64,000 nt of DNA, from positions 1-64,000 of the IMG/VR virus record IMGVR_UViG_3300021197_000245; one strand, given 5' to 3'. Of the stretch, positions 1-64,000 are shown piece by piece. Made by a program: the position numbers and the translations under genes. Positions within the stretch are counted from its first letter, which is position 1. The number at the start of each line of letters is the position of its first letter. The DNA comes from a virus. The notes below the pieces were generated by a model, which was not told where the DNA came from, did no database searches, and saw nothing but the letters and a program-made list of their open reading frames with translations.

Positions 1-225
1 ATGAAACACTGGAAAACTAAAAATGAAATGGGAAATGGTTTTCAATATGATGAAAACGAACATAAAGAACTTTCTTATAATTCCTTGTTAAATGTAGAAA
101 AGTATGAAGAAAACACTATGAGAACTAATTATCTTGTAAGGGATATTTGGAATAAAAAACAAATAATTGAATTGCGAGATTTTATTAATCAAGAAATTGA
201 AAATAAGGAGGCGAACGATGAATAA
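1..225 (+). CDS. Hypothetical protein, possibly 5'-truncated
   Basis: A 74-residue charged protein of unknown function. The reading frame opens with ATG at base 1, so the window edge hides any ribosome binding site and the true start may lie upstream. It has no signal peptide or membrane segment. Its last codons overlap the next gene's start at 218, which suggests a translationally coupled pair in the AT-rich left module. I do not recognise the family. Confidence 0.55.
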   Translation: MKHWKTKNEMGNGFQYDENEHKELSYNSLLNVEKYEENTMRTNYLVRDIWNKKQIIELRDFINQEIENKEANDE

Positions 226-610
226 AGAAGATAAAATTTTAAAAACTTTAAACACTGACTTTGGTCAGCTCAGGCTAACCAACACAATGTTAAACAAGGC
301 TATAATAGACGCTAATACAAGTATCAGGAGATTTGCCAAATTATTTGGTATTGATTTTGATACAATGGTAAACGGCGAAAAGCATAAGTTATTGGCCTAT
401 TATGAAGATGATACAGTTTGCACTATTTCATTTTACAAAACTGTAAATAGAGGCGATAGAAGATTATCTATTTCAGGCATAAAGAAAAAAGCCCAAATAA
501 ATGATTTGATAGCTTTTAATTATAAACGTGTAATTTTAGATAATGATTTACAAGAAAACGTAATTGTCATAAACGTAACGGCCAAAGCCGAGAATAGGAA
601 AATTGCATAA
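218..610 (+). CDS. Hypothetical protein, 130 aa
   Basis: A 130-residue soluble protein of unknown function. The ATG at 218 was chosen over an upstream in-frame ATG at 167 because a strong AAGGAGG sits at 205-211, seven bases before it, and because this gives a short overlap with the previous gene instead of a long one. The sequence mixes charged helical segments with an ILE/VAL-rich C-terminal beta-like stretch. It ends in a TAATG junction with the tiny gene at 610. No domain is recognised. Confidence 0.75.
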   Translation: MNKEDKILKTLNTDFGQLRLTNTMLNKAIIDANTSIRRFAKLFGIDFDTMVNGEKHKLLAYYEDDTVCTISFYKTVNRGDRRLSISGIKKKAQINDLIAFNYKRVILDNDLQENVIVINVTAKAENRKIA

Positions 611-705
611 TGTTTATATTACACTATTTATTTAAATTTTTGTTTGGTGAAGATTATGAAAAACATATGAAAAATTCTCGGAATAGCGGGAGGCGAAAAC
701 GATAA
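610..705 (+). CDS. Tiny hypothetical protein, 31 aa
   Basis: The ATG overlaps the stop of the preceding gene (TAATG at 608-612). It encodes a 31-residue peptide with a hydrophobic, Phe-rich first half (MFILHYLFKFLFGED) and a strongly basic tail (GRRKR). A coupled small membrane-active peptide is possible, but 31 codons could also be chance. It is followed five bases later by an intrinsic terminator, which fits the last gene of a unit. Confidence 0.4.
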   Translation: MFILHYLFKFLFGEDYEKHMKNSRNSGRRKR

Positions 706-709
706 CAAA

Positions 710-738
710 AGGCGGGCATTTGACCCGCCTATTTTTTT
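710..738 (+). terminator. Intrinsic terminator containing a -35 box
   Basis: The stem AGGCGGG (710-716) pairs with CCCGCCT (724-730) around loop CATTTGA and is followed by A and a run of T at 732-738. It closes the first transcription unit. TTGACC at 720-725 lies across the loop and the downstream stem arm and fits a -35 box for the promoter that follows. Confidence 0.85.
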
Positions 739-747
739 ATGTATAAT
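720..747 (+). promoter_or_regulatory. Sigma70-like promoter overlapping the terminator
   Basis: TTGACC (720-725), a 16-bp spacer and a perfect TATAAT (742-747) precede the gene at 783. The -35 box sits in the terminator hairpin and the spacer includes the T tract, so termination and re-initiation share the same DNA. Confidence 0.7.
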
Positions 748-769
748 AAGTATGCGATAAATCACATAA
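742..769 (+). repeat. Leader motif copy A
   Basis: A 28-bp segment reading TATAATAAGTATGCGATAAA followed by TCACATAA. Its AAGTATGC core recurs at 2984-3009 and 3346-3372, each time just after an intrinsic terminator and before a gene with an ATAGGAGA ribosome binding site. It probably spans the -10 region and the start of the transcript. Confidence 0.65.
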
Positions 770-782
770 TAGGAGAAATGAA

Positions 783-995
783 ATGTTTTTATCTAATAAA
801 CAATTAAAAGAACTCAAAAAAAATAATTGGACACCCATGAAAACCAAGGACGGCACGGCTTGGTTTGGAGGAAAAACCCATAGCTCACTTGCCAATTATA
901 TTTCTAAAGATGAAATAGAAAATTTTCAGGATATAGATTTTTTAGTAATTGCTTGGTCAAATGTAAATGGTTTAAAGGAGGAAACAAATGATTAA
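783..995 (+). CDS. Hypothetical protein, 70 aa
   Basis: A 70-residue protein of unknown function, first gene after the 720-747 promoter and preceded by TAGGAGA. It is lysine-rich at the N-terminus with several Trp residues and no membrane segment. Its 3' end overlaps the next gene by 8 nt, with that gene's AAAGGAGG inside this frame, so the two are probably co-translated. No family is recognised. Confidence 0.7.
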   Translation: MFLSNKQLKELKKNNWTPMKTKDGTAWFGGKTHSSLANYISKDEIENFQDIDFLVIAWSNVNGLKEETND

Positions 996-1686
996 ATTAG
1001 TCAAAAATTCTACTGCAAAAAAAACAACTTATTGTGCAGTAACTTATAGAGCTGGAGGACATGATAAATTTGCAACTTGCCCTAAGACTTGTAGTTTAAA
1101 GCCTGATACTTCAGCGGGCGCAACAGAAATAGATTATGGTTATCTTGATGCAGTATCTGATTCCGTCCCAAAAGGCGGCGTTAGTTTTACTTATTCACAT
1201 TTTAACCCTAAATATTGGAAACATAAACTTAGAGCGGGTAAAACGGCTATAAACTATTCAGCAAAAAATATTTCGGATATGTTATTTCATTCATTCGTAC
1301 CCGTAGTAATAAATGTTAAAGAAACATTTTGGAAAACAAATGGTAAATCAGAAACAGTAAATGATTTTAAAATTGTTAGATGTCCCGCAGAATACAATAA
1401 ATCAAATTGTAGGGACTGCGGGAATGGAAAACCTTTATGCAGTCGTATTGATCGAGATTATGCGATAGGTTTTACTGATCATGGGACGTATAAAAAAAAG
1501 GCGGGTAGTGAAACAGAAAACGGCGGGTGTTATGCAACGGCGGGTAATGTTAAATTACACTGGGAGGCAACAACCAAAGGAGCTGATACTGAGCGGGACG
1601 AAATAAAACTTTTAAAATTTGCTCAGGAATTACCTTATGGAACAGTTTTAAGACATCACATAGCGGGAGATTTTGGGAAAGTTTGA
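988..1686 (+). CDS. Gp88/DUF7227-like cysteine-rich protein, probably C-terminally truncated
   Basis: A 232-residue protein with a Cys-rich N-terminus (YCAVTYRAGGH, then a CPKTC pair near residues 31-35) and a second Cys cluster (CRDCG plus a Cys before SRID) near 137-148, which suggests metal binding. The overall pattern, including LRHHIAGDFGK at the extreme C-terminus, recalls phage proteins called Gp88 or DUF7227, whose function is unknown. In relatives I remember, the HH-x-AGD-x-G motif lies inside the protein and is followed by more sequence. Here a TGA follows two residues later, so the gene may be truncated. The family assignment is tentative. Confidence 0.6.
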   Translation: MIKLVKNSTAKKTTYCAVTYRAGGHDKFATCPKTCSLKPDTSAGATEIDYGYLDAVSDSVPKGGVSFTYSHFNPKYWKHKLRAGKTAINYSAKNISDMLFHSFVPVVINVKETFWKTNGKSETVNDFKIVRCPAEYNKSNCRDCGNGKPLCSRIDRDYAIGFTDHGTYKKKAGSETENGGCYATAGNVKLHWEATTKGADTERDEIKLLKFAQELPYGTVLRHHIAGDFGKV

Positions 1687-1735
1687 ACTTTCAAAAATTC
1701 AATTTGACTATGTATAGGAAAAATTGCATATTAAG

Positions 1736-1759
1736 AGCGGGCAACTAAGCCCGCTTTTT
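1736..1759 (+). terminator. Intrinsic terminator
   Basis: AGCGGGC (1736-1742) pairs with GCCCGCT (1749-1755) around loop AACTAA and is followed by a T run. It ends the 783-1686 unit and lies just ahead of the DUF932 gene. Confidence 0.85.
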
Positions 1760-1785
1760 GCATTTTAACAAATAGGAGATTAATT

Positions 1786-2925
1786 ATGCACAATATAGAA
1801 AACGAAAATAACACTTTAGAAAAGCTTTTAATCAGGATTAAAGATACAAACGCTAGGAAACAAGATTTTATAGCACCTACTAAAGAGCTTCAATTTAGAA
1901 CGGTTGAAATTGATGACCAACCGCAAAGCGAAATTGTTATAGAAGGTAACGGCGGGGAGCCGACACGCTTTTTAAAAGTTAATGATTTATGTTTTGATCA
2001 AATAGCCCAAAAGAACGGTTTAGATGTTAGAACGGCGAGGCGTTTACAATCTGAATATTCTAGAGAATACGACTCTTTGACTAATGCTATATGGCAAAAA
2101 GAAAATTCTAAACGTATGATTAGAACGTATGATGATTTAAATCAGGGTATGAACCCAAGCGGTACGGCTAGAGCTTTTTTATCTGATAAGTTTAAAACTT
2201 TTGATAATTCTGATTTATTAGAATCTGCTTTACCTCAGCTTATGGAATCCGAGGCAAATTGGAAAATTGTTAATTGTGCCGTTACTCAAAAGAAAATGTA
2301 CATACGTTTAAAATCTGAACTCATTACGGGAACGGGAGCTAATGTTAATGACATTATGGCGCATGGAATAGGGCTTTCTAATTCTGAAACGGGAGCGGGC
2401 AGTATTTCAGCTTTTGGGATTAATTGGACGTTAGCTTGCCTTAATGGAATGCAAACACAAAATATAACAAGAAAATCACATATAACGTCAGCTCGAGACG
2501 GTGACACTTGGAATATTTTAACTAATGAAACTAAAGAGGCTGATAACCATAGTTTAAAATTACAACTTAGGGATATTGTAAGCTCCTATGCGTCCAGACA
2601 ATCTTTTGATGAAAATTTAGAAAAAATGAAATTAGCTTCAGAAGATATTATCGATGTTGAGACAACCGAGGCAGTAGAAAATTTAGGAAAAGTTTTAACT
2701 TTATCTAAAAAAGAAACTAGCAACGTATTAGACGGATTGTTAAAAACTATTGGACAAGCGGGTTATGAAAACGACAAGCCCGTTAATAGGGCAACTTTTG
2801 TTAATGCAGTAACTAGAGTCGGTAATACCGCCAAAGCCGATGATGTAGACTTTTGGCAAAAACTAGGCGGGAGCGTTTTAAATATGAAAAAAACCGACTG
2901 GAATAGAGTCGCAATGGCCTCATAA
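1786..2925 (+). CDS. DUF932 family protein
   Basis: A 379-residue protein matching the DUF932 (TIGR03299) phage/plasmid family, recognised by the central segment IGLSNSETGAGSIS followed by an aromatic/hydrophobic stretch and CLNGMQ (residues ~195-225). The family is common in phages and plasmids and its biochemical function is not established. The length is usual. The start is the ATG 9 bases after TAGGAGA. It is monocistronic: an intrinsic terminator lies on each side. A soluble cytoplasmic protein is expected. Confidence 0.85.
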   Translation: MHNIENENNTLEKLLIRIKDTNARKQDFIAPTKELQFRTVEIDDQPQSEIVIEGNGGEPTRFLKVNDLCFDQIAQKNGLDVRTARRLQSEYSREYDSLTNAIWQKENSKRMIRTYDDLNQGMNPSGTARAFLSDKFKTFDNSDLLESALPQLMESEANWKIVNCAVTQKKMYIRLKSELITGTGANVNDIMAHGIGLSNSETGAGSISAFGINWTLACLNGMQTQNITRKSHITSARDGDTWNILTNETKEADNHSLKLQLRDIVSSYASRQSFDENLEKMKLASEDIIDVETTEAVENLGKVLTLSKKETSNVLDGLLKTIGQAGYENDKPVNRATFVNAVTRVGNTAKADDVDFWQKLGGSVLNMKKTDWNRVAMAS

Positions 2926-2950
2926 TTTTTTATACATTTAACGCCGATTT

Positions 2951-2980
2951 AAGCCCCGTAGAGATGCGGGGCTTTTCTTT
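2951..2980 (+). terminator. Intrinsic terminator
   Basis: AAGCCCCG (2951-2958) pairs with CGGGGCTT (2967-2974) around an 8-nt loop, followed by an interrupted T tract. The segment GCCGATTTAAGCCCCG here is repeated at the terminator of 4084, so the two are duplicated elements. Confidence 0.85.
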
Positions 2981-2983
2981 TGG

Positions 2984-3009
2984 CATAAAGTATGCGATAA
3001 ACTACATAA
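2984..3009 (+). repeat. Leader motif copy B
   Basis: CATAAAGTATGCGATAAA plus CTACATAA, matching copy A (742-769) except for a 2-bp indel and a few changes. The -10-like box is CATAAA and no good -35 box is visible 16-18 bp upstream. Confidence 0.6.
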
Positions 3010-3048
3010 GCCCCTTAAATGGGATAATTTAAATAGGAGACTAAGATT

Positions 3049-3285
3049 ATGCAATTTTCAGAATGGACAAAAAAACTAGGTCAACAATGTTGGAGCGATC
3101 CGAACACACACACCACTTTTTGCGGGAAGCCCCAACTAGGCAATAATTATGCGGATTTAATAAAAGATGAATTTAAAACGCCTTGTAAAACTTGTTTAGA
3201 TATTATTGACGCTAGATATGTTGATACTAATAAACTTGAGAACAACTTAAAAAAAGCGGGCTTAAATGTGATTGTATTTGATTAA
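3049..3285 (+). CDS. Hypothetical cysteine-containing protein, 78 aa
   Basis: A 78-residue protein of unknown function with Cys residues at about 14, 25, 46 and 49 (the last two as CKTC), a plausible small zinc-binding arrangement. The start follows TAGGAGA. It forms a single-gene unit between two intrinsic terminators. No family is recognised. Confidence 0.7.
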   Translation: MQFSEWTKKLGQQCWSDPNTHTTFCGKPQLGNNYADLIKDEFKTPCKTCLDIIDARYVDTNKLENNLKKAGLNVIVFD

Positions 3286-3310
3286 AATATTAAGAGCTGC
3301 TCTTTTTATA

Positions 3311-3344
3311 AAAAGCCCCTCCAGCTGGTGGGGCTTTTCTTTTT
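3311..3344 (+). terminator. Intrinsic terminator
   Basis: AAAAGCCCC (3311-3319) pairs with GGGGCTTTT (3330-3338), with a CCAGCTGG palindrome inside the loop, followed by a T tract. A short AAGAGCTGCTCTT hairpin immediately upstream (3292-3304) recurs nearly unchanged at 4362-4374 in the non-coding region. Confidence 0.85.
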
Positions 3345-3345
3345 G

Positions 3346-3372
3346 TATAAAGTATGCAATATTATGAGATAA
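3346..3372 (+). repeat. Leader motif copy C
   Basis: TATAAAGTATGCAATATTA plus TGAGATAA, the most diverged copy of the motif at 742 and 2984. TATAAA is a fair -10 box ahead of the gene at 3399. Confidence 0.5.
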
Positions 3373-3398
3373 CTTTAATTAATAGGAGATTTAAGAAA

Positions 3399-3959
3399 AT
3401 GACTAAAACAACTGAACAAGTAATATATGAAATGTTAACAGAATCCACGGGAACAAACTTTTTAGACTCGGGAGGCGATAACGGACGCTTTTGGCAACGT
3501 AACCAATTAAGAACATTAGAAGACTTTAAAAAAGATGAGCTTGTTTCTATTGATACTAAATACAATGAAATAACTTTAAATATATTCCCGTTCTTAAATG
3601 AGTCTTTAGAATATGATCAGGACGAAAACGAACACTTTGACGATTATTTAAAGGCGAACGGATTCTACAACAACATGGAGTCAGCGGTTACTTATTTTGA
3701 AAAGGCTTTGTTTAATGGTTTTAAAGGTCATCATATAAACACTTACAATGATGATTGTATTTTATCCCAGACTTTACAAATAATTTATAGCGATTCCATA
3801 TTTGAATCAGAAAATCAAATAATAGCTTTATCTATTCATAACGGCGCAGACGTGCGGGGAGGCTATACCGATTTTAAAATATTTGGGGCAGACTTTGACG
3901 GGCTTTTAAATTATAGCTTTGAATCTTGGAGTCATTTATTGGAAGAGGAGAACGCATAG
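3399..3959 (+). CDS. Hypothetical acidic protein, 186 aa
   Basis: A 186-residue acidic soluble protein of unknown function. The frame is open from 3354, but the ATG at 3399 is preceded by TAGGAGA at the right distance, whereas an upstream start would lie inside the promoter-like leader motif. It contains Asp/Glu/Asn-rich stretches such as EYDQDENEHFDDYL and a C-terminal GGYTDFKIFGADFDG segment. It is followed one base later by a tiny membrane-peptide gene. No family is recognised. Confidence 0.7.
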   Translation: MTKTTEQVIYEMLTESTGTNFLDSGGDNGRFWQRNQLRTLEDFKKDELVSIDTKYNEITLNIFPFLNESLEYDQDENEHFDDYLKANGFYNNMESAVTYFEKALFNGFKGHHINTYNDDCILSQTLQIIYSDSIFESENQIIALSIHNGADVRGGYTDFKIFGADFDGLLNYSFESWSHLLEEENA

Positions 3960-3960
3960 A

Positions 3961-4056
3961 ATGAAAAAATTTATAACTCTTTTATGTAATGTTTTATTTA
4001 TGCCAATTATGATTATATTCGCTATTTTTATTCTTTTAATTGCTAATCATATTTAA
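3961..4056 (+). CDS. Tiny single-pass membrane peptide, 31 aa
   Basis: The ATG at 3961 starts a 31-codon frame with a basic N-terminus (MKKF) and then an almost continuous hydrophobic helix to the end, which fits a single membrane-spanning peptide. It begins one base after the preceding stop, with GAGGAGAA in that gene's last codons as ribosome binding site. It is the last gene before the terminator at 4084. Confidence 0.55.
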   Translation: MKKFITLLCNVLFMPIMIIFAIFILLIANHI

Positions 4057-4083
4057 AAACTAAAGAACATTTAAAGCCGATTT

Positions 4084-4108
4084 AAGCCCCGTTTAGCGGG
4101 GCTTTTTT
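4084..4108 (+). terminator. Intrinsic terminator ending the left module
   Basis: AAGCCCCG (4084-4091) pairs with CGGGGCTT (4097-4104) around TTTAG, followed by six T. It shares its upstream flank GCCGATTT with the terminator at 2951. Confidence 0.9.
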
Positions 4109-4607
4109 CTTGCCCGATCTAATCAGTATTAAATAGTTAAACAAGCCCGCCACGGCCGACCAGACACAGCTCCAAACGTATGGCCGGTGAATCATGTATT
4201 AATATAAATGTTTTAATGGGTACTGTTGGAGATCCGCAAGCCGTGGGACGTGGAACTAATACCAGTAATTATAGCCCACGATCTAATCCCGGTTAACAGC
4301 TGTTAAAGATTTAAACCCCGGGGAACAGCTGACAAGATCCGCAAGACATCAGGACGGGTTAAAGAGCAGCTCTTTTTATAATACCTGATCCGTGATTCTA
4401 GCCCCGCCAATCAGCTGTAAAACGTGAAGGAAAAATTAAAAATAATAAAATTGCTTCATCAATTATTTAAAAAAATGATGAAGGTACCCTATCCAATAGA
4501 GGCTAAAAAACTATAAAAAAAACAGTTGACAACAAAAACGAATCGGGGCCCACAGGTTTTCTGCACAAGGGCATGTGCCAAGTTTTTCACAAACAATTAT
4601 AAATAAT

Positions 4608-4635
4608 TTGATATAGTCGTTAACTATATTATAAT
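4608..4635 (+). promoter_or_regulatory. Sigma70-like promoter upstream of terL
   Basis: TTGATA (4608-4613), a 16-bp spacer and TATAAT (4630-4635) lie about 45 bp before the terL start. The -10 flank TATAATAAAC also occurs at the 16130 promoter, so these two may be promoters of the same late class. Confidence 0.7.
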
Positions 4636-4678
4636 AAACCATAAATCGCATATAATTTTAAGTTAAAGGGACCCCTAT

Positions 4679-6133
4679 ATGGATGGTACAATGCAAGACG
4701 AAAGGCTCTTAAAACTCGAACTAAGATTAGCTCAGTTAGAGAAGAACGAAGAGTGCCAAAAAACATTTTTAACTTTTGTAAAAAGTATCTGGCCGAGCTT
4801 TATTCAAGGTAGGCACCATGAGATAATTGCAGAAAAATTAGAAAGAGTAGCTAGGGGTGAATTAAAAAGATTAATAATCAACATGGCACCGCGACACACG
4901 AAATCTGAGTTTGCATCCTTTTTGTTTCCGGCGTGGATGATGGGCCGCAGCCCGAACATGAAGATCATTCAGGCCACACATACGACAGAGCTTGCTGTTA
5001 ATTTTGGTAGAAAGGTCAAGAACCTTTTGGAGACGGACGAGTTCAAGACAGTATTTCCAGATGTAAGCTTGGCGGTAGACAGTAAAGCGTCCGGAAGATG
5101 GGATACGAATAAGGGTGGTATGTATTATGCGGTGGGTGTTGGCTCGAACTTAGCTGGTCGTGGTGGAGATTTAATCATAATCGATGATCCTCACTCGGAA
5201 CAGACGGCTATGAGTAACAATGGTTTTGAAGATGCGTGGGATTGGTATACTGGGGGCCCCCGACAGAGGCTCCAGCCGGGAGGTAGTATAGTTATAGTTC
5301 AAACGAGGTGGTCAGAAAAGGATTTGACGGGTCAGTTGGTTCGCTCAATGGCAAAGGATCCCCTAGCGGATCAGTGGGAGATAGTGGAATTACCTGCTAT
5401 TTTTGATAATGGGGAACCTTGTTGGCCTGAATATTGGAGTTTAGATGATTTAACGGCGGTAAAAGCGTCTATTCCGCCTAGTAAATGGAATGCACAGTAC
5501 CAGCAGCAGCCTACTGGTGAAGAAAATGCGATAATTAAGAGAGAATGGTGGCGGAAATGGGAGAAAAAGAGTGTTCCTAACCTACAATATGTGATTCAAA
5601 GCTATGATACGGCTTTCTCGAAACGTGAAACGGCTGACTTTAGTGCGATAACGACATGGGGAGTGTTTTATCCAGAGGAAGTAGGGGGTCAACCTGCTTT
5701 AATTTTGCTTGATAGTGTGAAAGACAGGTGGGATTTCCCGGAATTGAAGAATATTGCCTTAGAGCAGTATAATTATTGGGACCCCGAGACAGTAATTATA
5801 GAAGCGAAGGCTACGGGGCTGCCGCTCACACATGAATTGCGTAATATGGGAATACCTGTTGTTAACTTTACACCGAGTAAAGGTAATGATAAGGTATCGA
5901 GAGTACATGCGGTGTCTCCTTTGTTTGAAGCAGGGATGGTTTGGGTCCCTGACGAGACTTTCGCGGATGAGATGATAGAAGAGGTTGCAGCTTTTCCAAA
6001 TGGAGAGTATGATGACCTTGTGGATAGCATGACACAGGCCTTAATGCGCTATCGTCAAGGTAATTTTGTACAGCTACCGACTGACGATTGGGAAGAAGGC
6101 GATGGGTCGGCTCAGGTAAGGGCTTATTATTGA
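4679..6133 (+). CDS. terL: Terminase large subunit
   Basis: ATP-driven DNA packaging motor and headful/terminal nuclease, 484 aa, a normal length. The ATPase domain shows a Walker A-like MAPRHTKSE (69-77), Walker B DLIIIDDPH (164-172) and a coupling motif QTRW (208-211). The RNase H-like nuclease domain has Asp310 in QSYDTAF, Glu375 in IIEAKATG and the Asp cluster in EYDDLVDSM (443-451). It is the first gene after the 4608 promoter, with AAAGGGAC as ribosome binding site. No small terminase is recognisable next to it. Confidence 0.95.
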   Translation: MDGTMQDERLLKLELRLAQLEKNEECQKTFLTFVKSIWPSFIQGRHHEIIAEKLERVARGELKRLIINMAPRHTKSEFASFLFPAWMMGRSPNMKIIQATHTTELAVNFGRKVKNLLETDEFKTVFPDVSLAVDSKASGRWDTNKGGMYYAVGVGSNLAGRGGDLIIIDDPHSEQTAMSNNGFEDAWDWYTGGPRQRLQPGGSIVIVQTRWSEKDLTGQLVRSMAKDPLADQWEIVELPAIFDNGEPCWPEYWSLDDLTAVKASIPPSKWNAQYQQQPTGEENAIIKREWWRKWEKKSVPNLQYVIQSYDTAFSKRETADFSAITTWGVFYPEEVGGQPALILLDSVKDRWDFPELKNIALEQYNYWDPETVIIEAKATGLPLTHELRNMGIPVVNFTPSKGNDKVSRVHAVSPLFEAGMVWVPDETFADEMIEEVAAFPNGEYDDLVDSMTQALMRYRQGNFVQLPTDDWEEGDGSAQVRAYY

Positions 6134-6140
6134 GGTGAAC

Positions 6141-6602
6141 ATGGCTGATAGTGTAGTACGCAACGCAACTAAAGAAGACGATTCTAATATTGGTTATGAT
6201 GATATTGTAAGGATGTTAGAAGAAGACCCATATGCGTTGGATCCTCTGGATCAAGATACTACGACAGCTCCTGAAGAATTTGACGAGCCTATGGAAGAAA
6301 TAGGTAAGAAACTTTTTCAATTCGATGGTAGCGAGTCAGAAGGCGGCTTGGCGGATGCTCCTTTAGGTGGTATTGATCTGTTGAACACTAACTACGTCAA
6401 ACCAAAGTATATACCTTTGGAATATGGCGGGTCCCCCGGAATAGAGAGTATAATGAAGAAAACCACTATTGAGATGCAGGAGATACCTGCTGACAGAAAG
6501 ATGTTGGTAATGAACCGCATCATGAAACAAGGTGGTGTAACCCAATCCCGCGACCCACGGCTCATGGCTCAGTTAGCACAGGTTCTTGGAAGAGATGGCT
6601 AA
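6141..6602 (+). CDS. Hypothetical acidic protein between terL and the polyvalent gene
   Basis: A 153-residue protein, acidic and probably disordered in the first half and helical in the last 40 residues (MLVMNRIMKQGGVTQSRDP region). The ATG at 6141 follows GAGGTG; a GTG at 6135 is an alternative. It overlaps the next gene by 8 nt. A structural or head-assembly role is suggested only by position. No family is recognised. Confidence 0.7.
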   Translation: MADSVVRNATKEDDSNIGYDDIVRMLEEDPYALDPLDQDTTTAPEEFDEPMEEIGKKLFQFDGSESEGGLADAPLGGIDLLNTNYVKPKYIPLEYGGSPGIESIMKKTTIEMQEIPADRKMLVMNRIMKQGGVTQSRDPRLMAQLAQVLGRDG

Positions 6603-8364
6603 AGATCAAATAAATTATGAAGATGACTTTACGGTTGAGGACGAGACCGCTTTATCTCGTTTAGAGGAACGGGACAGGGCCCCCGAAGTTAGTTCAGGGG
6701 ACATATACAAGACAGGTGCCTATGCGGGTATGATGTTACCGTCTGCGGGTATCGCAGACTACTTTGGACAATACCCTAATCCTGAAAAAGCAGGAACGCT
6801 TCTTCCTTCTTTTGATGAAAATGTGAACAAAGGTGAATACTTTAATGCGGCCATGCAGTTCTTAGGAGCTGCGGGAGATGCTTCGTATACAATACCTACA
6901 ATAGGGACTGTTACAGGCACAGGGTTAAAAGCGTTAGCTCTTGGAGGTAAGTTATCAAAAGTGCAACTATCTAAGTTAATGGATGGTATTGGTGCCTATA
7001 TGACTAAGACGAATGATCCGATGCTTGCCGTGTCAGGCGGTCCTGATCTTAACATGGGACCCTCGATTACAAAAATGGAAGGTCCTCCTTCTAGTGGAGG
7101 GTCTAACATTACGCAGGACTTAAATCTAGGTTCAGGGAGTTTATTCAGTCCTGAAGTCAAAAAGGGTCGTAAACTTTTGATTGTGTCTTGTAGCGCAGAT
7201 AAATGTCCAGATCCTGGAGATATGGAGGCTTTTGATCGTTATACAGGTGATATGTATAAAACTATTAAGAAAGCAGGGGTCCCAGAAGAGAATGTAGATT
7301 TAGCTATTATGTCGGCTAAGTATGGGCTTATAAGAAGAGACACAAAGATACCAAATTACAATGTAAAGATGAATAAGAAGATAGCAAAAAATCTTTTAAA
7401 TGATTCTGATCAGGTAAATCGTATTAAAAATACAATAGATGGTTATGATGAGGTTGTTGTAGAAGGTTCCAACTTATACAAGGGTGTGATCAAAGAGGCA
7501 GCTGGAGACGTTCCTTTAAGAGATTTTAAAATAGATTATGAGAAGAACTTACCAGAGGGTGAGCGCAGTAACTATGGTTCAGGTAGACAAAAGCAGTCTG
7601 TAGGAAATTTTCTAAGGTCTAATACTCCGCAAGAAGTATTTCATTACACTCCTGATGTAGAGTTAGGGTTTACAGTTTTTAATCCAGACAAAGCTTCTAA
7701 TGCTTTAGATGCTCTCGGTACACATGTTGGTACAAAAAAAGCTGCTTCGGATAGGTTTATGGCTTTAGAAGGTAAGGCTATAGCAAATAACTCACAGTTT
7801 GTAACTGGTAATGTTGGTAAAGATGAAGCAGGTAATTTTATTCGCCGTACCACTCGTGGAGGCACATATCCTTTAAAAGCTGATGTAAGTAAACCCTATA
7901 CCCCTGATAAGTTTTATGAAGGACAAGTAAGCGGAATTGGTCCTAGTAAAGAAGTTTGGGGTGAGTCAGATATTTATGGTCATCTTCTTGATGAATATAA
8001 TAAAAACCGTAGCACTAGATACACTATGAGATCTATGGTTGGAGACGAGCCCGACTTTCCTTTTAGTGACTTTCGTAAGTTTATTGGCGAGTTTAGACTA
8101 AAATTAGCTGAAGATGGTTTTACGCATTTGCCTTATTATAATGAAGTTGAAGATTATGGTTCTATCTCTTATGTTATGTTGACGGACAGACCTAAAGGTG
8201 GCAAAGCTGTCCTGAAGGGAAAGTTTGGTAAAAACGATCCGAGAGAAAGAACAAACCCAGACATTATGAAAGAGGATGGCGGTGTGGTATCTTTGAAAGA
8301 CAAAGCGGTCAACATGCACCGCGGCCCACGAGGCATTGAATATTATATGCAATCTGTGGTATAG
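6595..8364 (+). CDS. Polyvalent protein: DUF6884-like plus ADP-ribosyltransferase-like domains
   Basis: A 589-residue multidomain protein. After an acidic N-terminus comes a Gly/Ala-rich segment of the kind seen in phage head or ejection proteins (~45-115). Residues ~193-300 look like DUF6884/YaaA: LLIVSCSADKC, then DRYTG and IMSAKYGLI. Residues ~345-535 resemble polyvalent ART domains: VFHYTPD, LGTHVGTKKAASDRF and NEVEDYGSISYV. The C-terminus has a MHRGPRG tail. ATG 6595 is preferred over TTG 6586. The place between terL and portal is where some phages carry MuF-type proteins, so packaging into the head and delivery to the host cell is a reasonable inference. Enzymatic activity is not shown. 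Confidence 0.65.
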   Translation: MAKDQINYEDDFTVEDETALSRLEERDRAPEVSSGDIYKTGAYAGMMLPSAGIADYFGQYPNPEKAGTLLPSFDENVNKGEYFNAAMQFLGAAGDASYTIPTIGTVTGTGLKALALGGKLSKVQLSKLMDGIGAYMTKTNDPMLAVSGGPDLNMGPSITKMEGPPSSGGSNITQDLNLGSGSLFSPEVKKGRKLLIVSCSADKCPDPGDMEAFDRYTGDMYKTIKKAGVPEENVDLAIMSAKYGLIRRDTKIPNYNVKMNKKIAKNLLNDSDQVNRIKNTIDGYDEVVVEGSNLYKGVIKEAAGDVPLRDFKIDYEKNLPEGERSNYGSGRQKQSVGNFLRSNTPQEVFHYTPDVELGFTVFNPDKASNALDALGTHVGTKKAASDRFMALEGKAIANNSQFVTGNVGKDEAGNFIRRTTRGGTYPLKADVSKPYTPDKFYEGQVSGIGPSKEVWGESDIYGHLLDEYNKNRSTRYTMRSMVGDEPDFPFSDFRKFIGEFRLKLAEDGFTHLPYYNEVEDYGSISYVMLTDRPKGGKAVLKGKFGKNDPRERTNPDIMKEDGGVVSLKDKAVNMHRGPRGIEYYMQSVV

Positions 8365-8383
8365 TACCTGAAAGGAGAATTAC

Positions 8384-10804
8384 ATGGCAAGAGAACCAAT
8401 AGGCAGCATGATGGAAAATGTCCCATCTCAATTAGATGAGGATGAATTAGCTGCTGAAGTAGAAATAGAGATGCCTGACAGTCTTGACATGGGACCTATC
8501 CCAGAAGACGTGGAGATTATGGAAGAAGATGATGGAAGTGTTGTCGTTGATTTTGAGCCACGAGATCAACGAGGCACGACTGAAGACTTCTATGCCAACT
8601 TAGCTGAAGAGATGCCTGATGGTTTACTTGGAAAGATTGCGAGTGAGCTGACAGGTGAGTTTGACGAGAATAAGAGCGGTAGACAGGAGTGGGAAGATGC
8701 TTTCGCCAATGGTTTGGAATTACTTGGATTTAGCTACGAGGAGAGATCACAGCCCTTCAGAGGTGCGAGTGGGGTTACTCACCCGCTTTTGGCGGAATCG
8801 GCAACGCAGTTTCAAGCCCAAGCCTTCAATGAGTTGTTGCCTCCCACTGGACCCGTGCGAACTACCGTGCTTGGATCAAGCACTCCTGAAAAGGAAGACC
8901 AAGCCCAACGAGTAAAGGAGTTTATGAACTACTACATAACTTGTGTTATGGAAGAGTACACTCCTGAATTAGATCAGATGTTATTTTATTTACCGTTAGC
9001 GGGTAGTACGTTTAAGAAAGTTTATTATGATGAGAACTTAGAACGAGCTGTAAGTAAGTTTGTTCCAGCTGAGAATTTGATTGTACCTTACAACACCACG
9101 GATCTGGAAACTTGTCCTAATATTACTCAAGTTTTGAAACTGAGCTTAAATGATTTAAGAAAGCGGCAAGTTGCTGGTTTTTACAGGGACATTCCTGTTA
9201 TACCTGCACAGGGCGAATCGGGAGCCCTGAACGATGAGCTAGAAAGAATAGATGGAATGTATCCATCTCAGATAAATTATGACTGCACTTTATTAGAATG
9301 TCATGTTGATCTGGATCTTGAGGGTTATGAGGAGCTAGACGAGGACGGTGAGCCGACAGGCATAAAAGTTCCTTATATTGTCACTCTTTCTCAGGATAAT
9401 GGCCAAATTCTGTCGATTCGCAGGAATTTCAGGGAAGACGATGCAAAGAAGTCTAAGATACAATATTTTGTACATTACAAGTTTCTTCCGGGTTTTGGTT
9501 TCTATGGACTAGGACTAATACATACAATCGGTGGTTTATCGCGAACCGCGACTGCTGCACTAAGGCAGTTGATTGATGCAGGCACGTTATCGAACTTACC
9601 AGCAGGTTTCAAGGCCCGCGGCCTACGGATCAGGGATGATGACGAGCCCTTACAGCCGGGAGAGTTTAGGGATGTAGATGCTCCGGGTGGTGATATAAAA
9701 GCAAGTTTAATGTCATTGCCCTTCAAGGGACCCGATCAGACCTTAATGCAGTTACTAGGCTTTGTAGTTGATGCGGGACAACGATTCGCTACCATAACGG
9801 ACTTGAAAGTAGGCGATGGTAATCAACAGGCAGCTGTGGGCACGACTATAGCGATGTTGGAACAGGGCTCACGGGTCATGTCTGCGGTGCATAAGAGATT
9901 ACATTATGCGATGAAATTAGAGTTCAAGCTCTTATCTAAGGTGATGTCTGAGTTTTTACCGGACGAGTATCCTTACACAATAACGGGTGTTGATGGCAGT
10001 ATAAGAAGACAGGATTTTGATGACAGGGTAGATGTACTTCCTGTTTCTAATCCGAATGTATTCAGTCAGGCACAGAGGATATCTTTGGCTCAGACTAAGA
10101 TGCAGTTAGCTACGTCAGCTCCTGATATGCACAACATGTATGAAGTGTTTAGGGACATGTATGAGGCTTTGGGTGTCAGAGATATAGACCGGGTCTTGAA
10201 GAGAACACCAGAGCCGGAGGCTATACCAAAGGATCCTGCTCAGGAGAACATAGATGTTTTGGATCAGATTAAGCTTACTGTTTTTGAGGGTCAGTCTCAT
10301 GAAGCACATATAATGGCACACATGGTTTTTGGATCTACACCTCTTGTAGCTCAGTCTCCACAGATGGCGGTGGCGTTACAGAAGCACATAATGGAACACG
10401 TTAAGATTGGAGCTCGTGAAAGAGCAGCTGTTGACTTAATACAAATGGGAGGTGGTCAGGCTATATCTGAAGAACAGATGATTGATATGGAAGCGAAGAC
10501 CGCTCAATATGTTGCAGAAGGTATGTCTCAGTTAAAATCTCTAAGTGCTCAATTAAGTGGAGCTGGTCAGCCGGATCCTTTAGTACAGTTGAAAGAGAAA
10601 GAATTACAACTAAAGGCGCAAGCAGAACAGAATGATTCTCAGGTAGACAGGGCTAAACTAGGGCTTGAAGAGAAGAAGGTCGAGCAGAGAAGCGAGCAGT
10701 TTGATAAGCGAATACAGAGCTCTGAGAGTATAGCTAAGGCTAGAATTGATTCGTCTATGCAACGTGAATTATTAAAACAACAAAACAACCAAGGAGGTCA
10801 GTGA
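8384..10804 (+). CDS. Portal protein, P22-like
   Basis: An 806-residue portal that would form the dodecameric head vertex through which DNA enters and leaves. The N-terminal ~60 residues are acidic. The core includes RGASGVTHPLLAESATQFQAQ and GFGFYGLGLIHTIGG segments typical of podovirus portals. The C-terminal ~130 residues are Gln/Lys/Glu-rich and helical (KEKELQLKAQAEQ), as in the P22 barrel. The start has AAAGGAG 7 bases upstream. The stop overlaps the next ATG (TGATG). Confidence 0.92.
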   Translation: MAREPIGSMMENVPSQLDEDELAAEVEIEMPDSLDMGPIPEDVEIMEEDDGSVVVDFEPRDQRGTTEDFYANLAEEMPDGLLGKIASELTGEFDENKSGRQEWEDAFANGLELLGFSYEERSQPFRGASGVTHPLLAESATQFQAQAFNELLPPTGPVRTTVLGSSTPEKEDQAQRVKEFMNYYITCVMEEYTPELDQMLFYLPLAGSTFKKVYYDENLERAVSKFVPAENLIVPYNTTDLETCPNITQVLKLSLNDLRKRQVAGFYRDIPVIPAQGESGALNDELERIDGMYPSQINYDCTLLECHVDLDLEGYEELDEDGEPTGIKVPYIVTLSQDNGQILSIRRNFREDDAKKSKIQYFVHYKFLPGFGFYGLGLIHTIGGLSRTATAALRQLIDAGTLSNLPAGFKARGLRIRDDDEPLQPGEFRDVDAPGGDIKASLMSLPFKGPDQTLMQLLGFVVDAGQRFATITDLKVGDGNQQAAVGTTIAMLEQGSRVMSAVHKRLHYAMKLEFKLLSKVMSEFLPDEYPYTITGVDGSIRRQDFDDRVDVLPVSNPNVFSQAQRISLAQTKMQLATSAPDMHNMYEVFRDMYEALGVRDIDRVLKRTPEPEAIPKDPAQENIDVLDQIKLTVFEGQSHEAHIMAHMVFGSTPLVAQSPQMAVALQKHIMEHVKIGARERAAVDLIQMGGGQAISEEQMIDMEAKTAQYVAEGMSQLKSLSAQLSGAGQPDPLVQLKEKELQLKAQAEQNDSQVDRAKLGLEEKKVEQRSEQFDKRIQSSESIAKARIDSSMQRELLKQQNNQGGQ

Positions 10805-10980
10805 TGGCAAAAAAAGGAAACGGCACAAGCGTGGTTAATTTAGGGGCAGGTGGTTTAAAGGATCTGACCAAAAGAATAATTGGTGCAAAGATTGGATCTG
10901 ATTTAAGTGGAGGCTCAATAACGGGCTCTGCTATGGGAGCAAAATTAATTTTAGGGAAAAACGGAAAGAAAGGCAAATAG
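10804..10980 (+). CDS. Small basic Gly-rich protein, 58 aa
   Basis: A 58-codon frame begins in the TGATG junction at the portal stop, with AAGGAGG just upstream. The product is basic and Gly/Ala-rich (MAKKGNGTSVVNLGAGG, ending GKNGKKGK) with a possible amphipathic helix. It is probably a virion-associated small protein by position. No family is recognised. Confidence 0.65.
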   Translation: MAKKGNGTSVVNLGAGGLKDLTKRIIGAKIGSDLSGGSITGSAMGAKLILGKNGKKGK

Positions 10981-10982
10981 CT

Positions 10983-11177
10983 ATGGCTAAAGCAGGTGAT
11001 AAAAGAAGTGAGAAGGAACTAAGAAAAGAATTTTTTGATGGTCCTGCCTCAGATTCTATGAGCTTTGAGCAGTTTTTAATAAGAGAAGGTCACGGAGATA
11101 AAGTAAAACCTGTTAAAATGGCGGATGGTGGGGAGGTTTTTGCTCCTAATTCTGACTATTACAAGGATCTTCTTTAG
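10983..11177 (+). CDS. Hypothetical protein, 64 aa
   Basis: A 64-residue charged protein starting two bases after the previous stop. It ends with a MADGGEVFAPNSDYYKDLL segment; short MADGGEV-type patches are common in small proteins of marine phages. The function is unknown. Confidence 0.65.
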   Translation: MAKAGDKRSEKELRKEFFDGPASDSMSFEQFLIREGHGDKVKPVKMADGGEVFAPNSDYYKDLL

Positions 11178-11179
11178 AG

Positions 11180-11377
11180 GTGACCGCATTTCTTTTGGCA
11201 TGTACTTTAAATGGAATAGCCACGGGTGGTATTCACTTTGAAGATGTCAATATCTGCATAGGTTTTAAAGACAAACTAAACAATCAATCTTTTATGAAAG
11301 ACAATACGCCGCAAAGATATGAATGTATGTGTAAGTTAGTGCCTTTCGTAGACAAAGAGAAAGTGAGGGTTTACTAA
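11180..11377 (+). CDS. Small secreted or membrane-anchored Cys protein, 65 aa
   Basis: The frame starts with GTG at 11180 in a TAGAGGTG context and encodes 65 residues: a short hydrophobic N-terminus (TAFLLACTLNGIA) that could be an export or lipoprotein-like signal, then a hydrophilic part with four Cys. Its placement before small membrane proteins and a holin parallels the Cys-containing gene at 29128, so both probably belong to lysis cassettes. There is no clear homology beyond this pattern. The start codon is uncertain. Confidence 0.55.
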   Translation: MTAFLLACTLNGIATGGIHFEDVNICIGFKDKLNNQSFMKDNTPQRYECMCKLVPFVDKEKVRVY

Positions 11378-11586
11378 TGACAGAAGAAAAAAAGAAATTA
11401 ATAAATTTAGACATTGGTCAAAACAGTTTTGAATTATCCTTGAGAATATTAGGGAATGAATTTGTTGCAATAAAAATTGGTTCTACTAACTTTAGCGGCA
11501 AACTAATAGCTGGTGGTATTTTATTATTATTTTTTACCTTAGTTTTGTTAGAAGGCTTTGGTTTAAATGAGGTGTTGAAACAATGA
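11377..11586 (+). CDS. Single-pass membrane protein, 69 aa
   Basis: A 69-residue protein with a hydrophilic N-terminal ~42 residues and one strong transmembrane helix (GKLIAGGILLLFFTLVLLEG). The start overlaps the previous stop (TAATG) and the stop overlaps the next ATG. It is likely part of the first lysis-like cassette, with the membrane helix near the C-terminus. Confidence 0.65.
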   Translation: MTEEKKKLINLDIGQNSFELSLRILGNEFVAIKIGSTNFSGKLIAGGILLLFFTLVLLEGFGLNEVLKQ

Positions 11587-11819
11587 ATGTAGAGACTTTT
11601 CTGAGGTGGAAAATCCTCCCAAGGTTAATGATGCTCGCCAGTACAGTTATGTCTTGGAGATGTGCTGAATGGTTTATGGAATTGGATTCTCCTACTGCCG
11701 CTCAGTCAGCTTTTGTATCTGTGGTTATGGGTGTAATGACAGGTGTGTTTGGTATATGGATGGGTCACGAACATAAAGGAGATAATAATGTTAACAGCAT
11801 TGATAGGACCGGTAAGTAA
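11583..11819 (+). CDS. Two-helix membrane protein, holin-like, 78 aa
   Basis: A 78-residue protein starting ETFLRWKILPRLMML, with two hydrophobic helices (~12-32 and ~40-60) separated by a polar turn and followed by a polar tail. Similar MNWETFLRWKILPR proteins occur in marine phages next to lysis genes; the role is unproven. The 3' end overlaps the holin start at 11788 by 32 nt in another frame. Confidence 0.65.
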   Translation: MNVETFLRWKILPRLMMLASTVMSWRCAEWFMELDSPTAAQSAFVSVVMGVMTGVFGIWMGHEHKGDNNVNSIDRTGK

Positions 11820-12183
11820 TTTACTTGGTAAGTTTATAGAAGACAAAGACATGAAGAATAAGTTGGCACATGAGGTGGCAACTATGGCAGAGAATCATGC
11901 ACAGGAACTAGCTAAAGGTCAGCTAGATATAAACAAAGCAGAAGCTCAACACAAGTCAATCTTTGTGGCGGGCTGGCGACCCTTTATCGGTTGGACTTGT
12001 GGTGTAGCACTGTGTTGGCATTTTGTCTTAGCACCTGTTACTATGTTTGTGTGTGCATATTTGTCTGTGCAAATACCCGAATTGCCAACTTTTGATATGG
12101 GTTCACTTATGACAGTTTTGATGGGAATGCTCGGATTGGGCGGTTTGAGGACATATGAAAAGCAAAAGGGTTTAACCAAATGA
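11788..12183 (+). CDS. GTA-type 3TM holin, copy 1
   Basis: A 131-residue protein of the gene-transfer-agent 3TM holin type, recognised by FVAGWRPFIGWTCG (~58-71) and hydrophobic segments at ~63-90 and ~105-120. It would form lesions in the inner membrane to release or activate the endolysin. The ATG at 11788 is chosen because it follows AAAGGAG and matches the start of the second copy (29459); the frame is open upstream to 11743. Protein copy 2 differs at only nine positions. No lysozyme gene follows this copy. Confidence 0.85.
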   Translation: MLTALIGPVSNLLGKFIEDKDMKNKLAHEVATMAENHAQELAKGQLDINKAEAQHKSIFVAGWRPFIGWTCGVALCWHFVLAPVTMFVCAYLSVQIPELPTFDMGSLMTVLMGMLGLGGLRTYEKQKGLTK

Positions 12184-12193
12184 AAATGAAGAT

Positions 12194-12295
12194 ATGATTC
12201 GTTTAAACTTAGAATTGTCAAAGTTTTTTTGTAAAATAGGTAATTATTTTTATAGAAAACATGTTACGGGGTTGAGACGTGTCCAAGGACGTTGA
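12194..12295 (+). CDS. Small basic protein downstream of holin, copy 1, 33 aa
   Basis: A 33-codon frame. It is supported by a paralogue in the same position after the second holin (29851-29952): both contain SKFF-x-KIGNYFY, a later HV and a C-terminal QGR. Conservation of a 33-residue frame in two copies argues that it is real. It is aromatic and basic, and possibly membrane-associated. The function is unknown. Confidence 0.65.
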   Translation: MIRLNLELSKFFCKIGNYFYRKHVTGLRRVQGR

Positions 12296-12314
12296 ACTTT
12301 GTTATATTCACAAG

Positions 12315-12440
12315 ATGGCTCTTCAAGAAAATATTGTTGAAGAACCGGTGCCTTTTGCAGGAATTATAAAATTTGTTGAATATAGATGTCCCTTGTGTCA
12401 GACTACGTTAGATGATATAGAAAGATATACGATAGAATAA
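12315..12440 (+). CDS. Tiny CPLC-motif protein, 41 aa
   Basis: A 41-codon frame encoding an acidic peptide with a single CPLC motif (RCPLCQTTLDD), resembling half of a zinc ribbon. It fills the gap between the holin cassette and the next gene. There is no good ribosome binding site, so confidence is limited. Confidence 0.4.
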   Translation: MALQENIVEEPVPFAGIIKFVEYRCPLCQTTLDDIERYTIE

Positions 12441-12463
12441 GAAGATATTAGGTTTTTATATAA

Positions 12464-12661
12464 ATGAATGAGATTTATCTTGCACAAGCTGTATTTAGGC
12501 TTATAAAAGAAAGAAGAGAACTTATTCGTGAGACGTTAGAATTTGATAATGTAAAAGATATGATGCATTACAAGGGTCTCATGGGAGAGTTAAAGTCTTT
12601 AGATTTTTTAGATAGTGAAATAAAAAATCTTTTAGAGAAGCAAGAACAAGAGGAAGTTTAA
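12464..12661 (+). CDS. Small helical protein, 65 aa
   Basis: A 65-residue, strongly charged, all-helical protein (FRLIKERRELIRETL, then MHYKGLMGELKSLDFL). Similar short proteins occur in head modules of marine phages. It directly abuts the GroES gene. The role is unknown; a coiled-coil assembly factor is possible. Confidence 0.65.
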   Translation: MNEIYLAQAVFRLIKERRELIRETLEFDNVKDMMHYKGLMGELKSLDFLDSEIKNLLEKQEQEEV

Positions 12662-13081
12662 ATGGAAACATCGGCAACAGAATTAAATGGGGCTTATGTA
12701 GACCCAAAAGACAGAGTTTTAGACCCTAATTTAATAGAACAAAGTTTAATAGAAAGAATGCCTCAACCTACGGGTTGGAGAATACTTATTTTACCTTACA
12801 GAGGTAAAGGTAAAACCGAAGGTGGTATTTTATTACCAGATAAACTAGTAGAAGAAGGACAAGTTTCTACCCAAGTTGGTTATGTATTAAAAGTAGGATC
12901 ATTAGCGTATAAGGACACAGAAAAATTTCCAGCAGGTCCTTGGTGCGCGGAAAAAGATTGGGTAATGTTTGCCCGATATGCGGGATCTCGGTTTAAAATA
13001 GATGGCGGAGAAGTCAGAATTTTGAATGATGACGAGATTTTAGCAAAAATTATGGACCCTGAAGACATTTTACATTATTAA
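12662..13081 (+). CDS. GroES-like co-chaperonin
   Basis: A 139-residue protein with a Cpn10 fold: PTGWRILILPYRGKGKTEGG (37-56; the mobile-loop region follows), GQVSTQVGYVLKVG and a C-terminal FKIDGGEVRILNDDEILA strand pair. It should cap host GroEL, probably to help fold the capsid protein, as T4 gp31 does. The N-terminal ~35 residues are an extension compared with ~97-residue bacterial GroES, and there is an insertion around EKFPAGPWCAEKDW. It lies immediately before scaffold and capsid genes. Confidence 0.85.
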   Translation: METSATELNGAYVDPKDRVLDPNLIEQSLIERMPQPTGWRILILPYRGKGKTEGGILLPDKLVEEGQVSTQVGYVLKVGSLAYKDTEKFPAGPWCAEKDWVMFARYAGSRFKIDGGEVRILNDDEILAKIMDPEDILHY

Positions 13082-13090
13082 GAGGTAGAT

Positions 13091-13990
13091 ATGAGCGGAA
13101 AAGAAGCACAAGCAGAGTTAGACTTAGATTTAGGAGAAGAAGAAGGTCCTGATGTTGAAGTCACGGTTGAAAGTTCTACTGAAGACCAGCCGTCTGCAGA
13201 AGTTGATTCGGGGTTTGAGACTCAAGATTCTGAAGATGAGTTCAAAAAAAGTGAGAATCAAACTCAAAAGAGAATTAATCGACTTACAAAAAAGATGCGG
13301 GAAGCTGAAAAGAATGCTGAAGAAGCTACTAGGTTTGCGCAGTTAAAAGCTAAAGAAAACCAAGAACTAGCTCAAAGATTAAATCAAATGGATAACAACT
13401 ACGTTGATCAATATAGTGGTCGCGTAGAATCAGAATTAGCTCAGACAGAGTCAGCTTTGAGAAGTGCTATGGAAATTGGTGACACTGAAGCTGCTGTAGC
13501 TGCTCAGAGAAAAATGACACAGCTGGCTGTAGACGCCGATAGAGCGGCTCAGGCTAAGTTAGCTAACGAGAGAAGACAAAAGGTGGCTGCAGAACGTCCT
13601 GTTCCTCAGCAAACAGTAGCTCAACCTGCTCCAAGACCGGACCCTAAAGCAGAGAATTGGGCACAAAAGAATGATTGGTTTGGCGAAGATAGCGCCATGA
13701 CATATGCGGCATTTGGTATTCATAAAGAACTTGTTGAGTCGGAAGGTATTGACCCGAAGAGCGATGAGTACTATGATACATTAGATAGACGTATGAAGGA
13801 AGAGTTTCCTCATAAGTTTAAAGATGGATCTCAGAGCAAGCGACCCGCCCAGACGGTTGCTTCTGTTAATAGATCCTCGGGAACTGGGCGCAGTAGTGGG
13901 AACAAGGTTAGATTAACTCAAAGACAAGTCGCTATGGCGAAAAAACTTGGAGTAAGTCTAGAACAATACGCAAAATACGTTAAGGAGTAA
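13091..13990 (+). CDS. Scaffolding protein (putative)
   Basis: A 299-residue protein with the usual scaffold make-up: a very acidic N-terminus (~1-50), a long Lys/Glu/Ala/Gln coiled coil (~55-170), a Pro/Gln linker (QQTVAQPAPRPDP) and a basic C-terminus. It sits upstream of the capsid gene with GroES before it. The function is inferred from composition and position. The start ATG follows AGAGGT. Confidence 0.75.
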   Translation: MSGKEAQAELDLDLGEEEGPDVEVTVESSTEDQPSAEVDSGFETQDSEDEFKKSENQTQKRINRLTKKMREAEKNAEEATRFAQLKAKENQELAQRLNQMDNNYVDQYSGRVESELAQTESALRSAMEIGDTEAAVAAQRKMTQLAVDADRAAQAKLANERRQKVAAERPVPQQTVAQPAPRPDPKAENWAQKNDWFGEDSAMTYAAFGIHKELVESEGIDPKSDEYYDTLDRRMKEEFPHKFKDGSQSKRPAQTVASVNRSSGTGRSSGNKVRLTQRQVAMAKKLGVSLEQYAKYVKE

Positions 13991-13993
13991 AAA

Positions 13994-14482
13994 ATGGCAC
14001 AACAAGACGATATGTTTGAAGGTTCTATTAAACGAACTCCTCGCGCAACACAGACAAGGGAGAAGGCGGCAGCGCGTAAGCCGTGGGCTCCACCATCCAT
14101 GCTGGATGCACCACCCGCACCAGATGGCTTTAAACATCGATGGGTAAGAGCAGAAACTCGTGGTTTTAATGACACCAAGAATGTTTCCGCAAAACTTAGA
14201 GAAGGTTGGGAGCTCGTGAGAGCAGACGAATACCCCGATTTTGAAGCCCCTATAGTAGATTCGGGTAAATATGAAGGTGTTTTCGGAGTAGGTGGGTTAG
14301 TTTTAGCTCGCATGCCTGTTGAGACTATTGCAGAAAGAACAGCTTATTTTAATCAAAGAAAAGCTGATCAGATGCAAGCAGTAGATTCAGATATGATGAG
14401 GGAAAACGCACATTCAACTATGACGATCAATCGACCAGATCGTCAATCTCGTGTAACCTTTGGCGGTCCTAAAAAACAATAG
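13994..14482 (+). CDS. Head-module hypothetical protein, 162 aa
   Basis: A 162-residue protein of unknown function with a basic, Pro-rich N-terminus (KPWAPPSMLDAPP), then HRWVRAETRGFNDTKNVS and a helical C-terminus. Proteins with the HRWVR-x-E-x-RG-x-DDT-like pattern are common between scaffold and capsid genes in marine podoviruses. It is probably an assembly factor or minor head protein. Confidence 0.7.
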   Translation: MAQQDDMFEGSIKRTPRATQTREKAAARKPWAPPSMLDAPPAPDGFKHRWVRAETRGFNDTKNVSAKLREGWELVRADEYPDFEAPIVDSGKYEGVFGVGGLVLARMPVETIAERTAYFNQRKADQMQAVDSDMMRENAHSTMTINRPDRQSRVTFGGPKKQ

Positions 14483-14509
14483 GATGGCCCCATTATTGGA
14501 GTAAAATAA

Positions 14510-15142
14510 ATGGCAAATAATCTAACAGCTGGTTATGGTCTTCGTCCGATAGGAAAGGTAGGTGGCAATCCAAATAATAACGCCACAACTCAGTATGAGA
14601 TTGCAAACAATTATACAACAGCTATATACAATGGCGGGATCGTATGTCCTGCTTCATCAGGAACTATTATTATTTCTGATCAAGCGATATCTCCTTTAGG
14701 TGTATTAGCAGGCGTAGAGTTTGTTGACTCTGTTACTGGTAAAACTACTTTTAAAAACTATTGGCCGGGATCAAACGCAGTAAGTGTGGACACAGACTTT
14801 CCTGTGAAAGCATTCGTCTATGACGATCCTTTTCAACTTTATGCTGTAGTTGCAGATGGTACAAACACTAATAGAGCAACAGCTCTTGCGGATGTTTTTG
14901 TCAACTGTGACATGGCAAGTGTAAACAACGGTAGCACAGCTACTGGTAGGTCTAGCGATATGCTAGATATCAGTACAGCCGCTACAACTAATACACTTGA
15001 TGTAAGGATTGTTGGTCTTTACGAAGATGCAGCAAACGCAGATTATTCTGCGGTTGGTCATCAATACATAGTAAGACTAAACGGTCACTATAATCTTAAC
15101 ACAAGTGCGGCGGTTGGTACCTTCGCTACAACAGGTATATAG
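14510..15142 (+). CDS. Putative capsid decoration or head protein, 210 aa
   Basis: A 210-residue Ala/Thr/Asn-rich, beta-rich protein starting MANNLTAGYGLRPIG, just upstream of the capsid gene. It has no membrane segment or coiled coil. The composition and position fit a capsid-decorating or co-assembled virion protein. From memory, this MANNLT-x-GYGLRP-type protein is widespread in marine podovirus head modules. The exact role is unknown. Confidence 0.7.
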   Translation: MANNLTAGYGLRPIGKVGGNPNNNATTQYEIANNYTTAIYNGGIVCPASSGTIIISDQAISPLGVLAGVEFVDSVTGKTTFKNYWPGSNAVSVDTDFPVKAFVYDDPFQLYAVVADGTNTNRATALADVFVNCDMASVNNGSTATGRSSDMLDISTAATTNTLDVRIVGLYEDAANADYSAVGHQYIVRLNGHYNLNTSAAVGTFATTGI

Positions 15143-15156
15143 GGAGGGTTTAAACA

Positions 15157-16068
15157 ATGGCTATATCAAGAGCACAATTAGCGAAAGAGCTAGAACCTGG
15201 ACTTAACGCCCTGTTTGGTCTAGAGTACGATCGTTATGAAAACGAACATGCAGAGATATTTGATGAGGAATCATCAGATAGAGCGTTTGAAGAAGAAGTG
15301 ATGTTAGCAGGCTTTTCAACTGCACCGTCTAAGTCAGAGGGTGGAGCGATTAGCTTTGATGACGCACAAGAAACCTTCACTGCAAGGTACACACATGAGA
15401 CTATTGCTTTAGCTTTCTCAATTACTGAAGAAGCTATCGAAGATAATCTTTATGACAGACTTGCAGGTCGTTACACAAAAGCATTAGCAAGATCCATGGC
15501 ACAGACAAAGCAAATTAAAGCGGCATCTGTGTTAAACAACGCTTTCACTGCTGGAGCTTCCGCAGGTGGCGATGGAGTTGCTTTATTGAGTAACGCTCAC
15601 CCAACAATCAGTGGTAATCAGAGCAATATCTTGTCAACAGCGGCAGACTTAAACGAGACTTCGCTAGAACAAGCTTTGATCGACATTGCTGGTTTACAGG
15701 ATGAGAGGGGCTTAAAGATTGCTGTAAGAGGTACTAAATTGATAATTCCAAAAGAATTACAATTTATTGCTGAAAGAGTGTTAAACAGTAACCTAAGAGT
15801 TGGAACTGCTGATAATGATGCAAATGCAATTAAGAACATGGGAATGTTACCAGAAGGTGCCGTTGTAAACCATTTCTTAACTGATACAGATGCATTCTTT
15901 ATCAAGACAGATGCTCCAAACGGTTTAAAATACTTCAACAGAGCAGCTATTAAGACAGCTATGGAAGGTGATTTTGACACTGGAAATATGCGTTTTAAGG
16001 CAAGAGAAAGATACAGCTTCGGTTTTTCCGACTGGAGATGTTTATTCGGAACACCTGGTGCGGCATAG
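15157..16068 (+). CDS. Major capsid protein
   Basis: A 303-residue protein with the features of an HK97-fold major capsid protein: an N-terminal ~25-residue helix, GFSTAPSKSEGGAISFDDA (E-loop region), a long central helix with ALARSMAQTKQ, and the C-terminal IIPKEL, NHFLTDTDAFFIKTD and GLKYFNR segments. It follows scaffold and decoration-like genes and has a strong terminator right after it, as highly expressed capsid genes often do. The ribosome binding site is GGGAGGG. The length is normal for an unprocessed capsid subunit. Confidence 0.9.
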   Translation: MAISRAQLAKELEPGLNALFGLEYDRYENEHAEIFDEESSDRAFEEEVMLAGFSTAPSKSEGGAISFDDAQETFTARYTHETIALAFSITEEAIEDNLYDRLAGRYTKALARSMAQTKQIKAASVLNNAFTAGASAGGDGVALLSNAHPTISGNQSNILSTAADLNETSLEQALIDIAGLQDERGLKIAVRGTKLIIPKELQFIAERVLNSNLRVGTADNDANAIKNMGMLPEGAVVNHFLTDTDAFFIKTDAPNGLKYFNRAAIKTAMEGDFDTGNMRFKARERYSFGFSDWRCLFGTPGAA

Positions 16069-16096
16069 CCTCCAAGCATTTTAATGCACCAGTTTT

Positions 16097-16126
16097 AAGG
16101 GCGGCACTTGCCGCCCTTCTTTTTTT
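16097..16126 (+). terminator. Intrinsic terminator after the capsid gene
   Basis: AAGGGCGGC (16097-16105) pairs with GCCGCCCTT (16110-16118) around loop ACTT, followed by C and seven T. This is the strongest hairpin of the head region. Confidence 0.9.
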
Positions 16127-16135
16127 GTGTATAAT
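16108..16135 (+). promoter_or_regulatory. Promoter overlapping the post-capsid terminator
   Basis: TTGCCG (16108-16113), a 16-bp spacer and TATAAT (16130-16135). The -35-like box spans the terminator loop and the first bases of its downstream arm, the same architecture as at 710-747. It would restart transcription for the tail genes from 16195 on. Confidence 0.6.
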
Positions 16136-16194
16136 AAACTAAACCTTGACAGTTGCATGGTGCGACTGACATTTGCCAAGACAAGGAGATTGAT

Positions 16195-16821
16195 ATGGCT
16201 AACACAACTTTTTCGGGTCCAGTCCGATCAGAAGGTGGATTTACTACAATAAGTAAAAACACTACAACTGGAGCAATCACTACACAATCAAGCATTAACT
16301 CAAGTGGTATCTCATCTTTTGATGCGAACACAATGCCAGTAGAAGCTGGTACTGGTATCACAACAGGTTCTGGAACTATTTACAGAAGTTCTGTTCAAAG
16401 AGTTGGTGGTATAATTACAACAAGAATTCTAATTGACTTAACTGGTTTAAGATCAACGGGTGGTGCTGACATCATTGGTGTTAATGGAACTGCTTTAGTT
16501 TGTCACATTGGTCAGATCACTGCTGCAAGAAACGGTACAATCTTAACAGGTAGTATGGAATGTTTTGAAGCACCAGCTGGTGGTGATCCAGACATTAACG
16601 TACACTCTGCAACAGAAGGTACTGGTGTTGAAGATGGAGCTATCGGTGATTTAACAGAGACATTGTTGGTCAACGCAGGTGATGCAACATTAGGAAGTAA
16701 AGTTTACTTTACTGGTGTTCCTGCGGCAGATGAGTTTCTATATTTAACCACAGGTGCTGCAACAGATGCAGATTACACTGCTGGTAAGTTATTCATTGAA
16801 TTGATGGGCTACGAAGCTTAA
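16195..16821 (+). CDS. Putative virion structural protein, 208 aa
   Basis: A 208-residue Thr/Gly/Ser/Ala-rich, probably all-beta protein beginning MANTTFSGPVRSEGGF. The ATG at 16195 has AAGGAG upstream; the frame is open to 16153 but those codons lie in the leader. The composition resembles head or tail surface proteins of marine phages placed just after the capsid gene. The role is unknown. Confidence 0.7.
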   Translation: MANTTFSGPVRSEGGFTTISKNTTTGAITTQSSINSSGISSFDANTMPVEAGTGITTGSGTIYRSSVQRVGGIITTRILIDLTGLRSTGGADIIGVNGTALVCHIGQITAARNGTILTGSMECFEAPAGGDPDINVHSATEGTGVEDGAIGDLTETLLVNAGDATLGSKVYFTGVPAADEFLYLTTGAATDADYTAGKLFIELMGYEA

Positions 16822-16833
16822 TAGGAGGTTAGC

Positions 16834-17118
16834 ATGGCATCTAGATCTGATGTAAAAGCATTTAATCACGATCAAGGCGATGACGCAGCAGTTGTAGGAC
16901 CTTCTAGGTCAAGAATAAGACAAGTTGTTATATTTGGTAATTCCGCGGGTGCATTGACTATTAAGAATGGATCAGGTGGATCAACTATATTGCTTCAAAG
17001 TTTTCCTACTGGATTGCATACCTTAAACATTCCAGACGCAGGTATTTTAGCTGAAGATGGAGCCTACATACATGGTTTCACTGGTAGTGGTAACAAGTTG
17101 ACTATATTCTTATCATGA
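16834..17118 (+). CDS. Small beta-rich virion-like protein, 94 aa
   Basis: A 94-residue protein (MASRSDVKAFNHDQGDDAA start) with alternating hydrophobic strands and Gly-rich turns, probably a small surface or decoration protein. It has an AGGAGG ribosome binding site. Its stop overlaps the next start by 4 nt (ATGA). Confidence 0.65.
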   Translation: MASRSDVKAFNHDQGDDAAVVGPSRSRIRQVVIFGNSAGALTIKNGSGGSTILLQSFPTGLHTLNIPDAGILAEDGAYIHGFTGSGNKLTIFLS

Positions 17119-17399
17119 CAAGAAAAGCAGATAAGCAACCGCCAAAAACAAAAAAATATTTCCGCTCCACTAAATCTGGAGCGGGGATGACTAAGGCGGG
17201 TGTTGATCGGTATAGGAGAGATAACCCTGGAAGTAAGTTAAAGACCGCTGTAACAGGAAAAGTAAAAAAAGGGAGTGCGGCTGCTAAAAGAAGAAAATCA
17301 TATTGTGCTAGAAGTGCAGGGCAAATGAAAAAATTTCCAAAGGCCGCTAAAGATCCAAACAGTCGTTTACGACAAGCTAGAAAAAGGTGGAAGTGCTAA
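17115..17399 (+). CDS. Very basic small protein, DUF6321-like
   Basis: A 94-residue protein with about one third Lys/Arg. It has GAGMTKAGVDRYRRDNPGSK and then KRRKSYCARSAGQMKKFPKA and RLRQARKRWKC. From memory this matches a small basic family (DUF6321-like) shared by many marine phages and some giant viruses. Nucleic-acid binding is likely from charge alone; the function is unknown. The ATGA overlap on entry and the TAATG on exit suggest tight coupling with its neighbours. Confidence 0.7.
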   Translation: MTRKADKQPPKTKKYFRSTKSGAGMTKAGVDRYRRDNPGSKLKTAVTGKVKKGSAAAKRRKSYCARSAGQMKKFPKAAKDPNSRLRQARKRWKC

Positions 17400-17608
17400 T
17401 GCCTAGAGGAAGACCTAAGAAAAAAGTTTTGACAGCTGAAGAAGTAATGTTTGAGTTAGCTAAACACGAATCAGAGTGTAATCTTAGGTATAAGCGCATA
17501 GAAGAACGATTAGAAGATCAAAAGTGTCATTTAAAAGCCCTTGACACAAGAATGTGGGGTCTAGCTGTTTTAATTATAGGAGCGGCTATTGCACAGGAGA
17601 TGTTTTAA
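17399..17608 (+). CDS. Small single-pass membrane protein, 69 aa
   Basis: A 69-residue protein starting in a TAATG junction (a GTG at 17387 also opens the frame but is less likely). It has a basic N-terminus (PRGRPKKK), a helical segment with HESECNLRYKRIEERL, and a C-terminal transmembrane helix (MWGLAVLIIGAAIA). The HE-x2-C-x2-R-x4-IE layout followed by a membrane helix is shared with the 52-aa gene at 27885, so the two are probably related tail-anchored proteins of the holin/XhlA type. Confidence 0.65.
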   Translation: MPRGRPKKKVLTAEEVMFELAKHESECNLRYKRIEERLEDQKCHLKALDTRMWGLAVLIIGAAIAQEMF

Positions 17609-17829
17609 TGAATAGTAGAGTAAGAACCGGACCAAAACCAAATAAACCCTCTGTAACTTATTTTAAAAAAGGTGGAGCTGCAAAAAGTAAGGGCAGTAAA
17701 ATATGTCCATCAGGAAAAGCGTGGGCTAAAAGAACTTTTGACACATACCCGAGCGCTTATGCAAACATGGCCGCTTCAAAATATTGTAAAGACCCTAACT
17801 ATGCAAAGGGCGCGAAAGGCAAGAAATAA
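17608..17829 (+). CDS. Very basic small protein with KICPSGKAWAK motif
   Basis: A 73-residue Lys-rich protein. The ATG at 17608 overlaps the previous stop. The core KICPSGKAWAKRTFDTYPSA plus YANMAASKYCKDP recurs, from memory, in small basic proteins of marine phages. It carries two Cys and is probably nucleic-acid binding. The function is unknown. Confidence 0.7.
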   Translation: MNSRVRTGPKPNKPSVTYFKKGGAAKSKGSKICPSGKAWAKRTFDTYPSAYANMAASKYCKDPNYAKGAKGKK

Positions 17830-18158
17830 TGGGTGCTCTTAAAGATTGGGTGAAACAAGATTGGGTGCGAATCGGTACAGATGGTAAGATTAAGGGTAAA
17901 TGTGGTACGTCTAAAGATAAAAAAAACCCTGATAGATGTCTTCCTAGATCCAAAGCAAACAGCTTGTCTCAGTCACAAAGAGCTTCTACTGCACGAAAGA
18001 AAAAAAGAGAGGGTTCTAAAGGCAAAACGGTTGTAGGTAACACTTCAGCTGCCAAAGTAAAAAAAATGAAATATGGTGGGGTTGTTGCAAAAGGTTGTGG
18101 AGCTGTTATGTCTGACCGAAGAAAAAAGACGAAGGGTTCTGTAACTCGATTAACATAA
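17829..18158 (+). CDS. Basic fusion protein, WVRIGTDGKIKG plus GCGAVM tail
   Basis: A 109-residue highly basic protein with two segments that occur separately in other phages as I recall them. The first ~65 residues are WVRIGTDGKIKGKCGTSKDK and DRCLPRSKANSLS (Cys pair), and the last ~35 are MKYGGVVAKGCGAVMSDRRK. It is the last of four overlapping small genes. A virion or DNA-binding role is possible; no function is known. Confidence 0.65.
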   Translation: MGALKDWVKQDWVRIGTDGKIKGKCGTSKDKKNPDRCLPRSKANSLSQSQRASTARKKKREGSKGKTVVGNTSAAKVKKMKYGGVVAKGCGAVMSDRRKKTKGSVTRLT

Positions 18159-18167
18159 GGATTTAAC

Positions 18168-18836
18168 ATGACAACATCTAATTCTACCAATTTTGAGCTG
18201 GACGCAGCAGAATATATAGAAGAAGCTTTTGAAAGATGTGGCTTAGAAGTACGAACAGGTTATGATTTAACAACTGCTCGTAGATCACTAAACTTAATGT
18301 TTGCAGAGTGGGCTAACAGAGGCTTAAATCAATGGACTATAACTCAGAGAACGCAAACTGTAACTTCAGGAGATCGTGAGTATTCTTTAGGAACAGATGT
18401 AATAGATGTTTTGAATTTAGTTGTGAGACGTTCTGGCACAGATTTTTCCATGACAAGAATTAGTAGATCGGATGAATTATCAATACCTAATAAAGCAACT
18501 ACCGGCAGACCTACTCAGTTTTTTTTAGACAGACAAATTACTCCTAACTTAAAAATATGGCCTACGCCTGAAAATAGCACGGATGTTATTTACTATGACG
18601 CTCTTACTAGAATAGAAGATATTGATTCTCAAACAAATACTGTGGACGTGCCTTTTAGATTTTATCCTTGTTTGTCAGCAGGGTTAGCTTATTATCTATC
18701 CCTAAAAAAAGCGCCTCAAAGAACTCAAATGTTAAAAGCAATATACGAAGAAGAATTTGAAAGAGCTATAGGAGAAGATAGAGATAGATCTAGCTTTACT
18801 GTAAGCCCTCAATACGCTTATTTAAGGTCTAATTAA
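18168..18836 (+). CDS. P22 gp4-like tail accessory/adaptor protein
   Basis: A 222-residue protein with the N-terminal helical pattern AAEYIEEAFERCG then TARRSLNLMFAEWANRG, typical of P22 gp4-like adaptors that bind under the portal and close the head. A central beta domain and a C-terminal helix follow. It lies before the second adaptor gene and overlaps the next ATG by one base. Confidence 0.75.
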   Translation: MTTSNSTNFELDAAEYIEEAFERCGLEVRTGYDLTTARRSLNLMFAEWANRGLNQWTITQRTQTVTSGDREYSLGTDVIDVLNLVVRRSGTDFSMTRISRSDELSIPNKATTGRPTQFFLDRQITPNLKIWPTPENSTDVIYYDALTRIEDIDSQTNTVDVPFRFYPCLSAGLAYYLSLKKAPQRTQMLKAIYEEEFERAIGEDRDRSSFTVSPQYAYLRSN

Positions 18837-19339
18837 TGAGTAGATTTGCTACAGGAAAACATGCTTATGGAATATCTGATCGATCAGGTATGAAATATAG
18901 ATATCGAGATTTAAAAAAAGAATGGAATGGTTCTTTAGTAGGACCAGATGAATTTGAAGCAAAACATCCTCAATTAGGACCTTTTAGAACAGTTTCTGAT
19001 CCGGAAGCTTTAAAAGATTCAAGGCCCAGCCGAACAGAAAACCCCGTAGAAGTTCTTTTAGTACTTAATCCTTTTACTTCGAGTGCATCAGGTTCGGGTG
19101 TAATAACTGTGAGAGAGTTTGGTCACGGACGAACTACAAACGATGTTGTTAGGTTTAGAAAAGTTTATGGTTTTGACGGTTTTACTAAGGCTGTTTTAGA
19201 GCAAGCTTCTGGTTATAGCATTACGGTTGTAACCACAGATACTTATACATTTACAGCTAATGGAGAAACGGCTACAATAGGGGGAATTGTAGGTGGCGGT
19301 AGCCGAGCTACATCCGGACCTGTAACGGTGAGTGCATAA
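18836..19339 (+). CDS. Structural hypothetical protein, 167 aa
   Basis: A 167-residue protein beginning SRFATGKHAYGISDRSGMKYRYRDLKKEW (basic, aromatic), with a beta-rich C-terminal half that has an Ig-like alternation (VVRFRKVYGFDGF, TVVTTDTYTFTANG). It sits between two adaptor genes and is probably a connector or neck protein. No exact family is recognised. Confidence 0.65.
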   Translation: MSRFATGKHAYGISDRSGMKYRYRDLKKEWNGSLVGPDEFEAKHPQLGPFRTVSDPEALKDSRPSRTENPVEVLLVLNPFTSSASGSGVITVREFGHGRTTNDVVRFRKVYGFDGFTKAVLEQASGYSITVVTTDTYTFTANGETATIGGIVGGGSRATSGPVTVSA

Positions 19340-19340
19340 A

Positions 19341-19988
19341 ATGAGTTTTACATTAGCAACATTAAAAACAGCTGTACAAGATTATACAGACAATGATGAA
19401 ACTGTATTTGTGAACAATCTTAATAACTTTATTAAAGCAGCTGAAGAAAAAATATTTAAGTCTGTAGATCTTGATTTATTTAGAAAGAATGTTACATCTG
19501 CTTTTTCTACAAATGATAAATATTTAACACTACCAAGTGATTATTTGTCTTCTTTTTCTCTTCAAATAACAACGGCGGGTAGCGAGAAATTTTTGTTACA
19601 TAAAGACGTTAACTTTTTACAAGAAGCATATAATGGTTCTTCTTCTACAGGAGTTCCAAGATACTATGCACAATTTGACATATCTAATTTTGTCGTAGCG
19701 CCAGTCCCAGACTCTAATTATGCGGTAGAATTACATTATTATTATAGACCCGCTAGTTTGACCGCAGGAGCGGAAGGTGGTACAACTTGGATAAGTACAA
19801 ACGCTCCTTTTGCTTTACTTTACGGATGTCTTGTAGAAGCTTACACTTTTATGAAAGGTGAGCCTGATGTTATAAAAAATTATACGGATTTATATCTACA
19901 ATATATGGAAAGACTAAAGGATTTTGGAGAAGCAAGAGAAAACACAGATGGCTATAGAATGGGTATACCTTCTAGACCAAGAACATAG
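19341..19988 (+). CDS. SU10-type head-tail adaptor protein
   Basis: A 215-residue protein resembling the phage SU10 adaptor family. The N-terminal FTLATLKTAVQDYTDNDETV and FIKAAEEKIFKSVDLDLFRK helices are followed by LTLPSDYLSSFSLQI and a PRYYAQFD beta core. These adaptors link the portal ring to the tail. The ATG at 19341 is preferred to GTG 19332. Confidence 0.75.
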   Translation: MSFTLATLKTAVQDYTDNDETVFVNNLNNFIKAAEEKIFKSVDLDLFRKNVTSAFSTNDKYLTLPSDYLSSFSLQITTAGSEKFLLHKDVNFLQEAYNGSSSTGVPRYYAQFDISNFVVAPVPDSNYAVELHYYYRPASLTAGAEGGTTWISTNAPFALLYGCLVEAYTFMKGEPDVIKNYTDLYLQYMERLKDFGEARENTDGYRMGIPSRPRT

Positions 19989-19997
19989 GAGTTAAAA

Positions 19998-20429
19998 ATG
20001 GCAACATCAAATGCAGCAACCAATTATCTAGAGAGAAGAATATTACATTATATATTTAAGAATAACTCTCTAAGTTTTTCTAGTCCTGGCGATAGTATTT
20101 ATGTAGGATTAGCTACAGCAGTGAGTGCAGCGGAAACAGGATCAGTTACAGAAGCAAACTTTACAAACTATGCAAGACAACAAGTTACTGCAGCAAACTG
20201 GACTACAATAGGTGCAGACTCAACAGACACACAAACAGCAACCAATGCAGCGAATATTGAGTTTCCAGCATCTGGTGGAACAACTAATACAATAACACAT
20301 GTTATTATTGCGGATGCATCAAGCAGTGGTAATATATTATTTGTAGGAGCTTTAGATGCTAGTAAGGTTATAGCTTCTGGAGATATATTTAGAATTAATG
20401 CAGGGAATCTAACTGTAGAGTTAAAATAA
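19998..20429 (+). CDS. Small fibre-associated or tail structural protein, 143 aa
   Basis: A 143-residue Ala/Thr/Asn-rich protein (YLERRILHYIFKNNSLSFSSPG, then IYVGLATAVSAAETG). Proteins with this start and a beta-rich C-terminus are common at the head of fibre clusters in marine phages. The role is unknown. It has a TAATG junction with the next gene. Confidence 0.65.
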   Translation: MATSNAATNYLERRILHYIFKNNSLSFSSPGDSIYVGLATAVSAAETGSVTEANFTNYARQQVTAANWTTIGADSTDTQTATNAANIEFPASGGTTNTITHVIIADASSSGNILFVGALDASKVIASGDIFRINAGNLTVELK

Positions 20430-21556
20430 TGGCACTTGTAATATCAGACAGAGTAAAAGAAACTACCACTACAACAGGTACTGGTACATATACTTTGGGT
20501 GGTGCTGTTACTGGCTTTGAAACTTTTACAGCTAATCTTAGTAACTCTGATACAACGTATTATGCTTGTACTGACAATACGGACTTTGAAGTTGGTATTG
20601 GTACCTTTACAGCTTCTGGAACAACATTAGCTAGAACAACTATATTAGCTAGTTCTAATTCAAACAATGCTGTGAGCTGGAGTTCTGGAACAAGAACTAT
20701 ATTTTGTACCTTACCTGCCTCAAAAACAGTGTTCTTAGATGCTAGTGGTAATGCTACAATAGGCGGAACAGTTACAGCTACTGGGTCTTTTATTATTGGA
20801 TCTGCTGATATGAATGAGGCAGACCTAGAAAAATTAGATGGTATTACAAATGGCACAATAGCAGCAAGTAAAGCTGTAGTAGTTGATGCAAACAAAGACG
20901 TTTCTTCATTTAGAAATCTAACTGCTTCTGGTGCAATAACTGCTGGTAGTTTTGTAATAGGTTCAGCAGATATAAACGAAAATGATCTTGAGGCTATTGA
21001 TGGTATTACAGCAGGAACTGTTGCGGCTTCAAAAGCAGCGATAGTTGATACTAATAAAGATATTACTGGTTTTAGAAATATAACTTTAACTGGAGAACTG
21101 GATGCAGCCACATTAGATATTTCTGGTAATGCAGATATAGATGGTACATTAGAGGCAGATGCTATTACTGTTAATGGTACAGCCCTTAACACTGTTATAG
21201 CAGGTGTTACTGTAACAAACGCAACTAATGCAGTAAACGCAACTAATGCAGTAAACGCAACTAATTCTGCTCATGTATTAGTTACAGACAATGAAAGCAC
21301 AAACGAAGAAAATCTTATTGCTTTTGTAGAGGGTGCTACCTCAAGCACAGGTAATGTTGGTTTAGAGATGGATGGTAACTTTGCTTACAACCCAAGTACA
21401 GGTACAGTTACAGCAACTATATTTAAGGGTAACATAGACGCTGTTGATGGTGATTTTGATGGTACATTGGAAGCAGATGCAATTACTGTAGGCGGTGCAA
21501 CATTAAATTCAATAATACAAGAAGAAGCAACAGCTCTTGCTATTGCATTAGGATGA
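20429..21556 (+). CDS. Tail fibre protein with internal repeats
   Basis: A 375-residue protein with a conserved marine-phage fibre N-terminus (ISDRVKETTTTTGTGTYTLG) that probably attaches to the tail. A repetitive shaft follows: GSADMNEADLEKLDGITNGT and GSADINENDLEAIDGITAGT repeat at ~125 and ~185, then DISGNADIDGTLEADAITV twice. A short tandem of NATNAV units (~265-280) is encoded by an 18-bp DNA repeat. It is likely a trimeric beta fibre involved in host recognition. No S74 chaperone is present. Confidence 0.75.
   Translation: MALVISDRVKETTTTTGTGTYTLGGAVTGFETFTANLSNSDTTYYACTDNTDFEVGIGTFTASGTTLARTTILASSNSNNAVSWSSGTRTIFCTLPASKTVFLDASGNATIGGTVTATGSFIIGSADMNEADLEKLDGITNGTIAASKAVVVDANKDVSSFRNLTASGAITAGSFVIGSADINENDLEAIDGITAGTVAASKAAIVDTNKDITGFRNITLTGELDAATLDISGNADIDGTLEADAITVNGTALNTVIAGVTVTNATNAVNATNAVNATNSAHVLVTDNESTNEENLIAFVEGATSSTGNVGLEMDGNFAYNPSTGTVTATIFKGNIDAVDGDFDGTLEADAITVGGATLNSIIQEEATALAIALG
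21221..21265 (+). repeat. 18-bp tandem repeat in a tail fibre gene
   Basis: Two perfect copies of GCAACTAATGCAGTAAAC (21221-21238 and 21239-21256) are followed by a partial third. Each copy adds six residues (NATNAV), so copy-number change would keep the frame. Confidence 0.9.
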
Positions 21557-21570
21557 TTAGGAGATAAAGA

Positions 21571-21936
21571 ATGGCGAATACATTTAAGGTTGTAAACTTT
21601 GCAGCAGAACCAGCCTCGGCAGGAACTCCTTATGTTGCCTATACAGCAGCAGGTGGCACAACTACAATTATACTTGGTTTAGTTTTATCCAATCTACACA
21701 CGGCTCAAGTTACAGCTACAGTAAACTTAGTTAGTGATACTGCAAACAGAGCAGTTACAAACAACACAGCCAACGGAACGAGTGTTATAGTTAAAAATGC
21801 ACCTATACCTGTTGGTGGTGCTTTAGAACTGATGTCTGGTAACAAGGTTGTGTTAGAAACTACTGACCAAATTACAATAGACTGCTCCGTAGCAGATAAA
21901 CTTTCAGGTACGTTGAGTATAATGGAGATAACATAA
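21571..21936 (+). CDS. Fibre-cluster beta protein, 121 aa
   Basis: A 121-residue Thr/Val/Ala-rich protein, probably one beta-sandwich (TAAGGTTTIILGLVLSNLH, later LSGTLSIMEIT). Small single-domain proteins of this type lie between fibre genes in marine phages and may be fibre accessory or capsid/tail surface proteins. It abuts the next gene by one base. Confidence 0.65.
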   Translation: MANTFKVVNFAAEPASAGTPYVAYTAAGGTTTIILGLVLSNLHTAQVTATVNLVSDTANRAVTNNTANGTSVIVKNAPIPVGGALELMSGNKVVLETTDQITIDCSVADKLSGTLSIMEIT

Positions 21937-21937
21937 T

Positions 21938-23257
21938 ATGCCATACGTAGGAAAAAAACCTGCCGATATAATTGCAACTGCTGTTGACACAACTACAGGT
22001 ACGTTTAGTGGTGAGGTTGATGCTGCATCATTAGATATATCAGGTAATATTGATGTAGACGGAACAACCAACCTTGACATAGTAGATATTGATGGTGCAG
22101 TAGATATGGCATCTACATTACAAGTTGATGGTGCAATTACATCAAGTGCTGGTATGACAATTACAACTGCTGATAATACAGACACACTTACATTAAAATC
22201 AACTGATGCTGATGCTAATACGGGACCAACCTTATTCATGCAAAGAGATAGTGCTTCTCCTGCTGACGGAGACTCTATTGGAAAAATATCCTTTGTAGGT
22301 GATAATGATGCAGGCGAAACCACTCGTTTTGCTAGAATAGATAATCAAATAGCTGATGCGAGTAATGGTACTGAAGATGCTTTGATGTTTATAACAACAA
22401 TGATTGGAGGTACAGAGTTAAGTCGTATGACACTTCAGCCTACTGAAGCTGTATTTAATGAAGAAAATGCAGACATAGACTTTCGTGTTGAGGGTAATGG
22501 TGATGCTAATTTATTTGTGGTAGATGCAGGTGAGGATAATGTAAAGATAGGTTCTAGTGCAGGAAATTATGGAATACTCTCTATAAGAAATGAAAATGCA
22601 GGTGCTCAAGAAAGAGGTTTGTATGTTGAACTTGCTCCAGCAAGTGGCACAAGTCCTAATAATGTCGCAGTTTTTTCTGCAACTAATTCCAACATGACAC
22701 AGCCATTAGTTAGAATACATCACGAAAATCCTACTGCTGACCAATTACTTTTACAAGCAACAACTACTGGCAGTAATACAGTTAAGTTTTCTGTAGATGA
22801 AGATGGAGATATTTATAGTGCAGGTGGTATTAACTTAGGTGGCACTGGTTCAGCTAATTATTTGGATGACTATGAAGAGGGAACATTTACAGCAGAAGTT
22901 AGGGGTGCATCTGCTCGTGCCAGTACACCTGTGACAGGTCAAGCACATTATACAAAAGTAGGAAATAGTGTAACTGTAAGAATGTATTTTGTAAATGTTA
23001 ATACAACTGGTGCAAGTGGTACTTTTCAAGTAACAGGATTTCCTTTTACTGCTACAAGTTTACAAATAATACCATTTATGTCTTTTGGTCAAGACTACGA
23101 TGATTCAGGTGGTGTTATGAATGTGCAATTATATTTAGAGGGTGGTACAACTGCACAGTTAATTGCAACTAAAGATAATTCTGCTTGGCAAACAACTGGT
23201 ATAACAGCAGGAAGTGGTAAATATTATGTTTTTACAGGAACATATTTAACAGCATAA
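21938..23257 (+). CDS. Tail fibre protein, paralogue of the 25983 fibre
   Basis: A 439-residue fibre. The N-terminus YVGKKPADIIATAVDTTTG is a widespread marine-phage fibre attachment segment. Residues ~60-200 (TTADNTDTLTLKSTDADANT, then DFRVEGNGDANLFVVDAG) match the first 150 residues of the 25983 gene, so the two are paralogues. The C-terminal domain (~300-439) is a beta domain, possibly a receptor-binding tip. No S74 domain is present. Confidence 0.8.
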   Translation: MPYVGKKPADIIATAVDTTTGTFSGEVDAASLDISGNIDVDGTTNLDIVDIDGAVDMASTLQVDGAITSSAGMTITTADNTDTLTLKSTDADANTGPTLFMQRDSASPADGDSIGKISFVGDNDAGETTRFARIDNQIADASNGTEDALMFITTMIGGTELSRMTLQPTEAVFNEENADIDFRVEGNGDANLFVVDAGEDNVKIGSSAGNYGILSIRNENAGAQERGLYVELAPASGTSPNNVAVFSATNSNMTQPLVRIHHENPTADQLLLQATTTGSNTVKFSVDEDGDIYSAGGINLGGTGSANYLDDYEEGTFTAEVRGASARASTPVTGQAHYTKVGNSVTVRMYFVNVNTTGASGTFQVTGFPFTATSLQIIPFMSFGQDYDDSGGVMNVQLYLEGGTTAQLIATKDNSAWQTTGITAGSGKYYVFTGTYLTA

Positions 23258-23285
23258 CCCTATTGGACATAGGGTAGTCAGTCCA
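23258..23285 (+). promoter_or_regulatory. Candidate H-type pseudoknot in a leader
   Basis: CCCTAT (23258-23263) pairs with ATAGGG (23269-23274), and the loop bases GGAC (23265-23268) can pair with GTCC (23281-23284), leaving a 6-nt connector TAGTCA. This H-type arrangement lies just before the ribosome binding site AAAGGAG of the 23306 gene and could control its translation. There is no T tract, so it is not an intrinsic terminator. Confidence 0.45.
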
Positions 23286-23305
23286 TTAACCAAAAGGAGA
23301 TAAAA

Positions 23306-23566
23306 ATGGCATTAACAGAAGAAACAATACAAGACAAAATAGAAATCGTAGGTGACTACAAGCACGTTCAAGTAAGAACTGCCACAGTCATCAAGAGAGA
23401 TGGCACAGAGATAAGTCGTAGCTTCTCAAGGCACGTTGTTGCACCTGATATAAGTGCAACTGACTTAGCCAATGAGAGTACAGAAGTACAAGCAATATGC
23501 AATGCAGTACATACAGATGCAATAAAGACAGCATATGCAACACATTTGGCTAACCAAGAGGTTTAA
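23306..23566 (+). CDS. Small conserved fibre-cluster protein, 86 aa
   Basis: An 86-residue protein (VGDYKHVQVRTATVIKRDGT, then SRSFSRHVVAPD) followed by a helical C-terminus. Similar short proteins accompany fibre genes in marine phages; an assembly-factor role is possible but unproven. It has a strong AAAGGAG site. Confidence 0.65.
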   Translation: MALTEETIQDKIEIVGDYKHVQVRTATVIKRDGTEISRSFSRHVVAPDISATDLANESTEVQAICNAVHTDAIKTAYATHLANQEV

Positions 23567-23569
23567 TTA

Positions 23570-25699
23570 ATGGCATACATAGGAGTATCTCCTTCCAACG
23601 GAGTTAGGCAAAAGCATACATACACTGCCACTGCATCCCAAACATCATTTAGTGGTGCAGGTGCAGAAGGCATTTCATTAAGCTACCTTGACAGTAACTA
23701 CGTTGACGTATATCAAAATGGTGTAAAGCTAAGTGAAGCTGACTACACATCTACTACAGGCACGACTGTTGTACTTGCTACAGGTGCTACTGTAAGTGAC
23801 ATGATTGAGATTATAGTCTATGATGTATTCTCTGTGGCAGACACTGTAAGTAAAGCAGATGGTGGTACGTTTGATGCAAGTGTAACATTTGCAGGTGACA
23901 TCATAAAGAGTACAGCAGGTACAAGCAACTTTGCAGCAGGTGTCAATGCAGGTAACTCTCTTGCAAGTGGTGGTAATTATAATGTGGTAGTTGGAGATGA
24001 AGCAGGTACAGCACTTACTACTGGTGATAGCAATGTGGCGATTGGATTTGAAGCATTAGCGACAGAAGATGCTAATGGATTAAACGTAGCAGTTGGATAT
24101 CGTGCTTTAAAAACATTAAATGCTAGTGGAGCAGCATATAATACAGCAGTTGGTTACGATGCAGGTACAGCAATTACAACATCTCAATATAATACTATTG
24201 TTGGTGGATTAGCGGCAGATGCTCTGACTACAGGAAATGAAAATACTGCAATCGGCGTAGGTGCGTTAGGAACAGAAACAGCAGGAGATAGAAATGTCGC
24301 TGTTGGTAATGGTGCTTTAACTACACAGAATACTACTGGTGGTGGAGATATTTATAATGTAGCAGTTGGATATAATGCAGGGACAGCAGTAACAACAGGA
24401 TCTTTAAATACATTTGTGGGAGCATTATCTGGTGATGCTCTTACTACAGGAACTACAAATTGTGCATTAGGCTACCTAACTTTAAGTGCAGATACAAAAG
24501 GTGGAAGAAGCACTGCAATGGGTTATTCAGCTTTAGCAAACCAAAACTTTACCTCTGCAACAGATACTTATAATACAGCTTATGGATTTTTTGCAGGTTT
24601 AAATTTAACAACAGGTAATCAGAATACTTTAATTGGAGGTCTAGCAGGTGATGCATTAACTGATGCAGATAATAATGTTGCAATCGGATTACTTGCTCTT
24701 TCAGCAGATACTAAAGGTAGCAAGTCGATTGCAATAGGTAATAGTGCATTACAAACGCAAAATTTTACCTCTAGTACAGATACTTATAATGTAGCGATTG
24801 GACACAACGCAGGACTATCAGTAACAACGGGTGTTCAATCTGTATATATTGGTGGTTTAGCAGGAGATGCAGATACTACTGGTGGTAAAAATGTTTATAT
24901 TGGCTATACGGCAGGAGGTCTAAATGCAGGTGACCAAAATGTATTTGTTGGAAGAAACGCAGGTGGTGCAATAACTGATGGTGATAAGAACACTATTATA
25001 GGAACATATGATGGTAATGAGGGCGGCTTAGACATAAGAACAGCAGACAATTACATTGTGTTATCAGATGGTGATGGTAATCCGAGATTGATAATTGATG
25101 AAGATGGTGATTGTGCTATTGGCACAACAACAGATGGGGTAAAACTTAAAGTAAAACAAACTACTGGTGGTCAAGTTATTAATACTTTTGAGCATGATGC
25201 AGGTTCAAATCCTTTTGGTTCATTTATGCTTTTTTCTAGTGCTTCTCCAGATAATAATACAAGTTACTTTTTAAAATGTTCTGACGCATCAGCAGCTAGA
25301 ATATTTATTTATTCTGATGGTGACATTCAAAATCACGATAATAGTTATGGTGCTATATCTGATGAAAAACTTAAAGAGCAGATAACAGATGCTTCATCTC
25401 AATGGGATGATATTAAAGCACTAACAGTCCGTAAATTTAAAATGAAATCTGATGTTGCTACTGGTGATTCCGATGCACATTGGAGATTAGGTGTTGTTGC
25501 ACAAGAATTAGAAACAGCAGGAATGAATGGTCTTGTTAAAAATAATCCAGACCTTGATAAAGATAATGAGGATTTAGGCACAACAACCAAATCAGTAAAA
25601 TACTCAATACTCTACATGAAAGCAGTCAAAGCATTACAAGAAGCAATGACAAGGATTGAGACATTAGAAGCTAAAGTAACAGCATTAGAAGGAGAATAA
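23570..25699 (+). CDS. Trimeric tail fibre with YadA-like repeats and S74 autoprotease
   Basis: A 709-residue fibre. Residues ~1-90 form a phage-T7-like fibre attachment domain (VDVYQNGVKLSEADYT). Residues ~130-480 contain many ~14-residue NTAVGYDAGTAITT-type repeats, as in the left-handed beta roll of YadA/Hep_Hag heads. The last ~110 residues are a peptidase S74 intramolecular chaperone (SDEKLKEQ with the Ser-Lys cleavage pair, GVVAQELE, then a coiled coil ending ALEGE). The S74 domain should be cleaved off after trimer folding. This is probably the host-recognition fibre. Confidence 0.85.
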   Translation: MAYIGVSPSNGVRQKHTYTATASQTSFSGAGAEGISLSYLDSNYVDVYQNGVKLSEADYTSTTGTTVVLATGATVSDMIEIIVYDVFSVADTVSKADGGTFDASVTFAGDIIKSTAGTSNFAAGVNAGNSLASGGNYNVVVGDEAGTALTTGDSNVAIGFEALATEDANGLNVAVGYRALKTLNASGAAYNTAVGYDAGTAITTSQYNTIVGGLAADALTTGNENTAIGVGALGTETAGDRNVAVGNGALTTQNTTGGGDIYNVAVGYNAGTAVTTGSLNTFVGALSGDALTTGTTNCALGYLTLSADTKGGRSTAMGYSALANQNFTSATDTYNTAYGFFAGLNLTTGNQNTLIGGLAGDALTDADNNVAIGLLALSADTKGSKSIAIGNSALQTQNFTSSTDTYNVAIGHNAGLSVTTGVQSVYIGGLAGDADTTGGKNVYIGYTAGGLNAGDQNVFVGRNAGGAITDGDKNTIIGTYDGNEGGLDIRTADNYIVLSDGDGNPRLIIDEDGDCAIGTTTDGVKLKVKQTTGGQVINTFEHDAGSNPFGSFMLFSSASPDNNTSYFLKCSDASAARIFIYSDGDIQNHDNSYGAISDEKLKEQITDASSQWDDIKALTVRKFKMKSDVATGDSDAHWRLGVVAQELETAGMNGLVKNNPDLDKDNEDLGTTTKSVKYSILYMKAVKALQEAMTRIETLEAKVTALEGE

Positions 25700-25700
25700 A

Positions 25701-25973
25701 ATGAGCAGAACAGCAGAAGAAATAGCACAAGCACATTCAGCTTGTTTAGATGGGGCAGATACAATCAATGTTGTAATTGCTACTCATGCAAAAGGCAGTG
25801 ATGCAACAGATGCAGACTTTGGACATGACATGACACATGACGAGAAGAAGGCAAGGGTTGAACGTAGTGTTGAGTATCTCAAGTATCAGAAAGATAACTT
25901 TGATGATTGGGGTTCAGAGAGTTTTACAGTTATTGATAAAGCAATAGCAGATGCAGACGCATTTACAGGTTAA
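25701..25973 (+). CDS. Small fibre-cluster protein, 90 aa
   Basis: A 90-residue acidic helical protein (SRTAEEIAQAHSACLDGADT, then HMTHDEKKARVERSVEYLKYQ-like helices). It lies between two S74 fibres and is probably an accessory of the fibre genes. No family is recognised. Confidence 0.65.
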   Translation: MSRTAEEIAQAHSACLDGADTINVVIATHAKGSDATDADFGHDMTHDEKKARVERSVEYLKYQKDNFDDWGSESFTVIDKAIADADAFTG

Positions 25974-25982
25974 GGAGAAGAT

Positions 25983-27572
25983 ATGACTAGAGCATCAGAT
26001 ACAGCAAAACTATTAGGAGCAGGTGCTACCATATTAGATGGTACAACTATAAGTACTGCTGATAATACAGAACAGTTAACTTTAACATCAACTGATGCAG
26101 ATGCCAATGCAGGTCCTGAAATTTTATTAGATAGAAACTCAAGCAGTCCTGCTGATTCAGATAGAGTTGGTAAATTTACATTTAAGGGAAGAAATGATGC
26201 CAATCAAACTGTAGAATATGGAAACATTCAATCAAGAATTACAGATGCAAGTGATGGCACAGAAGATGGCAGAATAATAATTCAAAATATTATTGCAGGT
26301 GATGTTGCAGGAGTGATGGAATCTGATGGCACTGAAACTATATTCAATAATAACAGTAAAGACCTAGACTTTCGTGTTGAATCAAATGGCGATGCTAATA
26401 TGCTGTTCGTTGATGGTGGAACTGATACTGTTATTGTAGGACATAATGTTTCAAGAACAACTATGTTTAACTCAACAGTAGGTGGTTCTTTACAAGTAGA
26501 AGGAACAACTGCTGAAGGTGCTACTGTTTCAATAGCTCGTAATAGCAATGATGATAATGGACCTAACTTAGTTTTTGCTAAATCAAATTCTACATCCAAC
26601 GCAGGTGTCACAGTTGTTACAGATGATGCTCTGTTAGGAAGAATCAGTTGGCAAGGTGCTGATGGTAGTCAAACTGTTGAAGCCGCAAGAATTGAAGGTT
26701 TTGTAGATAGCACTCCGGGTGCTAACGATATGCCCGGAAGATTAACATTTAGTACAACTGCTGATGGTGCGGCTACAGTAACGGAGAGAGCAAGACTAAC
26801 ATCAGATGGTGTATTTATGGTTGGTCAAACCTCTTTTGCATATGGTGACGTTGGTTGTTCAATGACCTCAAGTGGTCAAGTAGGTGGTACTGCTGATGGT
26901 GATGTTGCAGGTATTTTTAATAGAAAAACATCAGATGGTCAAATAATAAATTTACGACAGGACAATACTACAATAGGTGGTATATATAGCTCTCCAAGTA
27001 TTGCAGGACCTTTTATAGGTCATATAAATGTTGGTCTTGCTATGTATCATGCAGGTAACTCTGTTTTACCATCTGGAACTGGTGGATTAAGAGATAATGC
27101 CATTGACTTAGGAAATAGCTCAAACAGATTTGATGACATATTTGCAACTAACTCCACAATTAATACTTCAGATAGAAATGAAAAGCAAGACATAGAAGAG
27201 CTAAGTGAAGCAGAACAAAGAGTAGCTGTCGTTGCTAAAGGTCTAATGAGAAAGTTTCGATGGAAGTCAGCAGTCGCAGAAAAAGGCGATGATGCAAGAA
27301 CACACTTTGGTATTATAGCACAAGACCTACAAGATGCTTTTACAGCAGAAGGATTGGATGCAAGTGATTATGCAATGTTTACATCTAATACTTGGTGGGA
27401 AAAAGAAATATCTGTAGATGCAGTAGAAGCTGATGAAGAAAATGGCATAGAAGCACAAGAAGCATATACTTATACAAAAATAGCAGAAGAAGAGACTGAA
27501 GGCTACACAGAAAAAACTAGATTAGGTGTAAGGTACAGTGAATTACTAGCCTTTATCATATCGGCTATATAG
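25983..27572 (+). CDS. Tail fibre with S74 autoprotease
   Basis: A 529-residue fibre. The N-terminal ~150 residues parallel the 21938 fibre (STADNTEQLTLTSTDADANA, then DFRVESNGDANMLFVDGG). The shaft is beta-rich. The last ~135 residues form a second S74 chaperone domain (SDRNEKQDIEELS, HFGIIAQDLQDAF, GVRYSELLAFI). It ends the fibre cluster. The S74 domain is longer than in the 23570 gene because of an acidic insertion around VDAVEADEENGIEAQE. Confidence 0.8.
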   Translation: MTRASDTAKLLGAGATILDGTTISTADNTEQLTLTSTDADANAGPEILLDRNSSSPADSDRVGKFTFKGRNDANQTVEYGNIQSRITDASDGTEDGRIIIQNIIAGDVAGVMESDGTETIFNNNSKDLDFRVESNGDANMLFVDGGTDTVIVGHNVSRTTMFNSTVGGSLQVEGTTAEGATVSIARNSNDDNGPNLVFAKSNSTSNAGVTVVTDDALLGRISWQGADGSQTVEAARIEGFVDSTPGANDMPGRLTFSTTADGAATVTERARLTSDGVFMVGQTSFAYGDVGCSMTSSGQVGGTADGDVAGIFNRKTSDGQIINLRQDNTTIGGIYSSPSIAGPFIGHINVGLAMYHAGNSVLPSGTGGLRDNAIDLGNSSNRFDDIFATNSTINTSDRNEKQDIEELSEAEQRVAVVAKGLMRKFRWKSAVAEKGDDARTHFGIIAQDLQDAFTAEGLDASDYAMFTSNTWWEKEISVDAVEADEENGIEAQEAYTYTKIAEEETEGYTEKTRLGVRYSELLAFIISAI

Positions 27573-27580
27573 GAGTAACT

Positions 27581-27664
27581 ATGGAAATGGATGCAATGTT
27601 ATTCTGGAACATAATCCTGACTATGGTCGTTGTACCATTCGGTTGGGCATTGTATTATAGATAG
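27581..27664 (+). CDS. Tiny membrane protein, 27 aa
   Basis: A 27-codon frame after TAGGAG encoding an almost entirely hydrophobic peptide (MLFWNIILTMVVVPFGWAL) with a short C-terminal YYR. Similar tiny membrane peptides occur in marine and cyanophage lysis regions. It is followed by another TAGGAG and the next gene. Confidence 0.6.
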   Translation: MEMDAMLFWNIILTMVVVPFGWALYYR

Positions 27665-27672
27665 GAGAAAAA

Positions 27673-27888
27673 ATGACTGAACAAAAATCAAATATTATAA
27701 GTATAAACGACAAGAAGTATGACGCTAGTGATCTTACTAAAGAGCAGGGATACTGCATAGAGCAGATACAAGAGTGTCAGTCTGAAGCACATAGATTAAA
27801 AAAACAATTAGATAGAGTAACAATCTCTCAGAATGTCTACACAAATAACTTAATAGGACTTCTTAAAGATAAAGAGGTAAAAGAATGA
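27673..27888 (+). CDS. Small coiled-coil protein, DUF6447-like
   Basis: A 71-residue protein with SINDKKYDASDLTKEQ and then a coiled coil with HRLKKQLDRV and ISQNVYTNNLIGLL. This recalls a small family (DUF6447, from memory) common in marine myo- and podoviruses. The function is unknown. It overlaps the next gene by 4 nt. Confidence 0.65.
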   Translation: MTEQKSNIISINDKKYDASDLTKEQGYCIEQIQECQSEAHRLKKQLDRVTISQNVYTNNLIGLLKDKEVKE

Positions 27889-28043
27889 AGGTATCCGATG
27901 TTAAGGCGCAGATAGACACACATGAAGCTGTCTGTGCAGAGCGTTGGAAAGAAACTATATTAAGAATTAAACGTATCGAGCATATTATGATAGGTACTGC
28001 AGGAACAACAATCGTCCTCTTAGTGGGGGTATTATTAAGGTAA
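27885..28043 (+). CDS. Tail-anchored HE-x2-C membrane protein, 52 aa
   Basis: A 52-codon frame starting in an ATGA junction. The soluble part has DTHEAVCAERWKETILRIKR and is followed by one transmembrane helix (MIGTAGTTIVLLVGVLL). This layout resembles haemolysin XhlA-type holin accessory proteins and the gene at 17399. It probably belongs to the lysis module. Confidence 0.65.
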   Translation: MKVSDVKAQIDTHEAVCAERWKETILRIKRIEHIMIGTAGTTIVLLVGVLLR

Positions 28044-28049
28044 TGAGTA

Positions 28050-28811
28050 ATGGATCCTGTAACCATATCGATAGCAGTAGGTGTCGCTAGCAAAGCTTTT
28101 TCTGCAATTAAGCAAGGATTTGCCGTAGGTCGTGATATTGAACAAATGTCTGGCGATATCGGTAGATGGATGGGAGCTGTATCTGATGTCGATAATGCAG
28201 AAAAACAAGCTAAAAATCCTCCCTTGTTTGGTAAATTGTTTAAGGCTGGTTCTATCGAAGAGGCAGCAATGGCTGCGTACGCGGCAAAAAAGAAACTTGA
28301 GGAACAAAGGTACGAACTCAAGGTGTTTCTAAATATGACTCATGGACCTGGAGCCTACGATGAGTTACTGCAAATGGAAGGTCAGATAAGGAAACAACGT
28401 CAAGAAACAGTCTACAAACAACAACAAATGAGAAGACAGCTTGGTGAAGCAATTACTTGGCTAATCGTTGTGGCAATCATAGGTAGTTTTGTTGCGTTAG
28501 TTGCGTCTATATGGATTAAGGAAACAAGAGCTGACGCATATAAATACACCCCAAAAGATTACACACGACAGCAAAAGATACATCAAGGTAAAATTATATT
28601 ACCAATAATGACTACTTGCAGACTTATGAAACAAAAAGTATTTAAAGACAAAATGGCCTGTATTTATATAGGTGCACAAAAAACCTATGAGATGGAGTTC
28701 ACAGATATATCAATCGGATGTCCCAGAAAATATAAATGTAAGCTTAACCCTAATGGGAAAGAGCCTTCGATAGATAAAGTTATGGAAAGTTTAAGGAGCA
28801 TAGCAAAGTAA
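28050..28811 (+). CDS. Membrane protein with Cys-containing C-terminal domain, 253 aa
   Basis: A 253-residue protein: Ala-rich amphipathic N-terminus (~1-25), a helical soluble region with IEEAAMAAYAAKKKLEEQRY (~70-90), one transmembrane helix (~148-172, WLIVVAIIGSFVALVASIWI) and a C-terminal ~80 residues with four Cys that is presumably periplasmic. Proteins of this organisation occur in marine phages near lysis genes. The function is unknown. Confidence 0.7.
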   Translation: MDPVTISIAVGVASKAFSAIKQGFAVGRDIEQMSGDIGRWMGAVSDVDNAEKQAKNPPLFGKLFKAGSIEEAAMAAYAAKKKLEEQRYELKVFLNMTHGPGAYDELLQMEGQIRKQRQETVYKQQQMRRQLGEAITWLIVVAIIGSFVALVASIWIKETRADAYKYTPKDYTRQQKIHQGKIILPIMTTCRLMKQKVFKDKMACIYIGAQKTYEMEFTDISIGCPRKYKCKLNPNGKEPSIDKVMESLRSIAK

Positions 28812-29126
28812 ATGGCAGCAAAAAAATTACAAGTAGAAAGCAAATATAACGAATATGATTTGGATGGTGACGGCGTTGTTTCTGATGAAGAGATAGAAAA
28901 CGCTAAAGCTATAAAAGAAACTGAGACGCAGTTAAGAAAACAACTAGCACAACTACGTATGGCTAGATACACGTTAATAGCTATGGGTGCGTTTACTTTA
29001 GCTATGTTTATTGTTGACGTGGAACGTGTCAAGGCGTTAGCTGATATAAGTAATTTGTTTTATCTGTCAGGTGCTGGTATAGTAGGTGCATATATGGGTA
29101 CGACTGCTTGGATGAATAAAAAATGA
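28812..29126 (+). CDS. EF-hand membrane protein, 104 aa
   Basis: A 104-residue protein with one canonical EF-hand loop at 16-27 (DLDGDGVVSDEE, calcium ligands at Asp16, Asp18, Asp20 and Glu27), a short coiled segment (ETQLRKQLAQLRM) and two transmembrane helices (~52-68 and ~80-98). A calcium-sensing membrane protein in a lysis module could tune holin action or ion flow; this is inference. It starts directly after the previous stop. Confidence 0.75.
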   Translation: MAAKKLQVESKYNEYDLDGDGVVSDEEIENAKAIKETETQLRKQLAQLRMARYTLIAMGAFTLAMFIVDVERVKALADISNLFYLSGAGIVGAYMGTTAWMNKK

Positions 29127-29127
29127 T

Positions 29128-29346
29128 ATGTTTAAAGCACTAGTAACAATGTGTGTAATTGGGGCACCTAATAATTGCATGACGCTAGAGGATCAATATG
29201 GACCATATGAAACAGAATTTGATTGTAAACAAAGAGCACTGGCTATTAGCAGGCAGATTAACAAAGCTTATCCTTTATGGAAACCCTTTAAATATCAATG
29301 CAAAAAACTACCAGCAGGGAGATTAAAATGGAAAACATGGTATTAG
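29128..29346 (+). CDS. Small Cys protein with export-like N-terminus, 72 aa
   Basis: A 72-residue protein with a short hydrophobic start (MFKALVTMCVIGAP), then a polar domain with three more Cys. It occupies the same relative place, before a membrane peptide and the holin, as the 11180 gene in the first cassette. It may be exported. The function is unknown. Confidence 0.65.
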   Translation: MFKALVTMCVIGAPNNCMTLEDQYGPYETEFDCKQRALAISRQINKAYPLWKPFKYQCKKLPAGRLKWKTWY

Positions 29347-29474
29347 AAGCTTGGAATGATCTTTCTTATATAGAAGGAGCTTTATTTACAGTTTGGTTAT
29401 TTATTCTTTATTACGGTAAAGTGTGGATAGACAGTAAATTTAAACGAAAGGAATGTACATGCTTACGGCGTTAA
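29328..29474 (+). CDS. Single-pass membrane peptide, 48 aa
   Basis: A 48-codon frame overlapping the preceding gene by 19 nt and the holin start by 16 nt. It has one transmembrane helix (GALFTVWLFILYYGKVW) and a basic, Cys-containing tail (KFKRKECTCLRR). It is the counterpart of the small membrane gene that precedes holin copy 1. Confidence 0.6.
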   Translation: MENMVLEAWNDLSYIEGALFTVWLFILYYGKVWIDSKFKRKECTCLRR

Positions 29475-29854
29475 TAGGACCCGTTTCTAATCTTCTTGGT
29501 AAGTTTATAGAAGATAAAGACATGAAAAATAAGTTGGCACATGAAGTGGCAACTATGGCAGAGAATCATGCACAGGAACTGGCAAAAGGTCAGATAGAGA
29601 TAAACAAAGCAGAAGCAACACATAAATCAATATTTGTAGCGGGCTGGCGCCCCTTTATTGGTTGGACATGCGGCATTGCCCTATGTTGGCATTTCGTACT
29701 GGCGCCTGTCACTATGTTTGTGTGCGCTTATTTAAACGTGGTTATACCTGAATTACCTACATTTGACATGGGTTCACTTATGACTGTTTTGATGGGAATG
29801 CTCGGATTGGGCGGACTTCGCAGTTTCGAGAAGTATAAAGGATTAACAAAATGA
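29459..29854 (+). CDS. GTA-type 3TM holin, copy 2
   Basis: A 131-residue holin nearly identical in protein sequence to copy 1 at 11788 (nine replacements, mostly conservative), though many codons differ silently. The start at 29459 is chosen over ATG 29453 by that homology and by its spacing from AAAGGA. It is followed by the paralogous 33-aa gene and then the GH24 lysozyme, so this copy is in a complete lysis order. Confidence 0.88.
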   Translation: MLTALIGPVSNLLGKFIEDKDMKNKLAHEVATMAENHAQELAKGQIEINKAEATHKSIFVAGWRPFIGWTCGIALCWHFVLAPVTMFVCAYLNVVIPELPTFDMGSLMTVLMGMLGLGGLRSFEKYKGLTK

Positions 29855-29952
29855 TGTGGTTTTGGTTGAGTTTGTCTAAATTTTTCAATAAGATAGGTAA
29901 TTATTTTTACTACAGACATGTAGCGTGTTTAAGAAAAAGGCAGGGCAGATAA
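29851..29952 (+). CDS. Small basic aromatic protein downstream of holin, copy 2, 33 aa
   Basis: A 33-codon frame overlapping the holin stop (ATGA) and the lysozyme start (TAATG). It shares SKFF-x-KIGNYFY and the QGR ending with the 12194 gene. Tight coupling on both sides and conservation in two cassettes support it as real. The Trp-rich start MMWFWLSL may associate with the membrane. The function is unknown. Confidence 0.7.
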   Translation: MMWFWLSLSKFFNKIGNYFYYRHVACLRKRQGR

Positions 29953-30410
29953 TGGATTTAGATAAATTACAAAAAGAATTAGCAGAAGATGAAGGTTGCA
30001 AGTATGAAATTTACAATGATCATTTGGGGTATGCGACTTTTGGGATTGGGCATTTGGTTACTGATTCTGATTTAGAACATGGGCAAGAAGTTGGAACAGA
30101 AGTATCTAAAGAAAGAGTCGATGAGTGCTTTGAAGCTGATATTGCAATGACTATAGAAGACTGCAATATATTATACAGTAATTTCAAAGACATACCTGAA
30201 GAAGCTCAATTAGTACTTGCAAATATGATGTTTAATCTTGGTCGTCCTCGTCTGTCCAAATTTGTTAACTTAAAATTAGCTGTAGATTCTGAAGACTGGA
30301 TGGAGGCATCCGTGCAAATGATGGACTCGAAATGGGCAAAACAAGTGCCTAGTCGTGCAGAAAGACTTTGTAGTAGAATGGAGAAGTTATCTTGGCTATT
30401 CAAGCAGTAA
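29952..30410 (+). CDS. Endolysin: GH24 (T4-type) lysozyme
   Basis: A 152-residue muramidase that should cleave the peptidoglycan glycan strand at lysis. The catalytic triad is visible as Glu14 (EDEG), Asp23 (YNDHLG) and Thr29 (YATFGIGH), with the same 9- and 6-residue spacings as T4 lysozyme Glu11, Asp20 and Thr26. There is no signal peptide or SAR helix, so release depends on the holin. ATG 29952 sits in the TAATG junction; the frame is open upstream to 29925. Confidence 0.9.
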   Translation: MDLDKLQKELAEDEGCKYEIYNDHLGYATFGIGHLVTDSDLEHGQEVGTEVSKERVDECFEADIAMTIEDCNILYSNFKDIPEEAQLVLANMMFNLGRPRLSKFVNLKLAVDSEDWMEASVQMMDSKWAKQVPSRAERLCSRMEKLSWLFKQ

Positions 30411-32236
30411 AACTAAAACCTGGAATTAATCGTGAAGGTACTAGATATACTACAGAAGGTGGGTATTACGACGGGGATAAGATACGATTTAGACAAGGTA
30501 CGCCAGAAAAAATAGGTGGTTGGGAGCTTATATCTGATACAACTTTTTTGGGTGTAGGTCGTTCTTTACATAACTGGGTTAGTTTATCAGGTCAAAACTT
30601 TGTAGGACTAGGCACTAACTTAAAATATTATATAGAATTAGGTGGTAATTATAACGATGTCACACCTTTACGTGCTACTGTGTCATTAACCAACCCTTTC
30701 ACTACTACATCTGGGTCTACTACTGTACTAGTCACAGACGCAAATGCTGGTTTTGATGACAATGATTTCGTAACATTTAGTAATGCCTCTGCTGTAGGTG
30801 GTGTAACTATAAGTGGTGAGTTTCAAATAGATATTGTATCTACTAATTCTTACAATATAACTGTATCTTCTGCTGCAAGCTCTTCTGCAACGGGTGGTGG
30901 TACTGTATCCGCTGCTTATCAGGTAAACACGGGCTCTGCGTTTGCTATACCTTTAACAGGTTGGGGTGCAGGTGCTTGGGGCGCAGGTCAATGGGGTATA
31001 GGAGAAGCATCCGTGAACGAGGTGCGTATATGGAGTCATTCTAACTTTGGTGAAGATTTAGTATTTGGACCTAATAGTGGTAGTATATATTACTGGGATG
31101 CTACAAACGGCGTTAGTACAAGAGCTGTTGAATTATCTACTTTATCTGGAGCATCAAATGTACCAATACTACAAAATATAATCTTAGTATCAGATATAAG
31201 CCGTTTTGTATTTTGTTTAGGTACAAATCCTATAGGCGCTAATACTATAGATCCTACTTTGGTAAGATGGTCTGACCAAGAGGATGCAGCAAATTGGACT
31301 CCATCTGCTACTAATCAGGCAGGTAGTTTAAGATTATCTCGTGGTACTAAAATCGTGGCTGCATCTCAAGCTCGTCAAGAAGTGCTTATATGGACAGACT
31401 CTTCCTTATACTCACTGCAGTATGTTGGTGCACCTGCTGTTTGGGCGGCGACACTAGTCGGTGAAAACATATCTATATCCTCTCAACTTTCTGTATCCTA
31501 TGCAAATGGTGTTGCGTACTGGATGGGTAAAGATAAATTTTACATGTATGATGGTCGTACACAACCATTAAAGTGTGACGTGCGAAAGTATATATTTAAT
31601 GATTTTAACACAAAACAATATGCACAAGTATTTTCAGGCACCAACGAGTCTTTTCACGAGATATGGTGGTTTTACTGTACAGAAGATTCTAACAATATAG
31701 ACAGATACGTTATATATAACTATTTAGAAAAGATATGGTACTATGGCACTATAGCACGTACAGCATGGCTTGACTCTGGACTGCGTGACAAGCCGTTAGC
31801 AGCCACATACAGTAATAATCTTGTAAATCACGAAACTGGTATCGATGATAATGTGAGTGGTACAGCAGCAGCTATAACAGCATACGTCGAGTCTTCAGAC
31901 TTTGACATAGGTGACGGTGATAGATTCTCATTAGTAAATCGTGTAGTGCCTGACGCATCGTTTGATGGCTCTACGGCAGATAGTCCCGTTGCAACTATGA
32001 CTTTACATGCACTAGGTGGCTCTGGGTCTGGTCGTAACTCACCTGCTTCAGAAGGTGGATCTAGTAATGCTACTATAACACGCACAGCAACTTCTCCTGT
32101 TGAAGTATTTACTGATTTAATAAACATAAGAGTGCGAGGACGACAGCTTGCCATGCGTTTTGAATCATCTGCGGTAGGCGTTACATGGCAGTTAGGCACA
32201 CCCAGACTTGATATCCGACCAGATGGGAGGCGTTAA
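30392..32236 (+). CDS. P22 gp10-like tail hub / DNA stabilisation protein
   Basis: A 614-residue protein, usual for the phage stabilisation (gp10) family that plugs or extends the tail tube. The N-terminus AIQAVKLKPGINREGTRYT and GGYYDGDKIRFRQG is the recognisable signature. A central beta-propeller-like region contains DLVFGPNSGSIYYWD and EVLIWTDSSLYSLQY. It begins with TTG at 30392 inside the lysozyme gene (19-nt overlap), with GGAGA about seven bases upstream. The TTG start is supported by the conserved N-terminus. Confidence 0.8.
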   Translation: MAIQAVKLKPGINREGTRYTTEGGYYDGDKIRFRQGTPEKIGGWELISDTTFLGVGRSLHNWVSLSGQNFVGLGTNLKYYIELGGNYNDVTPLRATVSLTNPFTTTSGSTTVLVTDANAGFDDNDFVTFSNASAVGGVTISGEFQIDIVSTNSYNITVSSAASSSATGGGTVSAAYQVNTGSAFAIPLTGWGAGAWGAGQWGIGEASVNEVRIWSHSNFGEDLVFGPNSGSIYYWDATNGVSTRAVELSTLSGASNVPILQNIILVSDISRFVFCLGTNPIGANTIDPTLVRWSDQEDAANWTPSATNQAGSLRLSRGTKIVAASQARQEVLIWTDSSLYSLQYVGAPAVWAATLVGENISISSQLSVSYANGVAYWMGKDKFYMYDGRTQPLKCDVRKYIFNDFNTKQYAQVFSGTNESFHEIWWFYCTEDSNNIDRYVIYNYLEKIWYYGTIARTAWLDSGLRDKPLAATYSNNLVNHETGIDDNVSGTAAAITAYVESSDFDIGDGDRFSLVNRVVPDASFDGSTADSPVATMTLHALGGSGSGRNSPASEGGSSNATITRTATSPVEVFTDLINIRVRGRQLAMRFESSAVGVTWQLGTPRLDIRPDGRR

Positions 32237-32430
32237 TGGCTGTAGATAACACAAGATATGGTGTAGGTTTCCGTGCTCCAGCACTACCGTTTCCTACCTC
32301 CGAATACGATCAACAAAATGCAGAACAACTTAATAATGTGCTACGTTTGTATTTTACTCAAGTAGATACAGCATTGAGAAACGCTGTTATATCAGACAGA
32401 GCCGAAGCAACAGGGTGGTTTTTAAGCTAA
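32236..32430 (+). CDS. Small tail-module protein, 64 aa
   Basis: A 64-residue protein (FRAPALPFPTSEYDQQNAEQ, then LNNVLRLYFTQVDTALRNA) with a short helical core. A LPxP-x3-Y-x4-x-Q-LN-x-LR-like pattern is widespread in phage tail modules next to fibre-attachment proteins. The function is unknown. It begins at the previous stop (TAATG). Confidence 0.65.
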   Translation: MAVDNTRYGVGFRAPALPFPTSEYDQQNAEQLNNVLRLYFTQVDTALRNAVISDRAEATGWFLS

Positions 32431-32759
32431 TGCCTAACAAATATGTAAACGCAAAAAAAGATTTATCCAGCACTAGTGTAACAACACTATACACAGCACC
32501 TGCTTTGACCACTGGAATAGTTAAATCTATACTTGTATCCGAAGATTCTGGTAATGCAGATACAATAACTATCACTATAACAGATGCAGAGTCATCTCCT
32601 GCTACATTCAGCCTGTTTAAAACAAAATCTATAAGTGCAAATGGCACTACAGAGCTACTTACTGCACCTCTGGTTGTAGAGACTGGAGAAATACTTAAAG
32701 TAACGGCTGCTACAGCTAATAGACTGCATGTAGTGGCTAGCATATTAGAGGTGTCATAA
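32430..32759 (+). CDS. Small beta-rich tail protein, 109 aa
   Basis: A 109-residue beta-rich protein starting in a TAATG junction (KYVNAKKDLSSTSVTTLYTA, later ETGEILKVTAATAN). The pattern recalls small virion proteins that bind fibres or capsids in marine phages. The role is unproven. Confidence 0.65.
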   Translation: MPNKYVNAKKDLSSTSVTTLYTAPALTTGIVKSILVSEDSGNADTITITITDAESSPATFSLFKTKSISANGTTELLTAPLVVETGEILKVTAATANRLHVVASILEVS

Positions 32760-33238
32760 TGCAAACTGTAGACAGTAATGAGAAATTATTAGACATGTCT
32801 AGCATAATGACTATGGCATCGGATCAGCTGGGGTTTATGTATAATGGTAGCTCGTTAAATATAGAAACAATATTGGCTACTTTAGCAAAAGAAACAAGTA
32901 TGCCTGATACCGACGTTGTACAGATAGGAAATACTGTGTTTATTGGTCATACTGGCAAAGGGGACAAGAAATCTAAAATGCACGGGAGACCCCTTAATGT
33001 AGACACGAGTAGAAACTTTATACGCAATATGTTAAAATATGGAGGTTACTTACAAGATAAAGATATAACGCATTATTCTACTTATTTTAAAGGTGAAACG
33101 TTAGTCCCTGCTATAAAAATTATACAAAAACGTTTAATGAGTGTAGATACCAACATGTATTTAGGTCAGCCTGAAGATGACGATGGATATCTTGTTTATG
33201 TAAAATTTGGTGACGACCCTTTAAACGAGATGTTTTAA
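32759..33238 (+). CDS. Hypothetical virion-module protein, 159 aa
   Basis: A 159-residue mixed alpha/beta protein with QIGNTVFIGHTGKGDKKSKM and a later YGGYLQDKDITHYSTYF segment. It lies directly before the giant ejection genes. The fold might be acyltransferase-like as in some phage internal proteins, but I cannot support a function. Confidence 0.65.
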   Translation: MQTVDSNEKLLDMSSIMTMASDQLGFMYNGSSLNIETILATLAKETSMPDTDVVQIGNTVFIGHTGKGDKKSKMHGRPLNVDTSRNFIRNMLKYGGYLQDKDITHYSTYFKGETLVPAIKIIQKRLMSVDTNMYLGQPEDDDGYLVYVKFGDDPLNEMF

Positions 33239-33239
33239 T

Positions 33240-36200
33240 ATGGCTCCTATACTCGATCCTATAAAAAAGATTATTAAGAAACCAATCAAATGGATTGGCG
33301 ATAGAATTGAAGATGTCGGTGACTGGGTTGTCGATGAAATAATTGATCCTGTTGTAGAGACAGTCGAAGGCACTATAGATGCTTTATTAGATGACCCATT
33401 AAAAACTATAGCAACGATTGCACTAGTAGCCACAGGAAATGCGTGGGCTTTGCCTCTTTTAGAGGGTGCTGATGTTGCTGTAAATGGTGGTGATATTGGT
33501 GATATCCTTGAGGCGACTGCTAAAGCCTATGTTGCACAACAAGTAGGGGCAGCCGCAGGTAATTACGCAGGTAAAGCTGCTACGGCTAATATTACTTCGG
33601 CGGCACAGGCAAAAATAGTAGGTTCTATTGTTGCACAAGGTACAGCTAGTGCTACATCTGCTGTTATTTATGGACAAGATCCTGTTGAAGCATTTTTAAA
33701 AGGTGGAGTACAAGCTGGGGTATCTGCTAGTTTAGGTCAGCTATCAGAAAATACAGATTATCAAAAACTACCACAAGCAGCAAAAAATGTAATAGAGACG
33801 TCTATAACGGCTACATTATCAGGACAAGATGTAACTCCTGCAATGATAGCTGGCGCAGTAACTAAAGCTTATGTAACTGCCGAAACAGTAGGATCATACT
33901 TAAATGAGACTGAGTATGATGAGTTTGGAGATGTATTACCTAAAGATTTTAATGATGCACAAGTTGCAGCAATTACAAATGGTATACTAAACACAGCAAA
34001 TGCGGCTTTTGCAGGTGGAGATGTACCGAAAGCTATAATGGACTCTGTAATGAAGTATGGAGCTTCAGAACTTAACAAGACTATAGATAAGACCGTTAAA
34101 AACACTATAGATAAAGTGACAGGAAACTATGAAGCTACCGCAGATAAAGCACAAGAAGTTGACGATGCGTTAGATGATTACGAAGCTGCTGCTGCTAATT
34201 ATAATTCTATAGCAGATGAGATGAAGCCTAGGTTTGATGAACGTGCTAGATTAAAAGGTAATGTTGATGATTTAAAAATTAAATTGCAAAACCAAGATCC
34301 TGGCTCAAATGTAGATACAGAAAATAGAAACAAATATCAGGCTATTTTAAATGATTATAATGCAGCTGTAAAAACATATAATTCGTATACTACACAGTTA
34401 GATAAAGACTATAACGATAATTTTAAACCTTTATTAGATAAATATAAAGCTGAAGCAGACACAGCCTATGGTTCTCTTGATAATTTGACTAAGGAGTATA
34501 ACGTACTAAAAGAAGAGTTAATATCTAGCGGAGATCAGCTAGATGATGTGCTTAAACCCGTACAAAATGCAACAGATAAAGCATTTGTATTGGCTATGAT
34601 AGGCGAAGACTTTAATGCAGAAGAGTATGCAGCATTAAACGGTTTGGACGATGGTGGTGAAACAGGTGAAGAGATAGATCCATATTATCACTGGCTTACA
34701 ACAGGTAAAGATGAAGGTTTACCTGTAAATACTGAACAATATAACGAATTTTACTCGCAAAAAAGAAGTGATTTATTAAATGAAGCTTTAGGCAAAGCAG
34801 GGTTAAATTTAAGTAACTTAACCAAAGAGCAACAAAAAACTATAATTGATAACTTTGACGCTAATTATGATGATTTACAGTCATTAAATTTAGTAGACAC
34901 GGATAATCTTGGGTTGGATATAGGGTCTGATTGGTTAAAAGATATTATAATTAACAACGACACATTGTCCGCAGAAGAAAAAACAGAATATCTTAAAGGT
35001 GTGGATAGTATTAAGGCAGACACTACACAAACAAACGAAGAAAAATTTAAACAAATACAAGAGATAACGTCTTTACCAAATGTAAAAGTAGATTCAGGCG
35101 AAGTAGTTGCAAAAGCAGAGGGCGTAACTGACGAAGATATAGCTAGTAATAAAGCACGGATTCACGTTGGTAAAAATGGGCTAGTAAATTGGGACGATAT
35201 TAGTGGGTTAAGCTATGGAAAGTGGGATTCTACTCGTAATATTTTAACAAGAGAAGTGCCTCATCCCACACAACCTGGAGCAACTACTTTAATAAACTCG
35301 GCAACAGGAGAGTATTTAGACCTAAATCCAGATGGTTCTCCGTCAATGCGTATAACTATATACCCTAGCTTAACTCTTGAGGAATTAAGAGGAGAAGATC
35401 CAGCTACTTGGGCTAAACACGTAAATAGTCTTGATTCTAAAGGTGGGTCAGTATTAAACGAGGTAATTAGTGCTGTAAAAGGTGACATGGTTGACCACTA
35501 TGAGTTAGTAAAAAATATATACAAATATGTCGCTGAGACAGATACAGGTAAAGACATAGTTAATAGTGATGCTTTTAAGAATTTAAGTGGTATTGCTGCA
35601 GAAGCAGGCGGAGAGCTATTACAAGCAACAAATACGTTAGTGCTATTAGCAGGAGTAAACCCTGCATCCACTCCTCTTGGTAAATCTGCTAGAGAAATGA
35701 TAGCTCTTGGCGGAGATATGAAGACTGATGAGTGGAAAGCAGCAAAGAAATCTATAGATGACAGAATAGAAGGTGCTACAGGATTTATAGACACAACAAA
35801 AGCCATATTTGGCTCTTTAGCCGACAGTCCTACAGTTTTCTTATCTGAGTTTATAGGTAAAGAAATATTACAAGAAATACCTATATTAGTCGTTAGTGGT
35901 GGAGTAGGAAACGTCGCTAAAAATTTAGCATTAGAAGCAGGTGAAGCATATGCTAAGAAGTTAGCAACAAAAGTTGGTTATAGCACAGCTTTAACTCTTG
36001 ACGCTGTAGAAGCTTTTGGAGGTACAGCAAACGGAGCCTTTGATGATGCGTATGCAACAGGTTTAAAAGCAGGTATGTCAGAAGAAGAAGCTTCTGCTTT
36101 TGCTAAAGACGTTGCTATAAGAGCAGGCACAACCGCAGTTATGGCTAATTTTACTTTAAACAAAATTGGTGGTGCCGAGTTTGAAAAAGCTATGTTTGGC

Positions 36201-38453
36201 AACAAAAAAGGTGGGTCCGTAGCAGAGGCATTTAATGCTTTTGGTAAAAATGTAGTTAAAGAGTCTGGCACAGAGGGTATTGAAGAGTTTGCTGGGCAAG
36301 GTATGGTAGAATTATCTGTATACGGTCTAGATCCTGACAGAGATATAGCTGGTAATCTTACTACTAACACTATACTTGGCGTGTTAGCAGGTGGTGGTAC
36401 ATCATCTACGTTATTAGCAGGTAAAGGTGCATTTAATCAAACAGGTAATTTTGTATCTAATGTAGTATCAAACACTAATTATGAAGTTGATAAAGTACTA
36501 AAAGGTTATGATGGCACACCTGAAGGTCTAACAGCCGCAGAAACACAGTTAAACAACTTAGGACTAGCTAACAATAATATAGTAAAAACTAACTTACTTA
36601 ACATAATGAGCCCGAGTGACTACACAAGTAGTGGTGATGTAATAGATGCGTTTAAAAACGTAGAGGGGGTATATACACCTAAAAAAGGAGAGCAAGATCA
36701 GTTTGTAGGTAAAACGTCTGATACAGACTTTGCATCTGAGTTTGAGACATATATTGATGCAGGCGTTGTAGATAAACAAGAAATATTAGACTTAGCTACA
36801 GCAGAGGGTATAACACTTACAGATGAGCAGATAGCAGAGTTAACAGGTCAAAAACCTGAAGCAGAGTTTATAGCAGAACAGCAGAAGATATTTGATCCTC
36901 AAGCTGTAACAAAAGAAGAAGCTAAAAAATATCTTACAGATCAAGGATATGATCCTACAGATGCCGAAGTTAATCAGTTTGTAAAACAAATTGAAGAGTC
37001 AAAACAACAAGAAGCCATACAACAATACGCACAAGAACGTCTTACCACAAGAGATGAAGCTGTTGCGTATTTACAATCTTTAGGATTTGATACTAATCAA
37101 CTACCCGCTGAATTTATAGATAGTTTTGTAAAACAAGGTCTACAGACTGACACAGAAAAAGAAATAGCTGAAGCTGCTGATCCGTTCTTTGTAGATAGAG
37201 AAGAAGTTTTAGCACAGTTTAGAGCTGCTGGACTGCCTGATGTACGACCAGAAGACGTAGATAAGCTAGTAGGGCAATATAATGAGTCCGAGCTAGAAGG
37301 CAAAATAAACAGAGCCCTGCGTGGTGCACAATACAACGTGCTTAAATATAACATAGGTGCTCCGTCTACAGAAGATACACCTGCTACGGGTATATTTAAA
37401 CAATTAGAAGAGTTAAAAGCTGCTGGTGCTACGCAAGATGAAGCTATAAAAGCACTTAGTGACCAACTTAATATCAGTGTTGAAGAGCTTACTAATCAGA
37501 TAAGCACTGTAGAGGCTGGACTGCAAGAGCAAATATTTGATGTAGGCGATCAAGTATCTGATGTACAAGATCAACTTACTAAGACAGAAGCATCGCTAAC
37601 ACAGCAAATACAACAACTTGTGGATGCAGGTGCAACTCAAGATGAAGCTATACAGTCTCTTAGTGACAAGCTCGGTGTTAGTGTAACAGATCTAACTAGC
37701 CAAATAACAGGTATAGAAACTAAGCTAGGTCAAAAAATAACTGATGTAGAATCAGACTTACTTGAACAAATTACTGGTGTAAAGACTGACATTACAGAAC
37801 AAATAGCTGATGTAGAAACTGGTATCACAGATGAGATTACGCAGATAGGTGATATAATTGGTAAACCTGCAGGTGAGGTAACTGATGTAGATATTGATTT
37901 TATTACTGATCTGATAGCTCAACAAGAGGCATTAGCTGATCCGTCTACATTCGAGCTTACCACTGACATGCTTCAGTATGATGTTACAGGTGATGGTAAA
38001 GTAGATGCCGCTGACCAAACTTTACTGCAAAACGCTATGCAAGGACAGGATGTACAGTTTGCACAAGATTCTAAGTTTGCTCCTACAGGTATATTTGGCA
38101 CAATAGCTGATACAAAAGCTGACGTTACTCAAAACTTTACACAACAAGTAGCAGATGCACAGTCACAAATAGAAACAATGCTTACACAACAAGCAGAAGA
38201 TGAGAAACAAAGACTTGCTCTGCAGGCTCAAAGACAACAAAGACAACAGAATGTACAGCAGTTGTATGGTGCTCTGCAACCACAGGCAGTTGAGGTAAAA
38301 CAATCTCCTCTTGCTCAAATAGGCACACCCTACGATTTTCAAAGCATATTTAGAGATCCAGGACAACAATCATTTTACAGAACACCCTACAGAAAAGGTG
38401 GACAAGTTACAGAAATTAATGATAGATTATTAAAACTTATAGGAGATAGCTAA
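33240..38453 (+). CDS. Giant internal virion (ejection) protein, 1737 aa
   Basis: A 1737-residue protein: an amphipathic, Trp-containing N-terminus (KKIIKKPIKWIGDRIEDVG), an Ala/Gly-rich region (~90-260) and long coiled coils (~280-440). A ~850-1090 segment has GTEGIEEFAGQGMVE, which is echoed in the 2391-aa protein. Two ~90-residue coiled repeats share AGATQDEAI (~1400 and ~1465). A dockerin/EF-hand-like VTGDGKVDAADQTLL lies at ~1581, and a Gln-rich C-terminus follows. The design fits a protein packaged in the head and ejected to span the envelope. Precise family unrecognised. Confidence 0.75.
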   Translation: MAPILDPIKKIIKKPIKWIGDRIEDVGDWVVDEIIDPVVETVEGTIDALLDDPLKTIATIALVATGNAWALPLLEGADVAVNGGDIGDILEATAKAYVAQQVGAAAGNYAGKAATANITSAAQAKIVGSIVAQGTASATSAVIYGQDPVEAFLKGGVQAGVSASLGQLSENTDYQKLPQAAKNVIETSITATLSGQDVTPAMIAGAVTKAYVTAETVGSYLNETEYDEFGDVLPKDFNDAQVAAITNGILNTANAAFAGGDVPKAIMDSVMKYGASELNKTIDKTVKNTIDKVTGNYEATADKAQEVDDALDDYEAAAANYNSIADEMKPRFDERARLKGNVDDLKIKLQNQDPGSNVDTENRNKYQAILNDYNAAVKTYNSYTTQLDKDYNDNFKPLLDKYKAEADTAYGSLDNLTKEYNVLKEELISSGDQLDDVLKPVQNATDKAFVLAMIGEDFNAEEYAALNGLDDGGETGEEIDPYYHWLTTGKDEGLPVNTEQYNEFYSQKRSDLLNEALGKAGLNLSNLTKEQQKTIIDNFDANYDDLQSLNLVDTDNLGLDIGSDWLKDIIINNDTLSAEEKTEYLKGVDSIKADTTQTNEEKFKQIQEITSLPNVKVDSGEVVAKAEGVTDEDIASNKARIHVGKNGLVNWDDISGLSYGKWDSTRNILTREVPHPTQPGATTLINSATGEYLDLNPDGSPSMRITIYPSLTLEELRGEDPATWAKHVNSLDSKGGSVLNEVISAVKGDMVDHYELVKNIYKYVAETDTGKDIVNSDAFKNLSGIAAEAGGELLQATNTLVLLAGVNPASTPLGKSAREMIALGGDMKTDEWKAAKKSIDDRIEGATGFIDTTKAIFGSLADSPTVFLSEFIGKEILQEIPILVVSGGVGNVAKNLALEAGEAYAKKLATKVGYSTALTLDAVEAFGGTANGAFDDAYATGLKAGMSEEEASAFAKDVAIRAGTTAVMANFTLNKIGGAEFEKAMFGNKKGGSVAEAFNAFGKNVVKESGTEGIEEFAGQGMVELSVYGLDPDRDIAGNLTTNTILGVLAGGGTSSTLLAGKGAFNQTGNFVSNVVSNTNYEVDKVLKGYDGTPEGLTAAETQLNNLGLANNNIVKTNLLNIMSPSDYTSSGDVIDAFKNVEGVYTPKKGEQDQFVGKTSDTDFASEFETYIDAGVVDKQEILDLATAEGITLTDEQIAELTGQKPEAEFIAEQQKIFDPQAVTKEEAKKYLTDQGYDPTDAEVNQFVKQIEESKQQEAIQQYAQERLTTRDEAVAYLQSLGFDTNQLPAEFIDSFVKQGLQTDTEKEIAEAADPFFVDREEVLAQFRAAGLPDVRPEDVDKLVGQYNESELEGKINRALRGAQYNVLKYNIGAPSTEDTPATGIFKQLEELKAAGATQDEAIKALSDQLNISVEELTNQISTVEAGLQEQIFDVGDQVSDVQDQLTKTEASLTQQIQQLVDAGATQDEAIQSLSDKLGVSVTDLTSQITGIETKLGQKITDVESDLLEQITGVKTDITEQIADVETGITDEITQIGDIIGKPAGEVTDVDIDFITDLIAQQEALADPSTFELTTDMLQYDVTGDGKVDAADQTLLQNAMQGQDVQFAQDSKFAPTGIFGTIADTKADVTQNFTQQVADAQSQIETMLTQQAEDEKQRLALQAQRQQRQQNVQQLYGALQPQAVEVKQSPLAQIGTPYDFQSIFRDPGQQSFYRTPYRKGGQVTEINDRLLKLIGDS

Positions 38454-39211
38454 TGGCTGACTTTTGGGATACAATACTAGGTGCTGGTGACACTGCGTAC
38501 AACTACTTAACCAACACTGGTGATAGTGGTTTTCTTGATGATGTAACAGACATATTTCAAACAGATGATGGTAGTATAGATTTTAGAAGCGTGGCAGGTG
38601 GAGTTGGTGGTTTAGCTAGTTTGTTAGGCTCTGCAGGTGTTATTAGTGGTAATAGTTCTTTAGGTAAATTTTTAGGTGTGGGTGGTCCACAAATGACTGG
38701 ATACCAAGGTAAGATACCTACATACACAGCCTCACGACAACAAGTTCCTGGGTCATTTGATCCTAATCGTAGACCTGGAAGTAGTGGACAACGATATTTT
38801 ACAGACGTAGATTATGGTGGCGGGGATACAAGTGGTGCAGCAGCTGCGTTACAAACAGCTAATTTAGCTAACCCTGCAAGGCAGACAATGTCTGTTCCTA
38901 CTCCTGCACCTCAAAATTTAGCTATGGGTGGCATTGCGGGTATGGCACCTCCTAGATATCTTAGAAGTGCTACAGATGGTATGGCAGACAAGATACCTGC
39001 AAGCATAGATGGAAAAGACCCAGCAGCATTAAGTGGTGGTGAGTTTGTCGTACCTGCAGATGTAGTCAGTGGTATGGGTAATGGTAACTCCGACGCAGGG
39101 GCAAAGAATTTATATGCAATGATGGATAGGGTAAGACAAGCTAGGACAGGTACAACAAAACAAGCCCCTGCTATAGACCCTGACAAAATGCTTCCAATGG
39201 GGAGGGCTTAA
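38453..39211 (+). CDS. Internal virion protein with GEFVVPADVV domain, 252 aa
   Basis: A 252-residue protein with a Gly/Ser-rich N-terminal two thirds and a conserved C-terminus: DGMADKIPASIDGKDPA, then GGEFVVPADVVSGMGNGN and MMDRVRQARTG. The last segment occurs, from memory, in ejection or membrane-penetrating proteins of many marine phages. A LAMGGIAGMAPP stretch at ~150 is hydrophobic. It is likely packaged with its neighbours. Confidence 0.7.
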   Translation: MADFWDTILGAGDTAYNYLTNTGDSGFLDDVTDIFQTDDGSIDFRSVAGGVGGLASLLGSAGVISGNSSLGKFLGVGGPQMTGYQGKIPTYTASRQQVPGSFDPNRRPGSSGQRYFTDVDYGGGDTSGAAAALQTANLANPARQTMSVPTPAPQNLAMGGIAGMAPPRYLRSATDGMADKIPASIDGKDPAALSGGEFVVPADVVSGMGNGNSDAGAKNLYAMMDRVRQARTGTTKQAPAIDPDKMLPMGRA

Positions 39212-39213
39212 TT

Positions 39214-40128
39214 ATGGCAGAAACACAAGTAGATACAACAGGTGCAGGTGCTTTAGCTACAACTAGTGCTGGAAGTACATTAGGTAAACAAACAGGTACA
39301 GAGTCAGCTCTTTCCAACTATGTTGGACCTTATGTTACAGAGATGCTTGGTCGAGGTCAGGCACTTGGAAGTATGCCATATCAGGCGTATCAAGGACCTC
39401 TTACAGCAGGACAAACCGATTTACAAAGCCAAGCTTTTAGTGGTTTAGCAGGATTAACACTACCTACAGAACAGATGGGAGCCTTCACACCAACGAGTTT
39501 TACAGATACTGGTACTGCTCAACAGTTTATGAATCCATATTTACAAGGTGCATTAGACCCGCAAATAGATGCGGCTAGAAGACAGGCAGAAATACAACGA
39601 GTTGCAGACGCAGGGAGGTTAACTAAAGCAGGTGCATTTGGTGGTTCAAGACAAGCTGTTATGGAGGCTGAAGGTAATCGTGGTTTGTTAGACAGAATAG
39701 CTAGTATTACAGGCACAGGATATGCGAATGCTTATGACAAAGCTATGCAACAGTTTAATACAGAACAGAACTTGCAAAAAGCTGCTCAAGACATGACTAA
39801 TCAGTATGGTCTGGGTACATTACTCAAACAAGCTGACTTAGGTTCATTACAGCGTGGTATTGAAGGTGAAGGCATTGCAGCTGATAGAGCACAGTTTGAA
39901 GAAGAAAGAGATTTCCCATACAAACAAGTACAATATATGCAGTCATTACTACAGGGTTTACCTCTTGCAGCACAATCGTACACATATCAACAACCTACAG
40001 GGATAAGTGAATTATCACAATCTATAGGTGGTGTTCAAAAGTTGTATGATTCAATATTTGGTGGTGATAAAAATACAGGCATTACAACAAATCAAATGGA
40101 CGCAATAGATACAGGTGATGTGGAGTAA
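39214..40128 (+). CDS. Internal virion protein, 304 aa
   Basis: A 304-residue, Gln/Ala/Gly-rich helical protein. The central KAGAFGGSRQAVMEAEGNRG segment is a recognisable feature of phage ejection proteins encoded beside large internal virion proteins. It has no transmembrane helix. It lies in an ordered run of four such genes (33240-42063), so co-ejection is plausible. Confidence 0.7.
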   Translation: MAETQVDTTGAGALATTSAGSTLGKQTGTESALSNYVGPYVTEMLGRGQALGSMPYQAYQGPLTAGQTDLQSQAFSGLAGLTLPTEQMGAFTPTSFTDTGTAQQFMNPYLQGALDPQIDAARRQAEIQRVADAGRLTKAGAFGGSRQAVMEAEGNRGLLDRIASITGTGYANAYDKAMQQFNTEQNLQKAAQDMTNQYGLGTLLKQADLGSLQRGIEGEGIAADRAQFEEERDFPYKQVQYMQSLLQGLPLAAQSYTYQQPTGISELSQSIGGVQKLYDSIFGGDKNTGITTNQMDAIDTGDVE

Positions 40129-40131
40129 AAA

Positions 40132-42063
40132 ATGATAGGTGCAAACTTAGGTTCAGACGTACAAGATAGAGTAGATGCTTATAGAGACAACCCTAAAGCA
40201 TTACAAGCAAGATATACGCAGAGTCAAGAGTTACTTGATTTACTTGCTATGCAAAAAATGAAGTCTGAAAAAGCCGCATACGCTCGTGATATGCAGTTAA
40301 AGATGGAGAATAAACCTACAACCATTGCACAACAATATGAAGCTGAGCTTACAGGTCAGACTAAAAATGACATGTTAAAAAATGTTGGTGGCGTGCTTAA
40401 AAATAAACAAGCAATGGCACAAAAAAATATAAACAAGGTAGCAGCTGGTGATCCTAGAGTTAGTGGTGTAGCAGCTAATCCTTTGCCTCCTGTGGTAAAA
40501 GCTGCAGGTGGTGGTATAATTGGTTTTGCTGCAGGAGATCAAGTACCAACTTCTTTAAGTAAACTTATAGAAGAAAAGAAAGCAGAGTTAGAAAAAAGTT
40601 ATAGGGCTGGAGATATAGATTATGCAGAATATTCAAAGGAATTAGAAAAATTAGACGCACCAGCAAAGATGGGACCTGACAGCATAGCTAGAGATGTTTT
40701 GGGTAAAGACGGTGTAATAAGTAGTTTAGTGGCAGATCAAGAATATGACGACCAGTTTATGGTCGGAGGAACAGATGCAGGTGAAAAAGTAAAGCTTACT
40801 CCTGGACCTTACACCACTGCTCTTACTAATAAACTACAAAGCACAAGCCCTATCGGTGAGTTAATGAAACGAAACATAAAAGACAGAGCTAGTGAAATGG
40901 GTGGTCCTGAAGTTGCTTTAAAAGGTTCTCCGCCTATCTCAGAAAAACCTCCCATGGACATAATGGCAGGTGGTACCGCACGTGAAGAAGAACCAGGAAT
41001 TGCTGGGTTAAATGTACCTCAAGTAAAGGGGGCAAAGATTGATCCAAATTTAGTTAAATTTGATCCTAATGACGTAAAATATACTGCTCCTGATCGTAGC
41101 AGTGCTATGAAAGATAAAGTAAAAACAGGTATAGAATCTTTAATAGATACAGATAGAGACGATTTAAGAAAGTATCTTGACGTATCTGATGAGCAAAAAG
41201 CAAAGATAGATAAATTTGCGGCGGATAGAGCAGGTATAACAGCTAATTTACTTGACCCTGAAAAACTTAGAAGAGACAGAATTTCTGCTGGTCTATTAGC
41301 TCCTGGTGGAGCTACACTTGGCGAATCTTTAGGAAATATAGGGCGAGGCATATTAGGTGCAGAAGCTGCACAAGCCAAAACCACAATATCTGAGTTTGAC
41401 GCTAATAAAGCTATATTCGATAAAGAATTAGCAAGAAGCCAAGGTATTAAGAAAGAAGCTGTGCTAGAAGAAGGAAAACGTGTATCTGCAGGTATTAAAG
41501 CAGGTACATTGTTCAGTAACCAACAAGATCAAAACCTTAGTGAAGATGCAAGAAATACATTAAAAGCTGACGTATCTAATGCTAGAAGTCAGGATGCTGC
41601 TGATTTACGTAAGATGACATATGGACTATCATTAGTTAAAGAAGAAAATAGAGTTAACATTGCAAATCAATTAGCTGCAAATACTGCAAGATCAAATGAG
41701 TTAAAAGCTGAGTTAAATAAAATAACTAAAGAATCTATGAATGTAAGTAAAATGCAAACTAGATTAAGTGATGTAAATAAACAAATATCAAAATCTGCTA
41801 TAGCAGCAACTGAGGCGTATAAGCGTGAATTAGAAATGGCACAGTTAACACTGCAAGCAGCTTCAAAAGATACAAACAGCCCAGAATATAAAGCAGCGGT
41901 GCAATCTATTAATGATATAAAAGGCAGGCAGAAGTCATTATATGAGTTATTAATTAGAGATCTTACAGCGCAAAGAAAAGATATACTTAGAAGATTAGGT
42001 AATACTGATGGAGGCGGAAGTAAAAATCTTTCCGCTGCAGATAAAATAGCTGGTGTAATATAA
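40132..42063 (+). CDS. Internal virion protein with coiled coil, 643 aa
   Basis: A 643-residue protein: helical N-terminus, a hydrophobic Gly-rich patch at ~123-137 (AAGGGIIGFAAGDQVP) that could insert in membranes, an acidic central linker (~240-330) and a long C-terminal coiled coil (~330-620) with a hydrophobic interruption at ~395-415 (AGLLAPGGATLGESLGNIG). It is probably an ejection protein. No enzymatic motif is seen. Confidence 0.7.
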   Translation: MIGANLGSDVQDRVDAYRDNPKALQARYTQSQELLDLLAMQKMKSEKAAYARDMQLKMENKPTTIAQQYEAELTGQTKNDMLKNVGGVLKNKQAMAQKNINKVAAGDPRVSGVAANPLPPVVKAAGGGIIGFAAGDQVPTSLSKLIEEKKAELEKSYRAGDIDYAEYSKELEKLDAPAKMGPDSIARDVLGKDGVISSLVADQEYDDQFMVGGTDAGEKVKLTPGPYTTALTNKLQSTSPIGELMKRNIKDRASEMGGPEVALKGSPPISEKPPMDIMAGGTAREEEPGIAGLNVPQVKGAKIDPNLVKFDPNDVKYTAPDRSSAMKDKVKTGIESLIDTDRDDLRKYLDVSDEQKAKIDKFAADRAGITANLLDPEKLRRDRISAGLLAPGGATLGESLGNIGRGILGAEAAQAKTTISEFDANKAIFDKELARSQGIKKEAVLEEGKRVSAGIKAGTLFSNQQDQNLSEDARNTLKADVSNARSQDAADLRKMTYGLSLVKEENRVNIANQLAANTARSNELKAELNKITKESMNVSKMQTRLSDVNKQISKSAIAATEAYKRELEMAQLTLQAASKDTNSPEYKAAVQSINDIKGRQKSLYELLIRDLTAQRKDILRRLGNTDGGGSKNLSAADKIAGVI

Positions 42064-42067
42064 CGTC

Positions 42068-45000
42068 ATGAGTCGCATAGATAAATATGCAGACTGGCTA
42101 GTTGAAAATCAAGACAAACAAGGCACTCCTGATTTTGAGACTGTAGTCAATGCTTATAAAGAACTTCGTGCCCAAGAATCTGATTCGTTAGTTGATGACG
42201 TCTTTAAACTACAAGAAGTTCCTGAAGATGTACCCATAGAAACAGATTTTATTGATGAGGTAGAAGAAGCCGTAAAAGGTATTGGTGGGGGTGCTGTTAA
42301 TATATTAGAAAGTGCTGCCTTAGGTGCTATAACTCCTTTTGGCGAAGATACAGAATCTGAATTACGTGAAACTATACAATCTATAGGTGGGGCTGCAAAG
42401 TCTTTATTTGAAGCTGATGAAGGATCAGAGGACTTAGTTGGTCGTAAGTTTGGTGAAGCTTTAGGATCATTTGCAGGTATACTCGGGGCTGCTGCAATTC
42501 CTGGAATTGGTCTACCTGCTGCCGCTACTTTAGCTATAGGTGCTGGTGCTGGCGAGGCAAGTGAACGTGCACGTGCAGGAGGTGCTACAGAGGGTGAACG
42601 TGCTGCAGCTTCAGGTCTGGGTGCTCTTGTAGGTGCTACAGAACTTATATCTCCAATAAGAATAGTACGTGCGTTTAAGAAAGGTGTGGGCGATCAGGCA
42701 ACAGAGAATATATTTAGTAAAGGTAAAAGAATACTACAAGAAGCTGGCGTAGAAGGCACACAAGAATTTTTAGCTGGTGTAGGGCAAAACCTTATAGAGC
42801 AAAATATATATAATCCAGATAAAGGTACGTTTACAGGTAGTGGAGAAGCTCTTGGTTACGGTGCTGGTGTAGGTGGTTTTGTGCAGGCTGTTATGGAAGT
42901 TATTGCACCATATAGAGCACGAGGTAAAACTACAGAGGGAGCGCCAGATGAGTCAGAACAGACAAAATTATTAGAAGATCAAACAAAACTACAATTAGAA
43001 GACCAAAGACCTACTGTAGATTTTGGACCTAAACTACAAGAAGATCAAATACAAGGAGAATTATTTGCCGACCCACTTAAAAATATAGAAGGTGATCCAA
43101 ATGTAGTTGAGCCTGAAGCAGAAGTTAAACCAGAAACAGAGGTAAAAGACGATATCCCTGTGCAAAGAGACATGATTGAAGAGCTTGAAGATGCACAGGT
43201 AAAAGGTTTAATAGATGCAGATGAGAGTGCACAACTAAGAGACATGTTAGCTAAAGACGAAGAAGCTGCAATAAAACAGTTAAAGTCAAAAAGTGAAACA
43301 TTAAACAATATAGAATTAAAACAAGTAGCCACTAGATTAGAAAATAAAAGACAAACAGAAACTGCAGTAAAAAGAAACGCGGTGTTAGACCAAGTATTGT
43401 CTGTTTCCGAAACAGGCAGTCAAGTAAATACAGAAAAAGCATTTTCTAAAGCACTATCAGACGCTGGTATAGCTGATACTGCGCCTAATACACAAGAAAA
43501 AGCAAAGATAGCTCGTAAAACTTACGAAATACAAGAAAGAAAGCAGCCAGCAGACGAAGCCCCAGAGTTTCAACGAGCAGATAAAAGATTTGGTAAAGAA
43601 AGAGTAGCAAGAACTGAAATACCTTCATTAGAAAAAGAAGTAAAACCACAAGCTATATTACCTGAAAGGCTAAGTGCTACTGCATCTCAAGACGTTGCTC
43701 CTGTTGCAGAACCTGCTGTAGAACCTGTCGTAGAACCTGAAAAGCCTGTGGATAAAGTTACGACTGATGTAACACCTGATGAGAAGTTAACAGCTGTAGA
43801 AGAGGAAATTATTGCTTCAGGAGAGGCAAATATTCAAAAAACAAAAGATGCAGAAAAAGAGTTATATAAAGGTATAACAGTTAAAAGTAAGCAACAGTTA
43901 GGTGGCAGAGTAACAACCGTATCTGACGGTAAAAAAGATCTTTATTTTTTGAGAAACCCTGACGATGATAGTTTTTACAGATCATCTGCAGATGGCATGA
44001 AAATGTTAAATTTTGATGGGCAGGATTTTAGTAAGAGTGGGAGCACTGCTTTACCTATTTCTGATAACAAAAAAGACGCTAGTGATATACTTGCGAAAGA
44101 ATTAAAAGGTACAAAGCCAGATGTTACACCAGCCCCTGTAGCGCGTCCTGAGTCACCAACACCTGAAAAGAAGTCAACACGTGTTACTAAACGTGATGCG
44201 GGCCCAAAAGACCCAATGGAAAAGATAGGTAAAACTCTTGGGTTTATTACAAAAACACCTAAGAAAGATGTAAAGAAAGATGTAAAGAAACAAATAGCTA
44301 AACAGACTGATACAAAAGCACTTACAAAACGTTTTGAAAAACAACAAGAAGAAAACAAAAGAAAAGTTATAGCTAAAGAAAAGAAAACGTCTGCGGAAGA
44401 ATTAAAGAAAGAAGGCGTGTCTAAACCTACGACTGAACAGATAGCTACAAAAACTCAAGATAGAAAAGCAAAGACACAATCTAAGAAAACTGCAAAAGCT
44501 AGTATAGATACAGCAGTTAAAGATATTAAACTTACCGAAAAACAAAAAATAAATGAGAAACAACTTGCTACTTTTGTGCAGGAAGACACTACTCAAAAAG
44601 ACAAAGAAAAAACTAATGTTGTTAATCCTAGTCCTGAAAGAGTAGCCGCAGACAATATTGAATTTTATATGAAAGAGTTTCCTAGTCAGGATGCAACTAC
44701 ACAATTATCTGTAAATGAATTACAAACAGTGTTGGACTTGGTAAGTAACCCACCACCAGCTAGTGACATAACCACTCCTAGTAGAGATAAAACAGGTAGA
44801 GCGGCTGCATATATTTATTTTAGTAAGCAAGGAAATCCTAGAGATGTGTTAGATGTTATAGCTCATGATATATTCTTTGCACCGCAAGAAGTAGTTTCTT
44901 CCGATTACGAAAGCAAAGCTAGTCGTGAATATTTTTTTAATGCGAACGAACGAACTGCTATGTTGGCTAGAAAATGGATAGATTCCAACTTAAATAAAAG

Positions 45001-48000
45001 CCAAATAAAAATACAAGAAGGCGAGGCTACTTATAAGTTAGATTTTACTAATGTTGACTTTGAGAAGAATACTCCAAATATAGATAAGTTGAAAAAGCTT
45101 GGGTACACAGATAAAGAAATTAAAAAATTTATACCTATAAACCCAGAAACGGGTAAACCAATACCTAGCTTTGATAAAAAAACACAACCTAAAAAGAAAG
45201 AAGTGGGTGCACCAGACGTTACTTTTGTACCTGCAAACAAGACACTTTATAACGCCATACAAAGAGAAGCTAATAATTATTTAGCTACGAACTCTAATGA
45301 AGCCTTGGTATCTCTAGGTGTAAGTAGAAGAGGTGATACCTTTAAAGCTGATATTTTAAAAACGGTGCAAGAGCAGAGAGAAGCCACTGCACCTAGAGCT
45401 GTTATATACAATACTAATGAAGTTGTAAGTGGTCATTTACCTCCTAATGCTAAAAATCCAACTCCTGAAATAAAGGGTATTGTATTTGTTAAAGACGGAA
45501 AAGAAATTTTTGGACCTTTCCCTGAAAATGTAAACCATCCTTTAAAAGATGTAGACTTAAAAGATTATAAATTTTTAGAGACATCCGCAGTAAGTGGACT
45601 TGATATACCAATACATCCTGTAGTCAACAGTTTGTTATCGCAGGGTAAGTTACATGAAGCTTTGGTTGCATTAGGTAATTCAGCCACAAACAAGCGTGTA
45701 GCCCAAATAGCACGTGCATTATCTAAAGTATCGGGCACTACTAAAGTTAAAGTAGTAAGAAATCTTACAGCTGATAACTCAGGTAAAGAAGTTTCTGGTA
45801 AATTTGATCCTAAGACAAATACAATATTCTTAGACGCAGACACTGGCATCAACTCTCACGTGATACTGCACGAAATGACACACGCAGCCACAACTGAGGC
45901 GTTGGCAAATAAATCAAGTCAAGAAGTAAAGAAGCTAACTGTTTTATTTGATTCCGTAAAAGACATGTTAGACACCGCTTATGGAGCACAAAACTTAGAT
46001 GAATTTGTAGCAGAAACTTTTAGTAATCCTGAGTTTCAACAAAAACTTGCTGGCATGAATTATAGCAATACCAATGGGTTACAGACATTTTTTAATACCA
46101 TAGGTAACTTTGTGCGAAAACTTCTTGGTATGCAAACTAAAGATATAAATACTGCACTAAACGAATCCGATCAATTAATACAAGATATATTATCTCCTGC
46201 ACCTAAATTTAGGAACGCAGGTGAACTGTTAATGTTAAATGGTAAAGAGAGAATAAAAAGAGCGGGTGACTACATAGCTAACAAGTACGAACAAACAAAA
46301 TCAGGAGAAACTAAACAACAATTTCAAGAAAGATTAACAAGTTTTCTTAACAGTAAATCGGCAAATAAATTAAAGGCATGGACTTTAAGAGCCTTACCAC
46401 TAAAAGCAGTTGCAGATCAAAATGGAGAGTTAAATAAAAAAGCTATAACTAGATTAAAAGAGGAGCTAAACAACGCTACTACAGATGCAGAAAAGAAAGC
46501 CATAGAAGAAAAATTAGCCATACTAAGAAACAATACAGCTCTACAAGTTAATGATGCGATATTAGATTTAGAAGGGGACTTAGGTAAAGCTGACAGAGAA
46601 GTAGAAGGCACATTAAAAAAATTAGAGCCTTGGATAGTAAGTGCTAAAAAAAGTGGTAAATTAGAAGCATGGAATGACGTAATACATGATAGCACGATAG
46701 AGGGTGTAGATCCTACAGCGGCGGAAGATACTTACAAGAACGATCCTGAGAAATTAGCAACTTATAAACAACTTAAAGCTAAACTTTATGGACTCGGTGG
46801 AGATGCAGTAAGAAACTATATAACTCTTAGAAATGCGTATGAAACTCAGTTTGAGCAACTAAAAAAAGTATTAGAAACAAGAATGTCTGAATTAACAGAC
46901 CAAGATACCTTTTCTAAGTTTAAGAAAGATGTATTTAACAAAATATTCGATAAAGCCTCGATTAGACCTTATTTTCCTTTATTTCGTAAAGGGGACTATT
47001 GGCTACGTTACGAAATACCTGTTACAAAATCTGATGGCACAACAACTACAGAGCTAGTTGTAGAAGCTTTTGAAAGTCCTCAAGGCAGAAAGAGGAGAAT
47101 GTTTGAGTTAAAAGAAGGTAACGTGGCATCAAATATACAACCTTATACTAATGTTACAGCAACAAGTTTTAAAGATGTGCCTCCTACTTCTTTCGTAGGG
47201 GAAGTAATGGATTTACTTAAAAAATCTAAAGTAGATCAAAAAACACAAGATGGTATTTTAAATTTATTTATAGACGTGTTACCTGAATCTAGTTTTGCAA
47301 AAGGATTTAAAAAAAGACAAGGTATATTAGGTGCTAAAAAAGACGCATATGACGTTCTTAGAGAAAAAGGTTTTGATATTGGAAGACAAACTGCACGTAT
47401 GTTACATGGTGCGAAGATTGCAAAACTACAAAAGAAATTAGAAGATGAAACTAAAGAATTAAGGTTTGATGAGGAAGGTGAAGCAAGAGTTAGAGTTCAA
47501 ACAGAAATGTCAAAAAGGGCAGATTTTGCAAGGAACCCTCCACCAGATTATATGGCATCTTTAGCTAACAGACTTGCATTTATAGGTACTATTGGATTTA
47601 ACATATCCTCCGCTGTAGTTAACTTTTCTCAAATACCTCTTATGTTTTATCCTGTGCTTGGGGGGCAGTATGGTTTAAAAGAAGCTAATTCTGCTTTAGG
47701 AAAATCTTCATTATTATTTGTAGGTAGTGGTCTATCCCGTAAAATGAAAACTTTAGACGGAGATAACGTGGATGCAAAAGGCTCCGTATCTATAGATAAT
47801 TATTTTGAGGCTGATGGTGCCAGTTTAGTGGTAAGAAAAGATTTGGAAGCTATATTAAATAAGACAGATAAAGGTAAAGCAAAACTAGAACAACTAAACA
47901 GAATCATACCATTAATTGTACAAGCACAAAATCATGGTCAGCTAGGGCGATCTTTATTTTATGACACTTTAAATATTGAATCTGCAGGAAAAGCAAGGAC

Positions 48001-49243
48001 TACTTGGGATACTGTAAATGCTTGGTCAGCATGGACTTTTCATCACATGGAAAGAATGAATAGACAAGTAGCACTCGTTGCCGCTTATAATTTAGAGTTA
48101 GACAGATTAAGTAAAAAACCAAGTTCTAAAGAACAAGGTATGTCACTCGCAGAAAAGAAAGAACTTGCTGCCAAAAATGCTATATATTTAACTACAGAAA
48201 TGAATGGTGGTGCAACTTTATCAACCACATCAGGTATTGCTCAAGAAGGAATCGGCAGAGTAGCTATGATGTATAAAGGTTATGGTATGCAAATGTATTA
48301 TACTATGTATACACGTGCTAGAGATGCAATAAGAAAAGCTAGTGATCCTGACTTGACGGCAGAAGAAAATAAACAACTTAAAAAAGCCGCTATAAAACAA
48401 GTAGCAGGAATACTTACATCTTCGTTTTTACTGGCAGGTGTGCAAGGTATGCCTTTAGTAGGAGCAGCACTATTTATAACTAATTTATTTAAAGATGACG
48501 ACGAAGAAGATGCAGAAACAAATTTACGTACGTTTATAGGTGAAGGTTTTTATAAAGGTCCTATAAATTTTTTTGGTGGTGTAGACGTAGCTTCACGTAT
48601 TGGCTTATCCAATCTATTATTCAGAGCAAATCCATATTCAGACCCTGATGCAAATTTGACATCTCAATTATCAGAATTACTTACTGGACCTGCAGGTAGT
48701 ATGGCTAACCAAGTTTACAGGGGTATACAAGAATTAAAAGAAGGTGAGCTAGAAAGAGCAGGTATGAATTTTGTACCAGCCGCTATACGTAACATGTATA
48801 AAGCTGCTATCAAGTATCCAACAGAAGGTGGTATACTAACAAGACGTGGCGATGTTATATATGACGATTTAAATGCTTGGGAGTTAGGAGCACAATTCCT
48901 TGGATTTGCCCCTGCAGAATACACAAAGACACAGGAAATGAATAGAGTTACTAAAACTCAAGATAGAGATATAGTAAGTCAAAGTACTAAGCTACTTAAA
49001 AAATATTATGTTGCTATGCGTATGGGTGACGACACACAAGACATTTTAGAAGACATATTAGAGTATAACAGAAAATACCCTGCCGTTGCCATCACTCCAG
49101 ACTCCATACTTAGGTCTATGAGGATGCACATGAGAACTTCTTTGTTAATGGATAAAGGTATAACTCTATCTCCTAAAATGAGGGCATACTTATTAGCACA
49201 AAGAAATGAGTGGTCAGCGGCATCAATATATGATGAAGATTAA
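42068..49243 (+). CDS. Giant polyvalent ejection protein with zincin metallopeptidase
   Basis: A 2391-residue multidomain protein. The N-terminal ~300 residues have a Gly/Ala-rich hydrophobic region and GVEGTQEFLAGVGQ, echoing the 1737-aa protein. Long Lys/Glu-rich linkers follow (~340-860). Around 1235-1330 is a zincin domain with HEMTH at 1268-1272 and DEFVAETFSNPEFQ downstream, as in polyvalent-protein metallopeptidases. The C-terminal ~2040-2100 (ATLSTTSGIAQEGIGRVAMM) resembles LPD38-type domains of large phage polyvalent proteins. It is likely injected with the DNA. It overlaps the opposite-strand gene by 4 nt. Confidence 0.75.
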   Translation: MSRIDKYADWLVENQDKQGTPDFETVVNAYKELRAQESDSLVDDVFKLQEVPEDVPIETDFIDEVEEAVKGIGGGAVNILESAALGAITPFGEDTESELRETIQSIGGAAKSLFEADEGSEDLVGRKFGEALGSFAGILGAAAIPGIGLPAAATLAIGAGAGEASERARAGGATEGERAAASGLGALVGATELISPIRIVRAFKKGVGDQATENIFSKGKRILQEAGVEGTQEFLAGVGQNLIEQNIYNPDKGTFTGSGEALGYGAGVGGFVQAVMEVIAPYRARGKTTEGAPDESEQTKLLEDQTKLQLEDQRPTVDFGPKLQEDQIQGELFADPLKNIEGDPNVVEPEAEVKPETEVKDDIPVQRDMIEELEDAQVKGLIDADESAQLRDMLAKDEEAAIKQLKSKSETLNNIELKQVATRLENKRQTETAVKRNAVLDQVLSVSETGSQVNTEKAFSKALSDAGIADTAPNTQEKAKIARKTYEIQERKQPADEAPEFQRADKRFGKERVARTEIPSLEKEVKPQAILPERLSATASQDVAPVAEPAVEPVVEPEKPVDKVTTDVTPDEKLTAVEEEIIASGEANIQKTKDAEKELYKGITVKSKQQLGGRVTTVSDGKKDLYFLRNPDDDSFYRSSADGMKMLNFDGQDFSKSGSTALPISDNKKDASDILAKELKGTKPDVTPAPVARPESPTPEKKSTRVTKRDAGPKDPMEKIGKTLGFITKTPKKDVKKDVKKQIAKQTDTKALTKRFEKQQEENKRKVIAKEKKTSAEELKKEGVSKPTTEQIATKTQDRKAKTQSKKTAKASIDTAVKDIKLTEKQKINEKQLATFVQEDTTQKDKEKTNVVNPSPERVAADNIEFYMKEFPSQDATTQLSVNELQTVLDLVSNPPPASDITTPSRDKTGRAAAYIYFSKQGNPRDVLDVIAHDIFFAPQEVVSSDYESKASREYFFNANERTAMLARKWIDSNLNKSQIKIQEGEATYKLDFTNVDFEKNTPNIDKLKKLGYTDKEIKKFIPINPETGKPIPSFDKKTQPKKKEVGAPDVTFVPANKTLYNAIQREANNYLATNSNEALVSLGVSRRGDTFKADILKTVQEQREATAPRAVIYNTNEVVSGHLPPNAKNPTPEIKGIVFVKDGKEIFGPFPENVNHPLKDVDLKDYKFLETSAVSGLDIPIHPVVNSLLSQGKLHEALVALGNSATNKRVAQIARALSKVSGTTKVKVVRNLTADNSGKEVSGKFDPKTNTIFLDADTGINSHVILHEMTHAATTEALANKSSQEVKKLTVLFDSVKDMLDTAYGAQNLDEFVAETFSNPEFQQKLAGMNYSNTNGLQTFFNTIGNFVRKLLGMQTKDINTALNESDQLIQDILSPAPKFRNAGELLMLNGKERIKRAGDYIANKYEQTKSGETKQQFQERLTSFLNSKSANKLKAWTLRALPLKAVADQNGELNKKAITRLKEELNNATTDAEKKAIEEKLAILRNNTALQVNDAILDLEGDLGKADREVEGTLKKLEPWIVSAKKSGKLEAWNDVIHDSTIEGVDPTAAEDTYKNDPEKLATYKQLKAKLYGLGGDAVRNYITLRNAYETQFEQLKKVLETRMSELTDQDTFSKFKKDVFNKIFDKASIRPYFPLFRKGDYWLRYEIPVTKSDGTTTTELVVEAFESPQGRKRRMFELKEGNVASNIQPYTNVTATSFKDVPPTSFVGEVMDLLKKSKVDQKTQDGILNLFIDVLPESSFAKGFKKRQGILGAKKDAYDVLREKGFDIGRQTARMLHGAKIAKLQKKLEDETKELRFDEEGEARVRVQTEMSKRADFARNPPPDYMASLANRLAFIGTIGFNISSAVVNFSQIPLMFYPVLGGQYGLKEANSALGKSSLLFVGSGLSRKMKTLDGDNVDAKGSVSIDNYFEADGASLVVRKDLEAILNKTDKGKAKLEQLNRIIPLIVQAQNHGQLGRSLFYDTLNIESAGKARTTWDTVNAWSAWTFHHMERMNRQVALVAAYNLELDRLSKKPSSKEQGMSLAEKKELAAKNAIYLTTEMNGGATLSTTSGIAQEGIGRVAMMYKGYGMQMYYTMYTRARDAIRKASDPDLTAEENKQLKKAAIKQVAGILTSSFLLAGVQGMPLVGAALFITNLFKDDDEEDAETNLRTFIGEGFYKGPINFFGGVDVASRIGLSNLLFRANPYSDPDANLTSQLSELLTGPAGSMANQVYRGIQELKEGELERAGMNFVPAAIRNMYKAAIKYPTEGGILTRRGDVIYDDLNAWELGAQFLGFAPAEYTKTQEMNRVTKTQDRDIVSQSTKLLKKYYVAMRMGDDTQDILEDILEYNRKYPAVAITPDSILRSMRMHMRTSLLMDKGITLSPKMRAYLLAQRNEWSAASIYDED

Positions 49244-49461
49244 GTTAGCCGCCAAACACGTACACCTAGCTTCTCGTCTTCTACACGTATCTGCATTTGA
49301 TACTCCCAACCCTTATCATTCATCACTTTTTTGATTTGGCTAAGTGCTGCCTGGGTGTTAACCGACAGGATGAACACAGAGGAACCTGTTACCATGTCAT
49401 CCCAGTTGACTATTATACGAACCCCGTCAGGGTTAAGATCATACTTCTTCAGTATTGCCAT
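49240..49461 (-). CDS. Small hypothetical protein, 73 aa
   Basis: A 73-residue alpha/beta protein (RIIVNWDDMVTGSSVFILSV, then ALSQIKKVMNDKGWEYQM). It starts inside the primase gene's 3' end (23-nt overlap, different frame) and its stop overlaps the stop of the 2391-aa gene on the other strand. It is the last gene of the minus-strand operon. The function is unknown. Confidence 0.65.
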   Translation of the reverse strand: MAILKKYDLNPDGVRIIVNWDDMVTGSSVFILSVNTQAALSQIKKVMNDKGWEYQMQIRVEDEKLGVRVWRLT

Positions 49462-52261
49462 CTAATTTCTCTACAGAACAGTCCACGATAATAACATCTG
49501 TTGGAGGCAGGTTCATGTGTGTACCTTTACTTAACCTCATTTTAGTCTTACGTGCTCCTAGTTTCGTATTTAAATCATTCATAAATGAACTGTAATTTAT
49601 TTGCTGTTCGCCACACCATATCTTAAGCGGTTTAGGTACTAGATATGCACGTTTTAAATCTGTTTCGTAACGGGCAACTAATTTACCTCTTGGCACTACT
49701 TCGGGAATAACTATCGAATCTACATCTAAGTCTTGCTTGCGTAGGTCATCAGTGCTTTTAATCCATAAAATATTACCATAATGCTCATTAATATAGTCAT
49801 TAAGTATCTCTGCTACGCTAACACTCATATCATCTACATGACGTTTATTTTGATTTATTAGCCATATGCCCCATTTAAACGCTTTTTTAGGTTCATATTC
49901 AATAAGCCCTGCTTGTTTCGCAAGTATAAGACCCGTTACTGTAGCGGCTACAAATGTAGACCAAAATCTATTTTCAGCTTTTAAGTTTGCTCTTATATCT
50001 ATCTTTTCCTGCACCGATGTTAATAGTTTTTTAACACCTTCTATATCTTGCATTATGTATTGCACATACTTTACCCCTGCATGACCATAAGTTTTCAACA
50101 TATTATTTCTGTATTCATGAGTTTCTTTTGCAGTACTAAACGTTTGTGCTTTAACACGACACTCTAAAATACGTTGTGCTTCTGCCTTGGGCATAGATTT
50201 AACCATGCTAATCCGCTCTACTATACTGGCGTTAGCTGTAGTTATTGATAATAGACTCCATGGATCGCCACGAAACCTTTCGGTATTACTTCCACTAGAC
50301 ATACGTCCACGTTGCCTACCACCTGTAAGTTGGTATGTAAGAACACTTAACTGTCTGCCAGTGGTGTTGGTAAGTTCGTCCATGACTAGTGGTAAGTTAT
50401 GATAAACCTCTCCTCTATTCATTCTAGCATTAAGAGTATCCTGCTCATTGGTCATAAGTTCTTCAGGATCACCCCACAGAGTCAACCCTGTCTGAGCCGC
50501 AGTGGTTTTACCCACACCCGTTTCACCATGTAAATGTAATCCAGCGGCATTTATTGGTGAGAAGTGCATCAAGACAGAACCAAAAGACACGCCCACCACA
50601 AATTGTTCCATCTCAAACCCATCACGATTGTAGAACGCCATCATTTCTTTCCACTCTTCAAATGTGCCACTCGGATTAAATAACGGAAATAAACCTGCCG
50701 TCTGCGTAGATGGAGGGTTAAACTCTACTCTGTCTTTGTATATTGTTTGATTACCAAGAACAAACGAACTACCCTCATCATCTGTCCAACCGAACTGTCT
50801 GTGTGCTTGATCTGCTACACTGTTAGCTTGTAATTCATTTACCCATGTTGTTGTATATTGCATAATCTCATCCATCTTTGTAACGGCTACACCTTGCATA
50901 GACATCTGTTTACGAAAGTCGTCTCTTGATGTAACAGCAGTTAACGGCAGAGTAAATTCTCTTACTCCATCTCTAGGTAAGTGTAGTCTCATCACAACTG
51001 CCTCACCAACTTCTGCGTCCCGCAGTCTTCTAACAACATATAAGTCGTTATGATATATTATCTTCTCGTCGGGATCACCATCTGCATTTCGAGTCCTTAT
51101 ATATACGCCCCCATTAGCACCTCTAAAATATGGTCTAGGATATGCAGGTATAGTGTATACGTTAGTAGGAGAATTTGGTAGGTCGATCGCAGGTGCTTCT
51201 ACTACATTATCCTCTTCTGTTGCCTCTCTTACCCTCTGACCTAATACTATGGGAGACTTTATCTTACCCCAATGAATACAATCTTTACATATATTAGGAC
51301 TATAATCATCAAATGTATTACATAAATACGGACCTTTTATGGCTTCTACTTTCCTGTTAGTAGCTTCTTGTGTGTAGTCCGAGTGGTGCCTGGATACAAT
51401 GTGTGTAGCTTCGTCTCCGTCTACACAGTATTTAGCAATAGATAAACCTGCTCTCCACAAAGGCTCGCTTATATCTTGTTGGTATCTAAGTATGTTCTCT
51501 ATCTGAGCACACCCACGTTTTGCTTTCGTTTTATTTACAATATCTAAGAATACACTCTCCTTGCCACCTAAATATGTGTCGTCGCTAGGTACGTATCTTC
51601 TAGGTATCTCTATCGGATCGTCACCAAGCAATTCGGCAAACTCATCAAAGTCTATTAACGGAGGTGCATCAAGACCAAAAAAAGTTACTTCTGTAGGAGG
51701 ATTTGTCTTGTGATTGTGCGTTGTAGGTACTCGAAGTACACGACACACGTCAGCTGTTACAGCAACATCTGCTAACAAGTTATGCTTTGCACAAAGAGCT
51801 TTAAGGCGGGTAGCAACGGGTAACCAATTTTCTTTACCTACGCTCTCCGTTAATCTCCAATATACATGTACACCTCTACCCGAATTAATCTTTAAAGGGT
51901 TAGGTAATTTTAATTTATCACAAAACTTACGTAACGCATCAAGTGCGTCAGACTGATTTGCATAATCTTTGCTTGGACCACAGTCTAGGTCAAGAAAGAA
52001 CGATTTAAGTTCTTTCATATTGTCTGCTTTTCTAGACCCATCCTTGTCACATGTAGCAAGTCCAAAATAAGAATCGTAACCTTTTTCATCAAGGTCAACG
52101 GCTCCATCAATTAAATGTCCTATCGTAGGATAGAACTTTTGTATTCTACCATTATCGCTAGAACGTAATGCTAACAAACTATACAGACCACCATCTGCTA
52201 GCACACTCTTCAAAAATATATCTGTTTCCATAGCACCCACCGTATAGTTGATCGCCACCAC
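49439..52261 (-). CDS. PrimPol-DUF927 primase-helicase
   Basis: A ~940-residue replication protein. The N-terminal archaeo-eukaryotic primase has FFLDLDCG (DxD at 91/93), SGRGVHVYWRL (127-137) and DVCRVLRVPTTHNHK (171-185). A Cys/His cluster at 314-330 (C, then CKDCIH) may bind zinc. The C-terminal DUF927 helicase-like ATPase has GETGVGKTT (579-587) and LVMDE (625-629). It should prime and unwind DNA at the fork. The start is uncertain: GTG at 52261 or 52258 after GAGGGAGG, or ATG at 52231 (METDIFLK). Confidence 0.88.
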   Translation of the reverse strand: MVAINYTVGAMETDIFLKSVLADGGLYSLLALRSSDNGRIQKFYPTIGHLIDGAVDLDEKGYDSYFGLATCDKDGSRKADNMKELKSFFLDLDCGPSKDYANQSDALDALRKFCDKLKLPNPLKINSGRGVHVYWRLTESVGKENWLPVATRLKALCAKHNLLADVAVTADVCRVLRVPTTHNHKTNPPTEVTFFGLDAPPLIDFDEFAELLGDDPIEIPRRYVPSDDTYLGGKESVFLDIVNKTKAKRGCAQIENILRYQQDISEPLWRAGLSIAKYCVDGDEATHIVSRHHSDYTQEATNRKVEAIKGPYLCNTFDDYSPNICKDCIHWGKIKSPIVLGQRVREATEEDNVVEAPAIDLPNSPTNVYTIPAYPRPYFRGANGGVYIRTRNADGDPDEKIIYHNDLYVVRRLRDAEVGEAVVMRLHLPRDGVREFTLPLTAVTSRDDFRKQMSMQGVAVTKMDEIMQYTTTWVNELQANSVADQAHRQFGWTDDEGSSFVLGNQTIYKDRVEFNPPSTQTAGLFPLFNPSGTFEEWKEMMAFYNRDGFEMEQFVVGVSFGSVLMHFSPINAAGLHLHGETGVGKTTAAQTGLTLWGDPEELMTNEQDTLNARMNRGEVYHNLPLVMDELTNTTGRQLSVLTYQLTGGRQRGRMSSGSNTERFRGDPWSLLSITTANASIVERISMVKSMPKAEAQRILECRVKAQTFSTAKETHEYRNNMLKTYGHAGVKYVQYIMQDIEGVKKLLTSVQEKIDIRANLKAENRFWSTFVAATVTGLILAKQAGLIEYEPKKAFKWGIWLINQNKRHVDDMSVSVAEILNDYINEHYGNILWIKSTDDLRKQDLDVDSIVIPEVVPRGKLVARYETDLKRAYLVPKPLKIWCGEQQINYSSFMNDLNTKLGARKTKMRLSKGTHMNLPPTDVIIVDCSVEKLDGNTEEV

Positions 52262-52287
52262 CCTCCCTCAACAAAGAGTGATGGCTC

Positions 52288-52332
52288 CTGCCTTAACTAA
52301 CTAGTAAAGATAAAATTAGGGCAGATTAGTTA
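52288..52332 (-). promoter_or_regulatory. Interlocking inverted repeats in the SSB-primase gap
   Basis: CTGCC (52288-52292) is complementary to GGCAG (52320-52324), and TAACTAA (52294-52300) to TTAGTTA (52326-52332). The order is A, B, A', B', so both stems together would form a pseudoknot in the mRNA between the SSB and primase genes. It lies upstream of the primase ribosome binding site. Confidence 0.4.
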
Positions 52333-52336
52333 GAGA

Positions 52337-53005
52337 CTAGTCGTCGTCCCAATTATCAACTATGGATGCTAAATCACCTCCACCTTTTTTAGGCTCGGGA
52401 GTAGGTTTGGTGGCAACCTTTTTAGGTTCTTCTATAGGTGCCTCTTCGTCAAACGGATTCACGTCAGCTTCTTTAGCTTCAAACCCATCAACTGCATTAA
52501 ATGGATTGTCTTCTTTCATAGGTTTTAAATCCACAACCTGCACTGCTTTTAATCTTAATGACACACCGTTATCACGTACGTTATACGGTACACAAGCTAT
52601 AGCCACGTTGATTATACTGCCATTAGTTAACATAAACTCTTCGGGTAGCTTAGCATTTTTTGCATCATAATGTGCAGGTTTTCTTGTAGGCTCATTATCA
52701 TAAGAACCTTTTAGTTTAGCCTTATGAGTGTATGTACCATCTTCATCTTTCTTAAATGGCATAGCAAACTTCTCAGGCCAATTTGCTTCTTTCTTTGAAT
52801 CATAAGCTAACTTCATGTGCTTATATAAAGCTTTTGCTTGCGTTTCTGACATACGAAACTGCAATGTATATGCAGAACCTTCATCAGTTGGATTACAAGG
52901 AACAGACCTTTGCTCAACTGTATCGTACTTGTAAGTACGGTTTATCCTAGGCCACATTGCCTCCACGTTATTAATATTATAATTCATATTGAAATTATTC
53001 GACAT
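52337..53005 (-). CDS. Single-stranded DNA-binding protein, T7 gp2.5-like
   Basis: A 222-residue protein with an OB-fold-like central region (YTLQFRMSETQAKALYKHM, SIINVAIACVPYNVRDNGVS) and a flexible, acidic C-terminus ending DNWDDD. Such acidic tips recruit polymerase and primase-helicase in T7-type systems. It binds ssDNA at the replication fork and in recombination. The ribosome binding site is GGGAG. It is placed between the HTH and primase genes. Confidence 0.8.
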   Translation of the reverse strand: MSNNFNMNYNINNVEAMWPRINRTYKYDTVEQRSVPCNPTDEGSAYTLQFRMSETQAKALYKHMKLAYDSKKEANWPEKFAMPFKKDEDGTYTHKAKLKGSYDNEPTRKPAHYDAKNAKLPEEFMLTNGSIINVAIACVPYNVRDNGVSLRLKAVQVVDLKPMKEDNPFNAVDGFEAKEADVNPFDEEAPIEEPKKVATKPTPEPKKGGGDLASIVDNWDDD

Positions 53006-53017
53006 TCTAAATCTCCC

Positions 53018-53254
53018 TTACATGTCATCGTCAAAGTTAACAGCACCTGCTTCCATAAGCACGGGCTCCTCTTTTTTCTTCTCTGCTTTAGTTAGTGCAT
53101 CTGCTACATCATCAATACAAAACCTATAAGTACTACCTACTTTTATGTAAGTGTCTTGTGGTATGTCTTGTTGACGAACCCATGCACGGATTGTTGATAT
53201 GGAGACAGAGAAGTGTTTCGCCACATCTTCGATTGGTACGTATTTTCCAGTCAT
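53018..53254 (-). CDS. Helix-turn-helix DNA-binding protein, excisionase-like
   Basis: A 78-residue protein with a MerR/excisionase-type winged helix: YVPIEDVAKHFSVSISTIRAW forms the HTH (~5-25) and YIKVGSTYRFCIDDVADAL the wing and third helix. The tail is acidic (NFDDDM). No integrase is seen in the window, so a transcriptional or replication-initiator role is as likely as excision. It could bind the palindrome at 53682-53700, 430 bp upstream; this is untested. Confidence 0.75.
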   Translation of the reverse strand: MTGKYVPIEDVAKHFSVSISTIRAWVRQQDIPQDTYIKVGSTYRFCIDDVADALTKAEKKKEEPVLMEAGAVNFDDDM

Positions 53255-53652
53255 TTTTTCCTCACTACTATTGAATATTCCGTATCTTGATTCAACCCTT
53301 TGGGCATCAGATCGGGGTTATCTTCGAGGAACTGCTTTATGTTAGTCTGATTAAGACGCTTGTCAAAGAACTCAGGAACTTTATTCTCCATGATAAATTC
53401 ATACATGGATTCCCAATCACTTGTCCAAAACTTTGTCTTAGTCGTCCTAAAGAACGATCCCTCTGAAGTCCTTGCACTCTCGACGTTTTGCTCTGTGCAA
53501 TAGTCAAGTAGTCCTTGTCTAAGCCTATCTTGCTGTGCAACAAGAATGGCATCTTTTTCTTTAAATTCAGCAGACATCTTGGCACGCTCGGCTCTTATCT
53601 TAATGAAAGCCTTGGTTAGTTTGTCTACCGACACTGCGTCGTCTTCAGCCAT
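53251..53652 (-). CDS. Conserved phage protein next to SSB, Gam-like (putative)
   Basis: A 133-residue protein with an N-terminal coiled coil (KIRAERAKMSAEFKEKD) and a C-terminal SDWESMYEFI, NIKQFLEDNPDLMPKGLN and YSIVVRKK. This architecture recurs in phages beside SSB and recombination genes; some members are called Gam-like (DNA-end binding), but function is not established. It is the first gene after the operator-promoter at 53683. The ribosome binding site is AGGGAG. Confidence 0.7.
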   Translation of the reverse strand: MAEDDAVSVDKLTKAFIKIRAERAKMSAEFKEKDAILVAQQDRLRQGLLDYCTEQNVESARTSEGSFFRTTKTKFWTSDWESMYEFIMENKVPEFFDKRLNQTNIKQFLEDNPDLMPKGLNQDTEYSIVVRKK

Positions 53653-53681
53653 ATTTTTCTCCCTTATGATACTGATACATT

Positions 53682-53711
53682 ATATATAGTGACTATATAT
53701 TACTTAGTCAA
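53682..53711 (-). promoter_or_regulatory. Promoter with embedded operator palindrome
   Basis: On the minus strand TTGACT (53711-53706), a 17-bp spacer and TATATA (53688-53683), followed by TAATG, form a sigma70-like promoter for the Gam-like, HTH, SSB and primase genes. A perfect 9-1-9 palindrome ATATATAGT-G-ACTATATAT (53682-53700) covers the spacer and the -10 box, as a repressor operator would. Confidence 0.6.
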
Positions 53712-55080
53712 GTATTTCTTTGTAAAGATCAGTAATTTTTGTGTGGATGTTAATTCTGCTATCTAACAGTCTGTAAACGTGTTTTTCTACGTCGGAACCT
53801 TGTAGTTGGACCACAGTGCACTTGTGCTTTTGTCCAGACCTGTGTACACGTGCATTGGCTTGAGCATAAGTCTCGAGTGACCCGACGGGGGACCACCACA
53901 CTACAGTATTAGCGGCTGTTAACGTGACACCGTGTGCCGCAGAGGCTGGCTGTATCACCAGAACCCGTGGGCTCGATGCTTCCTGAAACTGTTTAAATAT
54001 GTTTGTGCGTGCTGACGCACTCACGCTACCCTGAATTATCTCAGTAGATATACCATCTTTCCTTAGTCTATCTGTTAATATATTTATCACATGTTTGAAC
54101 GGAACAAACACAAGAACCTTCTGACTAGACTCATCAATAACTTCTTTCAACACTTTGTATCTGTGCTTTATGTCGAACTCAAGTGTTTCACCATCGTCGG
54201 TGTACACTGCTCCCGAAGATATTTGTAGTAACTTGTTCATACCTACTGCGGCATTTACAGCAGTGACTTGTTCACCCGTTATCTCTAATACTAATCTTCT
54301 CTTTAACTGCTCATAATATTTCTTTTGCTGACGGGTAAGCTCTACGGCTCTCTTTACATAAGTCATACTTGGTAAATCTAAGCACTCATCTTTGGTAAAT
54401 CGAATCGCTGGTTGTAATACTTTAAATACAGTGTTTGTAGCATTTGCTTTTGGTATCCACTTAAAGTTAGTTATCTTAGTCATAACCATATCTCTGAAAG
54501 TACCACCAAATCTAGGAACTGCCGTTGGGTTTACTAGCTTAGCTAATCCGTATGCGTCCACTGGACTCTGAGCTGCAGGTGTGCCTGTCATCATCCACAG
54601 CCACGTGTTATCACGTAATAGTTTGTTTAGTGTTTTCCAACGTCGGGTCTGTGCATTTTTGTAATGTGTAGCCTCATCTACAATTACTAAATCAAAACCA
54701 CCATCCTTTATGGAATCGGATACTATCTCTACACCATCGTAATTAATAATTACATAATCAGTGTTCTGTTCTATTATAGCTTTTCTTTTCTTAGCTTCGC
54801 CATGTGCTACAGCAACAGTTCTGTGTGGAGCAAAGTCAAACAGATCATTTCGCCAAGCACTATCCATAATAGATAATGGACATATAACTAATACACGATT
54901 TACTTTGCCTTGTTGTATAAGAAAATCTGATGCCCATATTGCACTAGCAGTCTTGCCTGTGCCTTGTTCGTTAAAACAAAAGGACTTCTTGTGTTGTGTG
55001 AAAAATAATGCTGTCTTGCGTTGGTGCTTAAATGGCTTGTGTTTACCCGAAAAGGTATACTTCTGTTGTAGTACTTCCAA
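53704..55080 (-). CDS. SNF2-type superfamily 2 helicase
   Basis: A 458-residue ATP-dependent DNA translocase, usual length for phage SNF2/UvsW-like helicases. Motifs: KPFKHQ (Q-motif-like, ~15-20), EQGTGKT (I, ~38-44), VDEATH (II, ~134-139), TGTPAAQ (III), and ARVHRSGQ (VI) near the C-terminus. It probably remodels forks or recombination intermediates. TTG at 55080 is chosen as start because AAGGAG lies six bases upstream; the ATG at 55140 lacks a ribosome binding site and adds 20 non-conserved residues. Confidence 0.88.
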   Translation of the reverse strand: MEVLQQKYTFSGKHKPFKHQRKTALFFTQHKKSFCFNEQGTGKTASAIWASDFLIQQGKVNRVLVICPLSIMDSAWRNDLFDFAPHRTVAVAHGEAKKRKAIIEQNTDYVIINYDGVEIVSDSIKDGGFDLVIVDEATHYKNAQTRRWKTLNKLLRDNTWLWMMTGTPAAQSPVDAYGLAKLVNPTAVPRFGGTFRDMVMTKITNFKWIPKANATNTVFKVLQPAIRFTKDECLDLPSMTYVKRAVELTRQQKKYYEQLKRRLVLEITGEQVTAVNAAVGMNKLLQISSGAVYTDDGETLEFDIKHRYKVLKEVIDESSQKVLVFVPFKHVINILTDRLRKDGISTEIIQGSVSASARTNIFKQFQEASSPRVLVIQPASAAHGVTLTAANTVVWWSPVGSLETYAQANARVHRSGQKHKCTVVQLQGSDVEKHVYRLLDSRINIHTKITDLYKEILD

Positions 55081-55182
55081 TGTATTCTCCTTGTTGCAAC
55101 AGATAAAATCTGCGTTTTTCGTCGTTTTTCTAGGGTACAATCACACACGGGACTTTTGTTTTGTGGCTGTACGGGCTTTAAA

Positions 55183-55434
55183 TCAAGCCTTTTTCTTAGT
55201 CTTTCCGTTTCTACTTCTGTTTTTTGACGGACTCTCTAGAAAATAACCGTCTTTGTTACTGCCACCTTTACTTAACATTTTCTTGTGACTAACGTCTTTG
55301 CCCTTTCGCTTAACACCTTTCTTATCTAAAGCACGCCTTGCTTTCTGACGTTCCATACGGTTAGGGTGTTCGTTTCTTTCTTTTTGTTTCTTGTATTCTT
55401 TTTTATAAGGTCTCGGTGATTTAGTGTAAGCCAT
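55183..55434 (-). CDS. Small basic protein, HNH-like remnant
   Basis: An 83-residue, very basic protein. KARRALDKKGVKRKGKDVSH, then GGSNKDGYFLESPSKNRS, resembles small phage HNH-like proteins with D-V-D-H and N-x2-NL-x7-N-R. The expected Asp of DVDH is Ser here and the final Asn region is altered, so nuclease activity is doubtful. It may keep a DNA-binding role. It starts in a TAATG junction after the RecB-like nuclease. Confidence 0.6.
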   Translation of the reverse strand: MAYTKSPRPYKKEYKKQKERNEHPNRMERQKARRALDKKGVKRKGKDVSHKKMLSKGGSNKDGYFLESPSKNRSRNGKTKKKA

Positions 55435-56099
55435 TAGTTGCTCCCGTTATGTATGCACTCAAGCACAACACAATGTCTTTTACATAACCCACTTGGGTGG
55501 GCGTTCCAAACATTATTGCTATGTGCTACTTCCATGCGTGCATAATTATCTAACCATTTTTTCCATAATGCAGGGGTCATATCGTCTGTATAAGTTTGCT
55601 TTATAAAATTATTAGATACAACGAACAATAACCCTGCATTAATGGTTTTTATTTTAGGGAAATATTTGAAAGTAGCAAGTGCCATTAATTCTAATTGCCC
55701 TTTGTCTGCGTACTTGGCTGACTTGCTAGTCTTATAGTCTACTATCCATGCTTTCTCACCGTGGATGATTACAAGGTCAACTATGCCACGCCACCAAACT
55801 TGTTTTGACGTGAAGCTACACGGCTCCAGATCCTGTGTGAGTCCCATCTTCATCTCACAATGTTTCTCTCCATCCCTAGCTTTAAGAGCCTCAAGCACTG
55901 GTTTCATAAAATTAAATCTTTTAGGTATCGGCTTATCGCTACCGATAAACTCTTCAGCCACTAGGTGAGCCTCCGTACCATAACGCATAGCCTCAGTCTC
56001 GGATTCGACATAGTCCTTTGCTACCTTTAAATGGTAGAACTGTTTGGGACATTGCTCGAAAGACTTTATCCTACTAAATGACCAAGGCGATATGCTCAC
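55434..56099 (-). CDS. PD-(D/E)XK nuclease, RecB/Cas4-like with possible Fe-S cluster
   Basis: A 221-residue nuclease. Key residues: His45 in GTEAH, Asp108 in RGIVDLV, Asp121 and Lys123 in WIVDYKTSK, and Gln135 in QLELM. Cys17 near the N-terminus and Cys206, Cys210 and Cys215 at the C-terminus form the Cas4/AddB-type four-cysteine arrangement. It probably resects DNA ends in recombination or replication. The start is GTG, overlapping the polymerase stop as GTGA. It is not adjacent to any CRISPR genes. Confidence 0.85.
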   Translation of the reverse strand: MSISPWSFSRIKSFEQCPKQFYHLKVAKDYVESETEAMRYGTEAHLVAEEFIGSDKPIPKRFNFMKPVLEALKARDGEKHCEMKMGLTQDLEPCSFTSKQVWWRGIVDLVIIHGEKAWIVDYKTSKSAKYADKGQLELMALATFKYFPKIKTINAGLLFVVSNNFIKQTYTDDMTPALWKKWLDNYARMEVAHSNNVWNAHPSGLCKRHCVVLECIHNGSN

Positions 56100-57925
56100 T
56101 CACAATCTCCATAAGTTTTCCCCGTGCCCGATTCGCAATTTATAGGCAGACCATCTGCCCACTCGGGTGTCCAACGCATACATTCTTCTATATACTTCTG
56201 TGCATCTGTTACTTCTTCGTCCTTGACACAACACACTATCGAGTCATGCACAGTTAAAACGGCTCTATGCTTCTTGTTTATCTTTAGCATCTGTTCACCA
56301 ATTATGCAACGTGCTATAGCTTGGCAGACATTCTCCACAACCTTACCACCATATATGCGTGTTCGACCTCGTCTAGTTTGATAACTAAACTCTTCACCCA
56401 TCTCACCCGTCTCATAATCTAAATCTTCATATCGCATAAGTAATCCCGACGGCAAGCGTATAGCATTTTCTTCGGGTACAGTTATTAACACTTTGCCCCT
56501 GCCTAATCGCACGGGTAATTCGTTGTTACTTAACGAAACGAGAATCTGTTGTGCATCACGCCATAACTTGTTTATCTTCCAATTAGTTTCACGGTAAATT
56601 TTTATAACCCTCCGTGCTTCCTTTATGTCCATATCAAACCCAAACGTCTTTAGCTGTGATTGGAACTTCAAGGCTCCCATGCCATACCCAGCACCTAGTA
56701 TAGTAGTCTTACCAACAAATCTCTCGTCTTTTGTTATATCTTCCTCTGCCTTGTTATATATACGTGATGCCATCTTAACATACACATCTTCTCCATCAGC
56801 AAACGCTCTAGTCAGATCATCTTCACTAGCAAGCCAAGCCAAAACTCTAGCCTCTATTTGTGAGGAGTCGGCATCTATAAGAGTATGCCCTTCAGGTGCG
56901 ATAATACTACGTTTAAGTTTCTTACCATTGACACCTCTACTTGGTAGGTTTTGTAAATTTATCTTATCGTCTCCACCCCATCGCCCAGTGTGGGCTGCGT
57001 AATACTTGACTGGGACGGGCAGGAGACCACGTTTAGCTATGTCTATAAATCTCTGCGTTCTTGTTTCTTCTAATGTAGATTTAGTTCCTAGCCTTGCAGT
57101 TACCAACGCTTGCACTTTTGGATCGTGATGCGTTTCCAATGCTTTAAATTCTTCATCGGACTTGGCAAATGCAAAGGTCTCTTTACCAGTAGTAAGGCTT
57201 ATCTTCATGGGTGGATCGACACCAAGAGTTTTAAGGACTTCTGCAAACTTATGGTTACTCATCAAATCTTCTTTAGTCACGCCTGAAGAGATAAGCAGTT
57301 CGTCCTTACTGTCACGTGTTTCTATGAGATGATGCTCCAACATCCCCAAGTCAAGGTCTAAGATAGGGTTTATGAACATACGTAATGTTGCGTCTATAAG
57401 TTTAAACTCTTTCCTAGGAAATTTATTACCCATTATGGTAAATAACTTGTACGTCAAGTCTACGTCGTTAATACAATAGTCTCCGTAGTCTGCTAATTCA
57501 CTTTCCGTAAAGTCCTTTCGCCTCTTGCCGATCGCTTGTATGACCTCCGTGCCTTTTGCTCCGATATCATAATTTTCAGCCAATGCCTTGAGACTACTGC
57601 TACTTTCCACCCCGTGAACACCACGGGAGATACACAAAGTATCGGTATACACCCTAGGACTAATATCAAAGATCCAATTAAGAATAGCACCGTCAAACAT
57701 AGTATTGTGAGCAAGCACCATAGACTTCTCCCAATCGAATGTTTGTAAATATTGTTTAAGTTCTTCGTGTGTTCCACTTGCCCACTCCGTTTCCTGATTG
57801 TTAAGTTTGACTCCTATACCAATAACTTCAAACCTAGGGTCACGTATGTACTCCTCGGTTGTCAGCTTACTCAATGAAAACTCTTTACTATAAAAAGTCT
57901 CAAAGTCTAACGTAATTAAATCCAT
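56096..57925 (-). CDS. DNA polymerase I, family A with 3'-5' exonuclease
   Basis: A 609-residue replicative polymerase, T7-like. Exonuclease: Asp7 and Glu9 (LDFETF), Asp78 (NTMFD), Tyr150/Asp154 (YCINDVD). Polymerase: motif A HTLIDADSSQIEAR (347-360), motif B with Arg402, Lys406 and Tyr414, motif C TVHDSI. There is no 5'-3' exonuclease domain. The residue equivalent to E. coli Phe762 is Leu410. No DnaJ-like insertion is visible. The ATG at 57925 in TAATG with GAGGAAG is preferred to a start at 57949. Confidence 0.93.
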   Translation of the reverse strand: MDLITLDFETFYSKEFSLSKLTTEEYIRDPRFEVIGIGVKLNNQETEWASGTHEELKQYLQTFDWEKSMVLAHNTMFDGAILNWIFDISPRVYTDTLCISRGVHGVESSSSLKALAENYDIGAKGTEVIQAIGKRRKDFTESELADYGDYCINDVDLTYKLFTIMGNKFPRKEFKLIDATLRMFINPILDLDLGMLEHHLIETRDSKDELLISSGVTKEDLMSNHKFAEVLKTLGVDPPMKISLTTGKETFAFAKSDEEFKALETHHDPKVQALVTARLGTKSTLEETRTQRFIDIAKRGLLPVPVKYYAAHTGRWGGDDKINLQNLPSRGVNGKKLKRSIIAPEGHTLIDADSSQIEARVLAWLASEDDLTRAFADGEDVYVKMASRIYNKAEEDITKDERFVGKTTILGAGYGMGALKFQSQLKTFGFDMDIKEARRVIKIYRETNWKINKLWRDAQQILVSLSNNELPVRLGRGKVLITVPEENAIRLPSGLLMRYEDLDYETGEMGEEFSYQTRRGRTRIYGGKVVENVCQAIARCIIGEQMLKINKKHRAVLTVHDSIVCCVKDEEVTDAQKYIEECMRWTPEWADGLPINCESGTGKTYGDCE

Positions 57926-58359
57926 TAATCTTCCTCTGCCATAACACATTCATACTCGATACCGACGTAAGCCATGTTATCAACATAGTGATCTTTCTTC
58001 TTCGGACTTGTCATGCGTCTAGCTATCTTGGTGGACTCATGCACTAAAGCAATATCACGGGCAGATAAATCTCGACCCGTTATCGCATTAAATATGTTGG
58101 CTATGTGCTGATGATTTTTAACGGGGTCACCGTAATCTTTGCGTCTGTCTCCGTCAGTGAGGCTCACTGCTTCACGTAACAGATCGCTACGGTCCTGTTT
58201 GTTTAAATGCTTTATGATAACATCTTTTGGTGTGGCTATCTTATTTCTGATTTTTTGGGCATACGACTTAGATACCTTAGTGGCTTTACTTATTTGCGTG
58301 GATGTAGCCAAGGGATTTTTTAGTAAGTACTTCTGCACCTTAACTTCTTTGTTAGTCAT
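57925..58359 (-). CDS. HTH plus DUF6378 (MazG-like) protein
   Basis: A 144-residue two-part protein. Residues ~1-45 look like a helix-turn-helix (ATSTQISKATKVSKSYAQKI). The C-terminal ~85 residues match the phage DUF6378 pattern (AVSLTDGDRRKDYGDP, HIANIFNAITG, DIALVHESTKIARR, DHYVDNMAYVG). That family is thought to be related to MazG-type nucleotide pyrophosphohydrolases. It sits directly upstream of polymerase, which suggests a role in nucleotide metabolism. The HTH may be regulatory. Confidence 0.7.
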   Translation of the reverse strand: MTNKEVKVQKYLLKNPLATSTQISKATKVSKSYAQKIRNKIATPKDVIIKHLNKQDRSDLLREAVSLTDGDRRKDYGDPVKNHQHIANIFNAITGRDLSARDIALVHESTKIARRMTSPKKKDHYVDNMAYVGIEYECVMAEED

Positions 58360-58537
58360 CTTCTCTCCTCACATGATTTTCTGATCGTTCAAAATCTAAT
58401 GGTAACTCTAACTGTTCTTCTTCTAAATTCGTGTTATCTATTGATAATTTACAAATCTTGCATATTGCGTACCCATCGGTAAAACATATGTATGCTTTAC
58501 ATTTAGGACATAAATCATCTTTCCATCTTGTAGCCAT
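58352..58537 (-). CDS. Zinc-ribbon protein, 61 aa
   Basis: A 61-residue protein with CPKC at 10-13 and CKIC at 26-29, a typical zinc ribbon, followed by an acidic tail (EEEQLELPLD). It may be a nucleic-acid-binding or partner-binding accessory. AGGAGG is the ribosome binding site. It overlaps the next gene by 8 nt. Confidence 0.75.
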   Translation of the reverse strand: MATRWKDDLCPKCKAYICFTDGYAICKICKLSIDNTNLEEEQLELPLDFERSENHVRREDD

Positions 58538-58685
58538 AGTATCCTCCTATAAATTTGGTGCCCCCTTTTGCCGAGGGGGACTAGTAGTACGTACTTCTAC
58601 GACAAGGTCAAAGTTCTTTTTTGCAGTTGGAGACGAACCCCCCTTGTTGCAGTGGATATATGCCATGAATACACTAAGGAGTCTC

Positions 58686-58994
58686 TCACTGCTTAACCCC
58701 ACTGTAATAGTCATCAAAAATAGACTTCACACTATCTATATTTTCTTCGTTGATGACTACTGCAATTCCTTTTTGTTTCCTAATATCTGTTAAGTTCTTA
58801 TCTTGTAATGCCGTAGGCTTGTTGCCACCTGCTTTGCACTCGATACCAAAGAAGATACCTTTGTAGCATCCAACTATATCGGGCACACCACTAAAGCCAT
58901 AACCACCAGTCACGGGATAAAAGTAGTATGCTCCCATTTCTTTTAACTGTGCTACCACTTTCTTCTTAACCTTTGCCTCGGGTGTCATTACCAT
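58686..58994 (-). CDS. VRR-NUC domain nuclease
   Basis: A 102-residue single-domain PD-(D/E)XK nuclease of the VRR-NUC type. Key residues: Asp39 in GYGFSGVPDIVG, Glu52 and Lys54 in GIECKAG, Gln64 in TALQ. The length is that of stand-alone phage members, which act on branched DNA. It starts at a TAATG junction. An alternative start is the second ATG, two codons on. Confidence 0.88.
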   Translation of the reverse strand: MVMTPEAKVKKKVVAQLKEMGAYYFYPVTGGYGFSGVPDIVGCYKGIFFGIECKAGGNKPTALQDKNLTDIRKQKGIAVVINEENIDSVKSIFDDYYSGVKQ

Positions 58995-59281
58995 TATGAC
59001 TTATCCTTTTTATACTTAAACCTAAACCCTTGTGTTGCCGACCCATGCTTATGTGCATATGCACTGTTTGGTGAAATTAATTCCGACATTGGAGATGCAC
59101 CATTTGCTACTTCAGTGGGTCTTCTCACAACTCTACCATATTCTATTTCTTTCAATGCTACTGGACTATCCTCAAACCTCTCGTGCATATCTAACTCTTT
59201 AGGTGTCTTTTTTAAATTATCAAGCCTAATCTTTCTTTGTATGTCTCTTATACTTGATCTTACTCTACTGAATTTGTCCAT
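58994..59281 (-). CDS. Hypothetical basic protein, 95 aa
   Basis: A 95-residue basic protein of unknown function with a helical N-terminal half (VRSSIRDIQRKIRLDNLKK) and a polar C-terminus. It starts after GAGAGG, just downstream of the three-way-junction repeat. No family is recognised. Confidence 0.65.
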   Translation of the reverse strand: MDKFSRVRSSIRDIQRKIRLDNLKKTPKELDMHERFEDSPVALKEIEYGRVVRRPTEVANGASPMSELISPNSAYAHKHGSATQGFRFKYKKDKS

Positions 59282-59306
59282 AGTATCCTCTCAAAAAACT
59301 GGTTTC

Positions 59307-59375
59307 AACGGCAAGTAGTGGGGAGATTTAACCCCCCAATCTTGTAGTGACTCACTACAAAATCTACTTGCCGTT
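59307..59375. repeat. Nested inverted repeat (three-way junction)
   Basis: An outer 12-bp inverted pair, AACGGCAAGTAG (59307-59318) and CTACTTGCCGTT (59364-59375), encloses two hairpins: TGGGG (59319-59323)/CCCCA (59334-59338) and TTGTAGTGA (59342-59350)/TCACTACAA (59352-59360). Together they form a three-way junction in RNA or a branched cruciform in DNA. The right arm overlaps the stop of the 59364 gene. On the minus strand it is followed within ten bases by six T, so it might act as a terminator or processing site. Confidence 0.75.
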
Positions 59376-59618
59376 AATTACAAATCGGTTGTCGGCAATC
59401 CTAGTACCTATGTTATCAAGTGTCGCTTTAGTTTCAAGCATCATTAACAATGATAATCGTTCTTGAACCCATTTAGGACACTTATCCAAAGAACTATAAC
59501 TGCCTTTTAGTACCGTGTCAACACATTCTATACCAAGACATGTAATTCTGACAAGTCCAGTATCATTTGATATGTTGACGTGGTACGACGTGTTAAGCTG
59601 TGTTGCCTCACTCATCAT
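59364..59618 (-). CDS. Hypothetical protein, 84 aa
   Basis: An 84-residue protein of unknown function, with a beta-rich first half (YHVNISNDTGLVRITCLGIE) and a helical second half (VQERLSLLMMLETKATL). It starts with tandem ATGs inside the previous gene's last codons. Its stop lies in the outer arm of the 59307-59375 repeat. Confidence 0.65.
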   Translation of the reverse strand: MMSEATQLNTSYHVNISNDTGLVRITCLGIECVDTVLKGSYSSLDKCPKWVQERLSLLMMLETKATLDNIGTRIADNRFVINGK

Positions 59619-60531
59619 CAGGAGCTGTCACGTAAAACATTGTGGCATCAACACGATATCCTACGTCGTCAACCCAATGATTATTTTCTACCATACTAAG
59701 CACAGACACCTTACCCATTACATCTTCGGGCACTTTGTCCTTGTCGTACGTGGTAAGGTTTCCTAGATCAGAACGACCATATCTCGCTTTATCTCGTATG
59801 AGAGGCACGACATCAAAGACTTGCTTACCATACTTCTCGTATACACGAACATAGTCTACATCAACACCGTCACTACTAACGGCATTAGCATCTTCTTCTA
59901 GCTTGAAGTAACTAAGCAGATCACTCTCCAACTCTTTGTCAGTAAACTCATGTCCTACCTTAACAAGTGTACGCATGTACTCGAGCATGGGGTTGTACTC
60001 GATGTTCTTCTCCCTATTACTCTTAGCCAACAAATCAGACAGAGTGTTGTTTCTCTTAACATCCATTGCCGACTTTGTGTTCTTTGACTTGCGACGCATG
60101 TCTGCCTCTGTCCATTCGTCTAGTGCCATGTCCTTAGTCGTTAAGGGACGTAAGTATTTCTTGGCATTGCGAACGGCAGTAGAAAGATTGATAGACATAG
60201 CCATGTAATGTTGATCGTTATAGTCTGCATATTTGTAATTCGCAATATGCCTAGATGATATAACATAGCTACTTTGCATTGCCTTTGCCGTGGTCAAGAA
60301 ATCTCCATAGCCAATATAACCCATGACATAAGGATCGTTAGGCATGTGTACATAAACTCTCCTTTTATCATTAGCATCTTGTGTAAACAAGACACCACGA
60401 AATGACTTACGTATCTCTGCCATAAACTCTTGTATATCCAAGTTAGAGGCTAGGTAATCCCTAGCCACTTTTTGTTGCTCAACATCAATCTTCTTATTGA
60501 TATCGCTTACCTTTAATATATTATACGACAT
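59608..60531 (-). CDS. Hypothetical protein, 307 aa
   Basis: A 307-residue soluble protein of unknown function. Segments such as FVVPL-like strands are absent; it is mainly charged helix with GYIGYGDFLTTAKAM and ISSRHIANYKYADYND. It begins at a TAATG junction and overlaps the next gene by 11 nt. It belongs to a run of uncharacterised genes that appear to be co-transcribed with the VWA gene. Confidence 0.65.
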   Translation of the reverse strand: MSYNILKVSDINKKIDVEQQKVARDYLASNLDIQEFMAEIRKSFRGVLFTQDANDKRRVYVHMPNDPYVMGYIGYGDFLTTAKAMQSSYVISSRHIANYKYADYNDQHYMAMSINLSTAVRNAKKYLRPLTTKDMALDEWTEADMRRKSKNTKSAMDVKRNNTLSDLLAKSNREKNIEYNPMLEYMRTLVKVGHEFTDKELESDLLSYFKLEEDANAVSSDGVDVDYVRVYEKYGKQVFDVVPLIRDKARYGRSDLGNLTTYDKDKVPEDVMGKVSVLSMVENNHWVDDVGYRVDATMFYVTAPDDE

Positions 60532-60710
60532 TATTCATTCTCCCATTTCTTGATTTGTTCTAGTAGTTGTTCGGCATACTCATACCTACCGATGATAATG
60601 TCATCTGTACCATCGGTTACTTCTTCATCTCCGTCTATTATTGGTTGGCTACTAGAGATTTCTCCCTCTAGCATTTGCTTGATCTTATTGACCATTGGTT
60701 TGTATCGCAT
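60531..60710 (-). CDS. Small acidic protein, 59 aa
   Basis: A 59-residue acidic protein (MVNKIKQMLEGEI, then DGDEEVTDGTDD and EYAEQLLEQIKKW). The ATG at 60710 overlaps the previous stop (TAATG) and has GGAGGAG upstream, so it is preferred to the in-frame ATG at 60782 inside the neighbour. The function is unknown. Confidence 0.65.
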   Translation of the reverse strand: MRYKPMVNKIKQMLEGEISSSQPIIDGDEEVTDGTDDIIIGRYEYAEQLLEQIKKWENE

Positions 60711-61765
60711 TACTTCTCCTCCGTGTTGGTTAGTATCTGTGCCTTGATTGTCTTGTTGAACCCACATATCTTGTTGATCCAACGATTGTAATGTGCTCTG
60801 AACTTCTTACGTTCTGACTCATGCTCGTCGAACAATACAGAGTCAAGCAACATATTCCATGCCATGTGCATACGCATTGGATGTTCCTCGTCTTCCATGA
60901 TGATAAGTGCCTGCTCGGGTTTTGGCTCGTACCCCCAAACGTGTTGGTTTTCTTTCACCCACCCTTGTTCTCGTGCATACTCAAGCAACTCTTCTCTCTT
61001 CAACTGGGCAAGATTGTGTTTGGCTTGGTATCTGTCTTGCGATACTGGATCGCCATAGCTATATTGAAAATTCTCAAGGTGTTCCCGAAACATAGGTGCC
61101 ATGACAAGTAACCAAGAATAGTATGAGTCCATAGCTGGCTTGAACTTCTTCTTACGTTCTTTGTCAACTAGCACACGTGGTGGAACAAACGTAAACGAGT
61201 TTGTACGTATCTTCCAACCCTCGCCTGGGACCCTCGTGAACTCAAGATACTTGCAATCATCTTTCTGCACAGTGGTCTTATCTCTATGCCAACCCCAAGA
61301 ATAGTAGTCACTCTTTGGCAGGAAGTATCGCACACCATTTAAGATGACGAACTGCTTGCCGTTGTCCACAACAAAATTTAACTCCCTTGGTAATGCTCGC
61401 TCCAAGAATGAGTATCTGCCATTGTGTGCACCACTGCCCGATCCATTACGTACACGCAGTGTCTCTGTGCCATCAATATTTAGTGTCCACATGATAGGTG
61501 CAAGTGCCTTGCAAGCCTCCATGGGTAAATCTTTTCCATGATAATGATGCTCACTGTATTGGATTGGGTCACCCATGTCGCCATCGTAGTAGGCATAGCA
61601 GTTATCTGAGAACTTGTGTATACGCTCATACTTACGACGTCTGTCGCCGAGTGGTCGTACATCATTCTCAAGTGTGTGTTGCTTACTGACGACTGGATTG
61701 ATACTGTTGTAGTGCGTGGCTACTGCACTGAAAATAGCTAGCCTTGGCATATCATATATTGACAT
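60710..61765 (-). CDS. Hypothetical protein, 351 aa
   Basis: A 351-residue protein rich in Tyr, Trp and His with no recognised domain. The ATG at 61765 is chosen because AAAGGAG lies 7 bases upstream; the frame is open to 61852. A TGTAGTG/CACTACA hairpin (61786-61802) is just upstream of this site. It is part of the uncharacterised gene run. Confidence 0.65.
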   Translation of the reverse strand: MSIYDMPRLAIFSAVATHYNSINPVVSKQHTLENDVRPLGDRRRKYERIHKFSDNCYAYYDGDMGDPIQYSEHHYHGKDLPMEACKALAPIMWTLNIDGTETLRVRNGSGSGAHNGRYSFLERALPRELNFVVDNGKQFVILNGVRYFLPKSDYYSWGWHRDKTTVQKDDCKYLEFTRVPGEGWKIRTNSFTFVPPRVLVDKERKKKFKPAMDSYYSWLLVMAPMFREHLENFQYSYGDPVSQDRYQAKHNLAQLKREELLEYAREQGWVKENQHVWGYEPKPEQALIIMEDEEHPMRMHMAWNMLLDSVLFDEHESERKKFRAHYNRWINKICGFNKTIKAQILTNTEEK

Positions 61766-62312
61766 GTTTAGTCTCCTTTGTTTTTTGTAGTGTCTCACTA
61801 CAGTTTTGGTTGTTGTAATAGTCTTGTCTTGTCGTGTTACATGTGAGGTCATCTGTTAACTCCCACACCATGCGAACACCGACTTCTTGTTCTAGGTTCT
61901 CTACCATCATCTGACTTAGATATGATTCGCTCCCATAACATTCTTCTTCGGTGTCGTCATGTTCTTCGCCACCACGCACAAATCTGTATGCGTAAGTGAA
62001 ATTTTCTCGCTCGTTGGCAAACTGCTTACACACTGTAGCTATGTGTAAGTACGCTTGTATGTCTTTATACTCGTTGTAAAACTTCCAACCAAAGTAATCG
62101 AGACGCATGATAAAACACGTCGTGTCACTATCCAATGCCCAATCGTGGAATGTCCAGTTGCCGTCGTTGTCAACCAAGTCATCGTCGAGGTTTGTCTGAA
62201 ATGGATTGAGTTCTTGCACACGTGGGTCTAGCCGATATACGGCTAGTACCTCTTTCATGTCTTGCAATGTCTCGAACGCAACGACTATGATGCCGTCTGA
62301 TCTATACCCCAT
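61752..62312 (-). CDS. Hypothetical protein, 186 aa
   Basis: A 186-residue acidic protein of unknown function (GYRSDGIIVVAFETLQDMKE start, NWTFHDWALDSDTTCFIMRL, later DDTEEECYGSE). The ATG at 62312 follows GGAGAG; the upstream extension to 62405 overlaps the neighbour entirely and is not conserved-looking. It may be a small enzyme or binding protein; no motif is decisive. Confidence 0.65.
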   Translation of the reverse strand: MGYRSDGIIVVAFETLQDMKEVLAVYRLDPRVQELNPFQTNLDDDLVDNDGNWTFHDWALDSDTTCFIMRLDYFGWKFYNEYKDIQAYLHIATVCKQFANERENFTYAYRFVRGGEEHDDTEEECYGSESYLSQMMVENLEQEVGVRMVWELTDDLTCNTTRQDYYNNQNCSETLQKTKETKHVNI

Positions 62313-62484
62313 TGTCTTCTCTCCACCATAGGATAAGCTGTTGCTGTGCGTGTTCCTTTGCCATGTCGCCCAGTTCCTGCTTGATCTTCTTGAGTGCTTG
62401 ACCATTGGTCATACCCTCGTTGGTTAATAGATGATGCAGTAACTCCTCTGCATCGGTGAGTATGTTCTTTATTCTATGTGACAT
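62302..62484 (-). CDS. Small helical protein, 60 aa
   Basis: A 60-residue helical protein (ILTDAEELLHHLLTNEG, then ALKKIKQELGDMAKEHAQQQ) with a GGAGG ribosome binding site in the previous gene's last codons. The function is unknown. Confidence 0.65.
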   Translation of the reverse strand: MSHRIKNILTDAEELLHHLLTNEGMTNGQALKKIKQELGDMAKEHAQQQLILWWREDNGV

Positions 62485-62767
62485 TTGTACCTCCTTTATA
62501 ATATATCACTTGAAACTTATGTAGTGTATGTAACTCCTCTTCCGTCACATTCATTACGTCTTCCACCCAAACAACTTTGTCGCCATACCAAAAATCGCTT
62601 TGGTCTTCATTCTCATGCTCTGCAAAATTGTAATCGTGAAACTCGGATAGTATCGTCAAGTCTGTGATTTTATCTTCATCATAGTCTTGTTTTGTAAAGG
62701 TTTCATAGTAACCCCACATCTCATACTCATCCTCGCCAGTACTAGTTTTTAATCTATATAAAATCAT
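62474..62767 (-). CDS. Small acidic protein, 97 aa
   Basis: A 97-residue, very acidic and aromatic protein (YEMWGYYETFTKQDYDEDK, then HENEDQSDFWYGD). It starts right after the VWA gene's stop. Such composition is seen in DNA-mimic or adaptor proteins but also in unrelated ones, so no function is assigned. Confidence 0.65.
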   Translation of the reverse strand: MILYRLKTSTGEDEYEMWGYYETFTKQDYDEDKITDLTILSEFHDYNFAEHENEDQSDFWYGDKVVWVEDVMNVTEEELHTLHKFQVIYYKGGTNVT

Positions 62768-63997
62768 TTATAACTCCCTTGATTTTACGTGAACGTGTGT
62801 GCCTACGTCGGGCACAGTTCCCTCATTGTCGATGATACACCACAAGATCGGACATGCCCACTTGCCCCAACTGCCACCTAGATAGCCGTCGGTCAATACG
62901 ATACATGCTTGAGGTTTGACACCCTCCTTGGTCATGTACTCGGGAACACACTCAATCATTGTGCCACCACCACCTTTTGGTTTGGTTGACTTGACCAAGT
63001 CATCGAGCTCGTGCAACTCATACTTCTCGTCACCACACACTTCTGTGTCCCAATACAGTATACGTACTTTCTCGGGGTGGACTGTGTCGCATATCTCTTT
63101 GACTTCTGTAAGAAACCTAGACAGTTCGGGTTGACCGATCGAGCCACTCGTGTCGATAGCAATGACCAACTCGCCAATGCTCTCGGATATCCCACTCGGC
63201 ATATACACACCTGCCGATATGTACCGTCTGTTAGGACGTTGCCACGTGGAGTAATCACTGCCAGTACATGTAGTGACAACGAACTCCCTCAACACTTCTC
63301 GCCAGTCAATCTGTGGTTTGAGCAGATCGACCAAGTCACGATCGCCACCCGAACCAGTCTTGCCAGCAATCAACGCACCTTGACGTATCGCCTCGTCAAT
63401 GTCTCGAGCCAAGTCATTCTGTTCTTGTGGGGACAACTCTTTTGCCCCATCCCAGTCATGTTGGTCAAACGATCCTTGTAGTGAGTCACTACCACTTTCG
63501 CCATCGATACCAGTGCCGTTGCCTTGAGTTGGCTGATCTTCGCCACTCTCCTTGCGAGCATGATAGACTTGAGCCGTGTCCATGCCACGATACTTCTCGT
63601 CGAAACAACCATTGGTAAGTTCCCCAGTCATAGTAGCAAAGCCGTCCTTGTTGTCATCACGTAGCTTGACGTTGATAACATAGTCCATGCAGATGTTAGC
63701 CTCATCGGGATTGATGTCGGCTATCCATTTCCACGTGGTAAGATGTTTGTACAACTTGTGATAACTCTCGTGCAGTATGAGAAACCGTAACTCTGCATCG
63801 TTTAGCTTAGATACAAACTCACGGTTGTACATCTCGTCCTTGCCATTGGTACAAGCCGTTGGTATCGAGGGATCATCAATCACAGTACGATCCCCCAGCA
63901 TAAGTATGCCAGCGAGTGCGACATACTTTGGGTTTTGCATAATTGAGATGACGGCTTTCTGCACACGTTGCTCTGCCGTCAACTGTTCACTTGTCAT
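62768..63997 (-). CDS. Metallopeptidase-VWA protein (DUF2201-like)
   Basis: A 409-residue protein. The N-terminal part has HESYH at 76-80, an HExxH-type zinc motif, in LRFLILHESYHKLYKH. A Gly/Ser/Asp-rich linker (~150-190) follows. The C-terminal VWA-like domain has a MIDAS sequence DTSGS (282-286), a GGGGT near 337-341 and a later LTDG. Both domains together match the DUF2201 pair (PF13203 and PF09967), which usually works with a MoxR-type AAA+ ATPase. No such ATPase is in the window. The start ATG is three bases from the window edge. Confidence 0.8.
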   Translation of the reverse strand: MTSEQLTAEQRVQKAVISIMQNPKYVALAGILMLGDRTVIDDPSIPTACTNGKDEMYNREFVSKLNDAELRFLILHESYHKLYKHLTTWKWIADINPDEANICMDYVINVKLRDDNKDGFATMTGELTNGCFDEKYRGMDTAQVYHARKESGEDQPTQGNGTGIDGESGSDSLQGSFDQHDWDGAKELSPQEQNDLARDIDEAIRQGALIAGKTGSGGDRDLVDLLKPQIDWREVLREFVVTTCTGSDYSTWQRPNRRYISAGVYMPSGISESIGELVIAIDTSGSIGQPELSRFLTEVKEICDTVHPEKVRILYWDTEVCGDEKYELHELDDLVKSTKPKGGGGTMIECVPEYMTKEGVKPQACIVLTDGYLGGSWGKWACPILWCIIDNEGTVPDVGTHVHVKSREL

Positions 63998-64000
63998 AAA

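What the first reader, a model, noticed from the sequence alone, without database searches (positions are those of the whole stretch)
6595..8364. Polyvalent DUF6884-like and ADP-ribosyltransferase-like protein beside terL
Between terL and the portal is a 589-aa protein that joins a virion-type N-terminus, a DUF6884/YaaA-like domain (SCSADKC, IMSAKYGLI) and a domain resembling polyvalent ARTs (FHYTP, LGTHVGTKKAA, NEVEDYGSISY). Seen: the motifs and their order. Known: polyvalent proteins (Iyer and colleagues) combine effectors and are delivered with phage DNA. Inferred: this is a packaged effector that modifies a host target. The DUF6884-ART combination is the part I have not seen described.
Basis: partly seen in the sequence, partly recalled or inferred. 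Interest (0 to 1): 0.75.

Follow-up and report, generated by a model that had tools for sequence, protein, structure and literature searches.

The report
Swappable injected-enzyme gene beside phage portal
A marine virus of bacteria carries, squeezed between its two DNA-packaging genes, a mix-and-match protein that joins a nucleic-acid-base domain to a domain with the fold of ADP-ribose-tagging enzymes; near-identical viruses swap these parts freely while keeping the same tail-end peptide, as expected of a cargo slot for enzymes injected into the host, although nobody has yet shown that it is packed into the particle.

Summary
Window 6595-8361 encodes a 589-aa protein between terL and the portal, after a small gene (6135-6602). 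Residues about 188-340 are a DUF6884/YaaA domain: two Pfam models above cut-off, CxxxK and SAxxG motifs intact, dN/dS about 0.1. The domain also matches the DNA-base enzyme DpdC, and the best solved-structure match is AF0587. Residues about 338-546 take an ADP-ribosyltransferase (ART) fold: AlphaFold pLDDT 84, and nearly all structural matches are ARTs. No ART sequence model fires on the window protein itself.

The terL-portal interval is a cargo slot. Flanking genes stay 80-99% identical while N-terminus, YaaA, ART and extra C-terminal modules are exchanged independently or lost. Elsewhere in this phage group the slot is empty or holds unrelated proteins. A short C-terminal peptide (GGVVSLKDKAVNM..R) is shared by otherwise unrelated cargo; 54 of 55 tagged genes lie directly upstream of portal.

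Most likely this is a virion-delivered, polyvalent-type effector whose parts are shuffled. Packaging, catalysis and target are inferred. The DUF6884-ART pairing and the tagged slot were not found described in the library searched. It is a new variant of a known kind.

The parts
4679..6133 (+). terminase large subunit (terL), upstream border of the cargo slot
   Evidence: PHROG 38 E=1e-106; 64% identical to terL of Pelagibacter phage HTVC027P
6135..6602 (+). small gene (155 aa) found next to most members of this cargo family; conserved C-terminal ~50 aa; overlaps the cargo start by 8 nt
   Evidence: relatives aligned; neighbour table; no Pfam match
6595..8364 (+). modular cargo protein, 589 aa
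   Evidence: relatives
6595..7104 (+). N-terminal module (residues 1-170), low confidence, exchangeable
   Evidence: pLDDT <50; 91-95% identical in some relatives and absent in others
7156..7614 (+). DUF6884/YaaA-like domain (residues 188-340), CxxxK at 199-203 and SAKYG at 240-244
   Evidence: Pfam above cut-off; AF0587 Z 9.2 and YaaA Z 6.6; DpdC model E=5.8e-8; dN/dS about 0.1
7606..8232 (+). ADP-ribosyltransferase-fold domain (residues 338-546); invariant H350, H377, E519
   Evidence: AlphaFold pLDDT 83.6, pTM 0.82; matches are ART superfamily; BFVD PolyVal ARTs; invariants
8278..8361 (+). C-terminal peptide GGVVSLKDKAVNMHRGPRGIEYYMQSVV, shared by otherwise unrelated slot proteins
8384..10804 (+). 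portal protein, downstream border of the cargo slot
   Evidence: SU10_portal E=9e-14; PHROG 1216 E=3e-58

Best explanation
The gene is the current occupant of a dedicated cargo slot between terL and portal in HTVC023P/HTVC027P-like marine podoviruses. Its product is a polyvalent-type effector made late with the head proteins, loaded into the virion and injected with the DNA. The C-terminal peptide is a candidate docking signal for loading, possibly with help from the small gene just upstream. In the new host cell the ART-fold domain would transfer ADP-ribose from NAD+ to a host molecule. The DUF6884 domain would bind nucleic acid and act on, or flip out, a base, as its relatives DpdC and YfjM/YaaA are thought to do. 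It may either hold the enzyme at the incoming DNA or alter a host nucleic acid. Shown: the two domains, their conservation under purifying selection, the slot, the module swapping and the shared peptide. Inferred: late expression, packaging, injection, catalysis, targets and the role of the peptide.
For: DUF6884/YaaA above Pfam cut-offs, and the YaaA and AF0587 folds recovered from the model. ART fold: confident model; apart from an A4 pre-ejectosome chain, all VIA-align rows are ART-superfamily entries (ParT, RES, MbcT, diphtheria toxin, PARPs, pertussis toxin, and the anti-CRISPR 6kyf, which I recall as an ADP-ribosyltransferase). The top row is that A4 chain, residues 1419-1601 of an in-capsid protein (Z 7.0). 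BFVD hits include annotated PolyVal ADP-ribosyltransferases, the best with probability 1.0. A bridging relative, L092, matches ART-PolyVal at E=1e-5 in one virus record, below cut-off. Strong purifying selection on YaaA (dN/dS 0.08-0.12), weaker on ART (0.12-0.37). The slot sits among packaging genes in the relatives that reach a neighbour, apart from the most distant ART hits. Flanks are conserved while cargo modules vary independently. Slot content ranges from nothing to over 5 kb of unrelated proteins, including LPD23, PcfJ, GNAT and SprT domains. C-terminal peptide: 54 of 55 tagged ORFs lie directly upstream of portal, and at least five complete ones lack both ART and YaaA. Purifying selection on the peptide. 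Published model: T4 Alt is packaged and injected, polyvalent proteins are inferred to be, and phage ARTs are often encoded beside terminase and portal (PMC5512222, PMC9503650).
Against: No virion proteomics. No expression data for this gene. The ART domain has no direct hit to any ART sequence family. VIA-align Z values for it are below 8. The catalytic triad could not be mapped onto coordinates; the conserved pattern (H, H, E) differs from the H-Y-D of published polyvalent ARTs. The conserved 3' end could instead be a recombination anchor. Many slot proteins lack the peptide.
Confidence: 0.58

Rival explanations
1. It is a late-expressed effector that acts in the infected cell that makes it (for example against superinfecting phage or in host shut-down) and is never packaged.
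For: No virion evidence exists; the position among late genes fits late expression as well as packaging. The PADLOC candidate defence family PDC-M57A matches the DUF6884 domain.
Against: The locus is next to terL and portal in nearly all relatives that reach a neighbour; the C-terminal peptide is specific to the gene next to portal; phage ARTs in this position are generally inferred to be packaged (PMC9503650).
Confidence: 0.2
2. It is a structural or ejection protein in which the ART-like and YaaA-like folds are dead and serve as packing or DNA-binding modules, as may be so for the ART-like stretch of the cyanophage A4 pre-ejectosome.
For: Best structural match of the ART domain is an A4 pre-ejectosome chain; triad not canonical; YaaA copurifies with dsDNA (PMC4834066).
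Against: Slot empty in 6 of 36 IMG/VR contigs of the group with both borders; YaaA domain absent in near-identical phages; putative active-site residues invariant in all 37 (ART) or 13 (YaaA) relatives.
Confidence: 0.13
3. (Concerns the peptide only, compatible with any of the above.) The shared C-terminal peptide is not a sorting signal but the conserved 3' border (recombination anchor) at which cargo cassettes are exchanged.
For: It lies at the exact 3' border of the variable region, next to a conserved ribosome-binding region and portal start; modules are clearly exchanged.
Against: Amino-acid changes are far rarer than synonymous ones (core pN 0.12 against pS 0.59); copies are also kept internally after the ART module when another module follows; variants such as GIGGLSDTARNMFRPMVS share the peptide pattern rather than the exact sequence.
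Confidence: 0.3

Closest known systems
Polyvalent proteins of phages and conjugative elements (Iyer et al. 2017, PMC5512222)
   Same: Several effector-type domains in one polypeptide, ART common, zincin-type (HExxH) modules in relatives, encoded among head and packaging genes
   Different: DUF6884/YaaA not mentioned there by these names; exchange of modules in one fixed slot with a common C-terminal peptide not found there in the passages read
ART-PolyVal (PF18760) / Tox-ART-HYD2 ARTs
   Same: Same fold by structure; annotated PolyVal ARTs among BFVD matches; a bridging relative (L092) matches the model weakly
   Different: Window domain does not match the model; invariant H-H-E pattern instead of H-Y-D
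DUF6884 (PF21818), YaaA (PF03883), DpdC, and the AF0587 fold
   Same: CxxxK and SAxxG motifs and fold; DpdC model matches part of the domain; relatives bind or modify bases in nucleic acid
   Different: Embedded in a multidomain phage cargo; the virus record has no TGT or QueC homologue, so a full 7-deazaguanine pathway is not evident
Phage T4 Alt
   Same: Phage ADP-ribosyltransferase packaged in the head and injected (published)
   Different: Alt is of the R-S-E clade; packaging of the window protein is untested
Cyanophage A4 pre-ejectosome chain (PDB 9k3a_B, residues 1419-1601)
   Same: Best structural match of the ART domain (Z 7.0); sits inside a podovirus capsid
   Different: Part of a very long chain; 14% identity; no sequence match

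Membership tests
DUF6884 (PF21818) | Score above the curated Pfam cut-off | tested here: met
   32 bits against cut-off 30, E=1.6e-7; eight of the ten related proteins scanned also match
DUF6884 (PF21818) | CxxxK and LSAxxG motifs (PMC11701544) | tested here: met
   C199-xxx-K203 and (M)S240-A241-xx-G244, invariant in 13 relatives with M for L
DUF6884 / YaaA | YaaA ('cantaloupe') fold | tested here: inconclusive
   VIA-align Z 6.6 to YaaA 5caj and 9.2 to AF0587 2q07, on a model of middling confidence in this part
DpdC | Full-length match to DpdC and company of dpdA/dpdB | tested here: not met
   Match covers about 50 of 319 positions; no TGT or QueC homologue in the virus record
ADP-ribosyltransferase superfamily | ART fold | tested here: met
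   pLDDT 83.6, pTM 0.82; the identified matches are ARTs, Z up to 6.2, plus the A4 chain at Z 7.0; BFVD PolyVal ARTs, the best with probability 1.0. Z under 8 taken alone would be weak
ADP-ribosyltransferase superfamily | Catalytic activity with NAD+ | not testable with these tools
   needs biochemistry
ART-PolyVal (PF18760) | Match to the Pfam model above cut-off | tested here: not met
   No match in the window record at E<=10; bridge L092 only 20.4 bits against 31.2
Tox-ART-HYD2 / polyvalent ART clade | H (strand 1), Y (strand 2), D (strand 5) | tested here: inconclusive
   H350 in strand 1 invariant; strand-2 position appears to be H377 and the late acidic residue E519; coordinates not at hand to superpose
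Polyvalent protein | Two or more distinct effector-type domains in one polypeptide, encoded among packaging genes | tested here: met
Polyvalent protein | Delivered into the host with the DNA | not testable with these tools
   needs virion proteomics or a translocation assay

The most novel reading that the evidence does not exclude
HTVC023P-like marine phages have a standard cargo bay between terL and portal: interchangeable enzyme cassettes carry a common C-terminal peptide, which acts as a transferable virion-loading signal. The present cassette injects a DpdC/YaaA-type base enzyme fused to an ADP-ribosyltransferase. This would be a previously unseen two-enzyme attack on, or protection of, nucleic acid in the first minutes of infection.
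Probability: 0.33. Interest if true: 0.78.

Novelty: new variant of a known kind. Interest (0 to 1): 0.6.

Why it matters
If right, it gives an easily recognised genomic address (the gene just before the portal, with a short C-terminal peptide) for finding injected effectors in a widespread group of ocean viruses, where almost all such proteins are annotated 'hypothetical'. It would also offer a peptide for loading proteins into phage heads, and it links the little-understood YaaA/DUF6884/DpdC group to phage attack. The near-identical phages that differ only in this cassette are natural experiments for testing what each module does.

Tried and rejected
Sequence searches of the PDB with the whole protein, the ART profile, the YaaA profile and the bridging ART found no relatives. 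No ART hit in Pfam, PHROGs or ART-PolyVal for the window domain. tblastn of distant ART members against 50,697 phage records gave nothing, and the whole protein hit only DUF6884-like stretches of two phages. A search of 149 genomes related to the MAG behind L204 for PF18760 was uninformative because its controls also stayed silent. A full 7-deazaguanine pathway in this virus was considered and not supported. The A4 pre-ejectosome paper is not held. The text of a published transcriptome paper on HTVC027P does not say when the slot genes are expressed. Foldseek E-values for the ART against the PDB were weak (0.2 or worse); the case rests on the uniform set of ART matches, on BFVD and on conserved residues. 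The C-terminal motif is found only once in the window itself.

Full report
What is there. The ORF at 6595-8364 is real (589 aa). It follows terL (4679-6133) and a 155-aa gene (6135-6602, overlapping by 8 nt), and is followed by the portal gene (8384-10804). The record is a 68-kb virus contig. TerL is 64% identical to that of Pelagibacter phage HTVC027P, and the portal is about 50% identical to those of HTVC027P, HTVC023P and phage DSL-LC04. So this is an HTVC023P-type marine podovirus relative. A contig with terL 94% and portal 89% identical sits in a Rhodobacteraceae MAG, so the host is not settled.

The DUF6884 domain. Pfam models DUF6884 and YaaA both match above their curated cut-offs. The two signature motifs named by Pfam's authors, CxxxK and LSAxxG (PMC11701544), are present with M for L, and are invariant in 13 relatives. 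In the full-length AlphaFold model this part aligns best with AF0587 (2q07, Z 9.2), then with YaaA (5caj, Z 6.6), and weakly with uracil-DNA glycosylases. A DpdC model matches all 13 members (best E 5.8e-8, over about 50 of 319 positions), and a published survey names DUF6884 as the Pfam domain of DpdC (PMC11888242). DpdC is needed to form the DNA base dADG (same paper); ArcS and DpdC are discussed together as amidotransferase and amidohydrolase in the preQ0 pathway (PMC6884629). That AF0587 is an archaeosine-synthase relative is my recollection and was not tested. So the domain is better read as a nucleic-acid-base domain than as a peroxide-stress protein. It is under strong purifying selection (dN/dS 0.08-0.12). 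The virus record holds no TGT or QueC homologue, so its substrate is open.

The ART domain. Thirty-seven diverse relatives align with invariant H350, G375, H377, R387, Y514, N516, E519 and S525. AlphaFold with this alignment gives pLDDT 83.6 and pTM 0.82. VIA-align returns ParT, RES and MbcT toxins, diphtheria toxin and relatives, tankyrase and PARPs, pertussis toxin, and a cyanophage A4 pre-ejectosome chain (residues 1419-1601) at the top with Z 7.0. Z values are below 8, but apart from that chain the rows form one superfamily. In BFVD, annotated 'PolyVal ADP-ribosyltransferase' proteins appear, the best with probability 1.0. By sequence the link is thin. PF18760 does not see the window protein and sees a bridging relative only below cut-off. 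Published polyvalent ARTs use H, Y, D (PMC5512222); here the conserved pattern looks like H, H, E. The fold is therefore well supported, membership in PF18760 is not, and activity is unknown.

The slot. Relatives fetched with the whole protein, the ART and the YaaA domain nearly all have the order terL, small gene, cargo, portal. A set fetched with the portal alone shows terL-portal gaps from -15 bp (empty, six of 36 IMG/VR contigs with both borders) to 5.3 kb. Together with the ART family, slot proteins fall into 33 groups without detectable similarity to each other, with LPD23, PcfJ, GNAT, SprT and DUF6973 matches among them. Cultured relatives hold different cargo: two proteins in HTVC027P and in 023Pt_psg01, a PcfJ-like protein in DSL-LC04, and a 201-aa protein in HTVC023P.

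Module exchange. In phages whose terL is 92-99% and portal 80-96% identical to the window's, the N-terminal module, YaaA, ART and tail vary independently. L006 shares the N-terminus (93%) but has YaaA 57% and ART 31%. L009 shares YaaA (92%) but has ART 38%. L022 lacks both the N-terminus and YaaA yet keeps the ART at 64%. The MAG contig L204 shows the same replacement on an almost identical backbone. Other relatives add HExxH modules after the ART.

The C-terminal peptide. The window protein ends GGVVSLKDKAVNMHRGPRGIEYYMQSVV. A motif for this peptide gives 75 hits among 4,759 distinct ORFs against 2.2 expected in shuffled sequence, nearly all close to the C-terminus of slot proteins; most belong to the one ART family. 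A looser form occurs in six of 33 unrelated cargo groups (chance about 4e-4). Searching IMG/VR with the peptide alone gave 55 distinct tagged ORFs. In all of them the last copy lies 18-36 residues from the end, 54 lie directly upstream of the portal, and ten show neither ART nor YaaA, at least five of these being complete. Synonymous changes outnumber amino-acid changes in the core (pS 0.59, pN 0.12). Two readings remain: a virion-loading or docking peptide, or a conserved recombination border. Selection on the amino acids and the internal copies left after the ART module favour the first.

How it probably works, and what is inferred. Gene position, module make-up and published precedent (T4 Alt; polyvalent proteins; ARTs beside terminase and portal in PMC9503650) make a virion-delivered effector the best explanation, at about 0.58. 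No step of packaging, injection or catalysis was shown here. The faster evolution of the ART (dN/dS up to 0.37) fits a domain facing a changing target; the slow YaaA domain fits a constant substrate such as nucleic acid. Both statements are inference.

Novelty. Polyvalent proteins and phage ARTs are known. In the open library searched, DUF6884 occurs in two papers, and the passages read pair it with no ART. A terL-portal cassette with a shared C-terminal peptide was not found described, but the library lacks most subscription papers. I file it as a new variant of a known kind.

Noticed in passing
window 42068-49243: 2391-aa protein with an LPD39 domain and a C-terminal PLxRFG ('tail-700') domain: a second polyvalent or ejection-type protein in the same virus.
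   Followed up: partly
window 11743-12183 and 29453-29854: Two nearly identical small membrane-protein genes (MLTALIGPVSNLLGKFIEDKDMKNKLAHEV...) 18 kb apart, apparently a duplication of a holin-like gene.
   Followed up: no
window 6135-6602; L062 2-379: The conserved C-terminal ~50 aa of the small gene upstream of the cargo (MKKTTIEMQEIPADRKMLVMNRIMKQGGVTQSRDPRLMAQLAQVLGRD) occurs in L062 behind an unrelated N-terminus, preceded by GGGVASL: it may be a second exchangeable cargo tail.
   Followed up: partly
window 33240-42063 and cargo loci (L150, L159, L162, L180, L184): Short GG[IVL]xx[LM]-like motifs (e.g. GGIAGMAPP, GGGIIGFAAGD, RGGIMSLRGY) recur in late proteins of these marine phages; enriched at cargo C-termini (18/59 against 9% of internal windows) and absent from the last 60 aa of 82 portals. 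Function unknown.
   Followed up: partly
PDB 9k3a_B residues 1419-1601 (match of window residues about 343-545): The cyanophage A4 pre-ejectosome protein appears to contain an ART-like fold inside the capsid; worth checking whether its authors noted it.
   Followed up: no
window 988-1686: DUF7227 protein (E=3e-23) of unknown function in the low-GC left end of the window.
   Followed up: no
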